This document shows positions 1 through 45,475 of a stretch of DNA of 45,475 nt, in pieces. How positions within the stretch are numbered: the first letter of the stretch is position 1; every line of letters starts with the position of its first letter. The stretch covers positions 1 to 45,475 of the forward strand of contig VGHJ01000020.1 in assembly GCA_016868295.1 (NCBI GenBank), read 5' to 3'. Source of the DNA: Betaproteobacteria bacterium (GTDB lineage: Bacteria; Pseudomonadota; Gammaproteobacteria; Burkholderiales; Rhodocyclaceae). Position numbers and translations under genes: made by a program. The notes under the pieces are model-generated. The model saw nothing but the letters and a program-made list of their open reading frames with translations. It ran no database searches and was not told the DNA's origin.

Positions 1-1
1 C

Positions 2-835
2 AGCCGGCGCGCCGACAAGTCGCTGGTCAGCCTCAACGCCGCCGCCATACCCGAGGCGTTACTGGAGGCCGAGTTGTTCGGCGTCGAGCCGGGGGCCTAC
101 ACCGGCGCCGGATCGAAGCCGAGGCCGGGCAAGTTCCAGCTGGCCGACGGCGGCAGCCTGTTCCTCGACGAGGTCGGCGACATGCCGCTCATGCTGCAAG
201 CCAAGCTGCTGCGCGTGCTACAGGAGGGTGAAGTCGAGGCGGTTGGCTCGAACCGGCTGCGCAGCATCGACGTGCGGGTGATCGCCGCCACCAGCCGCGA
301 CCTGAAAGCGATGGTCGATGCCGGCAGCTTCCGCGCCGACCTGTACTACCGCCTGAACGTCTTGCCGATCCACTTGCCGCCCCTGCGGGAACGGGTGGAG
401 GACTTGCCGTCGTTGTGCGAGGCCCTTCTGGAACAGATCGCGGAAAAGGCCGGCGAGCCGGTGAAGTCGGTTTCGGCCGCCGGTCTGGCACGCCTGGGTG
501 CTTATCAGTGGCCGGGCAATGTGCGGGAATTGGGCAATGCGCTGCAGCTGGCGGCGGCGCGGCACGATGCACGCCTGCTCGATCCGGAGCATTTTGCCGA
601 CCTGCCGGTGACCGCACCGGTTGCCATCTCTGCCCCGACGGACGGGGAAGTGCGCCCCTTGCGGGATGCGGTGGCGGCTGCCGAGAAGGCCGAGATCGTC
701 AAGGCGCTGGCCGCCGCACACGGTGTCAAACTGAACGCCGCGAAGCTCCTCAACATCAGCCGGGCCCAACTGTACGAAAAGCTGGCCGCCCATGGCCTGC
801 TGTCCGAGCCTCCGGACAGAAAAGAGGCTGTCTGA
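2..835 (+). CDS. Sigma-54-dependent activator, C-terminal part (5' end outside window)
   Basis: Enhancer-binding protein that hydrolyses ATP to open sigma-54 RNA polymerase promoters. The open frame runs in from the left edge without a start, so only the last 277 or so residues are visible. Seen in order: the sigma-54 contact loop ([13 protein letters not shown], the GAFTGA motif with Tyr for Phe), Walker B ([10 protein letters not shown]), sensor and arginine-finger stretches ([11 protein letters not shown]), the WPGNVREL segment, and a C-terminal Fis-type helix-turn-helix ([20 protein letters not shown]). The sensory N-terminal domain is missing, so the ligand is unknown. It ends 230 bases before the next gene, whose promoter is a clear sigma-54 promoter preceded by a palindrome. 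It is therefore the likely activator of the transporter operon. Family certain; target inferred. Confidence 0.93.
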
Positions 836-915
836 GAATTCGGACAGCCAATCATCTCATTTAAATCAGCAAGTTGTAGTAATCAGACGTGCCGGCCGTC
901 CGGATTTCCGGACAG
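813..915. promoter_or_regulatory. Candidate upstream activator sites (CGGACAG repeats and a 16-bp palindrome)
   Basis: The 7-mer CGGACAG occurs at 813-819, 841-847 and 909-915. The last copy overlaps a perfect palindrome GTCCGGA-TT-TCCGGAC at 898-913. The palindrome lies about 75 bases upstream of the -24/-12 promoter at 989-1004, the usual place for enhancer sites of sigma-54 activators. Binding by the regulator encoded at 2-835 is inference. The sites at 813 and 841 flank the regulator's own stop codon. Confidence 0.55.
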
Positions 916-988
916 TTCTCCCGCCAAACTAGCCGTAGGCACCCACTCACAAATAATTTTCCTCATGAAATCATTGTGTTGATTCTGT

Positions 989-1004
989 TGGCACGGGCCA
1001 TGCA
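989..1004 (+). promoter_or_regulatory. Sigma-54 promoter (-24/-12) of the liv-type transporter operon
   Basis: TGGCACG-GGCC-ATGCA matches the sigma-54 consensus TGGCACG-N4-TTGCA, with GG and GC exactly ten bases apart. Transcription would start near 1015, about 50 bases before the ATG at 1066. The activator gene immediately upstream supports the call. Confidence 0.85.
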
Positions 1005-1065
1005 ATGGCCTTCGCACGGCTGCGAGCCCAGATCGCGACCTGACCAACCATGGAGGAAAAGCATC

Positions 1066-2253
1066 ATGCTGAAACGCATCCTGTGCGCCGCCACTGCGGC
1101 GAGTGCCCTGTTGCTGGCCGGGTCGGCGCTGGCCCAGGAACTCAAGATCGCCCTCATCGCCGGCAAGACCGGCCCCCTTGAAGCCTATGCCAAGGACACC
1201 GAAAAAGGCTTCATGCTCGGGCTGGAATACCTGACCAACGGCACCATGGCGCTGAACGGACGCAAGATCCGCGTCATCGTCAAGGACGACCAGCTGAAGC
1301 CCGACCTCGGCAAGGCCATGCTGGCCGAGGCCTACGGCGACGACAAGGTCGACATCGCCGTCGGCACCACCAGTTCCGGCGTGGCGCTGGCCATGCTGCC
1401 GGTGGCCGAGGAATACAAGAAGGTGCTGATCGTCGAGCCGGCGGTGGCCGACGCCATCACCGGCGACAAATGGAACCGCTACATCTTCCGCACCGGCCGC
1501 AATTCCGCCCAGGACGGCCTGGCCAGCGCCGCCACCCTGAAGAGCGGCGGTAGCGTGGCCTATCTGGCGCAGGATTATGCCTTCGGCCGCGACGGCGTTA
1601 AGGCCGGCAAGGAAGCCCTGGCCGCGGTGGGCAGCAAGGCCAAGGTGGTGCACGAGGAATACGCGCCGCAGAACACCACCGACTTCACCGCGCCGGCGCA
1701 GCGCGTGTTCGATGCACTGAAGGACAAGCCCGAGCCGCGCGTGCTCGGCATCATCTGGGCCGGCGCGCACCCGATGACCAAGATCGCCGACCTCAAGCCC
1801 GAGCGTTTCGGCATCATGCTGGCGCCCGGCGGCAACATCCTGCCGGTGATGAAAGGCTGGCGGAATTACGCCGGCACCGAGGGCGCGATCTACTATTACT
1901 ACGCCTTCCCGAAGAACAAGATGAACGACTGGCTGGTGGCCGAGCACCAGAAACGCTTCAATGCACCGCCGGACTTCTTCACCGCGGGCGGTTTCGCCGC
2001 GGCCAGCGCGGCGCTGACGGCGCTCGCCAAGGCCGGCTCCAGCGACACCGAGAAGCTGATCGCCGCGATGGAAGGCATGGACTTCGACACGCCGAAGGGC
2101 AAGATGACCTTCCGCAAGGAAGACCACCAGGCGATGCAGTCGATGTACCACTTCCGCATCAAGAAGGCCCAGGCCGGCGAGTGGGACCTGCTCGAGCTGG
2201 TGCGCGAGATCCCCGCCAGCGAGCTGCCGGTGCCGGTGCGCAACAAGCGCTGA
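1066..2253 (+). CDS. ABC transporter substrate-binding protein (Leu/Ile/Val-binding type)
   Basis: Periplasmic receptor of the adjacent Liv-type ABC importer. The 395-residue product begins with a clear Sec signal peptide (basic MLKR, then an Ala/Leu-rich core, cleavage after ALA before QELKIA). It continues with the type I periplasmic-binding fold (IALIAGKTGPLEAYAKDTEK). An upstream in-frame start at 889 would add a non-signal extension. The start at 1066 is preferred because a GGAGG lies 10 bases upstream, the signal peptide begins there, and the sigma-54 promoter at 989-1004 lies inside the longer form. This family binds branched-chain amino acids, but in aromatic degraders it often binds benzoate-like or phenylpropanoid acids. 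Sigma-54 control and the aromatic genes nearby favour an aromatic ligand here; this is inference. Confidence 0.9.
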   Translation: MLKRILCAATAASALLLAGSALAQELKIALIAGKTGPLEAYAKDTEKGFMLGLEYLTNGTMALNGRKIRVIVKDDQLKPDLGKAMLAEAYGDDKVDIAVGTTSSGVALAMLPVAEEYKKVLIVEPAVADAITGDKWNRYIFRTGRNSAQDGLASAATLKSGGSVAYLAQDYAFGRDGVKAGKEALAAVGSKAKVVHEEYAPQNTTDFTAPAQRVFDALKDKPEPRVLGIIWAGAHPMTKIADLKPERFGIMLAPGGNILPVMKGWRNYAGTEGAIYYYYAFPKNKMNDWLVAEHQKRFNAPPDFFTAGGFAAASAALTALAKAGSSDTEKLIAAMEGMDFDTPKGKMTFRKEDHQAMQSMYHFRIKKAQAGEWDLLELVREIPASELPVPVRNKR

Positions 2254-2293
2254 CAGTAGTCAGTCGCTGCGGCACGGCGATGAGGGTAACCCC

Positions 2294-3133
2294 ATGAGCC
2301 ACGACGTGGCGAACGACCGTCACCCCCTTCCTCGGGAAGGGGGGCGGGTGGAAGGCAGTCAGGCGGCAGAGCACCCGGTCCTCGCCACCGAAGGCCTCAC
2401 CATCCGCTTCGGCGGCCACGTGGCCGTGAACAACGTCAGCGCCGAGTTCCGGTCGGGCACGCTGACGGCCATCGTCGGGCCGAACGGCGCCGGCAAGACC
2501 ACCTACTTCAACCTGATCTCCGGCCAGCTGCCGGCCACTTCCGGCAGCGTGCGGCTCTACGGCGAGGAGATCACCCATCTCGGCGCGGCGCAGCGCACGC
2601 GGCGCGGCATCGGCCGTGCCTTTCAGCTGACCAACCTGTTTCCCAACCTGACGGTGCTGGAGAACGTGCGCATGGCGGTGCAGAGCCGCGCCGGGCTGGG
2701 ACTCAACCTGCTCTCCCTGTGGGCGGATCACGTCGAGGCGATCGAAAAGGCCGAGCACTACCTGCACCGCGTCGCGCTGGCCGAGCGGCGCAACGAGCCG
2801 GCCTCGGCGCTCTCCCACGGCGACAAGCGCAAGCTCGAAGTGGCCATCCTGCTGGCGCTGGAGCCGGACATCTTCATGTTCGACGAGCCGACCGCAGGCA
2901 TGAGCGTGGACGAGGTGCCGGTGGTGCTGGAGCTGATCCGGCACCTGAAGGCGCAGGGCGACAAGACCATCCTGCTGGTCGAGCACAAGATGGACGTCGT
3001 GCGCTCGCTCGCCGACCGCATCGTCGTGCTGCACAACGGCTACCTCGTCGCCGACGGCGATCCGGCCGAGGTGATGGCCTCGCCCATCGTGCAGGAAGCC
3101 TATCTCGGCACGGGAGTGGCCGACCATGTCTGA
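2294..3133 (+). CDS. livG: Branched-chain-amino-acid-type ABC transporter ATPase LivG
   Basis: First of two ATP-binding subunits driving the importer, cytoplasmic face. The 279-residue product shows Walker A (VGPNGAGKTT), Q-loop region (GRAFQLTNLFPNLTVLEN), signature (ALSHGDKRKLEVA), Walker B (PDIFMFDEPTAGMS) and the H-loop (LLVEHKMDVV). The LivG/BraF subfamily insertion around residues 130-160 is present. The start is uncertain. ATG 2294 puts the 40-nt repeat (2316-2355) inside the coding region and adds about 30 atypical residues. GTG 2348, in frame behind a G-rich stretch, would give a 261-residue protein nearer the family norm of about 255. It lies 40 bases after the receptor gene and overlaps livF by 8 bases. 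Confidence 0.92.
   Translation: MSHDVANDRHPLPREGGRVEGSQAAEHPVLATEGLTIRFGGHVAVNNVSAEFRSGTLTAIVGPNGAGKTTYFNLISGQLPATSGSVRLYGEEITHLGAAQRTRRGIGRAFQLTNLFPNLTVLENVRMAVQSRAGLGLNLLSLWADHVEAIEKAEHYLHRVALAERRNEPASALSHGDKRKLEVAILLALEPDIFMFDEPTAGMSVDEVPVVLELIRHLKAQGDKTILLVEHKMDVVRSLADRIVVLHNGYLVADGDPAEVMASPIVQEAYLGTGVADHV
2316..2355 (+). repeat. 40-nt palindromic repeat, copy 1
   Basis: Reads ACCGTCACCCCCTTCC and then CGGGAAGGGGG, forming a hairpin (CCCCCTTCC paired with GGAAGGGGG). The reverse complement of copy 2 at 5932-5971 matches it at 36 of 40 positions. It lies at the 5' end of the livG frame and, if translated from the upstream ATG, encodes a proline/glycine/arginine-rich stretch foreign to ABC ATPases. 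It looks like a REP-type interspersed element. Confidence 0.75.
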
Positions 3134-3851
3134 GGCCATGCTGTCGCTTACCGGCGTGCATACCCACATCGGCCAGTACCACATCCTGCAGGGCGTGGAT
3201 CTGACGGTGCCGCGCGGCGAGCTCACCGTGCTGCTCGGCCGCAACGGCGCCGGCAAGACGACCACCCTGCGCACCATCATGGGCCTCTGGCACGCCTCGC
3301 GCGGCGCCCTGCTGTTCGACGGCGAGGACATCACCCGCGCCGCCACGCCGCACATCGCCTGTGCCGGCATCGCCTACGTGCCCGAGAACATGGGCATCTT
3401 CTCGGATCTCACGGTGCGCGAAAACCTCCTGCTCGCGGCGCGCGCCGACGAGCCGAACGCGGCACGGCTGGAGTGGATCTTCGGCTTTTTCCCGGCGCTG
3501 AAAAAATTCTGGAACCAGGCCGCCGGCACGCTCTCGGGCGGCCAGAAGCAGATGCTCGCCATCGCCCGCGCCATCGTCGAGCCGCGAAAGCTGCTGCTGG
3601 TTGACGAGCCGACCAAGGGCCTGGCGCCGGCCATCATCCAGAGCCTGATCGTCGCCTTTCGCGAGCTGAAGGCGATGGAAACGACCATCCTTCTCGTCGA
3701 GCAGAACTTCGGCTTCGTCAAGTCGCTCGGCGACACGGTGGCGGTGATGGACGACGGCCGCATCGTGCACAGCGGGCCGATGGCCGGGTTGGCCGAGAAC
3801 CGCGAACTGCAGCAGAAGCTGCTCGGCCTCTCACTGGACACGCATCAATGA
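3126..3851 (+). CDS. livF: Branched-chain-amino-acid-type ABC transporter ATPase LivF
   Basis: Second ATP-binding subunit of the importer. The 241-residue product is of normal family length. It has Walker A (LLGRNGAGKTTTLRTIMG), the YVPENMGIFSDLTVREN Q-loop region, signature LSGGQKQMLAIARA, Walker B (KLLLVDEPTKGLAP) and H-loop (LLVEQNFGF, with Gln-Asn rather than His, as is usual in LivF). The ATG sits within the last codons of livG, giving an 8-base overlap and likely translational coupling. Its own TGA overlaps the ATG of the permease gene. Confidence 0.94.
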   Translation: MSEAMLSLTGVHTHIGQYHILQGVDLTVPRGELTVLLGRNGAGKTTTLRTIMGLWHASRGALLFDGEDITRAATPHIACAGIAYVPENMGIFSDLTVRENLLLAARADEPNAARLEWIFGFFPALKKFWNQAAGTLSGGQKQMLAIARAIVEPRKLLLVDEPTKGLAPAIIQSLIVAFRELKAMETTILLVEQNFGFVKSLGDTVAVMDDGRIVHSGPMAGLAENRELQQKLLGLSLDTHQ

Positions 3852-4870
3852 CGACGACCACACCTGCCGCCACGGCGGATGCCGAACTGCCCCGGCTGCG
3901 GCTGGACACGCCGCCGCTGCTGGTGCTGCCCATCCTTGCCCTGCTGGCCCTGCCGCTCATCGGCAGCTTTCCCACCTGGGTGACCCTGACCGTTGCCGGG
4001 CTGGCCATGGGCATGATGATTTTCATCATGGCGAGCGGCCTGACCCTGGTGTTCGGCCTGATGGATGTGCTCAACTTTGGCCACGGCGCCTTCGTCTCGG
4101 TCGGCGCCTTCACCGCCACGCTGGTGCTGCTGCCGATGCAGGGCTGGATGCAGGCCGATTCGGTGCTGCTGAACCTGGCGGCGCTGGGGCTGGCCGTGGC
4201 GCTCGCCATGCTCGTCACCGGGCTGCTCGGATGGGCTTTCGAGCGCGTCGTCGTCATGCCGGTGTACGGCCAGCACCTCAAGCAGATCCTCATCACCATG
4301 GGCGGCATGATCGTCGCCGAGCAGATGATCCACGTCGTCTGGGGGCCGGATCAGATCCCGCTGCCGCTGCCGACCTCCTTCCGCGGCGCCATCCTGGTCG
4401 GCGACGCCGCCATCGAGAAGTACCGGCTGATCGCGGTGGCCGTCGGGCTGATCGTCTTCGTCGCCATGTTCCTCATCCTCAACCGCACGAAGATCGGGCT
4501 CCTGATCCGCGCCGGCGTCGAGAACGGCGAGATGGTCGAGGCCCTCGGCTACCGCATCCGCCGCCTCTTCGTCGGCGTCTTCGTCGCCGGTTCGGCGCTG
4601 GCCGGACTCGGCGGCGTGCTGTGGGGCCTCTACAAGGAAACGCTTACCGCCGCCATGGGCGGCGACATCATGGTGCTGGTGTTCATCGTCATCATCATCG
4701 GCGGGCTCGGCTCGGTGGGCGGCTGCTTCATCGGCGCGCTGCTGGTGGCGCTGGTGGCCAACTACGCCGGCTTCCTGGCGCCGAAAATCGCGCTGGTCTC
4801 CAACATCCTGCTCATGGTCGCCATCCTGCTGTGGCGGCCGCAGGGGCTCTATCCGGTGGCGAAGCGATGA
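3848..4870 (+). CDS. livH: Branched-chain-amino-acid-type ABC transporter permease LivH
   Basis: Inner-membrane permease of the importer, 340 residues with about eight hydrophobic segments. The stretch LTLVFGLMDVLNFGHGAFVSVGAF is the typical LivH signature, and GYRIRRLFVGVFVAGSALAG precedes the cytoplasmic coupling region. The first 30 residues are polar and proline/threonine rich, which is longer than in the E. coli protein (308 residues). The ATG overlaps the livF stop (ATGA), supporting this start. The downstream permease gene overlaps in the same way. Confidence 0.93.
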   Translation: MTTTTPAATADAELPRLRLDTPPLLVLPILALLALPLIGSFPTWVTLTVAGLAMGMMIFIMASGLTLVFGLMDVLNFGHGAFVSVGAFTATLVLLPMQGWMQADSVLLNLAALGLAVALAMLVTGLLGWAFERVVVMPVYGQHLKQILITMGGMIVAEQMIHVVWGPDQIPLPLPTSFRGAILVGDAAIEKYRLIAVAVGLIVFVAMFLILNRTKIGLLIRAGVENGEMVEALGYRIRRLFVGVFVAGSALAGLGGVLWGLYKETLTAAMGGDIMVLVFIVIIIGGLGSVGGCFIGALLVALVANYAGFLAPKIALVSNILLMVAILLWRPQGLYPVAKR

Positions 4871-5928
4871 TGCTGCACAGAATCCTCTCCGGCGATTTCC
4901 CGCGCAGCCGCGTCCTCGCGCTGGCGCTGCTGGTCGTCTTCGCCGGCCTGGCGCTGGCGCCGTTCCTGTTCCCCGGCGCGCGGGCGATCAACGTCGCCGC
5001 CACCATCTGCGTCTTCGTCGTGCTGGTGGCGTCCTACGATCTGCTGCTCGGCTACACCGGCATCGTCTCCTTCGCCCACACCATGTTCTACGGCATCGGC
5101 GCCTACGGCGTCGGGCTGTCGCTCTACAGCGTCGGCCCGACCTGGGGCGCCGTGTTCATGGGACTGACTTTGTCCCTCATGCTGTCGCTCGCCTTGGCGC
5201 TGCTGATCGGCCTCTTCTCGCTGCGCGTGAAGGCCATCTTCTACGCCATGATCACGCTGGCGGTGGCGTCCGCCTTCGCGGTGCTCGCTTCGCAATTGTC
5301 GGACTTCACCGGCGGCGAGGACGGGCGCACGTTCAGCGTGCCGGAGGCGCTGCGGCCGGGCTTCCGCCTCGTCGAGAACGAGATCTTCGGCACGGCCATC
5401 AACGGCAAGCTGCTCACCTACTACCTGGTGTTCTTCAGCGCGCTGGCGCTGTTCCTGCTGCTGCTGCGCGTGGTCAATTCGCCCTTCGGCCGCGTCCTGC
5501 AGGCCATCCGCGAGAACGATTTCCGCGCCGAGGCGCTCGGCTACCGCACGGTGGTCTATCGCACGCTCGCCAACTGCCTGTCGGCGGCGACGGCGACCCT
5601 GGCCGGCGCGCTGATGGCGTTGTGGCTGCGCTATGCCGGGCCGCAGACGACGCTTTCCTTCACCATCATGATGGACATCCTGCTCATCGTCGTCATTGGC
5701 GGCATGGGCACGCTCTACGGCTCGGTGGTCGGTGCGGCGCTATTCCTGCTCGCACAGAACTACCTGCAAGCGCTGATGAAGCAGGCGAGCGACGGCCTTG
5801 CCGCCGTGCCGCTGCTCGCCAACCTGCTGCACCCGGACCGCTGGCTGCTCTGGCTCGGCGTGCTGTTCGTGCTGTCGGTGTATTTCTTTCCCACCGGCAT
5901 CGTCGGCAAGCTGAGAAGCAGGAAATGA
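4867..5928 (+). CDS. livM: Branched-chain-amino-acid-type ABC transporter permease LivM
   Basis: Second membrane subunit, 353 residues from the ATG that overlaps the livH stop (ATGATG). The open frame extends far upstream, but only this start makes protein sense. Features seen: multiple membrane segments, the LivM signature DLLLGYTGIVSFAHTMFYG, and the C-terminal ILLIVVIGGMGTLYGSVVGA motif. It completes a receptor-ATPase-ATPase-permease-permease set. After the stop comes only the second copy of the 40-nt palindromic repeat before the hydrolase gene, so the hydrolase may be on the same transcript. Confidence 0.93.
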   Translation: MMLHRILSGDFPRSRVLALALLVVFAGLALAPFLFPGARAINVAATICVFVVLVASYDLLLGYTGIVSFAHTMFYGIGAYGVGLSLYSVGPTWGAVFMGLTLSLMLSLALALLIGLFSLRVKAIFYAMITLAVASAFAVLASQLSDFTGGEDGRTFSVPEALRPGFRLVENEIFGTAINGKLLTYYLVFFSALALFLLLLRVVNSPFGRVLQAIRENDFRAEALGYRTVVYRTLANCLSAATATLAGALMALWLRYAGPQTTLSFTIMMDILLIVVIGGMGTLYGSVVGAALFLLAQNYLQALMKQASDGLAAVPLLANLLHPDRWLLWLGVLFVLSVYFFPTGIVGKLRSRK

Positions 5929-5931
5929 GTA

Positions 5932-5971
5932 CCTTCCCCCCAGCCCCCTTCCCGGGGAAGGGGGTGACGGT
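5932..5971 (-). repeat. 40-nt palindromic repeat, copy 2 (inverted relative to copy 1)
   Basis: CCCCCTTCCCCGGGAAGGGGG core read on the minus strand, 36/40 identical to copy 1 at 2316-2355. It lies 3 bases after the livM stop and can form a strong GC hairpin. It has no T-run, so it is more likely a REP-type element than a classical terminator, though it could protect the 3' end of the liv mRNA. Confidence 0.75.
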
Positions 5972-6046
5972 GGTTCAGCCGCTATCGCGGCTTCCACATT
6001 GCTGGCTTTCGCCTCCTTGGGACGGCCCGGCGGAGGCGAAGCGGCC

Positions 6047-6877
6047 ATGATGACCTCGAACTACATCACCGTCCTCGACCGCGAGCTGCACTACACGGAA
6101 TGGGGCGCGGGCAATGCCGAGACGGTCGTCATGTGGCACGGCCTGGCGCGCACCGGTCGCGACTTCGACGACATTGCCGCGGCGCTTTCCGACCGCTACC
6201 GCGTCGTCTGCCCGGACACCATCGGCCGCGGCCTGACGCAATGGAGCCCGGCGCCGGAGGCGGAGTACCGCGTCAGCTTCTACACGCGACTGGCCGAGGC
6301 CTTCGTCGACGCGCTGGGCATCGGCCGCCTGCGCTGGCTCGGCACCTCGATGGGCGCCATGATCGGCACCGCCGCCGCGGCCGGCCCGCTGAAGGGGCGC
6401 ATCAGCCACCTGGTATTGAACGACATGGGGCCGAAAATCGGCGACGCCGCGCTGGCGCGCATCCGCGCCTATGCCGGCAGTCCGGCGCAGTTCGACCGCG
6501 TCTCCGAACTGGAGACCTACTTCCGCACCATCTACAAGCCTTACGGCTTTCTCACCGACGAACAATGGCGACGCCTCACCGAGACTTCGGTGCGGCGAAT
6601 GCCGGACGGCAAGGTCACGCCGCACTACGACCCGAAGATCGTCATGATGTTCGACCACGAGGCCGAACTGGTGCAGTGGGATTTCTGGGATACCCTGGAG
6701 TGCCAGGCCTTGTGCCTGCGCGGTGCCGATTCCGACCTGCTGCTGCCTGAAACGGCCGAGGAAATGGCGCGGCGTGGGCCGCGCGCCCGCGTCGTCACCT
6801 TCCCCGGCATTGGGCACGCGCCGGCGCTCAACGTGCCGGCGCAGATCGGGCTGGTGGCGGACTTCTTCGCCGCCTGA
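6047..6877 (+). CDS. Alpha/beta hydrolase
   Basis: Soluble hydrolase of the alpha/beta fold, 276 residues. Seen: the oxyanion-hole strand turn MWHGLARTGRDFDD, the nucleophile elbow GTSMGAMIG (GxSxG), a late acidic residue region (LCLRGADSDLLLP) and the catalytic His near the C-terminus (FPGIGHAPALN). The frame is open to 5999, but the ATG at 6047 is preceded by GGAGGCG about 10 bases upstream, and the shorter form begins at the normal N-terminus (MMTSNYITVLDRELHYTEWG). The family includes C-C bond hydrolases, esterases and lactonases; the substrate cannot be told. It follows the liv-type operon and could act on an imported ester or ring-cleavage product. It ends directly against the converging htrA gene with no spacer. 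Confidence 0.85.
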   Translation: MMTSNYITVLDRELHYTEWGAGNAETVVMWHGLARTGRDFDDIAAALSDRYRVVCPDTIGRGLTQWSPAPEAEYRVSFYTRLAEAFVDALGIGRLRWLGTSMGAMIGTAAAAGPLKGRISHLVLNDMGPKIGDAALARIRAYAGSPAQFDRVSELETYFRTIYKPYGFLTDEQWRRLTETSVRRMPDGKVTPHYDPKIVMMFDHEAELVQWDFWDTLECQALCLRGADSDLLLPETAEEMARRGPRARVVTFPGIGHAPALNVPAQIGLVADFFAA

Positions 6878-8047
6878 CTACTCGCGGTTGTGCCGCTGCA
6901 TCGGCGGCCGCTTGCCGATGCTCACGTTGACTTCGAGTTCCTTCGACTCGCGACGTAGCGTGAACTTGGCCGCATCGCCGGGCGCTAGCTTGGCGATGAG
7001 ATCGAGCATGCCCTGCGGGTCCCGCACCGGCTTGCCGGCGACGGCGACCAGCACGTCGCCCGGACGGATGCCGGCGCGGTCGGCCGGGCTGCCGCGCATG
7101 ACGCCGGCGATGAGCGCGCCCTCGCTTGCCGGCAGCTTGAACGACTCCGCCAGCTCCGGCGTGATCTCCTGCGCCTCGACGCCGATCCAGCCTCGCGTCA
7201 CCGTGCCGGTGCGGATGATCTGCTCCATCACGCTGCGGGCGATCGACACCGGAATGGCGAAGCCGATGCCGAGCGAGCCGCCGGTGCGCGAGTAGATGGC
7301 GGTGTTGATGCCGACCAGGTTGCCGGCGCCGTCCACCAGCGCGCCGCCCGAGTTGCCCGGATTGATGGCGGCGTCGGTCTGGATGAAGTTCTCGAAGGTG
7401 TTGATGCCCAGATGAGTGCGGCCGAGCGCGCTGACGATGCCGTGGGTCGCCGTCTGGCCGACGCCGAAGGGATTGCCGATGGCCAGCACGACGTCGCCGA
7501 CGCGCAGCGATTCGGTCGGGGCGAAGGTGACGGCGGGCAACCGGCCGTCGGCCTTGACCTGGAGCACGGCGAGATCGGTCTCCGGGTCGGTGCCGACGAC
7601 GCGGCCGCGGAAGCGGCGCCCATCGTTGGTCGCCACCTCGATCTCGTCCATGTTCTCGACGACGTGGTTGTTGGTGAGGATGTAGCCGTCGGCGCTGACG
7701 ATGACGCCCGAGCCGAGGCCGGATTGGCGCTGCGGCCCGCCGAAGCGGTCGCCGAAGAAATGGCGGAAGACGGGATCGTCGGCGAAGGGGTGGCGCGGCG
7801 CCTTCACCTCCTTGCTGGTGTAGATATGCACCACCGAGGGCAGGGCCTTCTTCGCCGCCTCGGCGTAGGACGCGGCCTTGTGCAGATCGGCCGCCGCGGG
7901 CGAGGCGGGGGCGGCCGCTTCCTGCAGGGCCACCACGGCCGGCGCCGGCTTGCCGCCGAGCCAGTCCGGCTTCAGGGTCTGGACGACGAACAGCGCGGCG
8001 ACGCTGACCGTGACGGCCTGGGCGAAAATGAGCCACAATCGTTGCAT
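6878..8047 (-). CDS. HtrA/Deg family serine protease with one PDZ domain
   Basis: Envelope-stress protease of the trypsin-like Do family, 389 residues. The N-terminal hydrophobic stretch (residues 3-23) looks like a membrane anchor or uncleaved signal, so the protease faces the periplasm as DegS does. The catalytic triad is visible: His128 ([10 protein letters not shown]), Asp158 ([11 protein letters not shown]) and Ser233 ([13 protein letters not shown]). One PDZ domain follows (about residues 275-375, [29 protein letters not shown]). The open frame begins 32 codons earlier, but MQRLWLIF at 8047 gives the normal start. The divergent Nif3-like gene starts only 23 bases away, so the promoters must overlap or lie inside the neighbouring gene. 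Confidence 0.93.
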
Positions 8048-8070
8048 GGTTTTGTTCGCGAGGCAGACGA

Positions 8071-8811
8071 ATGGACAGAAATGAGTTGGCCGGCTATCTC
8101 GACGCGCTGCTCGAGTGCGGCCGTTTCCGCGATTATTGCCCAAACGGCCTGCAAGTGGAAGGACGCGGGGAAATCCGCCGCGTTGTCTGCGGCGTGACGG
8201 CCAGCCTGGATCTGCTCGAGGCGGCGCTGGCCGCGGATGCCGACGCGGTGCTGGTGCACCACGGCTGGTTCTGGCGCGGAGAGGACGGACGCGTCACCGG
8301 CATCCGCCGCGCCCGCCTGAAGCTCCTGCTGGAAAACGACATCAGCCTGTTCGCCTATCACCTGCCGCTGGATGCCCATGCCGAGTTCGGCAACAACGCG
8401 CAACTCGGCCGATTGATGGGGTGGACGGCGCAGGGGCGCTTCGCCGAGCAGGAGGTCGCTTTCCTCGGTTGTGCCGAGGGCACGGCGGGCGAGATCGCCG
8501 AGCGGCTGGCGCTCAAGCTCGGCCGCCGGCCGCTGCTGGCGGGGGACGCGGCGCGGAAGGTCAAGCGCATCGCCTGGTGCAGCGGAGGCGCGCAGGGCTA
8601 TTTCGAGCAGGCCATTGCCGCCGGCGCCGACTTGTACGTGAGCGGCGAGATTTCCGAGCAGACCGTGCATCTGGCGCGCGAGTCCGGCGTGCCCTATCTG
8701 GCCGCCGGGCACCATGCCACCGAGCGCTACGGCGTGCAGGCGCTCGGCGCGCATCTCGCCGGGCGCTTCGGCGTCGACTGCCGCTACGTCGAACTCGACA
8801 ATCCGGCGTGA
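8071..8811 (+). CDS. Nif3-like dinuclear metal centre protein (YbgI/DUF34 family)
   Basis: Conserved protein of the NIF3/YbgI family, 246 residues against 247 in E. coli YbgI. Family members are hexamers with a two-metal site; their exact reaction is unsettled. Seen: the N-terminal CPNGLQVEG motif, the metal-binding VLVHHGWFW segment, [13 protein letters not shown], and the C-terminal metal ligands in [13 protein letters not shown]. The ATG at 8071 is close to the divergent htrA start, an arrangement I infer to be promoter sharing. The sequence shows no functional link to the flanking exporter gene. Confidence 0.92.
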
Positions 8812-8843
8812 GAGGGGCCATGCGTTTCGAGTAGAATCGTTGG

Positions 8844-10028
8844 ATGGCCCAACAATCCCTCGGCCTTGCCGTCCTGCTCACGACCCTGGTGGCGCTGGGG
8901 CCGCTCTCCACCGATCTCTATCTGCCCGCCCTGCCGACGCTGACGGAAGCCTTTTCCACCGACGTGGCGCGCGTGCAGCTGACGCTGTCGGTCTTCCTCG
9001 CGGGCTTTGCCGTCGCCCAGCTCTTCTACGGACCGCTGTCCGACCGCTACGGTCGCCGACCGGTCATGCTCTTCGGCCTGTCGCTTTACCTGCTTTCATC
9101 CGTCGTTTGCATGCTGTCGCCCTCCATCGATGCGCTGATCGTGGCGCGCTTCTTCCAGGCGCTCGGCGCTTGCGCCGGGCCGGTGCTTGGCCGCGCCATC
9201 GTGCGCGACATATATGGCCCGCTGCAGGCGGCGCGCGTGCTGGCCTACATCAGCGGCGCGATGGCCATTGCGCCGATGGTCGGGCCCTTCCTCGGCGGCT
9301 GGCTGACGGTGTGGTTCGGCTGGCGCGCGAACTTCGCGGCACTGGCGCTGTTTTCCGTCGTGCAGGTGGCGGCAACCTATTTCATGCTGAAGGAGAGCAA
9401 CGCGCATCGCGACCCCGAGGCGACGCGGCCCGGGCGCATCTTGTGCAACTTTCGCGCCCTGCTGGCGACGCGGCTGTACCTGGGCTACCTGCTCTGTTTT
9501 GCCTTCGCCTATGCCGCCCTGTTCTCTTTCATTTCCGGCTCCTCGTTCGTCCTCATCGGGCTGTACGGCCTGAGCCCGCAATGGTTCGGCGCAAGCTTCG
9601 GTTTCGTCGTCACCGGGTACATCACCGGCACGATGTTCGCCGGCCGGCTGACCCTCAGGCTCGGACCGTCGCGCATGGTGCTGATGGGGGCGCTGCTCGG
9701 CGCCGCGGCCGGAACGCTCATGGTCGCGCTGGTGCTGGCGGAGGCGCGCGGCGTCTGGATCATCCTGCTGCCGATGTTCGCCTACATGGTGGCGACCGGG
9801 CTGGTCATGCCGAACGCCATCGGCGGCGCGCTGGCGCCCTATCCCAAGATGGCCGGCGCGGCCTCGGCGCTGATGGGATTCGTGCAGATGGGGCTGGCGG
9901 CGGCGGTCGGCATCGTCGTCGGCCACGCCTACGATGGCACGGCGGTGCCGATGGCGGCGGCCATTGCGCTTTGCGGCTGGGCGGTGCTGGCGAGCTACTT
10001 CCTCTTCGTCCGTTCCGCCGGGGAATGA
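8844..10028 (+). CDS. Bcr/CflA-family MFS multidrug exporter
   Basis: Inner-membrane drug:proton antiporter of the DHA1 group, 394 residues with about 12 hydrophobic segments. The first helix motif GPLSTDLYLPALPTL is typical of Bcr/CflA proteins, and the loop motif GPLSDRYGRRPVMLFG (MFS motif A) is intact. RAIVRDIYGPLQAARVLAY also fits the family. No clear Shine-Dalgarno precedes the ATG at 8844. The gene converges with and overlaps a MarR-type regulator by 34 bases, and such regulators commonly control exporters. The substrate is not predictable. Confidence 0.9.
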   Translation: MAQQSLGLAVLLTTLVALGPLSTDLYLPALPTLTEAFSTDVARVQLTLSVFLAGFAVAQLFYGPLSDRYGRRPVMLFGLSLYLLSSVVCMLSPSIDALIVARFFQALGACAGPVLGRAIVRDIYGPLQAARVLAYISGAMAIAPMVGPFLGGWLTVWFGWRANFAALALFSVVQVAATYFMLKESNAHRDPEATRPGRILCNFRALLATRLYLGYLLCFAFAYAALFSFISGSSFVLIGLYGLSPQWFGASFGFVVTGYITGTMFAGRLTLRLGPSRMVLMGALLGAAAGTLMVALVLAEARGVWIILLPMFAYMVATGLVMPNAIGGALAPYPKMAGAASALMGFVQMGLAAAVGIVVGHAYDGTAVPMAAAIALCGWAVLASYFLFVRSAGE

Positions 10029-10495
10029 AGGCGTGAGCGAATGCGGGAGAGCAGTTCGACGAGGGTGGCCGTCTCGGCGGGGGACATGGTCTTGGCGATG
10101 CGCGCCTCGTGCTGCTTGACGCGGCGCTTGAGCTGCCTGAGCAGCTTCTCGCCCGCCGCGGTGAGCACCAGCGCATTGGAGCGGCGATCCGTGGGCGAGG
10201 CGCGCCGTTCCACGAGGCCGCGCGACTCGAGCTGGTCGATCACGGCGACCATGGTCGAGCGATCGAGCTGGGTGGCCTCGGCGAGCAGGCTTTGCGTCAT
10301 GCCCGGATTGGCGGATATGAGAACGAGCACGCCGAAACGCCCCGGCGAGATGTCGAATTCCTTCAACTCGGCGGCGAAATCGCCGAAGATGGCCAGCTGC
10401 GTCAGGCGCAGCTGGTAGCCGATCAGGCCGGGCAGAAGGTCGAGCCTGAGGTCCTGCGCGGCGTTTTTTCTTTTAACGTTCATGTGGACGGCCAA
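9995..10495 (-). CDS. MarR-family transcriptional regulator
   Basis: Winged-helix dimeric regulator, 166 residues (154 if the second Met at 10459 region is ignored; an alternative start MNVKRKN lies at 10483). The core shows the MarR fold: the recognition segment GMTQSLLAEATQLDRSTMVAVIDQLESRGLVERR followed by the wing DRRSNALVLTAAGEKLL. MarR proteins usually repress a divergent or adjacent gene and release DNA on binding a phenolic or aromatic ligand. Candidates here are the divergent FAH-family gene 44 bases away and the convergent exporter gene, whose 3' end it overlaps by 34 bases. Family is clear; target is inference. Confidence 0.91.
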   Translation of the reverse strand: MAVHMNVKRKNAAQDLRLDLLPGLIGYQLRLTQLAIFGDFAAELKEFDISPGRFGVLVLISANPGMTQSLLAEATQLDRSTMVAVIDQLESRGLVERRASPTDRRSNALVLTAAGEKLLRQLKRRVKQHEARIAKTMSPAETATLVELLSRIRSRLHSPAERTKRK

Positions 10496-10539
10496 ATGTT
10501 GGGTGCTGAGCGTATTCTACCTGCGATGGAGCGAAAACC

Positions 10540-11229
10540 ATGAATACCGTCATTCCCCCGTGGCCGCTGCCGGCGGTGCCGGTGGCGCGCAGCGACGCGC
10601 TGTTTCCCGTGCGCCGCATCTTCTGCGTCGGGCGCAATTACGCCGAGCATGCGCGCGAGATGGGCGGCAGCCCCGAGCGCGACCCTCCCTTCTTTTTCAT
10701 GAAGCCGGCCGATGCCATCGTCACGAGCGGCCGCATGGACTATCCCCCGCTGACCGCTGATCTGCAGCACGAGATCGAGCTGGTCGTGGCGCTGGCGCGC
10801 GGCGGCCGCGACATCCCCGCCGCCGCCGCCCTCGATTGCGTCTTCGGTTATGCCGTCGGCCTCGACATGACGCGGCGCGACGTGCAGGCCGAGCTGAAGG
10901 CGAAGGGGCGTTCGTGGGAGATGGGCAAGGCCTTCGACCAGTCGGCGCCGATCTCGCCGCTCGTGCCGGCCGCGCGCATCGGCCACCCGCAGCGGGGGGC
11001 CATCACGCTGGCGGTGAATGGTCAGCCCCGCCAGCACGGCGACCTCGCCGACATGATCTGGCCGGTGGCCGACATCGTCGCCAACCTGTCGGGCTATGTG
11101 ACGCTGCTGCCGGGCGACCTCATCTTCACCGGCACGCCGGCCGGCGTCGGGCGCGTGGCGTGCGGCGACCGTCTCGAAGGGAAGATCGAGGGGGTGGGCA
11201 CGCTGTCCGTCGTCATCGCACAGGAGTAA
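10540..11229 (+). CDS. Fumarylacetoacetate hydrolase (FAH) family protein
   Basis: Metal-dependent hydrolase or decarboxylase acting on beta-diketo acids such as fumarylpyruvate, acylpyruvates or oxaloacetate. The 229-residue single-domain product resembles the FAHD1/YcgM/fumarylpyruvate hydrolase group. Seen: [16 protein letters not shown] at the N-terminus, [11 protein letters not shown], the metal ligand segment [10 protein letters not shown] (Glu-x-Glu), [11 protein letters not shown], and the C-terminal [16 protein letters not shown] motif. It is divergent from the MarR gene with 44 bases between, an arrangement common for an aromatic-acid-induced hydrolase. Whether it belongs to a gentisate-type pathway cannot be decided, because no ring-cleavage dioxygenase is present in the window. 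Confidence 0.9.
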
Positions 11230-11283
11230 TCATTCGCGTTGGCAATGCCATTCCGGCGCCCTCTGTCTGTTATTCTCGATCAC

Positions 11284-12411
11284 ATGACACGCATAACCAT
11301 CCTGGGCACCGGCTTCGCCGCGCTTTCCGCGGCGCGCCGGCTGCGCCAGCTCGACAGGCAAGTCGATATCACCGTCGTCGGACCGCGGCCGGAACTCATC
11401 TTCCTGCCCAGCCTGATCTGGCTGCCCTCGGGCAAACGCCGCGCCGAAGACCTGCGCATCCCGCTGCAGAATTTCTTCGAGCGCAACCGCATCGGCTTCC
11501 GCGCCGGCGAGGCGACCGGGCTGGAGAACGGCGGCCGCACCGTACTGACAACGGCCGGTCCGGCGAACAACGACGGCCTCGTCATCGCCTGCGGCGGGCG
11601 CTTCATCAAGAAGCTGCCCGGCATCGAGCACGCCATCACGCCCTGCGAGGGCATCCCGGCGGTGGAACGCCTGCGCGACGCGGTGAAGGGCATGGAGCGC
11701 GGCACCATCGCGCTCGGTTTCGCCGGCAACCCGAACGAGCCCTCGGCCATGCGCGGCGGGCCGATCTTCGAGTTCCTCTTCGGGCTCGACACGCAGCTGC
11801 GGCGAGAGGGCCGGCGCGACAGGATCGGGCTGACCTTCTTCAACCCCATGCCGAATCCCGGCAACCGCCTCGGCGAGAAGGCCGTTGCGCGCCTGCTCGG
11901 CGAGATGCAGCGCCGCGGCATCGTCACCCACCTCGGCCACAAGCTGGTCGGCTTCGAGCCGGGCAAGGTGAGGACCGAGGGCGGCGAGTTTTCCGCCGAC
12001 CTGATTGTCTTCATGCCAGGCCTCACCGGCAACGCCTGGTTCGACGCCACCGATCTGCCGCGCTCGCCGGGCGGACTGATCAAGGCCGATGCGCAATGCC
12101 GCGTCGAGGGACGCGAGCGGATCTACGTCGCGGGCGACGCCGGCAGTTTCCCCGGCCCCGACTGGATGCCCAAGCAGGCCCACATGGCCGACCTGCAGGC
12201 CGAAGCGGCGGCGGAGAACCTGCTGGCGGAACTCGGCGGCGGCAGGCCACAGAAGACCTTCAGGGTCGAGCTGCTGTGCATCGTGGATTCGCTCGAGGCC
12301 GGCATGCTGGTCAAGCGCACGCCCGCGGGCGGCTTCGCCCTGCCGCCGCTCGGCCTGATGCACAACGCCAAGGCCTTCTTCGAATCCTGGTACCTGCGGC
12401 GCTACCGCTGA
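11284..12411 (+). CDS. FAD-dependent oxidoreductase, sulfide:quinone oxidoreductase-like
   Basis: Flavoprotein of the disulfide-reductase superfamily related to sulfide:quinone reductase and flavocytochrome c FAD subunits, 375 residues. It begins with an FAD-binding beta-alpha-beta motif (ITILGTGFAALSAARRL), has the PELIFLPSLIWLPSG segment typical of the SQR group, and a second FAD contact (RIYVAGDAGSFPGPDW). Cysteines appear in VIACGG, ITPCEG, AQCRV and LLCIVD. The pattern is only partly that of SQR, so sulfide oxidation is uncertain and NADH:quinone-type activity is possible. The frame is open 15 codons upstream, but ATG 11284 starts the Rossmann fold correctly. Its 3' end overlaps the converging TetR gene by 10 bases. 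Confidence 0.8.
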   Translation: MTRITILGTGFAALSAARRLRQLDRQVDITVVGPRPELIFLPSLIWLPSGKRRAEDLRIPLQNFFERNRIGFRAGEATGLENGGRTVLTTAGPANNDGLVIACGGRFIKKLPGIEHAITPCEGIPAVERLRDAVKGMERGTIALGFAGNPNEPSAMRGGPIFEFLFGLDTQLRREGRRDRIGLTFFNPMPNPGNRLGEKAVARLLGEMQRRGIVTHLGHKLVGFEPGKVRTEGGEFSADLIVFMPGLTGNAWFDATDLPRSPGGLIKADAQCRVEGRERIYVAGDAGSFPGPDWMPKQAHMADLQAEAAAENLLAELGGGRPQKTFRVELLCIVDSLEAGMLVKRTPAGGFALPPLGLMHNAKAFFESWYLRRYR

Positions 12412-13262
12412 CGGGCCAGGGGTTCCCGCAGGATTTTCACCAGGTGCGCAGCGATCTCGCCTGCGCCGCGCTTGCCCGGCCGGTACCAGGTGCGCGTCCA
12501 GTTGAGCGCGCCGAGCAATTGCAGGCGGAGCAGGCTGCGGTCGATGCCCGACGGCAGGGGCAGGTCGGCGATGAGCCGGCGGTAGACCGCCTCGAAGCGG
12601 TCGCGCTCGGTGCGCAGCTGCCGCTGCATCTCCGGCGACTCGAAGAGGAACAGGCTGGCGCCGGTCCATGCCGTCAGGTCGTTGCCCGAGATGAGGTGGC
12701 GGATGTGCACGGTGAAGGCGATTTCCAGCCGTTCCCAGGGGTCGCCCGAGCGGGCCGGGGCGGCCTCCATCATGCGCGATACCTCGCGCATCCCCGCCGA
12801 GTGGGCGGCGACGAAGAGGTCGTCCTTCGAGGCGAAGTGGTGGTAGACCGAACCGGGCTGGAGGCCGGCGGCCCGGGCGATGTCGCGGATCGAGGTGCGG
12901 GCGAAGCCGCGGCGCGCGAATTCGCGCACCGCCGCGGCGAGCAGATGCTCGCGTGCGCCGCCAGGCGCATCCGTATCGAAGTGGCCGGGACGTCGTGCGT
13001 CGATTCGTGCCAGCGTCGCCCGCTGGGACGCGCTGAGACGGCCGGAGCTGGCCTTCCGCAACGCCGCGGCCCGTTTCGCGGTGGTTTCCAGGTGATGCCG
13101 CTGCCAGATCCAGCGCACGCCTGTGGGCGACACCGCCAGCCCCTTGCGCCGCATCGCCTCGGCGACGCGCGCCTGCCCCCATTCCGGGTGCTCGCGTGCA
13201 TGGCGCAGGACGGCGCGCTCGACCCGTTGTCGTTGGCTTGTCGATGGGATTGATCTTGCCAT
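12402..13262 (-). CDS. TetR-family regulator with an added N-terminal transposase-like HTH domain
   Basis: 286 residues against about 200 for ordinary TetR proteins. Residues 105-150 are a TetR HTH (FARTSIRDIARAAGLQPGSV, then YHHFASKDDLF), followed by a helical ligand domain. Residues 10-70 form a separate domain (AREHPEWGQARVAEAMRRKG, then LAVSPTGVRWIWQRHHLET) that closely resembles the HTH found at the N-terminus of IS481-type transposases. The linker at 71-100 is Arg/Ser/Ala rich. The frame is uninterrupted, so this reads as a true fusion. The gene is divergent from the acyl-CoA ligase block, and a palindrome suitable as operator lies between them. It probably represses that block in the absence of an acyl-CoA or aromatic ligand; this is inferred. 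Confidence 0.88.
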   Translation of the reverse strand: MARSIPSTSQRQRVERAVLRHAREHPEWGQARVAEAMRRKGLAVSPTGVRWIWQRHHLETTAKRAAALRKASSGRLSASQRATLARIDARRPGHFDTDAPGGAREHLLAAAVREFARRGFARTSIRDIARAAGLQPGSVYHHFASKDDLFVAAHSAGMREVSRMMEAAPARSGDPWERLEIAFTVHIRHLISGNDLTAWTGASLFLFESPEMQRQLRTERDRFEAVYRRLIADLPLPSGIDRSLLRLQLLGALNWTRTWYRPGKRGAGEIAAHLVKILREPLARQR

Positions 13263-13284
13263 GGCGCACTGTAGCGCAAACCGA

Positions 13285-13317
13285 CTGACTAGCCTAACAT
13301 CTGTTAGACAAAGTCAG
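13285..13317. promoter_or_regulatory. Candidate operator between TetR gene and acyl-CoA ligase block
   Basis: Inner perfect palindrome CTAACA-TC-TGTTAG at 13294-13307, enclosed by a second inverted pair CTGACT (13285-13290) and AGTCAG (13312-13317). The site lies 23 bases upstream of the TetR start and 184 bases before the ligase ATG, in the divergent gap. The size and symmetry suit a TetR dimer or pair of dimers. Autoregulation is likely. Confidence 0.65.
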
Positions 13318-13340
13318 TTAACGCGGCGTATCGTGGCATG

Positions 13341-13355
13341 ACGTTGCGACAACGT
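13341..13355. promoter_or_regulatory. Second palindrome in the TetR/ligase divergent gap
   Basis: Perfect inverted repeat ACGTTG-CGA-CAACGT. It lies 34 bases downstream of the CTAACA palindrome and before the small ORF. It could be an operator for another regulator or the extra HTH of the fused TetR protein. The rest of 13263-13394 holds no other feature I can support. Confidence 0.4.
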
Positions 13356-13394
13356 CCGCGACCAGAGCGCATACCGATAATGAGGAGGAGGCAA

Positions 13395-13496
13395 ATGCAG
13401 ACCCGCAAGCTCGCCCTATTCCTGTCCGCGCTGTGCGCTGCCGCAGCAGGCCGGCTATGCAAAGCAGGCAGTGGGCGGGGACCGGGGGGAGGGTAG
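13395..13496 (+). pseudogene. 33-codon orphan signal-peptide ORF, probable remnant gene head
   Basis: An ATG preceded by a very strong ribosome site (GAGGAGGAGG at 13382-13391) opens a 33-codon frame. Its first 19 residues (MQTRKLALFLSALCAAAAG) look like a Sec signal peptide. The rest (RLCKAGSGRGPGGG) is low-complexity and stops at a TAG five bases before the ligase ATG. This is what remains when the body of a periplasmic protein gene, perhaps a solute receptor, is deleted. Alternatively it is a genuine leader peptide coupling translation to the ligase, whose G-rich ribosome site lies inside its 3' end. No homologue is recognised. Confidence 0.4.
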
Positions 13497-13500
13497 TCCT

Positions 13501-15339
13501 ATGACGAAGGCGCCCTTCGCCAGCATCCGCTTCGCGCCGCCGGCGGTAGATGTCGAGCGGCGCGCCGACGGCGCCCAGGTGCTGCGCTCGCCGCAGAAAC
13601 TCGCGCCCTACGCGCGCTGCCTCGGCGAGCACCTCGAACGCTGGGCGGGCGAGGCGCCCGAGCGAATCTTCCTCGCCGAGCGCGCCGGCGTCGGGTGGCG
13701 CAGGCTGACTTACGGCGAGGCATTGGCCGAGGCCCGCGCCGTCGGCGCCGCCCTGCTTGCGCGCGGCCTTTCCGCCGAGCGGCCGGCGATGGTGCTCTCC
13801 GACAATGCCATCGACCACGCGCTGCTCATGCTCGGCGCGATGCATGTCGGCGTGCCGGTGGCGCCGATTTCGCCGGCGTATTCGCTGATGTCGAAGGACT
13901 ACGCCAAGGTCAGGGCCATCGCCGGGCTGCTCCAGCCGGGCCTGGTGTACACCGCCGACGGCGCGAAGTTCGCCGGCGTGCTGTCCGCCGTCGACTTCGG
14001 CGGCGCCGAGATCGTGGTGGGCGCCAATCCGCCCGAGGGACTGAAGGCGACCGCCTTCGCCGACCTGCGCCTGACGCCGGGCGCGGAGGTGGACAGGGCT
14101 TTCGCGACCATCGGCCCCGACAGCATGGCGAAGTTCCTGTTCACCTCCGGCTCGACCGGCGAGCCGAAGGGCGTCATCAACACCCAGCGCATGCTCTGCT
14201 CCAACCAGCAGGCGATTCGCCAGGTGTGGCCCTTCCTCGCCGAGACGCCGCCGGTGATCGTGGACTGGCTGCCCTGGAACCACACCTTCGGCGCCAACCA
14301 CAACTTCAACATGGTGCTCGCCAACGGCGGCACGCTCTACATCGACGACGGCAAGCCGGTTCCCGGCCTCATCGAGAAGACGGTGGCCAACCTGCGCGAG
14401 GTGTCGCCGACGATCTATTTCAACGTGCCGCGCGGCTTCGATGCGCTGATCCCCTTCCTGGAAAAGGATGCCGCGCTGCGCAAGAGCTTCTTCCGCGACC
14501 TGCAGATGATCTTCTACGCCGCCGCGGCGCTGCCGCAGAACCTGTGGGAGAAGCTGGAAGACCTCTCCGTGCAGGAGCGCGGCAAGCGCACGGTGATGGT
14601 TTCGGCCTGGGGCGCGACGGAAACCGCGCCGATGGTGACCACCGTGCATTTCGAAATCGACCGCGCCGGCGTCATCGGCCTGCCGGCGCCCGGCACCGAG
14701 CTGAAGCTGGTGCCCAACGAGAACAAGCTCGAGCTGCGCGTGCGCGGCCCCAACGTCACGCCCGGCTACTGGAAACAGCCTGACCTGACGCGGGCGGCCT
14801 TCGACGAGGAGGGTTTCTACCGCATCGGCGATGCCGGCCGCTTCGCCGATCCGCATGAGCCGGCAAAGGGCATCGAGTTCGACGGCCGCATCGCCGAGGA
14901 CTTCAAGCTGATGAGCGGCGTCTGGGTGCATGTCGGCGCCTTGCGCGTGAAGGCGCTGGCATTGCTGGCGCCGGTGGCGCAGGACATCGTCGTCACCGGT
15001 CACGACCGCGAGGAGATCGGCTTTCTCGTCTTCGCCAACCCGGCCGGCTGCCGCGGCCTGTGTCCCGACCTCGCGGCGGACGCGCCGCTCGGGCAGGTGC
15101 TGGCGGACGCGCGCGTGGTCGACCATGTCCGCCAGGCCATGGTCAGGCTGAAACAGGAGGGCGGCGGCAGTTCGACCTACGCGGCGCGCGCGCTGCTGAT
15201 GGCGGAGCCGCCCTCGATCGATGCCAACGAGATCACCGACAAGGGTTACATCAACCAGCGCGCCGTGCTGGCGCGCCGCGCCGCTCTGGTCGACGTGCTG
15301 CACGCGGAGCCACCCGACGCCGCCGTGATCGGAATCTAA
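13501..15339 (+). CDS. Acyl/aryl-CoA ligase, feruloyl-CoA synthase-like
   Basis: AMP-forming CoA ligase of the ANL superfamily, 612 residues. It activates a carboxylic acid to its CoA thioester through an acyl-adenylate. The P-loop is clear (FLFTSGSTGEPKGVINTQ, around residue 215-230), followed by DWLPWNHTFGANHNFN, an AWGATETAPM adenylate motif and the EGFYRIGDAGRFADP hinge region. The segment VGVPVAPISPAYSLMSKDY and the PWNHTFG motif are characteristic of feruloyl-CoA synthases. The C-terminal catalytic Lys region looks shortened and atypical (GGSSTYAARALLM). The start at ATG 13501 has a G-rich ribosome site 8 bases upstream; a GTG at 13471 is less likely. It is the first gene of the beta-oxidation block and so sets its substrate, probably a phenylpropanoid or other aryl-alkenoic acid. 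Confidence 0.88.
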   Translation: MTKAPFASIRFAPPAVDVERRADGAQVLRSPQKLAPYARCLGEHLERWAGEAPERIFLAERAGVGWRRLTYGEALAEARAVGAALLARGLSAERPAMVLSDNAIDHALLMLGAMHVGVPVAPISPAYSLMSKDYAKVRAIAGLLQPGLVYTADGAKFAGVLSAVDFGGAEIVVGANPPEGLKATAFADLRLTPGAEVDRAFATIGPDSMAKFLFTSGSTGEPKGVINTQRMLCSNQQAIRQVWPFLAETPPVIVDWLPWNHTFGANHNFNMVLANGGTLYIDDGKPVPGLIEKTVANLREVSPTIYFNVPRGFDALIPFLEKDAALRKSFFRDLQMIFYAAAALPQNLWEKLEDLSVQERGKRTVMVSAWGATETAPMVTTVHFEIDRAGVIGLPAPGTELKLVPNENKLELRVRGPNVTPGYWKQPDLTRAAFDEEGFYRIGDAGRFADPHEPAKGIEFDGRIAEDFKLMSGVWVHVGALRVKALALLAPVAQDIVVTGHDREEIGFLVFANPAGCRGLCPDLAADAPLGQVLADARVVDHVRQAMVRLKQEGGGSSTYAARALLMAEPPSIDANEITDKGYINQRAVLARRAALVDVLHAEPPDAAVIGI

Positions 15340-15346
15340 AAGTCAG

Positions 15347-15396
15347 TCCCCGCAACACGGCATAAGACCTCCGAAAACGGAGGACGGGGATTTTTT
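15347..15396 (+). terminator. Rho-independent terminator or attenuator after the ligase gene
   Basis: Hairpin CCTCCG-AAAA-CGGAGG (15368-15383), enclosed by an outer pair TCCCCG (15347-15352) with CGGGGA (15385-15390), followed by six T (15391-15396). It lies 8 bases after the ligase stop and 28 bases before the next gene on the same strand. It may therefore reduce rather than abolish downstream expression. Confidence 0.75.
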
Positions 15397-15423
15397 GCGC
15401 CGATTTTTTGCAGGAGCGACGCC

Positions 15424-17529
<2,106 letters not shown>

Positions 17530-17531
17530 TC

Positions 17532-18731
17532 ATGGCCAACGCCTTCATCCCCTACGGCGCCTACTGGTCCACCCCCTTCGCCAAGTGGCAGGGTTCGCTT
17601 GCCAACCTGAACAGCATCCGCCTAGCCGCCGCGGTGGGGCGGCCGTGGCTGGAGGCGCGGCCGGCGCTGCGCGGAGAGGTCGACCTCGGCATGCTCGGCA
17701 TCACCAACATCCAGCACGGCAGCTTCTACGGCCTGCCCTGGCTCACCGGCATGATGGGACTCGAGCACGTGCCCGGTCCGACGGTGCAGCAGGCCTGCGC
17801 CACCGGCGCCCGGGTGCTGCAGATGGCGGCGCAGGAAATCGGCGCCGGCAGCGCGCGCTGCGCACTCGTCGTCACCGCCGACCGCTGTTCGAACGGCCCC
17901 ATCGTCTACTACCCCGACGCCTTGGCGCCGGGCGGCAGCGGCCAGAGCGAGAAATGGGTGCTCGACAACTTCGCCCACGATCCCTACGCGAAGAACGCCA
18001 TGATCGACACGGCGGAGAACGTCGCGGCGCGTCTCAACGTGAGCGCCGCCGAGCAGGCCGAGGTCACGCTGGCCCGCTACGCCCAGTACCAGGCGGCGCT
18101 TGCCGGCGAGCGCGCCTTCCAGCGCCGCTACATGGTCGAGGCGCCGCTCTCCGACGCCGGCTTCCGCAAGCAGACCGGCGTGCTGGCGGCCGACGAGGGC
18201 ATCTTTCCGACCACCGCGGAAGGGCTGGCCAGGCTGAAGCCGGTCAAGCCGAACGGCACGGTGAGCTTCGGCACCCAGACCCACCCGGCCGACGGTAACG
18301 CCGGCGTGATCGTCACGACGCGCGAGCGGGCGCGCGAGCTGTCGACCGACCAGGGGATCGAGGTCGAGCTGCTCGGCTTCGGCCAGGCGCGGGTCGAGAA
18401 GGGCTTCATGCCGATGGCGCCGGCGCCGGCCGCGCAGGCGGCGCTCCGGCAGGCCGGCCTGACGATCCGCGACGTGGATGCCGTGAAGACGCACAACCCT
18501 TTCGCCGTGAACGACATCGCCTTCGCCCGCGAGACCGGCTATCCCCTGGAGAAAATGAACAACTACGGCTGCTCGCTGATCTGGGGCCATCCGCAGGGCC
18601 CCACCGGCTTGCGCTCGGCGATCGAACTGATCGAGGAACTGGCGTTGCGCGGCGGTGGGACTGGCCTCTTCACCGGCTGCGCGGCGGGCGATTCGGGCAT
18701 GGCGGTGGTGCTGAAAGTGGGCGGAGGATAG
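17532..18731 (+). CDS. Thiolase-family acyl-CoA acyltransferase, divergent subtype
   Basis: Last beta-oxidation step: CoA-dependent cleavage of a 3-ketoacyl-CoA. The 399-residue product carries the nucleophilic Cys89 (PTVQQACATGARVLQ) and the C-terminal acid/base Cys (LFTGCAAGDSGMAVVL). The His of the usual GHPxGxSG motif is in WGHPQGPTGLRS. The classical NEAFA motif is replaced by KTHNPFAVNDIAFA, so this is not a PaaJ/FadA-like thiolase but a divergent branch. The ATG follows the dehydrogenase stop by 2 bases. The open frame extends far upstream, but only as a shadow of the previous gene. Partner enzymes suggest an aryl-3-ketoacyl-CoA substrate; this is inference. Confidence 0.88.
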   Translation: MANAFIPYGAYWSTPFAKWQGSLANLNSIRLAAAVGRPWLEARPALRGEVDLGMLGITNIQHGSFYGLPWLTGMMGLEHVPGPTVQQACATGARVLQMAAQEIGAGSARCALVVTADRCSNGPIVYYPDALAPGGSGQSEKWVLDNFAHDPYAKNAMIDTAENVAARLNVSAAEQAEVTLARYAQYQAALAGERAFQRRYMVEAPLSDAGFRKQTGVLAADEGIFPTTAEGLARLKPVKPNGTVSFGTQTHPADGNAGVIVTTRERARELSTDQGIEVELLGFGQARVEKGFMPMAPAPAAQAALRQAGLTIRDVDAVKTHNPFAVNDIAFARETGYPLEKMNNYGCSLIWGHPQGPTGLRSAIELIEELALRGGGTGLFTGCAAGDSGMAVVLKVGGG

Positions 18732-18753
18732 ATCCGGCCGAAATTGAGCCGAA

Positions 18754-18771
18754 TTGTTGCAAGTCCAACAA
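18754..18771. promoter_or_regulatory. Palindrome upstream of the thioesterase gene
   Basis: TTGTTG-CAAGTC-CAACAA, a perfect inverted repeat with a 6-base spacer, lies between the thiolase stop (18731) and the GTG start at 18810. It could be an operator or a small mRNA hairpin. No T-run follows, so it is not a terminator. Confidence 0.35.
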
Positions 18772-18809
18772 AATCCGCGTAGCTTTCCACCGGGGAAAAA
18801 AGGAGCGCC

Positions 18810-19223
18810 GTGCTGAAGAACACCCTGGCCATCCGCATCGAGTGGGGAGACTGCGATCCGGCGGCCATAACTTTCTACCCGAATTATTTCCGCTGGTTCG
18901 ACCAGGGCACCTGGCGGCTGTTCGAGACGGCCGGCTTCTATCCGGGCGACCTGATCCGCGAGCGCGGCGTGTATATCCCGCTGGTGGATGCGGGCGCGCA
19001 GTTCCGGCGTCCCGGCCACATGGGCGACGACCTGCTCCAGGAAAGCTGGGTCGCCGAATGGCGGGAAAAGACGTTTCTGGTGAAGCACGTGGTGCGCTGC
19101 GGCGAGGAAGTGCTGCTGGAAGGCTCCGAGCTGCGCGCCTGGGTGGTGAAGCACCCGGACGACCCGCGCCGCTTTCAGCCGCAGCCGATACCGCCGGAAG
19201 TGCGTGCGGCATTGGGTGAATAA
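18810..19223 (+). CDS. 4-hydroxybenzoyl-CoA thioesterase family protein
   Basis: Hot-dog-fold thioesterase, 137 residues, hydrolysing aryl-CoA to the free acid and CoA. The N-terminus IEWGDCDPAAITFYPNYFRW contains the family signature with the catalytic Asp16, the equivalent of Asp17 in the Pseudomonas 4-hydroxybenzoyl-CoA enzyme. Length matches that family (about 140). The start is GTG with AGGAG 5 bases upstream. It follows the thiolase gene by 78 bases. If the beta-oxidation block shortens hydroxycinnamate-type side chains to a hydroxybenzoyl-CoA, this enzyme would release 4-hydroxybenzoate or recycle CoA. The exact substrate is inferred from family and neighbours. Confidence 0.9.
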   Translation: MLKNTLAIRIEWGDCDPAAITFYPNYFRWFDQGTWRLFETAGFYPGDLIRERGVYIPLVDAGAQFRRPGHMGDDLLQESWVAEWREKTFLVKHVVRCGEEVLLEGSELRAWVVKHPDDPRRFQPQPIPPEVRAALGE

Positions 19224-19251
19224 GAAGAAACGCGGACAAGGAGGAGAAATA

Positions 19252-19380
19252 GTGCAGGAACCGTCCACAAGCACGGGCCCCGGCAGCGGTTTCGGTCCCT
19301 ACGGGCGTATGCTCCTGGCCGTGTCGAAATGGACGGCGATCGCCGGCAACGGCTGCAAGCGGCCTTCTCATTTGCCATAG
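19252..19380 (+). pseudogene. 42-codon ORF, probable remnant of a DctQ-type permease gene
   Basis: An ideal ribosome site (AGGAGG at 19239-19244) stands 7 bases before a GTG that opens a 42-codon frame. Residues 17-32 (PYGRMLLAVSKWTAIAG) resemble the start of the first membrane helix of TRAP small permeases. The frame then turns into a polar, unrelated tail (NGCKRPSHLP) and stops at TAG. The intact DctQ of the cluster lies at 20563. The simplest reading is a truncated second dctQ whose body was deleted; a free-standing small protein is possible. The next 92 bases, to the dctP start, hold an AT-richer stretch that may be promoter DNA, but no clear -35/-10 pair. Confidence 0.4.
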
Positions 19381-19472
19381 GAAATTGAATCTGCTAGAAA
19401 GCCAATCATTAGTAAGTAAACAAAGAGCGCGCGCAGCGCCCATCAGCCACGCAAAGCCTAGAGGAGACCTAC

Positions 19473-20501
19473 ATGAAACACAGCCTGAGAACCATGCTTG
19501 CGGCCGCCTGCCTTGCCGGTGCCGCACAACTGGCGCACGCCGCCGACTTCACCCTGCGCTTCCACCAGTTCCTGCCGCCGCAGGCGACGATTCCATCTAA
19601 AGCGATCGTGCCCTGGGCGCAGAAGGTCGAGAAGGAGAGCGGCGGCCGCATCAAGGTGCAGCATTTCCCGAGCATGCAGCTCGGCGGCAAGCCGCCCGAG
19701 CTGTTCGACCAGGCCAAGGACGGCGTCGCCGACATCGTGTGGACCGTGCTCGGCTACACGCCGGGCCGCTTCCCGAAGTCGGAGGTGTTCGAGCTGCCGT
19801 TCTCCAGCGGCCTGGCCGAGCCGGCCTCGCGCGCCTTCCAGGAGTACGTCGAGAAGTTCGCCATGGACGAGTTCAAGGACGTCAAGGTCATCGCCGTCCA
19901 TGTGCACGGCCCCGGCCTGATCCACAGCAAGGACCCGATCACCAAGCTGGAAGACATCAAGGGCGTGAAGGTGCGCGGGGGCTCGCGCGTCGTCAACATC
20001 ATGCTCGAGCAGCTCGGCGCCACCCCCGTCGGCATGCCGGTGCCGGCCGTCGGCGAGTCGCTTTCCAAGGGCGTCATCAGCGCGACCACCATCCCGTGGG
20101 AAGTGACGCCGGCGCTGAAGGTGCAGCAGATCGTCAAGAACCACACCGGCTTCGTCGGCGACCAGGGCCTGTATACCCAGACCTTCGTCGTGGCGATGAA
20201 CAAGGGTGCCTACGACAAGCTGCCGGCCGACCTGAAGAAGGTCATCGACGCCAACAGCGGCGCCGAGACGGCGGCGCTGTTCGGCCGCGCCATGGACGAG
20301 GGCGACAAGGTCGGCCTCGACCTGGCGAAGAAAGCGGGCAACAGGATCTACATGCTCGATGCCGCCGAGACCCAGACCTGGCGCCGCACCGCCTCCGCCG
20401 TGCGCGACATCTGGTTCAGGGAGGTCGGCGGCAAGGGCATCGACGGCAAGAAGTTGGCGAGCGAAGCAGCCGCCCTGATCGCCAAGCACAACAAGAAATA
20501 A
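19473..20501 (+). CDS. dctP: TRAP transporter solute receptor DctP
   Basis: Periplasmic binding protein of a TRAP importer for organic acids, 342 residues. It has a Sec signal peptide (residues 1-23, cleavage after AHA) and the DctP-family fold beginning with DFTLRFHQFLPP. The segment VKVRGGSRVVNIMLEQLGA contains the Arg that normally binds the ligand carboxylate. GAGGAG lies 7 bases upstream of the ATG. Gene order P-Q-M is the usual one. Because it follows aryl-CoA degradation genes, the likely ligand is the aromatic acid activated by the ligase at 13501. TRAP systems for phenylpropanoids are known in other aromatic degraders. Confidence 0.93.
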   Translation: MKHSLRTMLAAACLAGAAQLAHAADFTLRFHQFLPPQATIPSKAIVPWAQKVEKESGGRIKVQHFPSMQLGGKPPELFDQAKDGVADIVWTVLGYTPGRFPKSEVFELPFSSGLAEPASRAFQEYVEKFAMDEFKDVKVIAVHVHGPGLIHSKDPITKLEDIKGVKVRGGSRVVNIMLEQLGATPVGMPVPAVGESLSKGVISATTIPWEVTPALKVQQIVKNHTGFVGDQGLYTQTFVVAMNKGAYDKLPADLKKVIDANSGAETAALFGRAMDEGDKVGLDLAKKAGNRIYMLDAAETQTWRRTASAVRDIWFREVGGKGIDGKKLASEAAALIAKHNKK

Positions 20502-20562
20502 GGACGACACCCGGCCTTGCGCCCAGCCCCGGCCGTGGGCCGGGCGGGCCGGAGCCGCAAAC

Positions 20563-21081
20563 ATGAGCAACTTCATCTACGGCACCAGCCGCTTCCTGGC
20601 CTGGTTCGGCGCCCTCGTGTTGACCCTGCTGGCCGTCATGAGCGTCTTCAGCATCGCCGGCCGGGCCTTCAGCTTCGCCGGTTTCGGTCCCGTTCCCGGG
20701 GATTTCGAACTGGTCGAGGCCGGCACGGCGCTCGCCGTCTTCTGCTTCCTGCCCTGGTGCCACCTGAAGCGCGCCCACGCCGACGTGGCCATGCTCTGGC
20801 ACGCCTATCCGCCGGCGATGCGGCGGCTCATTCTCGTCCTCGTCGAGGCGCTGATGCTCGCCGTCTGGTGCCTGCTGGTCTGGCGCATGGGCGTGGCCAT
20901 GCTCGAATACCGCGCCAACGGCGAGGTCAGCTTCATCCTGCAGATGCCGGTCTGGTGGGGCTATGCCGCGTCCTTTGTGCCGGGCGCGCTCGGCTGCCTG
21001 GTGTATGCCTGGCGCCTGATCGAGACGATCGGCCTGGTCAAACCGCGCGAAGGCTTCACGGCGGCGGAGGGCGCGCACTGA
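20563..21081 (+). CDS. dctQ: TRAP transporter small permease DctQ
   Basis: Four-helix membrane subunit that joins the receptor to the large permease, 172 residues. The first helix FGALVLTLLAVMSVFSIAGRAF and the segment VPGDFELVEAGTALAVFCFLPWCHLKRAHADVAM are typical of DctQ. The stop overlaps the dctM ATG by one base (TGATG), so translation is probably coupled. The 60-base gap after dctP contains a GC-rich imperfect inverted repeat (CCCGGCC...GGCCGGGC) but no T-run. Confidence 0.9.
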   Translation: MSNFIYGTSRFLAWFGALVLTLLAVMSVFSIAGRAFSFAGFGPVPGDFELVEAGTALAVFCFLPWCHLKRAHADVAMLWHAYPPAMRRLILVLVEALMLAVWCLLVWRMGVAMLEYRANGEVSFILQMPVWWGYAASFVPGALGCLVYAWRLIETIGLVKPREGFTAAEGAH

Positions 21082-22400
21082 TGGATGCGCTGTCCCTCGC
21101 CGCCTGGTCCTTCCCGGCCTTGCTGCTGCTGATTATTCTGCGCGTGCCGATCGGCCTGTCGATGCTCACCCTCGGCCTGGTCGGCTCGTGGCTGGTCTAC
21201 GGCAGCGTCGCGCCGCTGCTCAACCAGATGAAGACGCTGGCCTACGGCACCTTCTCCAGCCACTCGCTTTCCATCGTGCCGCTGTTCCTGCTGATGGGCC
21301 AGTTCGCCTCGCTCGGCGGCATGTCGCAGGCCCTGTTCAAGGCCGGCGAAGCCCTCATCGGCCACCGCAAGGGCGGCGTCGGCATGGCGGCCATCGGCGC
21401 CTGCGCCGGCTTCGGCTCCATCTGCGGTTCCTCGCTCGCCACCGCGGCGACCATGGGGCAGGTGGCGCTGCCGGAGCTGCGCAAGGTCGGCTACGACGGC
21501 GGCCTGGCCAGCGGCCTGCTCGCCGCCGGCGGCACGCTCGGCATCCTCATCCCGCCCTCGATCGTGCTGGTTATCTACGCCATCCTCGCCGAGCAGAACA
21601 TCGCCAAGCTGTTCGCCGCCGCCTTCGTGCCCGGCATCCTGGCAGCGCTCGGCTACATGCTGGTGATCGGCATCGTCGTGCGACTGTATCCGCAGTGGGG
21701 CGGCCGGCAGATCGCGCCGCTGCCCTGGTCCGAGCGCATTCGCGCCCAGCGCGACGTCTGGCCGGTGGTGGTGATCTTCGTCACTGTCATTGGCGGCATC
21801 TACACCGGCATTTTCACGCCGACGGAGGGGGCGGCGGTGGGCGCGGTCGCCACCGGCCTGCTGGCCTGGTGGAAGGGGGGGCTGAACCGGGAAAAACTGC
21901 TGCGTGCCTTCGAGGCCACCGCGAGCGGCACCGGCATGGTGTTCATGATCGTGCTCGGCGCGGCCGCCTACAATACCTTCCTCGCCCTGTCGCAACTGCC
22001 GCAGGAGCTGGCGACCTGGGTCGGCGGCCTCGGCCTCAGCCCCTACGCCGTGCTGTGGGCGATCATCGTCTTCTATCTGATCTTCGGCTGCGTGATGGAC
22101 TCGCTGTCGATGATCCTGCTCACCATTCCGATCTTCTTCCCGATGGTGTCGGGGCTCGATTTCGGCCTGCCGCCGGAGGAGATGGCGATCTGGTTCGGCA
22201 TCCTGGTGCTGATCGTCGTCGAGGTCGGCCTGATCACCCCCCCGGTGGGCATGAACCTCTTCGTCATCCAGTCGATGGCGCCGGACATCCCCATCCGCAG
22301 CACCTACCGCGGCGTGTTGCCCTTCGTCGCCAGCGATCTGCTGCGGGTCGGTCTTCTCGTGGCCTTCCCGTCGATCACGCTGTTCGTGTTGAGGCTCTGA
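21081..22400 (+). CDS. dctM: TRAP transporter large permease DctM
   Basis: Sodium-coupled transport subunit with about 12 membrane segments, 439 residues. Seen: LFLLMGQFASLGGMSQALFKAGEALIGHRKGGVGMAAIGACAGFG region, SSLATAATMGQVALPELRKVGYDGGLASG, the GTLGILIPPSIVLVIY motif and the C-terminal EVGLITPPVGMNLFVIQ motif. Each is diagnostic of DctM. The start is the ATG overlapping the dctQ stop. It is the last gene of the + strand block; the methyltransferase gene converges 16 bases downstream with no evident terminator between them. Confidence 0.94.
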   Translation: MDALSLAAWSFPALLLLIILRVPIGLSMLTLGLVGSWLVYGSVAPLLNQMKTLAYGTFSSHSLSIVPLFLLMGQFASLGGMSQALFKAGEALIGHRKGGVGMAAIGACAGFGSICGSSLATAATMGQVALPELRKVGYDGGLASGLLAAGGTLGILIPPSIVLVIYAILAEQNIAKLFAAAFVPGILAALGYMLVIGIVVRLYPQWGGRQIAPLPWSERIRAQRDVWPVVVIFVTVIGGIYTGIFTPTEGAAVGAVATGLLAWWKGGLNREKLLRAFEATASGTGMVFMIVLGAAAYNTFLALSQLPQELATWVGGLGLSPYAVLWAIIVFYLIFGCVMDSLSMILLTIPIFFPMVSGLDFGLPPEEMAIWFGILVLIVVEVGLITPPVGMNLFVIQSMAPDIPIRSTYRGVLPFVASDLLRVGLLVAFPSITLFVLRL

Positions 22401-22416
22401 AAACTGCCGACGGCCG

Positions 22417-23166
22417 TCATGCCCGGCCGACGCGCAGATGGAGGGGCCAGCGCAAAGTCTTCGTTACTTCGGGGCCTGGCCACAACGCCGTAAGTCGGCG
22501 GTCGAATTCGACGAGCGGGTCGATACCCACCGACTTCATATAGGCTTGCGTCGCCGACCAGGTGCCGAGGTAGCCGAGCAGGTCGTCGCGTGACCACTCG
22601 GTGCGGATCTCGAAGGCCGGTGCCGCCACCTCCTCGAAGGGGAAGGGCAGCGAGCGATAGCGGTCGTCGACCATCCTGCGTTCCGGCGGCCAGTAGGGGC
22701 CGACCACGTTCCGGTAGAAATCCTGTAGTAGTTCGTCGATGCCCGCATCGACGTCGAGCAGGGTATAGGTCCAGGCGGCGATAACGCCGCCCGGCTTCAG
22801 CACGCGTCTCGCTTCGGCGTAGAACCGGTCCAGGTCGAACCAGTGGATGGCCTGGGCCACAGTGATGAGGTCGACACTCGCCGTGTCGAGGAGACTGACT
22901 TCTGCCGTGGCCACGCGATACTCGACGCGCGGATGCGGCTCGGCATGTTCGAGCTGCTTGCGGCTCGGGTCGGTGGCGATGACGCGCCCGAAATGCGCGG
23001 CCAGCCCGACCGCGGCCTGGCCGCTGCCGGTGCCGCAGTCCCAGGCGGTCCCCGTCGATGGCGCGACCTGCGCCAGCCAGGCGAACAAGGCCGCCGGATA
23101 GTTCGGCCGGTAGCGCGCATAGTCCGGGGCCTGCCGCGAGAAGTGATCCTTGAACGCTCCGCTCAT
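22417..23166 (-). CDS. Class I SAM-dependent methyltransferase
   Basis: Small-molecule methyltransferase of the UbiE/Tam-like class, 249 residues. Seen: motif I (AWDCGTGSGQAAVGLA), acidic end of strand 2 (VIATDPSRKQLEHA), the motif around SVDLITVAQAIHWFDLDRFY and motif III (ARRVLKPGGVIAAWTY). It resembles the group that includes trans-aconitate methyltransferase, but the acceptor cannot be predicted. Its ATG overlaps the stop of the histidine kinase gene (TGATG). It is therefore translationally coupled to that kinase, which is unusual for a methyltransferase and hints at a shared role. Confidence 0.9.
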   Translation of the reverse strand: MSGAFKDHFSRQAPDYARYRPNYPAALFAWLAQVAPSTGTAWDCGTGSGQAAVGLAAHFGRVIATDPSRKQLEHAEPHPRVEYRVATAEVSLLDTASVDLITVAQAIHWFDLDRFYAEARRVLKPGGVIAAWTYTLLDVDAGIDELLQDFYRNVVGPYWPPERRMVDDRYRSLPFPFEEVAAPAFEIRTEWSRDDLLGYLGTWSATQAYMKSVGIDPLVEFDRRLTALWPGPEVTKTLRWPLHLRVGRA

Positions 23167-24989
23167 CAGGACAGGGTGAAGAAGAAGGCGGCGCCCTGGC
23201 CGATCTCGCCTTCGGCCCAGACGAGGCCGCCGTGGCGCTGCACGATGCGCTGCACCGTGGCGAGGCCGATGCCGGTTCCGGCGAAATCGTTGACGCCGTG
23301 CAGGCGCTGGAAGGCGCCGAAGAGCTTGTCGGCGTACTTCATGTCGAAGCCCGCTCCGTCGTCGCGGACGAAATAGGCGAAGCTGTTTCCCGTCTGCTGC
23401 CGTCCGACCGCGATGTGGGCCGACTCCTTGCGGGCGGTGAACTTCCAGGCATTCGCCAGCAGGTTGTGCAGGACGACGCGAAGCAGGCGTTCGTCGCCGC
23501 GCGCCTTGAGGCCGGGCTCGATGTCGAAGGCGACGCGTCGACCGGGCTCGGTGGCCTGCAGCTCCCTGGCGATGGATTCGGCCAGGCGCGACAGGTCGAC
23601 TTCGGAGAGGTGGATCGGTTCGCGCGTCAGTTGTGCCAGGTCGATCATGCCGTCGATGAGTTCGCTCATGCGCAACGTGGCGGCGCAAATGCGGCGCAGG
23701 TATTCCCGGCCGTGCTCGTCGAGGCGGTCGCCGTAATCCTGCAGCAGCAGGCGGGAGAAACCGTTGATGCCGCGCAGCGGCGAGCGCAGGTCGTGCGAGA
23801 CGGAATAGCTGAAGCTCTCCAGTTCCTTGATCGAGGCCTGCAACTCGGCCGTGCGCTGGCTGACATGGTCCTCCAGTTCGACGTTCATCTTGCGCAGCAT
23901 GCCTTCGGCGTGGCGGCGGCGCTGGCTGTTGCGGTAGGCCTCGATCAGCACGGCGCAGGTGGTGCTGAAGGGCTGCAGGCGTTCGACGAGCTCGTCGTAG
24001 TAGCCACCCGGCCGGTTGGCGACGGCGATCATGCCGACCAGCTTGTCGGCCCGGTACAGCGGCAGGCCCATGAAGGCCTTGAGCTCGGGATGCCCGCGCG
24101 GGATGCCGCTGCGGCGCGGATCGTGTGCCGGATCTTTGGAGATCACCGGCTGGCCCGTCGTGAGGACGCGACCGAACAAAGTGTTGGGGTTGCGGAACTC
24201 GAAGCCGCCCCTGACCACGCTCTGGTACAGGGCGCGCGAGTCATCGTCCCAGGCCATGTCGGTGATGGCATAGATCCTGACGAAGGGCGCGTCGTTCTCG
24301 TCGCGCAGCACTTCGCCAATGAACCCGTACTCGCTGTCGGTGATGTCGAGCAGGTGCGTGAGCAGGCGGTCGAAGGTCGGATGCGGTTCGGCCTCGGTGA
24401 TGAAGTCTGCCTGCGCCTCGCTCACGGCATGCAGCATGCGGTTCTGTTCGAGGAACAGCTGCTCGATGCGCTTTCTATCGCTGATGTCACGCGTGATCGA
24501 GAGCATGCAGGGCTCGCCTTCGAGCTCGATCAGGCTGGCGGAAAACAGGCTGTCGAAGAGCTGCCCCGACTTGTGGCGGAAGCGGACCTCCAGGTTCACC
24601 AGCTCGCCCTGCTTGGGCATGAGCGCGACGACGTGCTCGCGCTGGCGCGCATCCGGCCAGACGCCGAGTTGCCCCGCCGTTTCACCGATGGCTTCCTTCG
24701 GCGCGAAGCCGAACACCTTTTCGAAGGCCGGGTTGACGTCGATATAGCGGCCGTCGGCCAGGGAGCTGATAGCGATCGCATCGGGGCTGGCATTGAATAC
24801 GCGGGAGAGCTTCTCCTCGGAGATGCGCAGCGCCGCCTCGGTCTGGCGCTGCTCCCGGTTGATCTGCTCGAGCAGCGCGTTGTGCGCCCAGGCCAGCTCC
24901 GCTTCGTGCGACTCGAGCTCGGCGATGCGCGTTTTCAGCGCCTCGACCTCTGAGGCAATTTCCGGGGGAAGGGGCGGTGTGTGTTTCAT
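23166..24989 (-). CDS. PAS-GAF sensor histidine kinase (orphan)
   Basis: Cytoplasmic sensor kinase of about 607 residues with no membrane segment. Order: N-terminal coiled coil (EVEALKTRIAELESHEAELA), PAS domain with PAC (FNASPDAIAISSLADGRYID, residues about 65-185), GAF domain (about 195-355), a second coiled coil, the HisKA box with the phospho-acceptor His (YSVSHDLRSPLRGINGFSRL, near residue 400), and HATPase_c with N box (LLANAWKFTARK), G1 (DDGAGFDMKY) and G2 (GTGIGLATVQRI). No response regulator lies beside it. The frame is open to 25022; ATG 24989 (MKHTPPLPP) or the upstream ATG 25022 are both possible and neither has a strong ribosome site. The signal is unknown. Confidence 0.92.
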   Translation of the reverse strand: MKHTPPLPPEIASEVEALKTRIAELESHEAELAWAHNALLEQINREQRQTEAALRISEEKLSRVFNASPDAIAISSLADGRYIDVNPAFEKVFGFAPKEAIGETAGQLGVWPDARQREHVVALMPKQGELVNLEVRFRHKSGQLFDSLFSASLIELEGEPCMLSITRDISDRKRIEQLFLEQNRMLHAVSEAQADFITEAEPHPTFDRLLTHLLDITDSEYGFIGEVLRDENDAPFVRIYAITDMAWDDDSRALYQSVVRGGFEFRNPNTLFGRVLTTGQPVISKDPAHDPRRSGIPRGHPELKAFMGLPLYRADKLVGMIAVANRPGGYYDELVERLQPFSTTCAVLIEAYRNSQRRRHAEGMLRKMNVELEDHVSQRTAELQASIKELESFSYSVSHDLRSPLRGINGFSRLLLQDYGDRLDEHGREYLRRICAATLRMSELIDGMIDLAQLTREPIHLSEVDLSRLAESIARELQATEPGRRVAFDIEPGLKARGDERLLRVVLHNLLANAWKFTARKESAHIAVGRQQTGNSFAYFVRDDGAGFDMKYADKLFGAFQRLHGVNDFAGTGIGLATVQRIVQRHGGLVWAEGEIGQGAAFFFTLS

Positions 24990-25063
24990 GGCGGACGGGT
25001 ATATGCGGGATTCTCCACCCATTTACGGCTGCTCTCAAGCCGGTCTGAAGGTCCCGCCGGGAG

Positions 25064-25091
25064 AAAAAAGGCGGCCACCAGGCCGCCTTTT
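25064..25091 (-). terminator. Rho-independent terminator of the paaGIJK operon
   Basis: On the minus strand the stem GGCGGCC-TGGT-GGCCGCC is followed by a run of six T. The flanking AAAA/TTTT extends the stem to 11 pairs. It lies 16 bases after the paaK stop and before the histidine kinase gene, so it separates the two minus-strand units. Confidence 0.9.
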
Positions 25092-25106
25092 GTCGCGTGC
25101 TGACGA

Positions 25107-26420
25107 CTACTTCGGCCGTTTGTCGACGATGCGCTTGGCCTTGCCGATGGAACGCTCGATGCCGCCCTGGGCGACGATGCGCACCGTGGTGCTGACGCCG
25201 ATGTAGGACTTGACGTGGTGCTGCAGCTCCTTCGCCGAGGCCTCCTGCTCGGCGGCCGGCGCCTGGGCGAACTCCGGTTTCATCTCCACCAGCACGTCGA
25301 GCTCGTCCATGTGGCCGGGGCGGCTGACTTCCAGCACGTAGTGCGGCGCCAGTTTCGGCATCTTGAGGATGAGCTCCTCGATCTGCGAGGGGAAGACGTT
25401 CACGCCGCGGATGATGAGCATGTCGTCCGAGCGGCCGGTGATCTTGTCCATGCGGCGGAAGCTGCGCGCGGTGGGCGCGAGCAGGCGGGTGAGGTCGCGC
25501 GTGCGGTAACGGATGATGGGCAGCGCTTCCTTGGCGAGCGATGTGAACACCAGCTCGCCCGAGCTGCCGTCCGGCAGCACTTCGCCCGTGGCCGGGTCGA
25601 TGATCTCCGGATAGAAGAAATCCTCCCAGATGACCAGGCCGTCCTTGGTCTCGATGCACTCGTTGGCCACGCCCGGCCCCATGACTTCCGACAGGCCGTA
25701 GATGTCCACGGCATCGATGCCGAGGCGTTTCTCGATCTCGGCGCGCATCTGGTTGGTCCACGGCTCGGCGCCGAAGATGCCGACCTTGAGCGAGCTCTGC
25801 GCCGGGTCGAGGCCCTGGCGCTCGAACTCGTCGGCGATGGCCAGGCTGTAGGAGGGCGTCACCATGATGATGTCAGGCTTGAAGTCGGCGATGAGCTGCA
25901 CCTGCTTCTCGGTCTGGCCGCCGGACATCGGGATCACCGTGCAGCCGAGGCGTTCGGCGCCGTAGTGGGCGCCGAGGCCGCCGGTGAACAGGCCGTAGCC
26001 GTAGGCGACGTGCACGATGTCGCCCGGGCGCCCGCCCGAGGCGCGGATGGAGCGCGCCATCAGGTCGGCCCAGTCGTCGATGTCCTTCTTCGTGTAGCCG
26101 ACCACGGTCGGCTTGCCGGTGGTGCCGCTCGAGGCGTGGATGCGCACCACCTGCTCGCGCGGCACGGCGAACATGTTGAAGGGGTAGTTGTCGCGCAGGT
26201 CCTGCTTGGTGGTGAAGGGAAACTTCGCCAGGTCGGAGAGCTGCTTGAGGTCCTCCGGCTTCACGCCGGCGGCGTCGAACTTCCTGCGGTAGTGCGGCAC
26301 GTTGTCGTAGGCGTGCTTGAGCGACCACTTCAGGCGCGTGAGCTGCAGCGCGGCGACTTCGTCGCGACTCGCCTTCTCGATGGGCTCGAGCTCGCCCGGT
26401 TTCGGCATTTTCGATGTCAT
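25107..26420 (-). CDS. paaK: Phenylacetate-CoA ligase
   Basis: AMP-forming ligase converting phenylacetate, ATP and CoA to phenylacetyl-CoA, the first step of the Paa pathway. 437 residues, as in the family. Seen: the P-loop RIHASSGTTGKPTVVGYTKK, YGYGLFTGGLGAHYGAERLG, the adenine-binding DIYGLSEVMGPG motif, YRTRDLTRL, and the catalytic-lysine end IERSIGKAKRIVDKR. GGAGG precedes the ATG. It is the last gene of the paaG-paaI-paaJ-paaK unit and is followed by a clear terminator. Related ligases use hydroxyphenylacetate; the substrate range is not visible from the sequence. Confidence 0.96.
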   Translation of the reverse strand: MTSKMPKPGELEPIEKASRDEVAALQLTRLKWSLKHAYDNVPHYRRKFDAAGVKPEDLKQLSDLAKFPFTTKQDLRDNYPFNMFAVPREQVVRIHASSGTTGKPTVVGYTKKDIDDWADLMARSIRASGGRPGDIVHVAYGYGLFTGGLGAHYGAERLGCTVIPMSGGQTEKQVQLIADFKPDIIMVTPSYSLAIADEFERQGLDPAQSSLKVGIFGAEPWTNQMRAEIEKRLGIDAVDIYGLSEVMGPGVANECIETKDGLVIWEDFFYPEIIDPATGEVLPDGSSGELVFTSLAKEALPIIRYRTRDLTRLLAPTARSFRRMDKITGRSDDMLIIRGVNVFPSQIEELILKMPKLAPHYVLEVSRPGHMDELDVLVEMKPEFAQAPAAEQEASAKELQHHVKSYIGVSTTVRIVAQGGIERSIGKAKRIVDKRPK

Positions 26421-26456
26421 GGTGGTTTCCTCCTTTGATGCTCTCCCGTACTTTTT

Positions 26457-27662
<1,206 letters not shown>

Positions 27663-27663
27663 T

Positions 27664-28110
27664 TCATTCTCCCTGGGTCTTGACGGTCTCGCCCTGGATG
27701 CGGTGCGACTTGCCGCGGAACACGGCGATGCGCTTGCCGTCCTGGTTGGCGATGTCGATGTCGTAGATGCCGCTGCGGCCGGCGAGCGCCCGCTCCTCCG
27801 CCACGGCGGTGAGCACGTCGCCGACATGGGCCGGGGCGAGGAACTCGATCGTGCAGCCGGAGGCGACGGCATTGTGGTTGTGGCTGTTGCAGGAATAGGC
27901 GAAGGCCGAGTCGGCGAGGGTGAAGATGAAGCCGCCGTGGCACATGCCGTGGCCGTTTACCATCTCCTCGCCCACGCGCAGGCGCATGCGCGCGTAGCCG
28001 GGACGGATCTCTTCCAGGGCGATGCCGAGATACTGCGAGGTGCGGTCCCTGCGGTACATCTCGCGGCCGACGGCTTCGGCGAGGTCCTGCGCTTTGCGGG
28101 TCGGGCTCAT
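27664..28110 (-). CDS. paaI: Phenylacetyl-CoA pathway thioesterase PaaI
   Basis: Hot-dog thioesterase that hydrolyses ring-hydroxylated or dead-end phenylacetyl-CoA derivatives, rescuing CoA. 148 residues, close to E. coli PaaI (140). The signature [20 protein letters not shown] contains the catalytic Asp67 and is followed by [20 protein letters not shown]. The frame is open upstream to 28377, but the ATG at 28110 gives the family N-terminus and lies 8 bases after the paaG stop. It is the second gene of the paa unit. Confidence 0.93.
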
Positions 28111-28118
28111 GGCTGGGG

Positions 28119-28901
28119 CTACTTTCCCTTGAACGACGGCGAGCGCTTCTCCATGAAGGCCGTCACGCCTTCGCGATAGTCCGCGCTGCAGCCGAGCTCG
28201 CGCTGGTTGTCGCGCTCGAGGTCGAGCTGTTGCGCCAGCGTGTTGTGGGGCGAAGCATGCATCTCGCGCTTGATGGCGGCGTAGGCGAGGGGCGGGCCTT
28301 CCGAAAATCGCTTCGCCAGCTTTTCGGCTTGCGGCATCAGTTCGTCGTCTGCCACGCATTTCCAGATCAGTCCCCATTGCTCGGCCTGCTCGGCGCTCAG
28401 CGTGTCGGCCGTCAGCACCAGGCCCATGGCACGCGCCGTGCCGAGCAGCCTGGGCAGAAAATAACTCCCGCCGCAGTCCGGCCCCAGCCCCAGCTTGCTG
28501 AAAGCCTGGATGAAGACGGCGGAGCGTGCCGCCAGCACGATATCGCAGGCCAGCGCCAGGCTGGCTCCGGCGCCCGCCGCGGCGCCGTTTACGGCTGCGA
28601 TGAGCGGCATCGGCAGGGTTCGCAAGGCCAGCACCAACGGCTTGTAGAAGGCCTCGATGGACTGGCCGAGATCGGACGGCGGCACCCCCTCCGGCACGAT
28701 GCGTTCGGCGAGATCCTGTCCCGTGCAGAAGGCGCGGCCGGCGCCGGTGAGAAGGACCGCACGGGCGCCGCCACCGCCGGCAGCGGCGATGGCGCGCAGG
28801 AGCTCGCCGCGCATGGCGGCGTCGATGCTGTTCAGGCGATCGGGGCGATTCAGCGTGATGCAGACAATCGGCCCACGTTGCTCATACAGTACGGCAGTCA
28901 C
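28119..28901 (-). CDS. paaG: 1,2-epoxyphenylacetyl-CoA isomerase (enoyl-CoA hydratase family)
   Basis: Crotonase-fold isomerase that turns ring-1,2-epoxyphenylacetyl-CoA into the oxepin form. 260 residues, near E. coli PaaG (262). Seen: oxyanion-hole segments RAFCTGQDLAER and NGAAAGAGASLALACD, and the catalytic Asp142 in SKLGLGPDCGGSYFLPRLLG, where ordinary hydratases have Glu. The start codon is GTG at 28901 with a weak GGGA upstream. It heads the paaG-I-J-K unit and is divergent from paaY, 133 bases away. The ring-epoxidase genes paaABCDE and the ring-cleavage gene paaZ are not in the window. Confidence 0.92.
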   Translation of the reverse strand: MTAVLYEQRGPIVCITLNRPDRLNSIDAAMRGELLRAIAAAGGGGARAVLLTGAGRAFCTGQDLAERIVPEGVPPSDLGQSIEAFYKPLVLALRTLPMPLIAAVNGAAAGAGASLALACDIVLAARSAVFIQAFSKLGLGPDCGGSYFLPRLLGTARAMGLVLTADTLSAEQAEQWGLIWKCVADDELMPQAEKLAKRFSEGPPLAYAAIKREMHASPHNTLAQQLDLERDNQRELGCSADYREGVTAFMEKRSPSFKGK

Positions 28902-28958
28902 TCGATGATCCCGAATGCGATACGTTTATTTCACTGTTTGCGGATAGGTTGGTATCGT

Positions 28959-28987
28959 TTTACATCTTGGTGGTCATGCTACATAAT
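28959..28987 (+). promoter_or_regulatory. Sigma-70-type promoter of paaY
   Basis: TTTACA (28959-28964), a 17-base spacer and CATAAT (28982-28987), each five of six to consensus. Transcription would start near 28994, 40 bases before the paaY ATG. An inverted pair CGATAC (28919-28924) and GTATCG (28952-28957) stands just upstream and might bind a regulator shared with paaG. I see no convincing -35/-10 for paaG. Confidence 0.65.
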
Positions 28988-29034
28988 TCAGCACAAGGAG
29001 ACAACCTGCAACATTTTGCCTGAGGGGGTGGCGC

Positions 29035-29673
29035 ATGGTAAAAGTTTATTCCATCGAGGGTGTCACGCCCGTCGTGCATCCGTCCTCCTATGTACACCCG
29101 TCGGCAGTCATTATCGGGGACGTGATGGTCGGGCCGGACTGCTATATCGGTCCGAATGCCTGCCTGCGCGGCGATTTTGGACGTATTCTCATCGAACGCG
29201 GCGTAAACGTGCAGGACTGCTGCATCGTTCATGGTTTTCCCGAACGCGATACGGTTGTCGAGGAGAACGGTCATATCGGACATGGCGCCGTGCTGCATTG
29301 CTGTCGTATCGGCCGCAACGCCCTTGTCGGCATGAACGCGGTGGTGATGGACAAGGCGGAAGTGGGCGAATCGGCGATTGTGGCAGCCATGGCCTTCGTC
29401 AAGGCGGGGACCGTGGTGCCGCCGCGCACTCTGGCAGCGGGCATTCCGGCAAAGGCGATCAGGGCGCTGACCGAACAGGAAATCGCCTGGAAGAGCGAAG
29501 GCACGGCACTCTATCGGGACCTGGCGAAGCGGTCCCTCGCCACCATGATCGAAACCGCAGCGCTCACGGAGGTGGAAGCGGATCGCAAGCGCATCGTCCT
29601 GCCCCAGATCAAGCCCTTGATCGAGGCCAAGGCCGAGTGGGCCGAAGCCGCGGGCGATCTGCCCGAACAATAG
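29035..29673 (+). CDS. paaY: PaaY, hexapeptide-repeat (gamma carbonic anhydrase-like) thioesterase
   Basis: Left-handed beta-helix protein, 212 residues. PaaY acts as a thioesterase that removes inhibitory 2-hydroxycyclohepta-1,4,6-triene-1-formyl-CoA in the phenylacetate pathway. Seen: a run of hexapeptide repeats (VHPSAVIIGDVMVGPDCYIG), metal-site residues in QDCCIVHGFPERD and IGHGAVLHCCRIG, and MNAVVMDKAEVGESAIVAAM. The C-terminal helix (ALYRDLAKRSLATMIET) is typical of PaaY rather than of generic YrdA-type carbonic anhydrases. GAGGGGG lies 8 bases upstream of the ATG. It is divergent from paaG and has its own sigma-70-like promoter. Confidence 0.9.
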   Translation: MVKVYSIEGVTPVVHPSSYVHPSAVIIGDVMVGPDCYIGPNACLRGDFGRILIERGVNVQDCCIVHGFPERDTVVEENGHIGHGAVLHCCRIGRNALVGMNAVVMDKAEVGESAIVAAMAFVKAGTVVPPRTLAAGIPAKAIRALTEQEIAWKSEGTALYRDLAKRSLATMIETAALTEVEADRKRIVLPQIKPLIEAKAEWAEAAGDLPEQ

Positions 29674-29716
29674 CCCGGCAATCGTCGTCCGGACGCCTGT
29701 TTTCCCTCTGGGGAAG

Positions 29717-29739
29717 GGTCATAATGTGTTATTATGACC
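29717..29739 (+). promoter_or_regulatory. 23-bp inverted repeat upstream of sucC
   Basis: Perfect arms GGTCATAAT and ATTATGACC around GTGTT, 43 bases after the paaY stop and 107 bases before sucC. The AT-rich core could contain the -10 of the sucCD promoter (CATAAT or TATTAT), so a regulator bound here would control sucCD. It could also cap the paaY message. Confidence 0.55.
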
Positions 29740-29745
29740 TGCTAC

Positions 29746-29804
29746 ATGAAACCTATGGAGTTTCATCGAAAGGCGCAACGCCTTCAGGCGCAAATCCGCC
29801 TTTC
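29746..29804 (+). promoter_or_regulatory. Structured sucCD leader with alternative hairpins
   Basis: Consecutive stems can form: ATGAAAC/GTTTCAT (29746-29752 with 29760-29766), AAGGCG-CAA-CGCCTT (29770-29784) and AGGCG/CGCCT (29786-29790 with 29797-29801). The eight-base segment GAAAGGCG (29768-29775) can instead pair perfectly with CGCCTTTC (29797-29804), which excludes the last two stems. Such competing folds are typical of cis-regulatory leaders. It ends 41 bases before the sucC ATG. Confidence 0.5.
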
Positions 29805-29845
29805 CGGCAGGCCATCTTCGGCATCGAAACCAGCAAGGAAAAAGC

Positions 29846-31012
<1,167 letters not shown>

Positions 31013-31032
31013 GGAAGAGGAAGGAATACAGC

Positions 31033-31920
31033 ATGAGCATCCTGATCAACAAGGATACCCGCGTCGTCACGCAGGGCATCACCGGCAAGACCGGCCAGTT
31101 CCACACCAAGATGAGCAAGGAGTACGCCAACGGCGCGAACTGCTACGTCGCCGGCGTGAACCCGAAGAAGGCCGGCGAATCCTACGAGGGCATTCCCATC
31201 TTCGCCTCGGTGAAGGAGGCGAAGAAACAGACGGGCGTCAATACTTCCGTCATCTACGTGCCGCCCCCCTTCGCCGCCACGGCGATCTGGGAAGCGGTCG
31301 AGGCCGAACTCGACCTGGTCATCTGCATCACCGAGGGCATCCCGGTGCGCGACATGGTCGAGGTGAAGGACAAGATGCGCAAGGCCGGCTCGAAGACCGT
31401 CCTGTGCGGCCCGAACTGCCCCGGCATCATCACGCCGGAAGAGATCAAGATCGGCATCATGCCCGGCCACATCCACATGAAGGGCCGCATCGGCGTGGTG
31501 TCGCGCTCCGGCACCCTGACCTACGAGGCGGTGGGCCAGCTCTCCGACCTCAAGCTCGGCCAGTCGACGGCCGTGGGCATCGGCGGCGACCCGGTGAACG
31601 GCCTCAAGCACAAGGACGTGCTGGAACTGTTCATGAACGACCCCGACACCGATGCCGTCATCATGATCGGCGAGATCGGCGGCTCCGACGAGGAAGCCGC
31701 GGCCGAGTGGTACGCCAGGGAGTGCAAGAACAAGAAGCCGGTGGTCGGCTTCATCGCCGGGGTCACGGCGCCACCCGGCAAGCGCATGGGCCACGCCGGT
31801 GCCATCATCTCGGGCGGCAAGGGTACGGCGCAGGAGAAACTGGCGGTGATGGAAGCCTGCGGCATCCGGACGACCAAAAACCCGGCCGAGATGGGCAAGC
31901 TGCTCAAATCCGTTCTCTAG
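31033..31920 (+). CDS. sucD: Succinyl-CoA ligase (ADP-forming) alpha subunit
   Basis: CoA-binding and phosphohistidine-carrying subunit, 295 residues (E. coli 289). Seen: N-terminus [20 protein letters not shown], CoA site [53 protein letters not shown], and the phospho-His in [20 protein letters not shown]. The start ATG follows GAGGAAGGAA. The open frame upstream is only a shadow of sucC. No clear terminator follows; the next 280 bases are described with the promoter at 32010. Confidence 0.97.
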
Positions 31921-32009
31921 GCCAAGGGATTCGGCTTTCGGCCAGGCAGCGCTGCCTTATCGGGCGGCGTTTCCGTTTCGGGGCCATGCGTGTCGAGGGC
32001 CAGAAATAT

Positions 32010-32038
32010 TTGACTATCTTCATGTTTGCCTGTAAGAA
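32010..32038 (+). promoter_or_regulatory. Possible sigma-70 promoter of the signalling block
   Basis: TTGACT (32010-32015), a 17-base spacer, then TAAGAA (32033-32038) preceded by TG. The -35 is good and the -10 poor. It lies in the AT-rich middle of the 280-base gap between sucD and the kinase gene (31921-32200). The remaining part of the gap shows only a weak GCAGCGCTGC palindrome at 31948-31957, and no reading frame worth calling. Confidence 0.4.
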
Positions 32039-32200
32039 CTAAAATTAAACTGCTGTTTCTACGCAAGTTGAGCCGATCATTTTGTTTTGTTGCAGCTTGG
32101 CGGGCGTTCGATTGAATCGGTGCTGGACGGTCAGGCGATGGCGGCCGGCTCATGACGCTTCTCCAATAAATAGAACATTCGCGGGAGAGGGCAGCACAGC

Positions 32201-34780
32201 GTGTCCAAAACGTTCTGGAAAACCGACTGGTTCATTGGCGTCGTCGTGAGCCTCGTGATGCTCTTCGCGGGCGGCAGCGATCTGCTGCAGAGCCTGGAGC
32301 GCAAGGCCTACGATCTCGGCGTCGGCGCGGTTTCGCGTACGCCCCGCGACAAGATCGCGGTCATCGCCATCGACAAGCAGAGCATCGACAACATCGGCCG
32401 CTGGCCCTGGTCGCGCGAGGTACACGCCAGGATGATCGACGGCTTGACCGCCGCCAAGGCCAAGGTGATCGCGTCCACGGTGTTTTTCTCCGAGCCCCAG
32501 ATCGATCCCGGGCTCGCCTACATCAACAAGCTGATCGAGCTCTATGGCGAGGCCGGCGGCACGTCGTTGGCCGGCGCACCCGAAATCCTGGCGGCGCAGC
32601 CTCCCCCGCTTGGACAATTCGCGCCCGTGCTGGCGGAGGCGGAGCTGAGGCTCAATTCCGACCGGCGCATGGGTGAATCCGTCGACAAGGCGGGCAATGT
32701 CGTGCTGCCCATGCTCTTCCGTCTCGGCGAGCCGCGCGGCCGGCCGGACAATCCCTTGCCGGAATACATCCGCAAGAACGGCATCACCCAGATCGAGAAA
32801 GGTGAGGACGTGCCGCTGCTGACTTCCGACGTGGAAGCGTCGGTGGTGGAGTCTCTCGGGCAGGGTGCGGCCGCCATAGGCCACCTCAATGTAAACCCCG
32901 ATGTCGACGGCGGCATTCGCACCGAGCCGCTGGTGCTGGCCCACTTCAACGAAATCTATCCGGCGTTCTCGCTCATGGTGGCCGCCCGCAGCCTCAACTT
33001 GGGCGTGGCCGACATCAAGGTCAAGCTCGGCGAAGCCGTGAGGCTGGGCAGCCTGAAGATCGGCACCGATCCGGTCATGCAGATGAACACGTTCTTCTAC
33101 AAGGACAAGGACGGCAAGCCGGCCTTTCAGGCCGATTCGTTCTTCGACGTGACGAGCGGCAAGATCCCGCTCGACAAGTATCGAGACAAGATCGTCCTGA
33201 TCGGTCCGACGGCGGCCGGCATCGGCAGCATCTTCGTCACGCCGGTGTCGCCGGCCATGCCGGCGGTGCTGATGCAGGCGCATACCGTGTCGAGCATCCT
33301 GCAGGAGCATTTCTTCGTCGTGCCGACCTGGGGCTGGATGATCGAGCGGCTGACCTTCCTGCTGGTGGCCGCCTACCTCATCGCGCTGCTGCCGCGCCTG
33401 AAGGCGGGCATGGGTGCCGGGGTGACAGTGGGCCTGCTGGTGCTGCTGGTGGCCGCGCATTTCGTGCTCATGACGACCCAGCTGATGTGGCTGCAACTGA
33501 TGGTGCCGGCGACACTGCTGCTGGTGGGCCACGCCCTGCTGACGACCAAGCGCTTCCTCGTCACCGAGCGGGGCAAGGAGAAGTCGGAGGCCGAGTCGGC
33601 CGAATCGAACCGCATGCTCGGCCTCGCTTTCCAGGGTCAGGGCCAGCTCGACATCGCCTTCGACAAGTTCCGCAAGTGCCCGATGGACGCGGCGCTGATG
33701 GAGAACCTCTACAACCTGGCGCTGGACTTCGAGCGCAAGCGCCAGTTCAACAAGGCCGAGTCGGTGTTTCGCTACATGGCCGACTTCAACCCGAAATTCC
33801 GCGACCTGGAAACCCGCCTGAACCGCGCCAAGGCCATGTCCGAAACGGTGATGCTGGGCGGCGGAAGATCGACAGCGCATGGCACCATGATCATCGAGGG
33901 CGGCCAGGTGGAAAAGCCCATGCTCGGCCGCTACCAGGTCGAGAAGGAACTCGGCAAGGGCGCCATGGGCGTGGTTTACCTCGGCCGCGACCCGAAGATC
34001 AACCGCGTTGTCGCCATCAAGACCATGGCGCTGTCGCAGGAGTTCGAGGAGGACGAGCTGAAGGACGTCAAGGAGCGCTTCTTCCGCGAGGCGGAGACGG
34101 CCGGGCGCCTCAACCACCCGAACATCGTGACCATCTTCGACGCCGGCGAGGAGCACGACCTGGCCTACATCGCCATGGAGTTCCTCAAGGGCAAGGATCT
34201 CGTGCCCTACACCAAGGTCGGCAACCTGATGCCACTGCCGAAGGCGATGGACGTCGTCGCGCGCGTGGCCGACGCGCTGTCCTATGCGCACCAGAACAAC
34301 GTCGTGCATCGCGACATCAAGCCGGCCAACATCATGTACGAGCCGGAATCCGATGCGGTGAAGGTGACCGACTTCGGCATCGCCCGCATCACGGATTCCT
34401 CGAAGACCAAGACCGGCATGGTGCTGGGCACGCCCAGCTACATGTCCCCCGAGCAGCTGGCCGGCAAGAAGATCGACGGCCGTTCCGACCTTTTCTCGCT
34501 CGGCGTGACCCTGTTCCAGATGGCCTGCGGCAAACTGCCCTTCGAGGGCGATTCGATGGCCCAACTGATGTTCAAGATCGCCAACGAGCAGCACCCGTCC
34601 ATCCGCGAGTTCAACCCGCAGGTGCCGGAGTGCCTCGCCGCGATCATCGACAAGGCGATGGCCAAGGACAACGCCCAGCGCTACCAGACCGGCGCCGAGA
34701 TGGCGGCGGATCTGCGTGCCTGCATGGGCATGAGTACGGGCGGGGCGGCCGCCGCGCCCCAGGTTGACTTCAATCTTTGA
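32201..34780 (+). CDS. CHASE2-domain transmembrane Ser/Thr protein kinase
   Basis: Membrane receptor kinase, 859 residues. A short N-terminal membrane segment (residues 10-25) is followed by an extracytoplasmic CHASE2 sensor (about 30-385, with VIAIDKQSIDNIGRWPWSRE). Three or so membrane helices come next (about 385-445), then a cytoplasmic linker with a short TPR-like stretch (ALMENLYNLALDFERKRQFN). The kinase domain spans about 574-845: glycine loop GKGAMGVVYLG, VAIK lysine, catalytic HRDIKPANIM, DFGIAR, SYMSPEQ and RSDLFSLGVTLF. All catalytic residues are present. The start is GTG with GGGAGAGGG 11 bases upstream. It is followed 8 bases later by a PP2C phosphatase and then an FHA protein: writer, eraser and reader of the same mark. 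Confidence 0.94.
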   Translation: MSKTFWKTDWFIGVVVSLVMLFAGGSDLLQSLERKAYDLGVGAVSRTPRDKIAVIAIDKQSIDNIGRWPWSREVHARMIDGLTAAKAKVIASTVFFSEPQIDPGLAYINKLIELYGEAGGTSLAGAPEILAAQPPPLGQFAPVLAEAELRLNSDRRMGESVDKAGNVVLPMLFRLGEPRGRPDNPLPEYIRKNGITQIEKGEDVPLLTSDVEASVVESLGQGAAAIGHLNVNPDVDGGIRTEPLVLAHFNEIYPAFSLMVAARSLNLGVADIKVKLGEAVRLGSLKIGTDPVMQMNTFFYKDKDGKPAFQADSFFDVTSGKIPLDKYRDKIVLIGPTAAGIGSIFVTPVSPAMPAVLMQAHTVSSILQEHFFVVPTWGWMIERLTFLLVAAYLIALLPRLKAGMGAGVTVGLLVLLVAAHFVLMTTQLMWLQLMVPATLLLVGHALLTTKRFLVTERGKEKSEAESAESNRMLGLAFQGQGQLDIAFDKFRKCPMDAALMENLYNLALDFERKRQFNKAESVFRYMADFNPKFRDLETRLNRAKAMSETVMLGGGRSTAHGTMIIEGGQVEKPMLGRYQVEKELGKGAMGVVYLGRDPKINRVVAIKTMALSQEFEEDELKDVKERFFREAETAGRLNHPNIVTIFDAGEEHDLAYIAMEFLKGKDLVPYTKVGNLMPLPKAMDVVARVADALSYAHQNNVVHRDIKPANIMYEPESDAVKVTDFGIARITDSSKTKTGMVLGTPSYMSPEQLAGKKIDGRSDLFSLGVTLFQMACGKLPFEGDSMAQLMFKIANEQHPSIREFNPQVPECLAAIIDKAMAKDNAQRYQTGAEMAADLRACMGMSTGGAAAAPQVDFNL

Positions 34781-34788
34781 GAGGGACA

Positions 34789-35610
34789 ATGGATCTCAGC
34801 CAGGCCCTGCAGATGGTGAGCCGTTCGGACGCGGGCATGGTGCGCTCGCACAACGAGGACGCCGTCTTCACCCATGCCGCCATGGGGCTCGTCATCCTTG
34901 CCGATGGCATGGGCGGCTACAATGCGGGGGAAGTGGCGAGCGGCATGGCGACCACGCTGCTCGGCAGCGAATTGGAGAAGGCCTTCCAGAAGACCGCGCC
35001 GCACCAGATCGATGCCGCCGGCAAGCTGCACTCCCACACCGTGCTGGAAGCCGAGATCGCCCGGGCCAACACGGCCATTTACCAAGCCGCCCAGAGCCAG
35101 CCCCAGTATGCGGGCATGGGCACGACGTTGGTGATGGCGCTGTTCTACGACAACATGATGACGGTGGCCCACATCGGCGACTCCCGTCTGTATCGCCTGC
35201 GCGGCGAGGAGTTCCAGGCCATCACGCGCGACCATTCGCTGTTGCAGGAGCAGATCGACAGCGGCATGATTACGGCGGAAGAGGCGCGCCATTCGCAGAA
35301 CAAGAATCTCGTCACCCGGGCTCTGGGTGTCGATCCGACGGTCGAAGCGGAAATCCGCGATTACGATACGATGCCCGGGGACGTGTACCTGCTTTGCTCG
35401 GACGGGCTCAACGACATGGTCGAGGACGAGGAGATCGCCCTCACGCTCCAGGCGCTCTCCGCCAACCTCGACCTGGCGGCCACGCAACTGATACAGACCG
35501 CGAACGACAGCGGCGGGCGGGACAATGTGTCTGTAGTGCTCGTGCGCATTGCGCGCGAATATCCGGCGGCGCGCAGCTGGTGGGCGCGGCTGCTGCAATG
35601 GTTCAAGTGA
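34789..35610 (+). CDS. PP2C-family protein serine/threonine phosphatase
   Basis: Metal-dependent phosphatase expected to reverse the kinase encoded just upstream. 273 residues, a soluble Stp/PrpC-type enzyme. The metal-binding motifs are intact: RSHNEDAVF, VILADGMGGYNAGE, GTTLVMALF, AHIGDSRLYRLR, LLCSDGLNDMVEDEE and GGRDNVSVVLV. The ATG at 34789 has GAGAGGGA immediately upstream, starting at the kinase stop; a TTG at 34777 is less likely. The C-terminal WWARLLQWFK is hydrophobic and aromatic and could peripherally attach the protein to the membrane. Confidence 0.95.
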   Translation: MDLSQALQMVSRSDAGMVRSHNEDAVFTHAAMGLVILADGMGGYNAGEVASGMATTLLGSELEKAFQKTAPHQIDAAGKLHSHTVLEAEIARANTAIYQAAQSQPQYAGMGTTLVMALFYDNMMTVAHIGDSRLYRLRGEEFQAITRDHSLLQEQIDSGMITAEEARHSQNKNLVTRALGVDPTVEAEIRDYDTMPGDVYLLCSDGLNDMVEDEEIALTLQALSANLDLAATQLIQTANDSGGRDNVSVVLVRIAREYPAARSWWARLLQWFK

Positions 35611-35630
35611 ATTGACGGGAAGGACGCAAC

Positions 35631-36380
35631 ATGTCTGCTAAGTTGATCCTCAGCATGGACGGTCTGGTGCTCAAGGAGATTCCGCTCACCAAGGAGCGGA
35701 CCAGCATCGGCCGCAAGCCGCACAACGACATCCAGATCGACAATCTCGCCATCAGCGGCGAGCACTCGGTGATCGTGACGATCCTGAACGATTCGTTCCT
35801 CGAGGACCTGAACAGCACCAACGGCACGTACGTCAACGGCCAGCCGATCAAGAAGCACTTTCTGCAGAACAACGACGTCGTCGAACTGGGCAAGTACAAG
35901 CTCAAGTACCTTAACGAGACGCCGACCCAGACTACAGCGGCCGATTTCGAGAAGACCATGGTGCTGAGGCCCGATTTGATGAAAAAGACGGCAGAGCAGA
36001 CTGCGGCCAAGGCGGTTTCGCCGAGCGACACGCAGGTCGGCATGAAGGCCCTCGACACCCAAGCCGGAATGGCCAAGCCGGCTGCCGCCGCGCCTGCGCC
36101 TGCCGCCGCGCCGCCGGTGATGGGTGCGATCCAGGTGTTGACCGGCGCCAACGCCGGCAAGGAACTGGATCTGACCAAGAACCTGACTACGCTGGGCAAG
36201 CCCGGCGTGCAGGTGGCAGTCATCACCCGCCGGCCGCACGGCTACTTCATCACCCACGTCGAGGGTGCCAATTTTCCGGTGGTCAATGGCGCCACGCTGG
36301 ACGCGCATCCCCGCGAATTGAAGGATCACGACGTCATCGAACTGGTCGGCGTGAAGATGGAGTTCTTCATCAAGGCCTGA
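35631..36380 (+). CDS. FHA-domain protein with two FHA-like domains
   Basis: Phosphothreonine-reading adaptor, 249 residues. The N-terminal FHA domain is canonical (TSIGRKPHNDIQIDN, ISGEHSVI, DLNSTNGTYVNG, LQNNDVVELGKYKLKYL). An Ala/Pro linker (about residues 145-165) leads to a second, degenerate FHA-like domain (IQVLTGANAGKELDLTKNL, then NGATLDAHPRELKDHDVIEL) that lacks the SxxH and NG binding residues of the first. Threonines between the domains (NETPTQTTAADFEKTMVL) are possible targets of the upstream kinase, as in GarA-type proteins; this is inference. It lies 20 bases after the phosphatase gene. Confidence 0.92.
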   Translation: MSAKLILSMDGLVLKEIPLTKERTSIGRKPHNDIQIDNLAISGEHSVIVTILNDSFLEDLNSTNGTYVNGQPIKKHFLQNNDVVELGKYKLKYLNETPTQTTAADFEKTMVLRPDLMKKTAEQTAAKAVSPSDTQVGMKALDTQAGMAKPAAAAPAPAAAPPVMGAIQVLTGANAGKELDLTKNLTTLGKPGVQVAVITRRPHGYFITHVEGANFPVVNGATLDAHPRELKDHDVIELVGVKMEFFIKA

Positions 36381-36485
36381 CCGGAAGGTCGGGGTTTCCG
36401 GGGCGGCGCCCTTGCTCAGTGAAATATTTTCTGTCGCCCCGATGCGAAACTGCCTAGAATTTCCCCTCCAGGAGAGGGGATCGAT

Positions 36486-38714
36486 TTGAGGCAGCACGCC
36501 GTCAGGTATGCGCTGGGGCTGATCGTCCTGCTCGCCCTTCTCGGGCATGCCGCCCGCTTCTACCAGCTCGGCTTCATCAACAGGCTCGACGCCATCATTT
36601 ACGACACCAAGGTGCGGCTGACCATGCCGCAGAACGTCGACGACCGTGTCGTCATCCTCGATATCGACGAAAAGGCCCTGGGCGAACTCGGCCGCTGGCC
36701 GTGGGGCAGGGATCGCGTCTCCCTGCTCGTCAGGAAGCTGTTCGACCAGCATGGCATCGCCCTGCTCGGCTTCGACATCGTTTTTGCCGAGCCCGACGAC
36801 AGTTCCGGCCTGAAGGTGCTCGACCACCTGTCCAGGAACGAGCTCAAGGACAGCACCCAATTCCAGTCTGCGCTGAAGGAGTTGCGGCTGCAACTCGACA
36901 ACGACGGACGCTTTGCCGAGACGATCCGGGGGCGGCCGGTCATCCTCGGCTACTACCTGTCGGGGCACAGCGATGGCGTTTCCAGCGGCAGCCTGCCGCA
37001 GCCGGTGCTGCCGGAGGGCAGCTTTACCGGACGCAGCATCCCGTTCACCGTCTGGAACAACCATGGCGGCAACCTCGAGATGTTCCAGAAAGCCGCCCTG
37101 TCCGGCGGGCACTTCAACCCGCTGGTGGATTTCGATGGCATTTCGCGCCGCGTGCCCATGCTGGCGGAGTACAAGGGCCAGTACTACGAGGCGCTGTCGC
37201 TGGCCATGGTTCGCGCCGTGCTGGGCCAGCCCAAGGTGGCGCCCTGGTTTCCCGAGGAGCGCTGGTTTTCGAGCAAGGGCTACCAGGGTATGGAGGCCAT
37301 CGACCTGCCGACGGCGCGCGGCACGCTGCGCATCCCCGTCGACGAGAACGTCGCCGCCCTGATTCCCTACCGCGGCTACCAGGGCAGCTTCCGCTACGTA
37401 TCCATTGCCGACATCATGGCCGACCGGATCAAGCCGGGCGAGCTGAAGGGCAAGATCGGCCTCGTCGGCACCACCGCGCCCGGACTGCTCGACCTGCGCG
37501 CGACGCCGGTGGGCGAGGCCTACCCCGGGGTGGAAATCCACGCCAACCTGATCACCGGCATGCTCGACGGCACGATCAAGCTGAAGCCGACCTATGTGCT
37601 GGGCGCCGAGGTGCTGCTGCTGCTGTTTGCCGGGCTGGTGATGGTGCTGCTGCCGCTGCTCTCGCCCTTGCGCGCCACCGTGGCGACGCTGGTCGTGCTG
37701 CTGTTCGTTCTCACCGTCAACCTGTTCTTCTGGCACTACGGCAACCTGGTGCTGCCGCTCGGCTCCAGCCTGCTCATGGTGCTGGCGCTATTCGTGCTCA
37801 ACATGTCCTACGGCTATTTCGTCGAATCCCGCGCCAAGCGGCAGTTCACCGAGCTGTTCGGCCAATACGTGCCGCCCGAGCTGGTCGAGGAGATGAGCCG
37901 CAATCCCGAGTCCTACAGCATGGACGGGCGCAAGGCCGAGTTGAGCGTGCTGTTTTCGGACATTCGCGGCTTTACCAGCATTTCCGAGGGGCTGACGCCG
38001 GACGAGCTGACGCGGCTGATGAACGAATACCTGTCCGCCATGACGGACGTCGTCCGCAAGAACCGCGGCACGCTCGACAAGTACATCGGCGACGCCATCA
38101 TGGCCTTCTGGGGCGCTCCCGTGGAAGACGCCCAGCACGCGCGCCATGCCGTGATCACGGCCATGGCGATGCAGGCCGCCCTGCCGGCGCTGAACAAGGA
38201 CTTCGCCGCCAAGGGCTGGCCCGAGATCAGGATAGGGGTCGGCATCAACACGGGCGAGATGACCGTCGGCGACATGGGCTCCGCCGTGCGCAAGGCCTAT
38301 ACTGTCATGGGCGACGCGGTCAACCTGGGCTCGCGCCTGGAGGGCATCACCAAGCAGTACGCGGTCGGCATCCTGGTGGGCGAAGGCACGCGCAAGTCGA
38401 TCAAGGACATCGTCTTCCGCGAGGTGGACCGTGTCCAGGTGAAGGGCAAGGAGGAGCCGGTCGGCATCTATGAGCCCGTGGGGCTCGAGGGCGATGTCGG
38501 CAAGGCCGTGCATGAGGAACTCAAGCTGTGGAACCAGGCGCTGCGGCATTACCGCGCGCAGGAGTGGGACCAGGCCGAGGTGACGCTGTTGAACCTGACC
38601 CGCCTGGCGCCCGAGCGGGCGCTCTACGGCAAGTACATGGAGCGGGTGGCGCTTTTGCGCAAGGCGCCGCCCGAACCCGGTTGGAAGGGCGTGTGGAAAT
38701 TCGAAACCAAATAA
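36486..38714 (+). CDS. CHASE2-domain class III adenylate cyclase
   Basis: Membrane receptor cyclase, 742 residues. Order: membrane segment (about 8-25), CHASE2 sensor (about 30-365, with VVILDIDEKALGELGRWPWG), three membrane helices (about 370-440), and the cyclase domain (about 485-660). Catalytic metal Asp residues are in SVLFSDIRGFTSISEG and IGDAIMAFWGAP. The adenine-selecting Lys (LDKYIGD) and Asp (MGDAVNLGSRLEG) together with the transition-state Asn and Arg are all present, so cAMP is the expected product. A C-terminal TPR-like tail follows. The start is TTG with GGAGAGGGG upstream. It shares the CHASE2 architecture with the kinase at 32201, suggesting related signals. Confidence 0.93.
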   Translation: MRQHAVRYALGLIVLLALLGHAARFYQLGFINRLDAIIYDTKVRLTMPQNVDDRVVILDIDEKALGELGRWPWGRDRVSLLVRKLFDQHGIALLGFDIVFAEPDDSSGLKVLDHLSRNELKDSTQFQSALKELRLQLDNDGRFAETIRGRPVILGYYLSGHSDGVSSGSLPQPVLPEGSFTGRSIPFTVWNNHGGNLEMFQKAALSGGHFNPLVDFDGISRRVPMLAEYKGQYYEALSLAMVRAVLGQPKVAPWFPEERWFSSKGYQGMEAIDLPTARGTLRIPVDENVAALIPYRGYQGSFRYVSIADIMADRIKPGELKGKIGLVGTTAPGLLDLRATPVGEAYPGVEIHANLITGMLDGTIKLKPTYVLGAEVLLLLFAGLVMVLLPLLSPLRATVATLVVLLFVLTVNLFFWHYGNLVLPLGSSLLMVLALFVLNMSYGYFVESRAKRQFTELFGQYVPPELVEEMSRNPESYSMDGRKAELSVLFSDIRGFTSISEGLTPDELTRLMNEYLSAMTDVVRKNRGTLDKYIGDAIMAFWGAPVEDAQHARHAVITAMAMQAALPALNKDFAAKGWPEIRIGVGINTGEMTVGDMGSAVRKAYTVMGDAVNLGSRLEGITKQYAVGILVGEGTRKSIKDIVFREVDRVQVKGKEEPVGIYEPVGLEGDVGKAVHEELKLWNQALRHYRAQEWDQAEVTLLNLTRLAPERALYGKYMERVALLRKAPPEPGWKGVWKFETK

Positions 38715-38727
38715 CGAGAGCCGGCAT

Positions 38728-39495
38728 ATGAAGGTCAGGGTCCTCGGCTGCAGCGGCGGCATCGGCGGGCGTCACTTGCGCACGACCTCGCTGCTGGTCG
38801 ACCACGACATCCTGATCGATGCCGGCACCGGGGTGGGCGACCTGTCGCTGGCCGAACTGGCGCTGATCGACCACGTGTTCATCACCCACTCGCACCTCGA
38901 CCACATCGCCTGCCTGCCGTTCATGGTCGACACGGTCGGCGACATGCGCAACAAGCCGCTCACCGTGCATGCGACGCGGGCCACGCTGGAAATCATGCAG
39001 GCGCACATCTTCAACTGGGCCATCTGGCCGGATTTTTCGGAGATACCGAATCGCGACAAGCCCTTCATGCGCTATGAGGAGGTCGCGACGGGCAAGGCGG
39101 TGAAGATGGAAGGCCGGGAAATCACCGCCCTGCCGGCCTGCCACACCGTTCCCGCCGTCGGCTACTGGCTCGACTCCAGCGCGGGCAGCCTGGTGTTCAG
39201 CGGCGACACGACGGTTTGCGACGATTTGTGGAAGGCGGTGAACAAGATCCGCAACCTGCGCTACCTCATCATCGAGTCCGCCTTTTCCAACCGCGAGCGG
39301 CAGCTTGCCATCGCCTCCAAGCACTTGTGCCCCGACCTGCTGAAGGAGGAACTGCTCAAGCTGCAGCGCGAGGCGGAGATCTACATCACCCACCTCAAGC
39401 CCGGCCAGATCGAGCTGACCATGCAGGAGATCGAGGAGTTCATCGGCGAGTACAAGCCGCGCATGCTGCAGAACAACCAGGTGTTCGAGCTATGA
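38728..39495 (+). CDS. Class II cyclic-nucleotide phosphodiesterase (metallo-beta-lactamase fold)
   Basis: Predicted cAMP phosphodiesterase, 255 residues. The metal site H54-S-H56-L-D58-H59 (FITHSHLDHIACLP) is the signature of class II phosphodiesterases such as yeast PDE1 and Vibrio CpdP. Further ligands lie in ALPACHTVPAVGYWL, VFSGDTTVCDD and IYITHLKPGQ. There is no signal peptide, so it acts in the cytoplasm, where it would degrade the cAMP made by the cyclase encoded 13 bases upstream. The family also contains other MBL-fold hydrolases, but the neighbour makes a cyclic-nucleotide role likely. Its stop overlaps the next ATG (ATGA). Confidence 0.85.
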   Translation: MKVRVLGCSGGIGGRHLRTTSLLVDHDILIDAGTGVGDLSLAELALIDHVFITHSHLDHIACLPFMVDTVGDMRNKPLTVHATRATLEIMQAHIFNWAIWPDFSEIPNRDKPFMRYEEVATGKAVKMEGREITALPACHTVPAVGYWLDSSAGSLVFSGDTTVCDDLWKAVNKIRNLRYLIIESAFSNRERQLAIASKHLCPDLLKEELLKLQREAEIYITHLKPGQIELTMQEIEEFIGEYKPRMLQNNQVFEL

Positions 39496-40586
39496 GATCC
39501 GGCGTCATTTCAACCGACTTCCTCTCCCGGCTCGAGCCGCTCGGCGCGCTCTCGGCCGACAGCCTGCGCGAGATCTCGCGCATGTGCTACGTGGAAAGGG
39601 TGAGCCGCAATCTCGATCCGCTGCGGCTGAAGGGGCTTGCGGGGCAGGCGGTCTATCTCATCAAGGGCGAACTCAAGCTCGACTACCCCGATGCCAGTTT
39701 CGAAATCATGGTCGGCGGCACGGAGACCGCGATGCGTTCCCTGGACAAGCGCAAGCCCGCCTTTTCCGCGACCAAGGCCATCACCGACGTCGAGCTGCTG
39801 CGCATCGACGAGGAAGTGCTCGACATCATGCTGACCTGGGATCAGCTGGCCGCACCGGCGACTGCGCCGCACAAGAAAGCGACCGAAGCCGCGGATCGGA
39901 CGGACTGGCGCACCATGTCCGGCATGTTTGCGGCGGAGAACCTGACGAGCGGCATCTTCGCCAGCCTGCCGCCCGCCCACATCGAAGAGCTGTTCAGGCG
40001 CTTCCAGCGCATCAAGACGTTGCGCGGCGAGTCCATCATTCAGGAAGGCGGTGAAGGCGATTATTACTACGTGATCGAGAGCGGGCGCTGCCAGGTGAAA
40101 CGCCAGGTCGGCGGCGCCAGCGTCGAGCTGGCCGAACTGAAGGCCGGGGACGCCTTCGGCGAGGAGGCGCTGGTGGCGAACGCCAAGCGCAACGCCAGCA
40201 TCGTCATGAAGACCGATGGCGTCCTGCTCAGGCTGTCCAAGGCCGATTTCGTCGAGCTCCTGAAGGAGCCCCTCATGCACCGTCTGACGCGCGACGAAGC
40301 CGATAAAAAGGCCAGGGCCGGGGCGGTCTGGGTGGACGTGCGCTTTGCCGCCGAATACAACGCGGAAAAACTGCCCGGGGCAATCAATATTCCGCTCAAC
40401 GAGATCCGCAACCTGTTTGGCACGCTCGACAGGCAGAAGGAGTATATTGTTTATTGTCAGAGCGGGCGGCGCAGTTCGGCTGCGGCCTTTCTGCTTTCCC
40501 AGCGCGGCTACAAGGCCTATCTGCTCGAGGGCGGCCTGCGCGGCCTGACGCGCGATTCCCTACGGCTCGGGGGTGATCTGAAATGA
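39492..40586 (+). CDS. Tandem cNMP-binding domain protein fused to a rhodanese domain
   Basis: Cyclic-nucleotide sensor of 364 residues with no DNA-binding domain. The first cNMP-like domain (about 1-120) is degenerate. The second (about 150-270) is canonical: EGGEGDYYYVIESGRCQVKR and the phosphate-binding cassette AGDAFGEEALVANAKRNAS with its conserved Glu and Arg. Residues 275-360 form a rhodanese domain (WVDVRFAAEYNAEKLPGAIN) with active-site Cys322 in YIVYCQSGRRSSAA. Its function may be sulfur transfer, phosphate chemistry or redox sensing under cyclic nucleotide control. The ATG overlaps the phosphodiesterase stop, and its own stop overlaps the next ATG, so three genes are translationally coupled. 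Confidence 0.92.
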   Translation: MRSGVISTDFLSRLEPLGALSADSLREISRMCYVERVSRNLDPLRLKGLAGQAVYLIKGELKLDYPDASFEIMVGGTETAMRSLDKRKPAFSATKAITDVELLRIDEEVLDIMLTWDQLAAPATAPHKKATEAADRTDWRTMSGMFAAENLTSGIFASLPPAHIEELFRRFQRIKTLRGESIIQEGGEGDYYYVIESGRCQVKRQVGGASVELAELKAGDAFGEEALVANAKRNASIVMKTDGVLLRLSKADFVELLKEPLMHRLTRDEADKKARAGAVWVDVRFAAEYNAEKLPGAINIPLNEIRNLFGTLDRQKEYIVYCQSGRRSSAAAFLLSQRGYKAYLLEGGLRGLTRDSLRLGGDLK

Positions 40587-41059
40587 GTGCGGTGCTCGGT
40601 ACGGCGCAGGATGCGGGCGGGGCGGGCGACGTTGCCAGACGCCTGACCTTCTTCAAGAACCTGCAGACGGTCACCAACAATATCCATGCGACGGCGAACA
40701 TCGACGAGATCATGCTCGAGCTGTCGCAGGACATCTGCACGCTCTTCAACGCCGACCGCCTGACCATCTACTCGGTGAGCGAGGACAAGACCTCGATCGT
40801 CTCGAAGGTCAAGACCGGGCTGAATTCCTTCAAGGACCTGCGCCTGCCCATCGCCGACCAGAGCATCGCGGGCTTCGTCGCCCTGTCGAAGAAGCTGGCC
40901 AACATCCGCGATGTGTATGACGAGGCGGAGCTCAAGTCGCACACGCCCAGCCTGTGCTTCCTGCAGGAGGTGGACAAGCGCACCGGCTACCGCACCAAGC
41001 AGATGCTGGTGGCGCCGATCACCGACGCGCACAGCGGGGAGCTGCTCGGCGTCGTGTAG
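40583..41059 (+). CDS. GAF-domain protein (upstream part of the interrupted ATPase gene)
   Basis: If the amber codon terminates translation, a 158-residue GAF protein is made. It opens with a low-complexity stretch (residues 1-18), then a helix (LTFFKNLQTVTNNIHATANI) and an almost complete GAF sensor (FNADRLTIYSVSEDKTSIVS, then QMLVAPITDAHSGELLGVV). The last strand and helix of the fold lie beyond the stop, so the free fragment would probably be unstable. GAF domains bind small ligands, including cyclic nucleotides, which would fit the cyclase/phosphodiesterase neighbours. Confidence 0.7.
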   Translation: MSAVLGTAQDAGGAGDVARRLTFFKNLQTVTNNIHATANIDEIMLELSQDICTLFNADRLTIYSVSEDKTSIVSKVKTGLNSFKDLRLPIADQSIAGFVALSKKLANIRDVYDEAELKSHTPSLCFLQEVDKRTGYRTKQMLVAPITDAHSGELLGVV

Positions 41060-41197
41060 CTCATCAACAACAAGGCCGGCACGACCTTCACGCCGGTCGC
41101 GGAGGAGGGCGTCAAGGGCCTGTGCGAGACGCTGGCCATCGCCTTCACCCAGCGCCAGAAGCCGGCGCATGTCGTCAAGTCGAAGTACGACCACCTG

Positions 41198-42958
41198 GTG
41201 GCCGACGCGGTGCTCTCCGCCGCCGAGTTCGACCTGGCCACGCGCTCGGCGCGGCGCAAGGGGCAGGACATCGAGGAGGTCCTGCAGAGCGAGTTCCAGG
41301 TCAAGCTGGCGTCGATCGGCCAGGCGCTGGGCAAGTTCTTCGGCGTGCCCTACGAGCCCTACAAGGGCGACCGCATCAAGCCGATGGACCTGCTGAAGAA
41401 CCTCAAGCGCGACTACGTCGAGGAAAACCAGTGGCTGCCGATCGAGGAGGGCAAGGAGGGCGTGGCCATCCTGACGATGGACCCGGAGCAGGTCAAGAGC
41501 TCGCGCATCGTCAACAACGTCTTCCCCAAGAGCAAGCTCGTCTTCCGCGTCACCACCATCCAGGAATTCAAGCAGACGCTCGACCAGTTCTACGGCGCTG
41601 CGGCCGACTACGGCTCGGTCGGCGACCTGCTCTCCGGCCTCGACGAGGGCGAGGAGGGCGTCAGCGATCTCACCAGCGAGGATCTCTCCGCCGCAGCGGA
41701 CAACGAGTTGGTCAAGCTGGTCAACAAGATCATCATCGACGCCTACAACCAGGGTGCCTCCGACATCCACATCGAGCCGCGCCCGGGCAAGGACAAGACG
41801 CTCATCCGCTTCCGCAAGGACGGTTCGCTGGTCAACTACATCGAGATACCCTCGAGCTACCGCAACGCCCTGGTGGCGCGCCTGAAGATCATGTGCGACC
41901 TGGACATCTCCGAGCGCCGGAAGCCCCAGGACGGCAAGATCAAGTTCAAGAAGTTCGGCCCGATCGACATCGAGCTGCGCGTGGCGACGATTCCCTCGGC
42001 CGGCGGCGTCGAGGACGTGGTGATGCGCATCCTCGCCGCCGGCGAGCCGATCCCGCTGGAGAAGCTCGGCGTCCTGCCGAAGAACCTGGAGCGGCTGAGA
42101 TCCGTCATCGAGAAGCCCTACGGCCTGTTCTTCGTCTGCGGCCCGACCGGCTCCGGCAAGACGACCACCCTGCACTCGGTGCTGAAATACCTCAACACGA
42201 CCGACACCAAGATCTGGACGGCCGAGGACCCGGTCGAGATCACGCAGAAGGGCCTGCGCCAGGTCCAGATCAACCGCAAGGCCGGGCTGGACTTCGCCAC
42301 CATCATGCGCGCCTTCCTGCGCGCCGACCCGGACATCATCATGGTCGGCGAGATGCGCGACAAGGAGACCGTCTCCATCGGCATCGAGGCCTCGCTTACC
42401 GGCCACCTGGTGTTCGCCACCCTGCACACCAACAGCGCGCCCGAGTCGATCACCCGCCTGCTCGACATGGGCATGGACCCGTTCAACTTCGCCGATGCCC
42501 TGCTCGGCATCCTGGCGCAGCGTCTGGGCAAGCGCCTGTGCGGCGAATGCAAGGAAGCCTACACACCGAGCTCGGAGGAGATGAAGAGCCTGCTCACCGA
42601 GTACTGCGAGGAACTGCTCAACACCGCCCCCTTCAAGAAGGACGCCAAGGCCGGCTACGAATCGGTGTACAAGGAATGGGTGAAGAATTACGGCGACGAC
42701 AAGGGCCAGTTCAAGCTCTATCGCGCCAAGGGCTGCGAGAAGTGCAACGGCAGCGGCTACAAGGGCCGCGTCGGCCTGCACGAGCTGATGCTCGGCACGG
42801 ACAACGCCAAGAAGCTGATCCAGGAGCACGCCCGCGTGGCCGAGCTGGTGGCCTGCGCGCTCGAGGACGGCATGCGCACCCTCAAGCAGGACGGCATCGA
42901 GAAGGTGCTGCAGGGCATCACCGACATCAAGCAGGTCCGCGCCGTCTGCATCAAGTAA
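41198..42958 (+). CDS. PilB/GspE-type ATPase (downstream part of the interrupted gene)
   Basis: Hexameric ATPase that powers pilus extension or type II secretion. Conserved coding sequence starts right after the amber codon (41060). The first plausible restart is GTG 41198, which lacks a ribosome site and gives 586 residues. Seen: N-terminal GspE-II-like region (ASIGQALGKFFGVPYEPYKG), ASDIHIEPRPG, Walker A (GPTGSGKTTTLHSVL), Asp box (WTAEDPVEITQKGLRQVQIN), Walker B (DPDIIMVGEMRDKE), His box (TGHLVFATLHTNSAPE) and a tetracysteine zinc site (CGEC...CEKC). All motor residues are intact. An unusual insert (about 80 residues) separates the two Cys pairs. Tight linkage to a pilin gene suggests a pilus motor. 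Confidence 0.85.
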   Translation: MADAVLSAAEFDLATRSARRKGQDIEEVLQSEFQVKLASIGQALGKFFGVPYEPYKGDRIKPMDLLKNLKRDYVEENQWLPIEEGKEGVAILTMDPEQVKSSRIVNNVFPKSKLVFRVTTIQEFKQTLDQFYGAAADYGSVGDLLSGLDEGEEGVSDLTSEDLSAAADNELVKLVNKIIIDAYNQGASDIHIEPRPGKDKTLIRFRKDGSLVNYIEIPSSYRNALVARLKIMCDLDISERRKPQDGKIKFKKFGPIDIELRVATIPSAGGVEDVVMRILAAGEPIPLEKLGVLPKNLERLRSVIEKPYGLFFVCGPTGSGKTTTLHSVLKYLNTTDTKIWTAEDPVEITQKGLRQVQINRKAGLDFATIMRAFLRADPDIIMVGEMRDKETVSIGIEASLTGHLVFATLHTNSAPESITRLLDMGMDPFNFADALLGILAQRLGKRLCGECKEAYTPSSEEMKSLLTEYCEELLNTAPFKKDAKAGYESVYKEWVKNYGDDKGQFKLYRAKGCEKCNGSGYKGRVGLHELMLGTDNAKKLIQEHARVAELVACALEDGMRTLKQDGIEKVLQGITDIKQVRAVCIK

Positions 42959-42968
42959 TCCCGCCGTC

Positions 42969-44630
42969 GTGGATACCATCGAGGATCTCTTCCGCCGTTT
43001 CGAGCAGCTCAACGCCATCGGCGCCGCGCTCTCGCACGAGCGCGACATCGACAAGCTGCTGGAGAACATCCTCGTCGCCGCCAAGATCATCACCCATGCC
43101 GACGGCGGCACGCTCTACCGGGTGACCGAGGACGAGGCCAGCCTGCGCTTCGAGATCGTGCGCAACGACAGCCTGAAGATCGCCATGGGCGGCACCTCGG
43201 GCAATCCCATACCGTTCCCGCCGCTGCCCTTGCGCAACGAGCAGGGGGAGGAGAACAACTCGATGGTGGCCGCCTACGCCGCCATCCACCAGAAGACGGT
43301 CAACATCGCCGACGCCTACGAGGCGGAGGGCTTCGACTTCTCCGGCACGCGCAAGTTCGACGCGCATACCGGCTATCGCTCGCAGTCCTTCCTCACCGTG
43401 CCGATGAAGAACCACGAGAACGCGGTCATCGGCGTGCTGCAACTGATCAACTCGATCGACCCGGACACGGGCAGGGTGACGCCCTTCTCCGCCGCCGACC
43501 AGCGCCTGGCCGAGTCGCTCGCCTCGCAGGCCGCCATCGCGCTCACCAACCGCCAGCTCATCTCGCAGCTCGAGCAGCTGTTCGAGTCCTTCATCCAGCT
43601 CATCAACGTGGCGATCGACGAGAAATCGCCCTACACCGGCGGCCACTGCGAGCGCGTGCCGGTGCTCACCATGATGCTGGCCGAGGCGGTGAACGAGACC
43701 CGGAGCGGCGCGCTGGCCGACTTCAGCATGGGCGACAAGGACCGCTACGAACTGAAGATCGCCGGCCTGCTGCACGACTGCGGCAAGGTGACGACGCCGG
43801 TGCACGTGGTGGACAAGGCGACCAAGCTGCAGACCCTCTACGACCGCATCCACCTCGTCGACACGCGCTTCGAGGTGCTCAAGCGCGATGCCCAGATCGC
43901 CATGCTGAAGGCCAAGCTGGCCCTGCGCGACGCGCGCGACGCGCGCGCCGAGGCCATGATCGAGGAGGACCTGACCCGCCACCTGCGCCAGATCGAGTCG
44001 GACCGCGAGTTCCTGCGCCACGCCAACATCGGCGGCGAACTGATGACGCCGGAGGACCAGGCGCGCGTGACCAAGATCGGCAGCGGCTACCGCTGGATCG
44101 ACGTCGAGGGCAAGGCGGCCAACTTCCTCAGCGACGACGAACTGGAGAATCTCAACATTCGCGCCGGCACGCTGACGCAGAAGGAGCGCGAGACGATCAA
44201 CTACCACATCGTCGCCACCATCAAGATGCTCGAGCAACTGCCCTGGCCGAAGCACCTGAAGAACGTGCCGGAGTACGCCGGCGGCCACCACGAGCGCATG
44301 GACGGCAAGGGCTACCCGAAGGGCCTCACGCGCGAGCAGATGAGCGTGCAGGCGCGCGTCATGGGCATCGCCGACATCTTCGAGGCGCTCACCGCGCGCG
44401 ACCGCCCCTACAAGCGCGGCAAGACGCTGTCCGAATCGCTCGAGATCCTCGGCAAGTTCAAGCTGGGCGGCCACATCGATCCGGACCTGTTCGATGTCTT
44501 CGTGCGGCAGAAGGTGTATCTGAAATACGCCGAGAAATTCCTCGATCCGGAGCAGATCGACGAAGTGCGCGAGGACGGGATTCCGGGCTACGTACAGGAT
44601 ATTGCTGCGGCGCAAAAAAGTGACGCTTAG
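42969..44630 (+). CDS. GAF/HD-GYP domain protein, probable c-di-GMP phosphodiesterase
   Basis: 553 residues. The N-terminal GAF domain (about 15-195, FEQLNAIGAALSHERDIDKL, VIGVLQLINSIDPDTG) is followed by an HD-GYP domain. Seen: GGHCERVPVLTMMLAEAV, the HD pair in GLLHDCGKVTTPVHVVDKATKL, and the diagnostic HHERMDGKGYPKGLTREQMS with RVMGIADIFEALTARDRPYK. The HD and GYP parts are separated by an unusually long, charged helical insert (about residues 290-420). HD-GYP proteins hydrolyse c-di-GMP, a second messenger that controls pili and motility. The start is GTG at 42969, 10 bases after the ATPase gene, with no good ribosome site, suggesting coupling. The stop codon sits inside a perfect hairpin. 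Confidence 0.92.
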   Translation: MDTIEDLFRRFEQLNAIGAALSHERDIDKLLENILVAAKIITHADGGTLYRVTEDEASLRFEIVRNDSLKIAMGGTSGNPIPFPPLPLRNEQGEENNSMVAAYAAIHQKTVNIADAYEAEGFDFSGTRKFDAHTGYRSQSFLTVPMKNHENAVIGVLQLINSIDPDTGRVTPFSAADQRLAESLASQAAIALTNRQLISQLEQLFESFIQLINVAIDEKSPYTGGHCERVPVLTMMLAEAVNETRSGALADFSMGDKDRYELKIAGLLHDCGKVTTPVHVVDKATKLQTLYDRIHLVDTRFEVLKRDAQIAMLKAKLALRDARDARAEAMIEEDLTRHLRQIESDREFLRHANIGGELMTPEDQARVTKIGSGYRWIDVEGKAANFLSDDELENLNIRAGTLTQKERETINYHIVATIKMLEQLPWPKHLKNVPEYAGGHHERMDGKGYPKGLTREQMSVQARVMGIADIFEALTARDRPYKRGKTLSESLEILGKFKLGGHIDPDLFDVFVRQKVYLKYAEKFLDPEQIDEVREDGIPGYVQDIAAAQKSDA

Positions 44631-44636
44631 CGTCAC
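44620..44636 (-). terminator. Perfect hairpin over the HD-GYP stop codon, with T-run on the minus strand
   Basis: GTGACGC-TTA-GCGTCAC spans the last codons and TAG of the HD-GYP gene. Read on the minus strand it is followed by six T (44614-44619), a classical intrinsic terminator facing leftward. On the plus strand no T-run follows, though a second hairpin CCCGC-AGAGA-GCGGG lies at 44643-44657. It may block antisense transcription from the pilin region or fold the 3' end of the operon mRNA. Confidence 0.6.
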
Positions 44637-44716
44637 ATCCTGCCCGCAGAGAGCGGGACGGCGCCGTGCCCGGCAGGCGGACTTTTTCAAAACAAGGACT
44701 TGTTGTGGCAATAAGT

Positions 44717-44731
44717 TGGCACGGCTATTGC
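44717..44731 (+). promoter_or_regulatory. Sigma-54 promoter of the pilin gene
   Basis: TGGCACG-GCTA-TTGC is an exact match to the sigma-54 consensus. The expected start point is about 44743, giving a leader of about 60 bases before the ATG at 44802. Pilin promoters in proteobacteria are typically sigma-54 dependent under PilSR control; no PilR gene is in the window. Confidence 0.88.
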
Positions 44732-44801
44732 CTATAGCTTGGCATGAGCCGGAGCAGGCAACCATCCCGGCCATATTTTTCAACTGCAGAAGGAGAACTT
44801 C

Positions 44802-45302
44802 ATGAAGACGATTCAAAAAGGCTTCACCCTGATCGAACTGATGATCGTGGTCGCGATCATCGGCATTCTGGCCGCCGTCGCCCTGCCGGCCTACCAGGAC
44901 TATACGGTGCGCGCCCGGGTCAGCGAAGGCTTGGTTGGCGCCTCTGCCGCCAAGGTGAACGTTCAGGACGTACTGACTTCCGGCAATCCGGGTGCCGACG
45001 TACTCGGTTATAGCCTTGGCTACACCGGTCCGACCGCCACGCGAAACGTGGCGAGCATCGCGATCACGGCTGCGACAGGGGTTATCACGGTGACAACGAC
45101 GGCGGCGGCTGGCAACGGCAGGCTGGTCCTGACGCCGAATGCGCCGATCGGTACCGCGCTTCCTGTCGGCACCGCCGCTTTCACGCCGCCGGCTGATTCC
45201 GTAGCCTGGCGCTGCGCGGCTGCTGGCGCGGTCGCCTCCGGCTTTGCCGGGTTTGCGGCGGGCACGCTCCCCGCGCGCTTCGCGCCGGCGGAGTGCAAGT
45301 AA
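44802..45302 (+). CDS. pilA: Type IV major pilin (PilA-like prepilin)
   Basis: Structural subunit of type IVa pili, 166 residues. The class III signal MKTIQKG is cleaved before Phe8 ([20 protein letters not shown]), with the conserved mature Glu5 (Glu12). After the helix ([20 protein letters not shown]) comes a Gly/Ala/Thr-rich globular part. Two Cys near the C-terminus (WRC and ECK) bound the typical disulfide loop, which here is notably Ala/Gly rich. GAAGGAGAA precedes the ATG by 6 bases. It has its own sigma-54 promoter upstream and a strong terminator downstream, so it is probably a monocistronic, highly expressed gene. Confidence 0.95.
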
Positions 45303-45320
45303 GCAACACGCTTAACCGGG

Positions 45321-45348
45321 AAAGAGCGCTTCGGCGCTCTTTCTTTTT
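45321..45348 (+). terminator. Strong rho-independent terminator of pilA
   Basis: Stem AAAGAGCGC paired with GCGCTCTTT around a TTCG tetraloop, followed by CTTTTT. It lies 18 bases after the pilA stop. Confidence 0.95.
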
Positions 45349-45376
45349 GGCTCAATTCGCATTAAGTAGTGACAGG

Positions 45377-45429
45377 CTCACGTAGTGAGACTGAGGGCTG
45401 CCAGACTGAGCTCGTGTTGATTGACGAGC
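45377..45429 (+). other. Small inverted and direct repeats before the last gene
   Basis: CTCAC-GTA-GTGAG (45377-45389), AGACTGAG twice (45388-45395 and 45403-45410), and GCTCGT/ACGAGC (45410-45415 with 45424-45429). They fill the space between the pilA terminator and the ribosome site of the next gene. They may be operator elements or mRNA hairpins; no certain promoter is visible. Confidence 0.35.
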
Positions 45430-45441
45430 ACAGGAGGAAAG

Positions 45442-45475
45442 ATGAGGCAGCGTGACATGAAGCGCCTGACGGCGA
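45442..45475 (+). CDS. Start of an unidentified gene, cut by the window end
   Basis: ATG with AGGAGG (45432-45437) 4 bases upstream opens a frame reading MRQRDMKRLTA to the edge. Eleven residues are too few to assign a family. The position after pilA would suit an accessory pilin or pilin-glycosylation gene, but nothing in the sequence shows it. Confidence 0.55.
   Translation, partial: MRQRDMKRLTA

Follow-up and report, generated by a model that had tools for sequence, protein, structure and literature searches.

The window, a 45,475-nt stretch of DNA from a Betaproteobacteria bacterium of the Rhodocyclaceae (contig VGHJ01000020.1), carries at positions 32201-45302 a block of signalling and pilus-type genes that, judged by comparison with its relatives, is a real, conserved module and more than a chance row of genes. 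It is best explained as an envelope-sensing module with a pilus output arm that is conserved in this order, a reading to which we give a probability of about 0.4. The block joins three signalling currencies at one locus. It appears to be an old and widely kept signalling block, and a literature search returned no description of this composition as a system; the statement of the initial annotation that no named system has exactly this composition thus stands for the literature as searched. The genes were assigned from the list of open reading frames and from Pfam matches exceeding curated cut-offs:

29846-31012, + strand: sucC, conserved upstream neighbour (named by eye)
31033-31920, + strand: sucD, conserved upstream neighbour (named by eye)
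32201..34780, + strand: CHASE2 receptor Ser/Thr protein kinase of 859 aa, with CHASE2 at residues 17-390 and the kinase domain at 578-829
34777..35610, + strand: PP2C-type Ser/Thr phosphatase (277 aa; overlaps the kinase gene by 4 nt)
35631..36380, + strand: FHA protein of 249 aa, in which a linker with the conserved DFEKTMVLRP joins the FHA domain to a predicted second FHA-like domain
36486..38714, + strand: CHASE2 receptor class III nucleotidyl cyclase (742 aa)
38728..39495, + strand: metallo-beta-lactamase-fold hydrolase, possible cyclic-nucleotide phosphodiesterase (Pfam)
39492..40586, + strand: tandem cyclic-nucleotide-binding (CNB) domains plus rhodanese (364 aa; overlaps the preceding gene by 4 nt)
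40583..42958, + strand: GAF-MshEN-like-T2SSE pilus/secretion ATPase, interrupted (GAF piece 40583-41059; MshEN and T2SSE in the same frame to 42958)
41057..41059, + strand: in-frame TAG separating the GAF domain from the ATPase (translation)
42969..44630, + strand: GAF-HD-GYP protein, probable c-di-GMP phosphodiesterase (553 aa; Pfam and motifs)
44802..45302, + strand: type IV pilin of 166 aa, starting 171 nt past the HD-GYP gene

The nine-gene collinear run described earlier holds for the genes, their order and their common strand, the exception being the ATPase gene, which is split by a stop codon. The overlapping starts and stops, from which tight coupling was proposed, are confirmed, with four-base overlaps at 34777, 39492 and 40583; the remaining gaps are 20, 105, 13 and 10 nt, with 171 nt ahead of the pilin gene.

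Of the eight genes other than the pilin gene, three or more are present in 114 of 133 relative loci (three duplicate pairs included), and all 114 share the same gene order. Scattering of the orthologues in most relatives had been named as the result that would speak against a module; the opposite was found, in loci that were themselves retrieved through three of the block proteins. The block persists across families, with catalytic and ligand residues essentially invariant in the enzymes and readers examined, and roughly half of the genomes sampled in the order have its FHA marker (213 of 399, spread over 94 of 159 genera, match the profile at E<=1e-30, the genome of the window among them). 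At class level the FHA profile matched 49 of 274 genomes at E<=1e-50; these include the genome of the window and one further member of the order. Among 20 loci examined from these 49 genomes, 19 of them outside the order, PP2C was present in 19, the full-length kinase in 15 and a CHASE2 cyclase nearby in 12. In nine of these 12 the cyclase gene lies on the strand opposite to the FHA gene, so the association seems to outlast the break-up of the operon. The GAF-ATPase was found in none of the 20 loci and a pilin in one (L258), whose genome belongs to the order; outside the order the core adjoins other genes. This persistence suggests that the heart of the block consists of the kinase, PP2C, FHA protein and cyclase, to which the motor and pilin were added in a particular lineage. 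Relatives have often lost parts: 20 loci start at PP2C, with at least 3 kb upstream and no kinase, and 19 of them also lack the cyclase. Kinase and cyclase were lost from the locus together, and the genome of one such relative (L103) has the two next to each other at another locus (L142).

The kinase matches CHASE2 with 173.5 bits and Pkinase with 189.7 bits (Pfam), and residues K607, D705, N710 and D724 are present in all 62 aligned sequences, window included. A juxtamembrane SETxxL-type motif was found in 57 of 60 first-set relatives. The phosphatase exceeds the NCBIfam Stp1/IreP cut-off (253.6 against 230 bits) and retains D43 in 70/70 and D135, D209 and D249 in 71/71 sequences. The ‘double FHA’ of the initial annotation is confirmed for one domain, recognised by Pfam at residues 24-87; the second, in an FHA-like position, is predicted from a structure model as a beta-sandwich and is a candidate FHA-like domain. 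Thr109, C-terminal of the FHA domain, is kept in 93% of 74 FHA proteins, and the linker is otherwise mostly not conserved. Across loci, retention of the Thr motif does not follow presence of the kinase. The motif is kept where no full-length CHASE2 kinase was found in the genome (L086, L102, L187, L188, L195, L201, L210, L213 and L219), lost in other genomes of this kind (L093, L096, L104, L138, L189, L191 and L194), and lost at L133, L190 and L215 despite a kinase in the locus.

The cyclase combines CHASE2 (174.3 bits) with Guanylate_cyc (PF00211, 82.3 bits, cut-off 21.9). Residues D492, K532, D536, T606, N613 and R617, which we take to be the metal, base-recognising and transition-state positions of class III adenylate cyclases, are present in 73/73 sequences, and adenylate cyclases are the best solved-structure matches, CyaB being among the nearest. 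The hydrolase matches Lactamase_B_2 (63.5 bits), and its HxHLDH metal motif is invariant (H54, H56, D58, H59, H139 and D160 in 94/94). The earlier name ‘class II phosphodiesterase’ draws on a match to PDEase_II (PF02112, 45.5 bits, above cut-off) that covers only profile positions 83-146 of 340, and in 22 of 112 loci the gene persists where no cyclase is encoded locally. The score against NF041851 is 38.5 bits, with a cut-off of 400, and the phosphodiesterase label is doubtful. In the putative sensor, cNMP_binding and Rhodanese were both matched (Pfam, scanned on the longer reading frame 39216-40586), as first described, with the correction that the structure model contains two CNB domains; it aligns with regulatory subunits of PKA and with rhodaneses. 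E224 and R233, presumably the Glu and Arg of the phosphate-binding cassette, are present in 53/53 sequences and C322 in 52/52. This reader was found in only 52 of 112 loci.

HD-GYP phosphodiesterases are marked by HD and HHExxDGxGYP motifs. The block protein (HD_5 140.2 bits, GAF 50.7 bits; Pfam) retains H269 and D270 in 65/65 and H440, H441 and G448 in 64/64 sequences. The pilin matches Pilin (48.6 bits) and N_methyl (37.3 bits).

In the proposed mechanism, two CHASE2 receptors would respond to a shared envelope cue, one as a Ser/Thr kinase and the other by making cAMP. The kinase would autophosphorylate and also phosphorylate the FHA protein, the most likely site there being Thr109 in the DFEKTMVLRP linker; the FHA domain would bind phospho-Thr sites, which PP2C would erase, and the tandem-CNB-rhodanese protein would serve as the cAMP reader. 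The output arm may comprise an auxiliary extension ATPase of PilB type that takes input through its GAF domain, the GAF-HD-GYP protein, expected to reduce c-di-GMP, and the pilin encoded next door; signals from FHA and cyclic nucleotides would then time pilus extension by the motor. The evidence here is that of anatomy and conservation; the common cue, Thr109 as substrate, the identity of the nucleotide and the pilus output are proposals. Conserved Thr109 and the gene list offer concrete handles for cheap tests.

The GAF-fused ATPase is not a single intact reading frame: an in-frame TAG (41057-41059) cuts the gene into pieces that match GAF (26.1 bits) and T2SSE (394.7 bits) when scanned separately. 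A sense codon occupies this position in 74/74 readable relatives (77 examined, two duplicate pairs included). With this interruption the output arm may be broken here, or the stop may be an assembly error. That the block is decaying in this genome, with a real stop, a lost pilus arm and a retained signalling core, is a serious possibility that falls a little short of even odds and would be compatible with the envelope-sensing module in relatives. The frequent loss of parts in relatives fits decay, whereas the other block genes are open with intact motifs and the assembly, in 118 contigs, could contain a consensus error.

The genomic neighbourhood raises a different alternative, tentative yet credible: a general envelope-stress module using phospho-Thr and cAMP, with its outputs elsewhere, whose block was inserted into, or partly lost from, a sucC-sucD-(TerC-like)-pilin arrangement, the pilin being a positional neighbour. 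Many relatives have sucCD upstream of the block. The sucCD-pilin neighbourhood occurs without the block in four of 12 loci read, with at most one gene between in sucC-sucD-pilin (L227, L229, L231 and L236), and L233 has sucC-sucD-PP2C-FHA-pilin; pilin adjacency thus seems partly inherited. The association of the core with other genes outside the order also favours this alternative. In loci with at least 3 kb downstream, a pilin lies within 3 kb in 52 of 89 and none within 5 kb in 33 of 89; within 3 kb it was found in 28 of 40 sucCD-linked loci and in only 8 of 21 without sucCD upstream. These eight nevertheless speak for a link to the block, as does genome G029, in which a pilin follows the block by ~290 nt (L198) and sucCD is on another contig (L228). 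N_methyl matches, five in the 2.67-Mb genome, occur at only two places, the block pilin and a group of four on contig C47, and 99 of 112 loci include the pilus-type ATPase in the block itself. Tuning of a type IV pilus-like machine, as first proposed, is weakened by the sucCD-pilin loci without the block, by the class-level loci without the GAF-ATPase and by the interrupted gene.

The ATPase piece after the stop scores below the PilB, GspE and TfpB cut-offs, with 479 bits against PilB (TIGR02538, cut-off 675.65) and 458 bits against GspE; the canonical PilB of the same genome scores 837.8 bits. The closeness of the two scores, and the lack of a PilC-type platform or secretin gene within the block, would suit an ATPase that powers a type II secretion-like machine or has a signalling function. 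This is unlikely, as PilF/PilB are the best solved matches, ~25 bits above GspE, and a pilin gene adjoins the ATPase. Walker A K367 and Walker B E431 (99%) and His-box H449 (97%), numbered on the piece after the stop, are conserved in 76-77 sequences and shared with PilB and TfpB. The same genome encodes PilB, TfpB, a third PilB-like ATPase and two PilT/U, so a pilus machine is available for an auxiliary motor. TfpB is known as a second extension ATPase (PMC11656802). MshEN domains bind c-di-GMP through a 24-residue RLG...Q motif (PMC5013675). Neither its strict nor its relaxed form was found in any of 77 relatives, and the relaxed form is absent in the window; PilB and TfpB of the same genome also lack it, and the C38 ATPase has one relaxed copy. 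The block ATPase thus differs from PilB/TfpB and from the c-di-GMP control of MshE/FimX in its N-terminal GAF domain, the missing motif and its scores under the cut-offs. An NKFDE motif characterises cNMP-binding GAF domains (PMC4411481). A stretch of this type is present in 74 of 77 ATPase relatives, with N, K (or R), F and an E mostly kept and D variable. Rather improbable is a third way of governing type IV pili, in which one cue, through paired CHASE2 receptors, would set phospho-Thr and cAMP and so act on a GAF-gated extension ATPase whose GAF domain binds a cyclic nucleotide, the PKA-R-like tandem-CNB-rhodanese protein being a new type of effector for cAMP, linked to the sulfur or redox state.

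OdhI and GarA act with the kinases PknB/PknG and carry the kinase-target Thr N-terminal to the FHA domain. The block shares their FHA fold and kinase-PP2C-FHA logic but differs in the candidate second FHA-like domain, the Thr in the linker after FHA and the pilus-like partner gene. A TCA switch of this kind, in which an FHA protein toggled by kinase and PP2C would inhibit 2-oxoglutarate or succinyl-CoA metabolism beside sucCD, is very unlikely given the position of the Thr motif, 57.8 bits against OdhI (NF041660, cut-off 200), the many loci without sucCD in the stretch read, and a pilus ATPase and HD-GYP protein for which it has no role.

In Proteobacteria, kinase-phosphatase-FHA trios are known mainly from type VI secretion. 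The threonine phosphorylation pathway of that system (PpkA, PppA, Fha) has the same Hanks kinase, PP2C and FHA parts, here encoded together, and serves an envelope machine, whereas a CHASE2 sensor, cyclase, CNB reader, HD-GYP protein and pilus ATPase are added here. Fha binds phospho-Thr of the machine part TssL (PMC3953482). The block contains no type VI secretion gene; its FHA protein is the sole block protein to match a type VI model (TagH/Fha TIGR03354), below cut-off (42.2 against 120.25 bits).

Pilus control is known mainly from chemotaxis-like cAMP circuits and from c-di-GMP. The Pil-Chp/CyaB/Vfr circuit, in which cAMP from an adenylate cyclase is linked to type IV pili (PMC11656802), shares the cAMP-pilus tie and the resemblance of the cyclases. 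It differs in that no chemotaxis array or Vfr-type regulator was found among the block proteins, and cAMP would be read by the CNB-rhodanese protein. Archaeal ArnA is an FHA protein in a phospho-network acting on the archaellum, a type IV pilus-like machine, in a system not known to have cyclase and CNB parts. The FHA domain is the sole family link found to the block, the ArnA FHA domain being among the matches.

The window is one entire contig (C20) of a 2.67 Mb source genome assembled in 118 contigs and 99.45% complete. All nine genes proposed in the initial annotation were borne out by open reading frames and by Pfam matches over the cut-offs, in the proposed order and all on the plus strand, with a gap of 171 nt before the pilin gene.

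23166-29673, upstream of sucCD: genes that, judged by eye from their translations, we take to be phenylacetate/aromatic acyl-CoA-like (ligase, enoyl-CoA hydratase, thioesterase, carbonic-anhydrase-like)
32201-45302, plus strand: the block, with Pfam-supported domains in the order CHASE2-kinase, PP2C, FHA, CHASE2-cyclase, metallo-beta-lactamase/PDEase_II, cNMP-binding-rhodanese, GAF, MshEN-T2SSE ATPase, GAF-HD-GYP, pilin
34777, 39492 and 40583: four-base gene overlaps
41057-41059: in-frame TAG separating the GAF domain from the remainder of the ATPase

The description of a GAF-fused ATPase holds in that both parts lie in one frame, but not as a single open gene, because the TAG cuts between them; all the other block genes are open. 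Of 77 relatives compared, all 74 that are readable at this position have a sense codon there, and stop-free copies occur in close relatives, e.g. at locus L062, so the TAG is either a true nonsense mutation or an assembly error. The one promoter-like and seven terminator-like sites predicted are no excess over shuffled sequence.

Conservation was assessed in 133 loci, comprising 13 from a search with the cyclic-nucleotide-binding (CNB)-rhodanese protein, 80 from a scan with the phosphodiesterase (PDE)-like protein and 40 from an FHA profile search. For the CNB-rhodanese search 200 genomes of the order Burkholderiales were used and 20 loci fetched, seven of which (L054-L060) were left out as having a CNB-rhodanese match only, besides weak ATPase, cyclase or pilin matches; for the PDE-like scan, genome contigs were scanned with a PDE-like alignment and the best 80 of at least 500 confirmed candidates were taken. 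The presence of these three baits was thus selected, while gene order and the presence of the other parts were not; all locus counts are of raw, phylogenetically non-independent loci. In 114 of the 133 loci (three duplicate pairs counted) three or more of the eight genes other than pilin were found, and all 114 have the order kinase-PP2C-FHA-cyclase-PDE-CNB.rhodanese-GAF.ATPase-HD.GYP. For part counts and pilin distances L045 and L046 were removed as duplicates of L084 and L081, and a third duplicate pair (L129/L198) was retained. Among the resulting 112 loci, in which some absences are due to contig ends, PDE is present in 109, FHA in 108, PP2C in 101, ATPase in 99, HD-GYP in 91, cyclase in 87, kinase in 79 and CNB-rhodanese in 52. 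The complete kinase-to-HD-GYP span is available in 71 loci, which contain PDE (71), cyclase (67), ATPase (67) and CNB-rhodanese (36), with all eight genes in 35. By record title, whole or partial blocks occur in Sulfuritalea, Azospira, Gallionella, Sideroxydans, Accumulibacter, Methyloversatilis and Parachitinimonas, among others. Cultured relatives whose block is open are Azospira sp. I13 (L076) and Parachitinimonas caeni DQS-5 (L131), the second with no CNB-rhodanese gene found. The FHA profile matched 213 of 399 genomes of the order at E ≤ 1e-30, in 94 of 159 genera with the source genome counted, figures that refer to FHA proteins rather than entire blocks. Weaker matches include paralogues in other surroundings (L211, L214, L222, L223 and L226); in these five loci a kinase gene on the other strand lies between two PP2C-FHA pairs, a second type of phospho-Thr cluster in the order. 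Genome G072 has an isolated PDE-like and CNB-rhodanese pair (L052:9457-11313), and FHA and HD-GYP form a separate pair elsewhere (L205).

No such block was described in the accessible text of the open-access literature searched, subscription papers lying mostly outside that scope. The available sections of a 2024 review on how PilB is controlled (PMC11656802) do not mention FHA or GAF, and those of PMC3164672, in which three PilB paralogues of a betaproteobacterium are noted, contain no such block. Partial texts mention CHASE2 on cyanobacterial kinases (PMC2877116) and a CHASE2 operon of another kind, with a histidine kinase (PMC5192318). The genes constitute a real, conserved and apparently unnamed signalling block. 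Its phospho-Thr trio resembles the threonine phosphorylation pathway (TPP) of the T6SS, from which it differs in that a cyclase is joined to it by neighbourhood; the block is a TPP-like trio with a neighbouring cyclase, to which one large lineage adds a pilus arm.

At class level, the FHA profile matched 49 of 274 genomes at E ≤ 1e-50, including the source genome and G093, which also belongs to the order. Twenty of these 49 loci were read (L239-L258; 19 outside the order and that of G093). PP2C was found in 19, a full-length CHASE2-kinase in 15 and a CHASE2-cyclase in 12, nine of the cyclases on the strand opposite to FHA; HD-GYP together with CNB-rhodanese was present in two and PDE in one. 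The persistence of the trio and cyclase despite the strand change indicates that kinase, phosphatase, FHA and cyclase remain associated after the operon has broken up. The GAF-ATPase was found in none of the 20 loci, and tblastn and a prepilin-motif scan detected a pilin in one only (L258, of G093). The neighbours of six loci, called by a crude gene-finding script, were inspected by eye, and some of the six have beside them what we take to be an Mla/MCE-like phospholipid-transport operon.

The best explanation of the block as a whole is that the paired CHASE2 receptors would convert one cue into phospho-Thr and cAMP signals acting on an auxiliary pilus extension ATPase; it is tentative, with a probability of about 0.4. 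Kinase and cyclase seem to travel as a pair. Both are missing in 19 of 20 kinase-less loci, and in the genome of L103 the kinase and CHASE2 cyclase adjoin at another site (L142), away from the other block genes, which fits a shared cue. In L141 and L230 (genome G022) the kinase gene immediately precedes sucC, the other block genes being elsewhere. The label of class II phosphodiesterase is doubtful, the match to the PDEase_II profile being restricted to positions 83-146 of 340; the top NCBIfam score, below its cut-off, is for RNase Z. Of 112 loci, a set found largely via PDE, 22 have the PDE-like gene but no local cyclase, and none has the cyclase but no PDE-like gene.

A conspicuous motif, DFEKTMVLRP, stands out in the otherwise variable linker of the FHA protein, its threonine (T109) being conserved in 93% of 74 sequences by column identity, and most of the 20 loci read at class level have a similar motif. 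The FHA protein has a second, putatively FHA-like domain; for the models, 48 of 106 FHA and 47 of 51 CNB-rhodanese references were used, and fold searches centred on some of the domains, with little coverage of this second one. The kinases carry a SETxxL-type juxtamembrane motif (57 of 60, 15 of 20 and 9 of 15 in three sets). In both motifs the residue at +3 from Thr, a position recognised by FHA domains, is hydrophobic. In the first set the Thr motif accompanies the kinase in 59 of 61 loci; 17 loci without a local kinase comprise eight with the motif and nine without, and in five of these nine FHA is a fragment at a contig end. A genome-wide check located a full kinase elsewhere for L103 and L139. 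Among loci of genomes in which no full-length CHASE2 kinase was detected, L086, L102, L187, L188, L195, L201, L210, L213 and L219 retain the motif; it is lost in L093, L096, L104, L138, L189, L191 and L194, replaced by near-motifs in L205 and L212, and absent from L221. Most of the genomes checked encode other Hanks kinases. Co-loss of the linker Thr with the CHASE2 kinase was rejected as a rule, the Thr being kept in the nine loci named above and lost from three loci that have the kinase (L133, L190 and L215). T109 is a likely phosphorylation site, a proposal supported by its conservation, not by co-loss, and retention of the motif in kinase-less loci slightly lowers confidence in the CHASE2-to-pilus explanation.

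The evidence on the proposed pilus output is mixed: pilin adjacency recurs, but sucCD-pilin occurs without the block, and no pilus arm was found in the 19 class-level loci outside the order. Among solved structures the GAF-ATPase is nearest to PilF/PilB, and it scores below the PilB, GspE and TfpB cut-offs. The source genome also encodes a canonical PilB, TfpB, a third PilB-like ATPase and two PilT/U proteins; its five N_methyl matches lie at two sites only, one being the block pilin. Of 89 loci whose downstream sequence reaches 3 kb or more, 52 have a pilin within 3 kb (28 of the 40 that follow sucCD, 8 of the 21 in which 3.3 kb or more of upstream sequence holds no sucCD, and 16 of the 28 of undetermined state), and 33 have no pilin within 5 kb. 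sucD was sought in 20 genomes and 12 neighbourhoods were read, with genes called by the same crude script. Four of these (L227, L229, L231 and L236), from genomes absent from the FHA matches listed for the order, have sucC, sucD and pilin in a row with no more than a single gene, presumably TerC-like, between sucD and pilin; no pilin was found near sucCD in seven of the 12. Pilin thus neighbours sucCD independently of the block, and it is between them that the block, or what remains of it, lies. In genome G029, sucCD is on another contig (L228), yet a pilin lies about 290 nt from the block (L198). We read the link between block and pilin as real but lineage-bound, and pilus output as a best guess. 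In L233 (genome G007) the arrangement is sucC-sucD-PP2C-FHA-pilin; the two genes between sucD and pilin are a minimal leftover of the block or its precursor. Distant CNB-rhodanese relatives were discarded as pilus evidence: in L055 and L056 unrelated genes intervene before a nearby pilus operon, and L054 has similar surroundings but no such operon.

Partial text of PMC5013675 describes the c-di-GMP motif of MshEN domains. Binding of c-di-GMP by the MshEN-like domain of the GAF-ATPase found no support, the motif being absent from the window and all 77 relatives; it is also missing from the source genome's own PilB and TfpB, with one copy in the ATPase on contig C38, so its absence does not distinguish the GAF-ATPase. 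For GAF domains that bind cyclic nucleotides an NKFDE signature is described in the accessible part of PMC4411481. In the GAF domain of the ATPase the N, K/R, F and E of this signature are kept in most sequences, a weak lead that the domain might bind a cyclic nucleotide.
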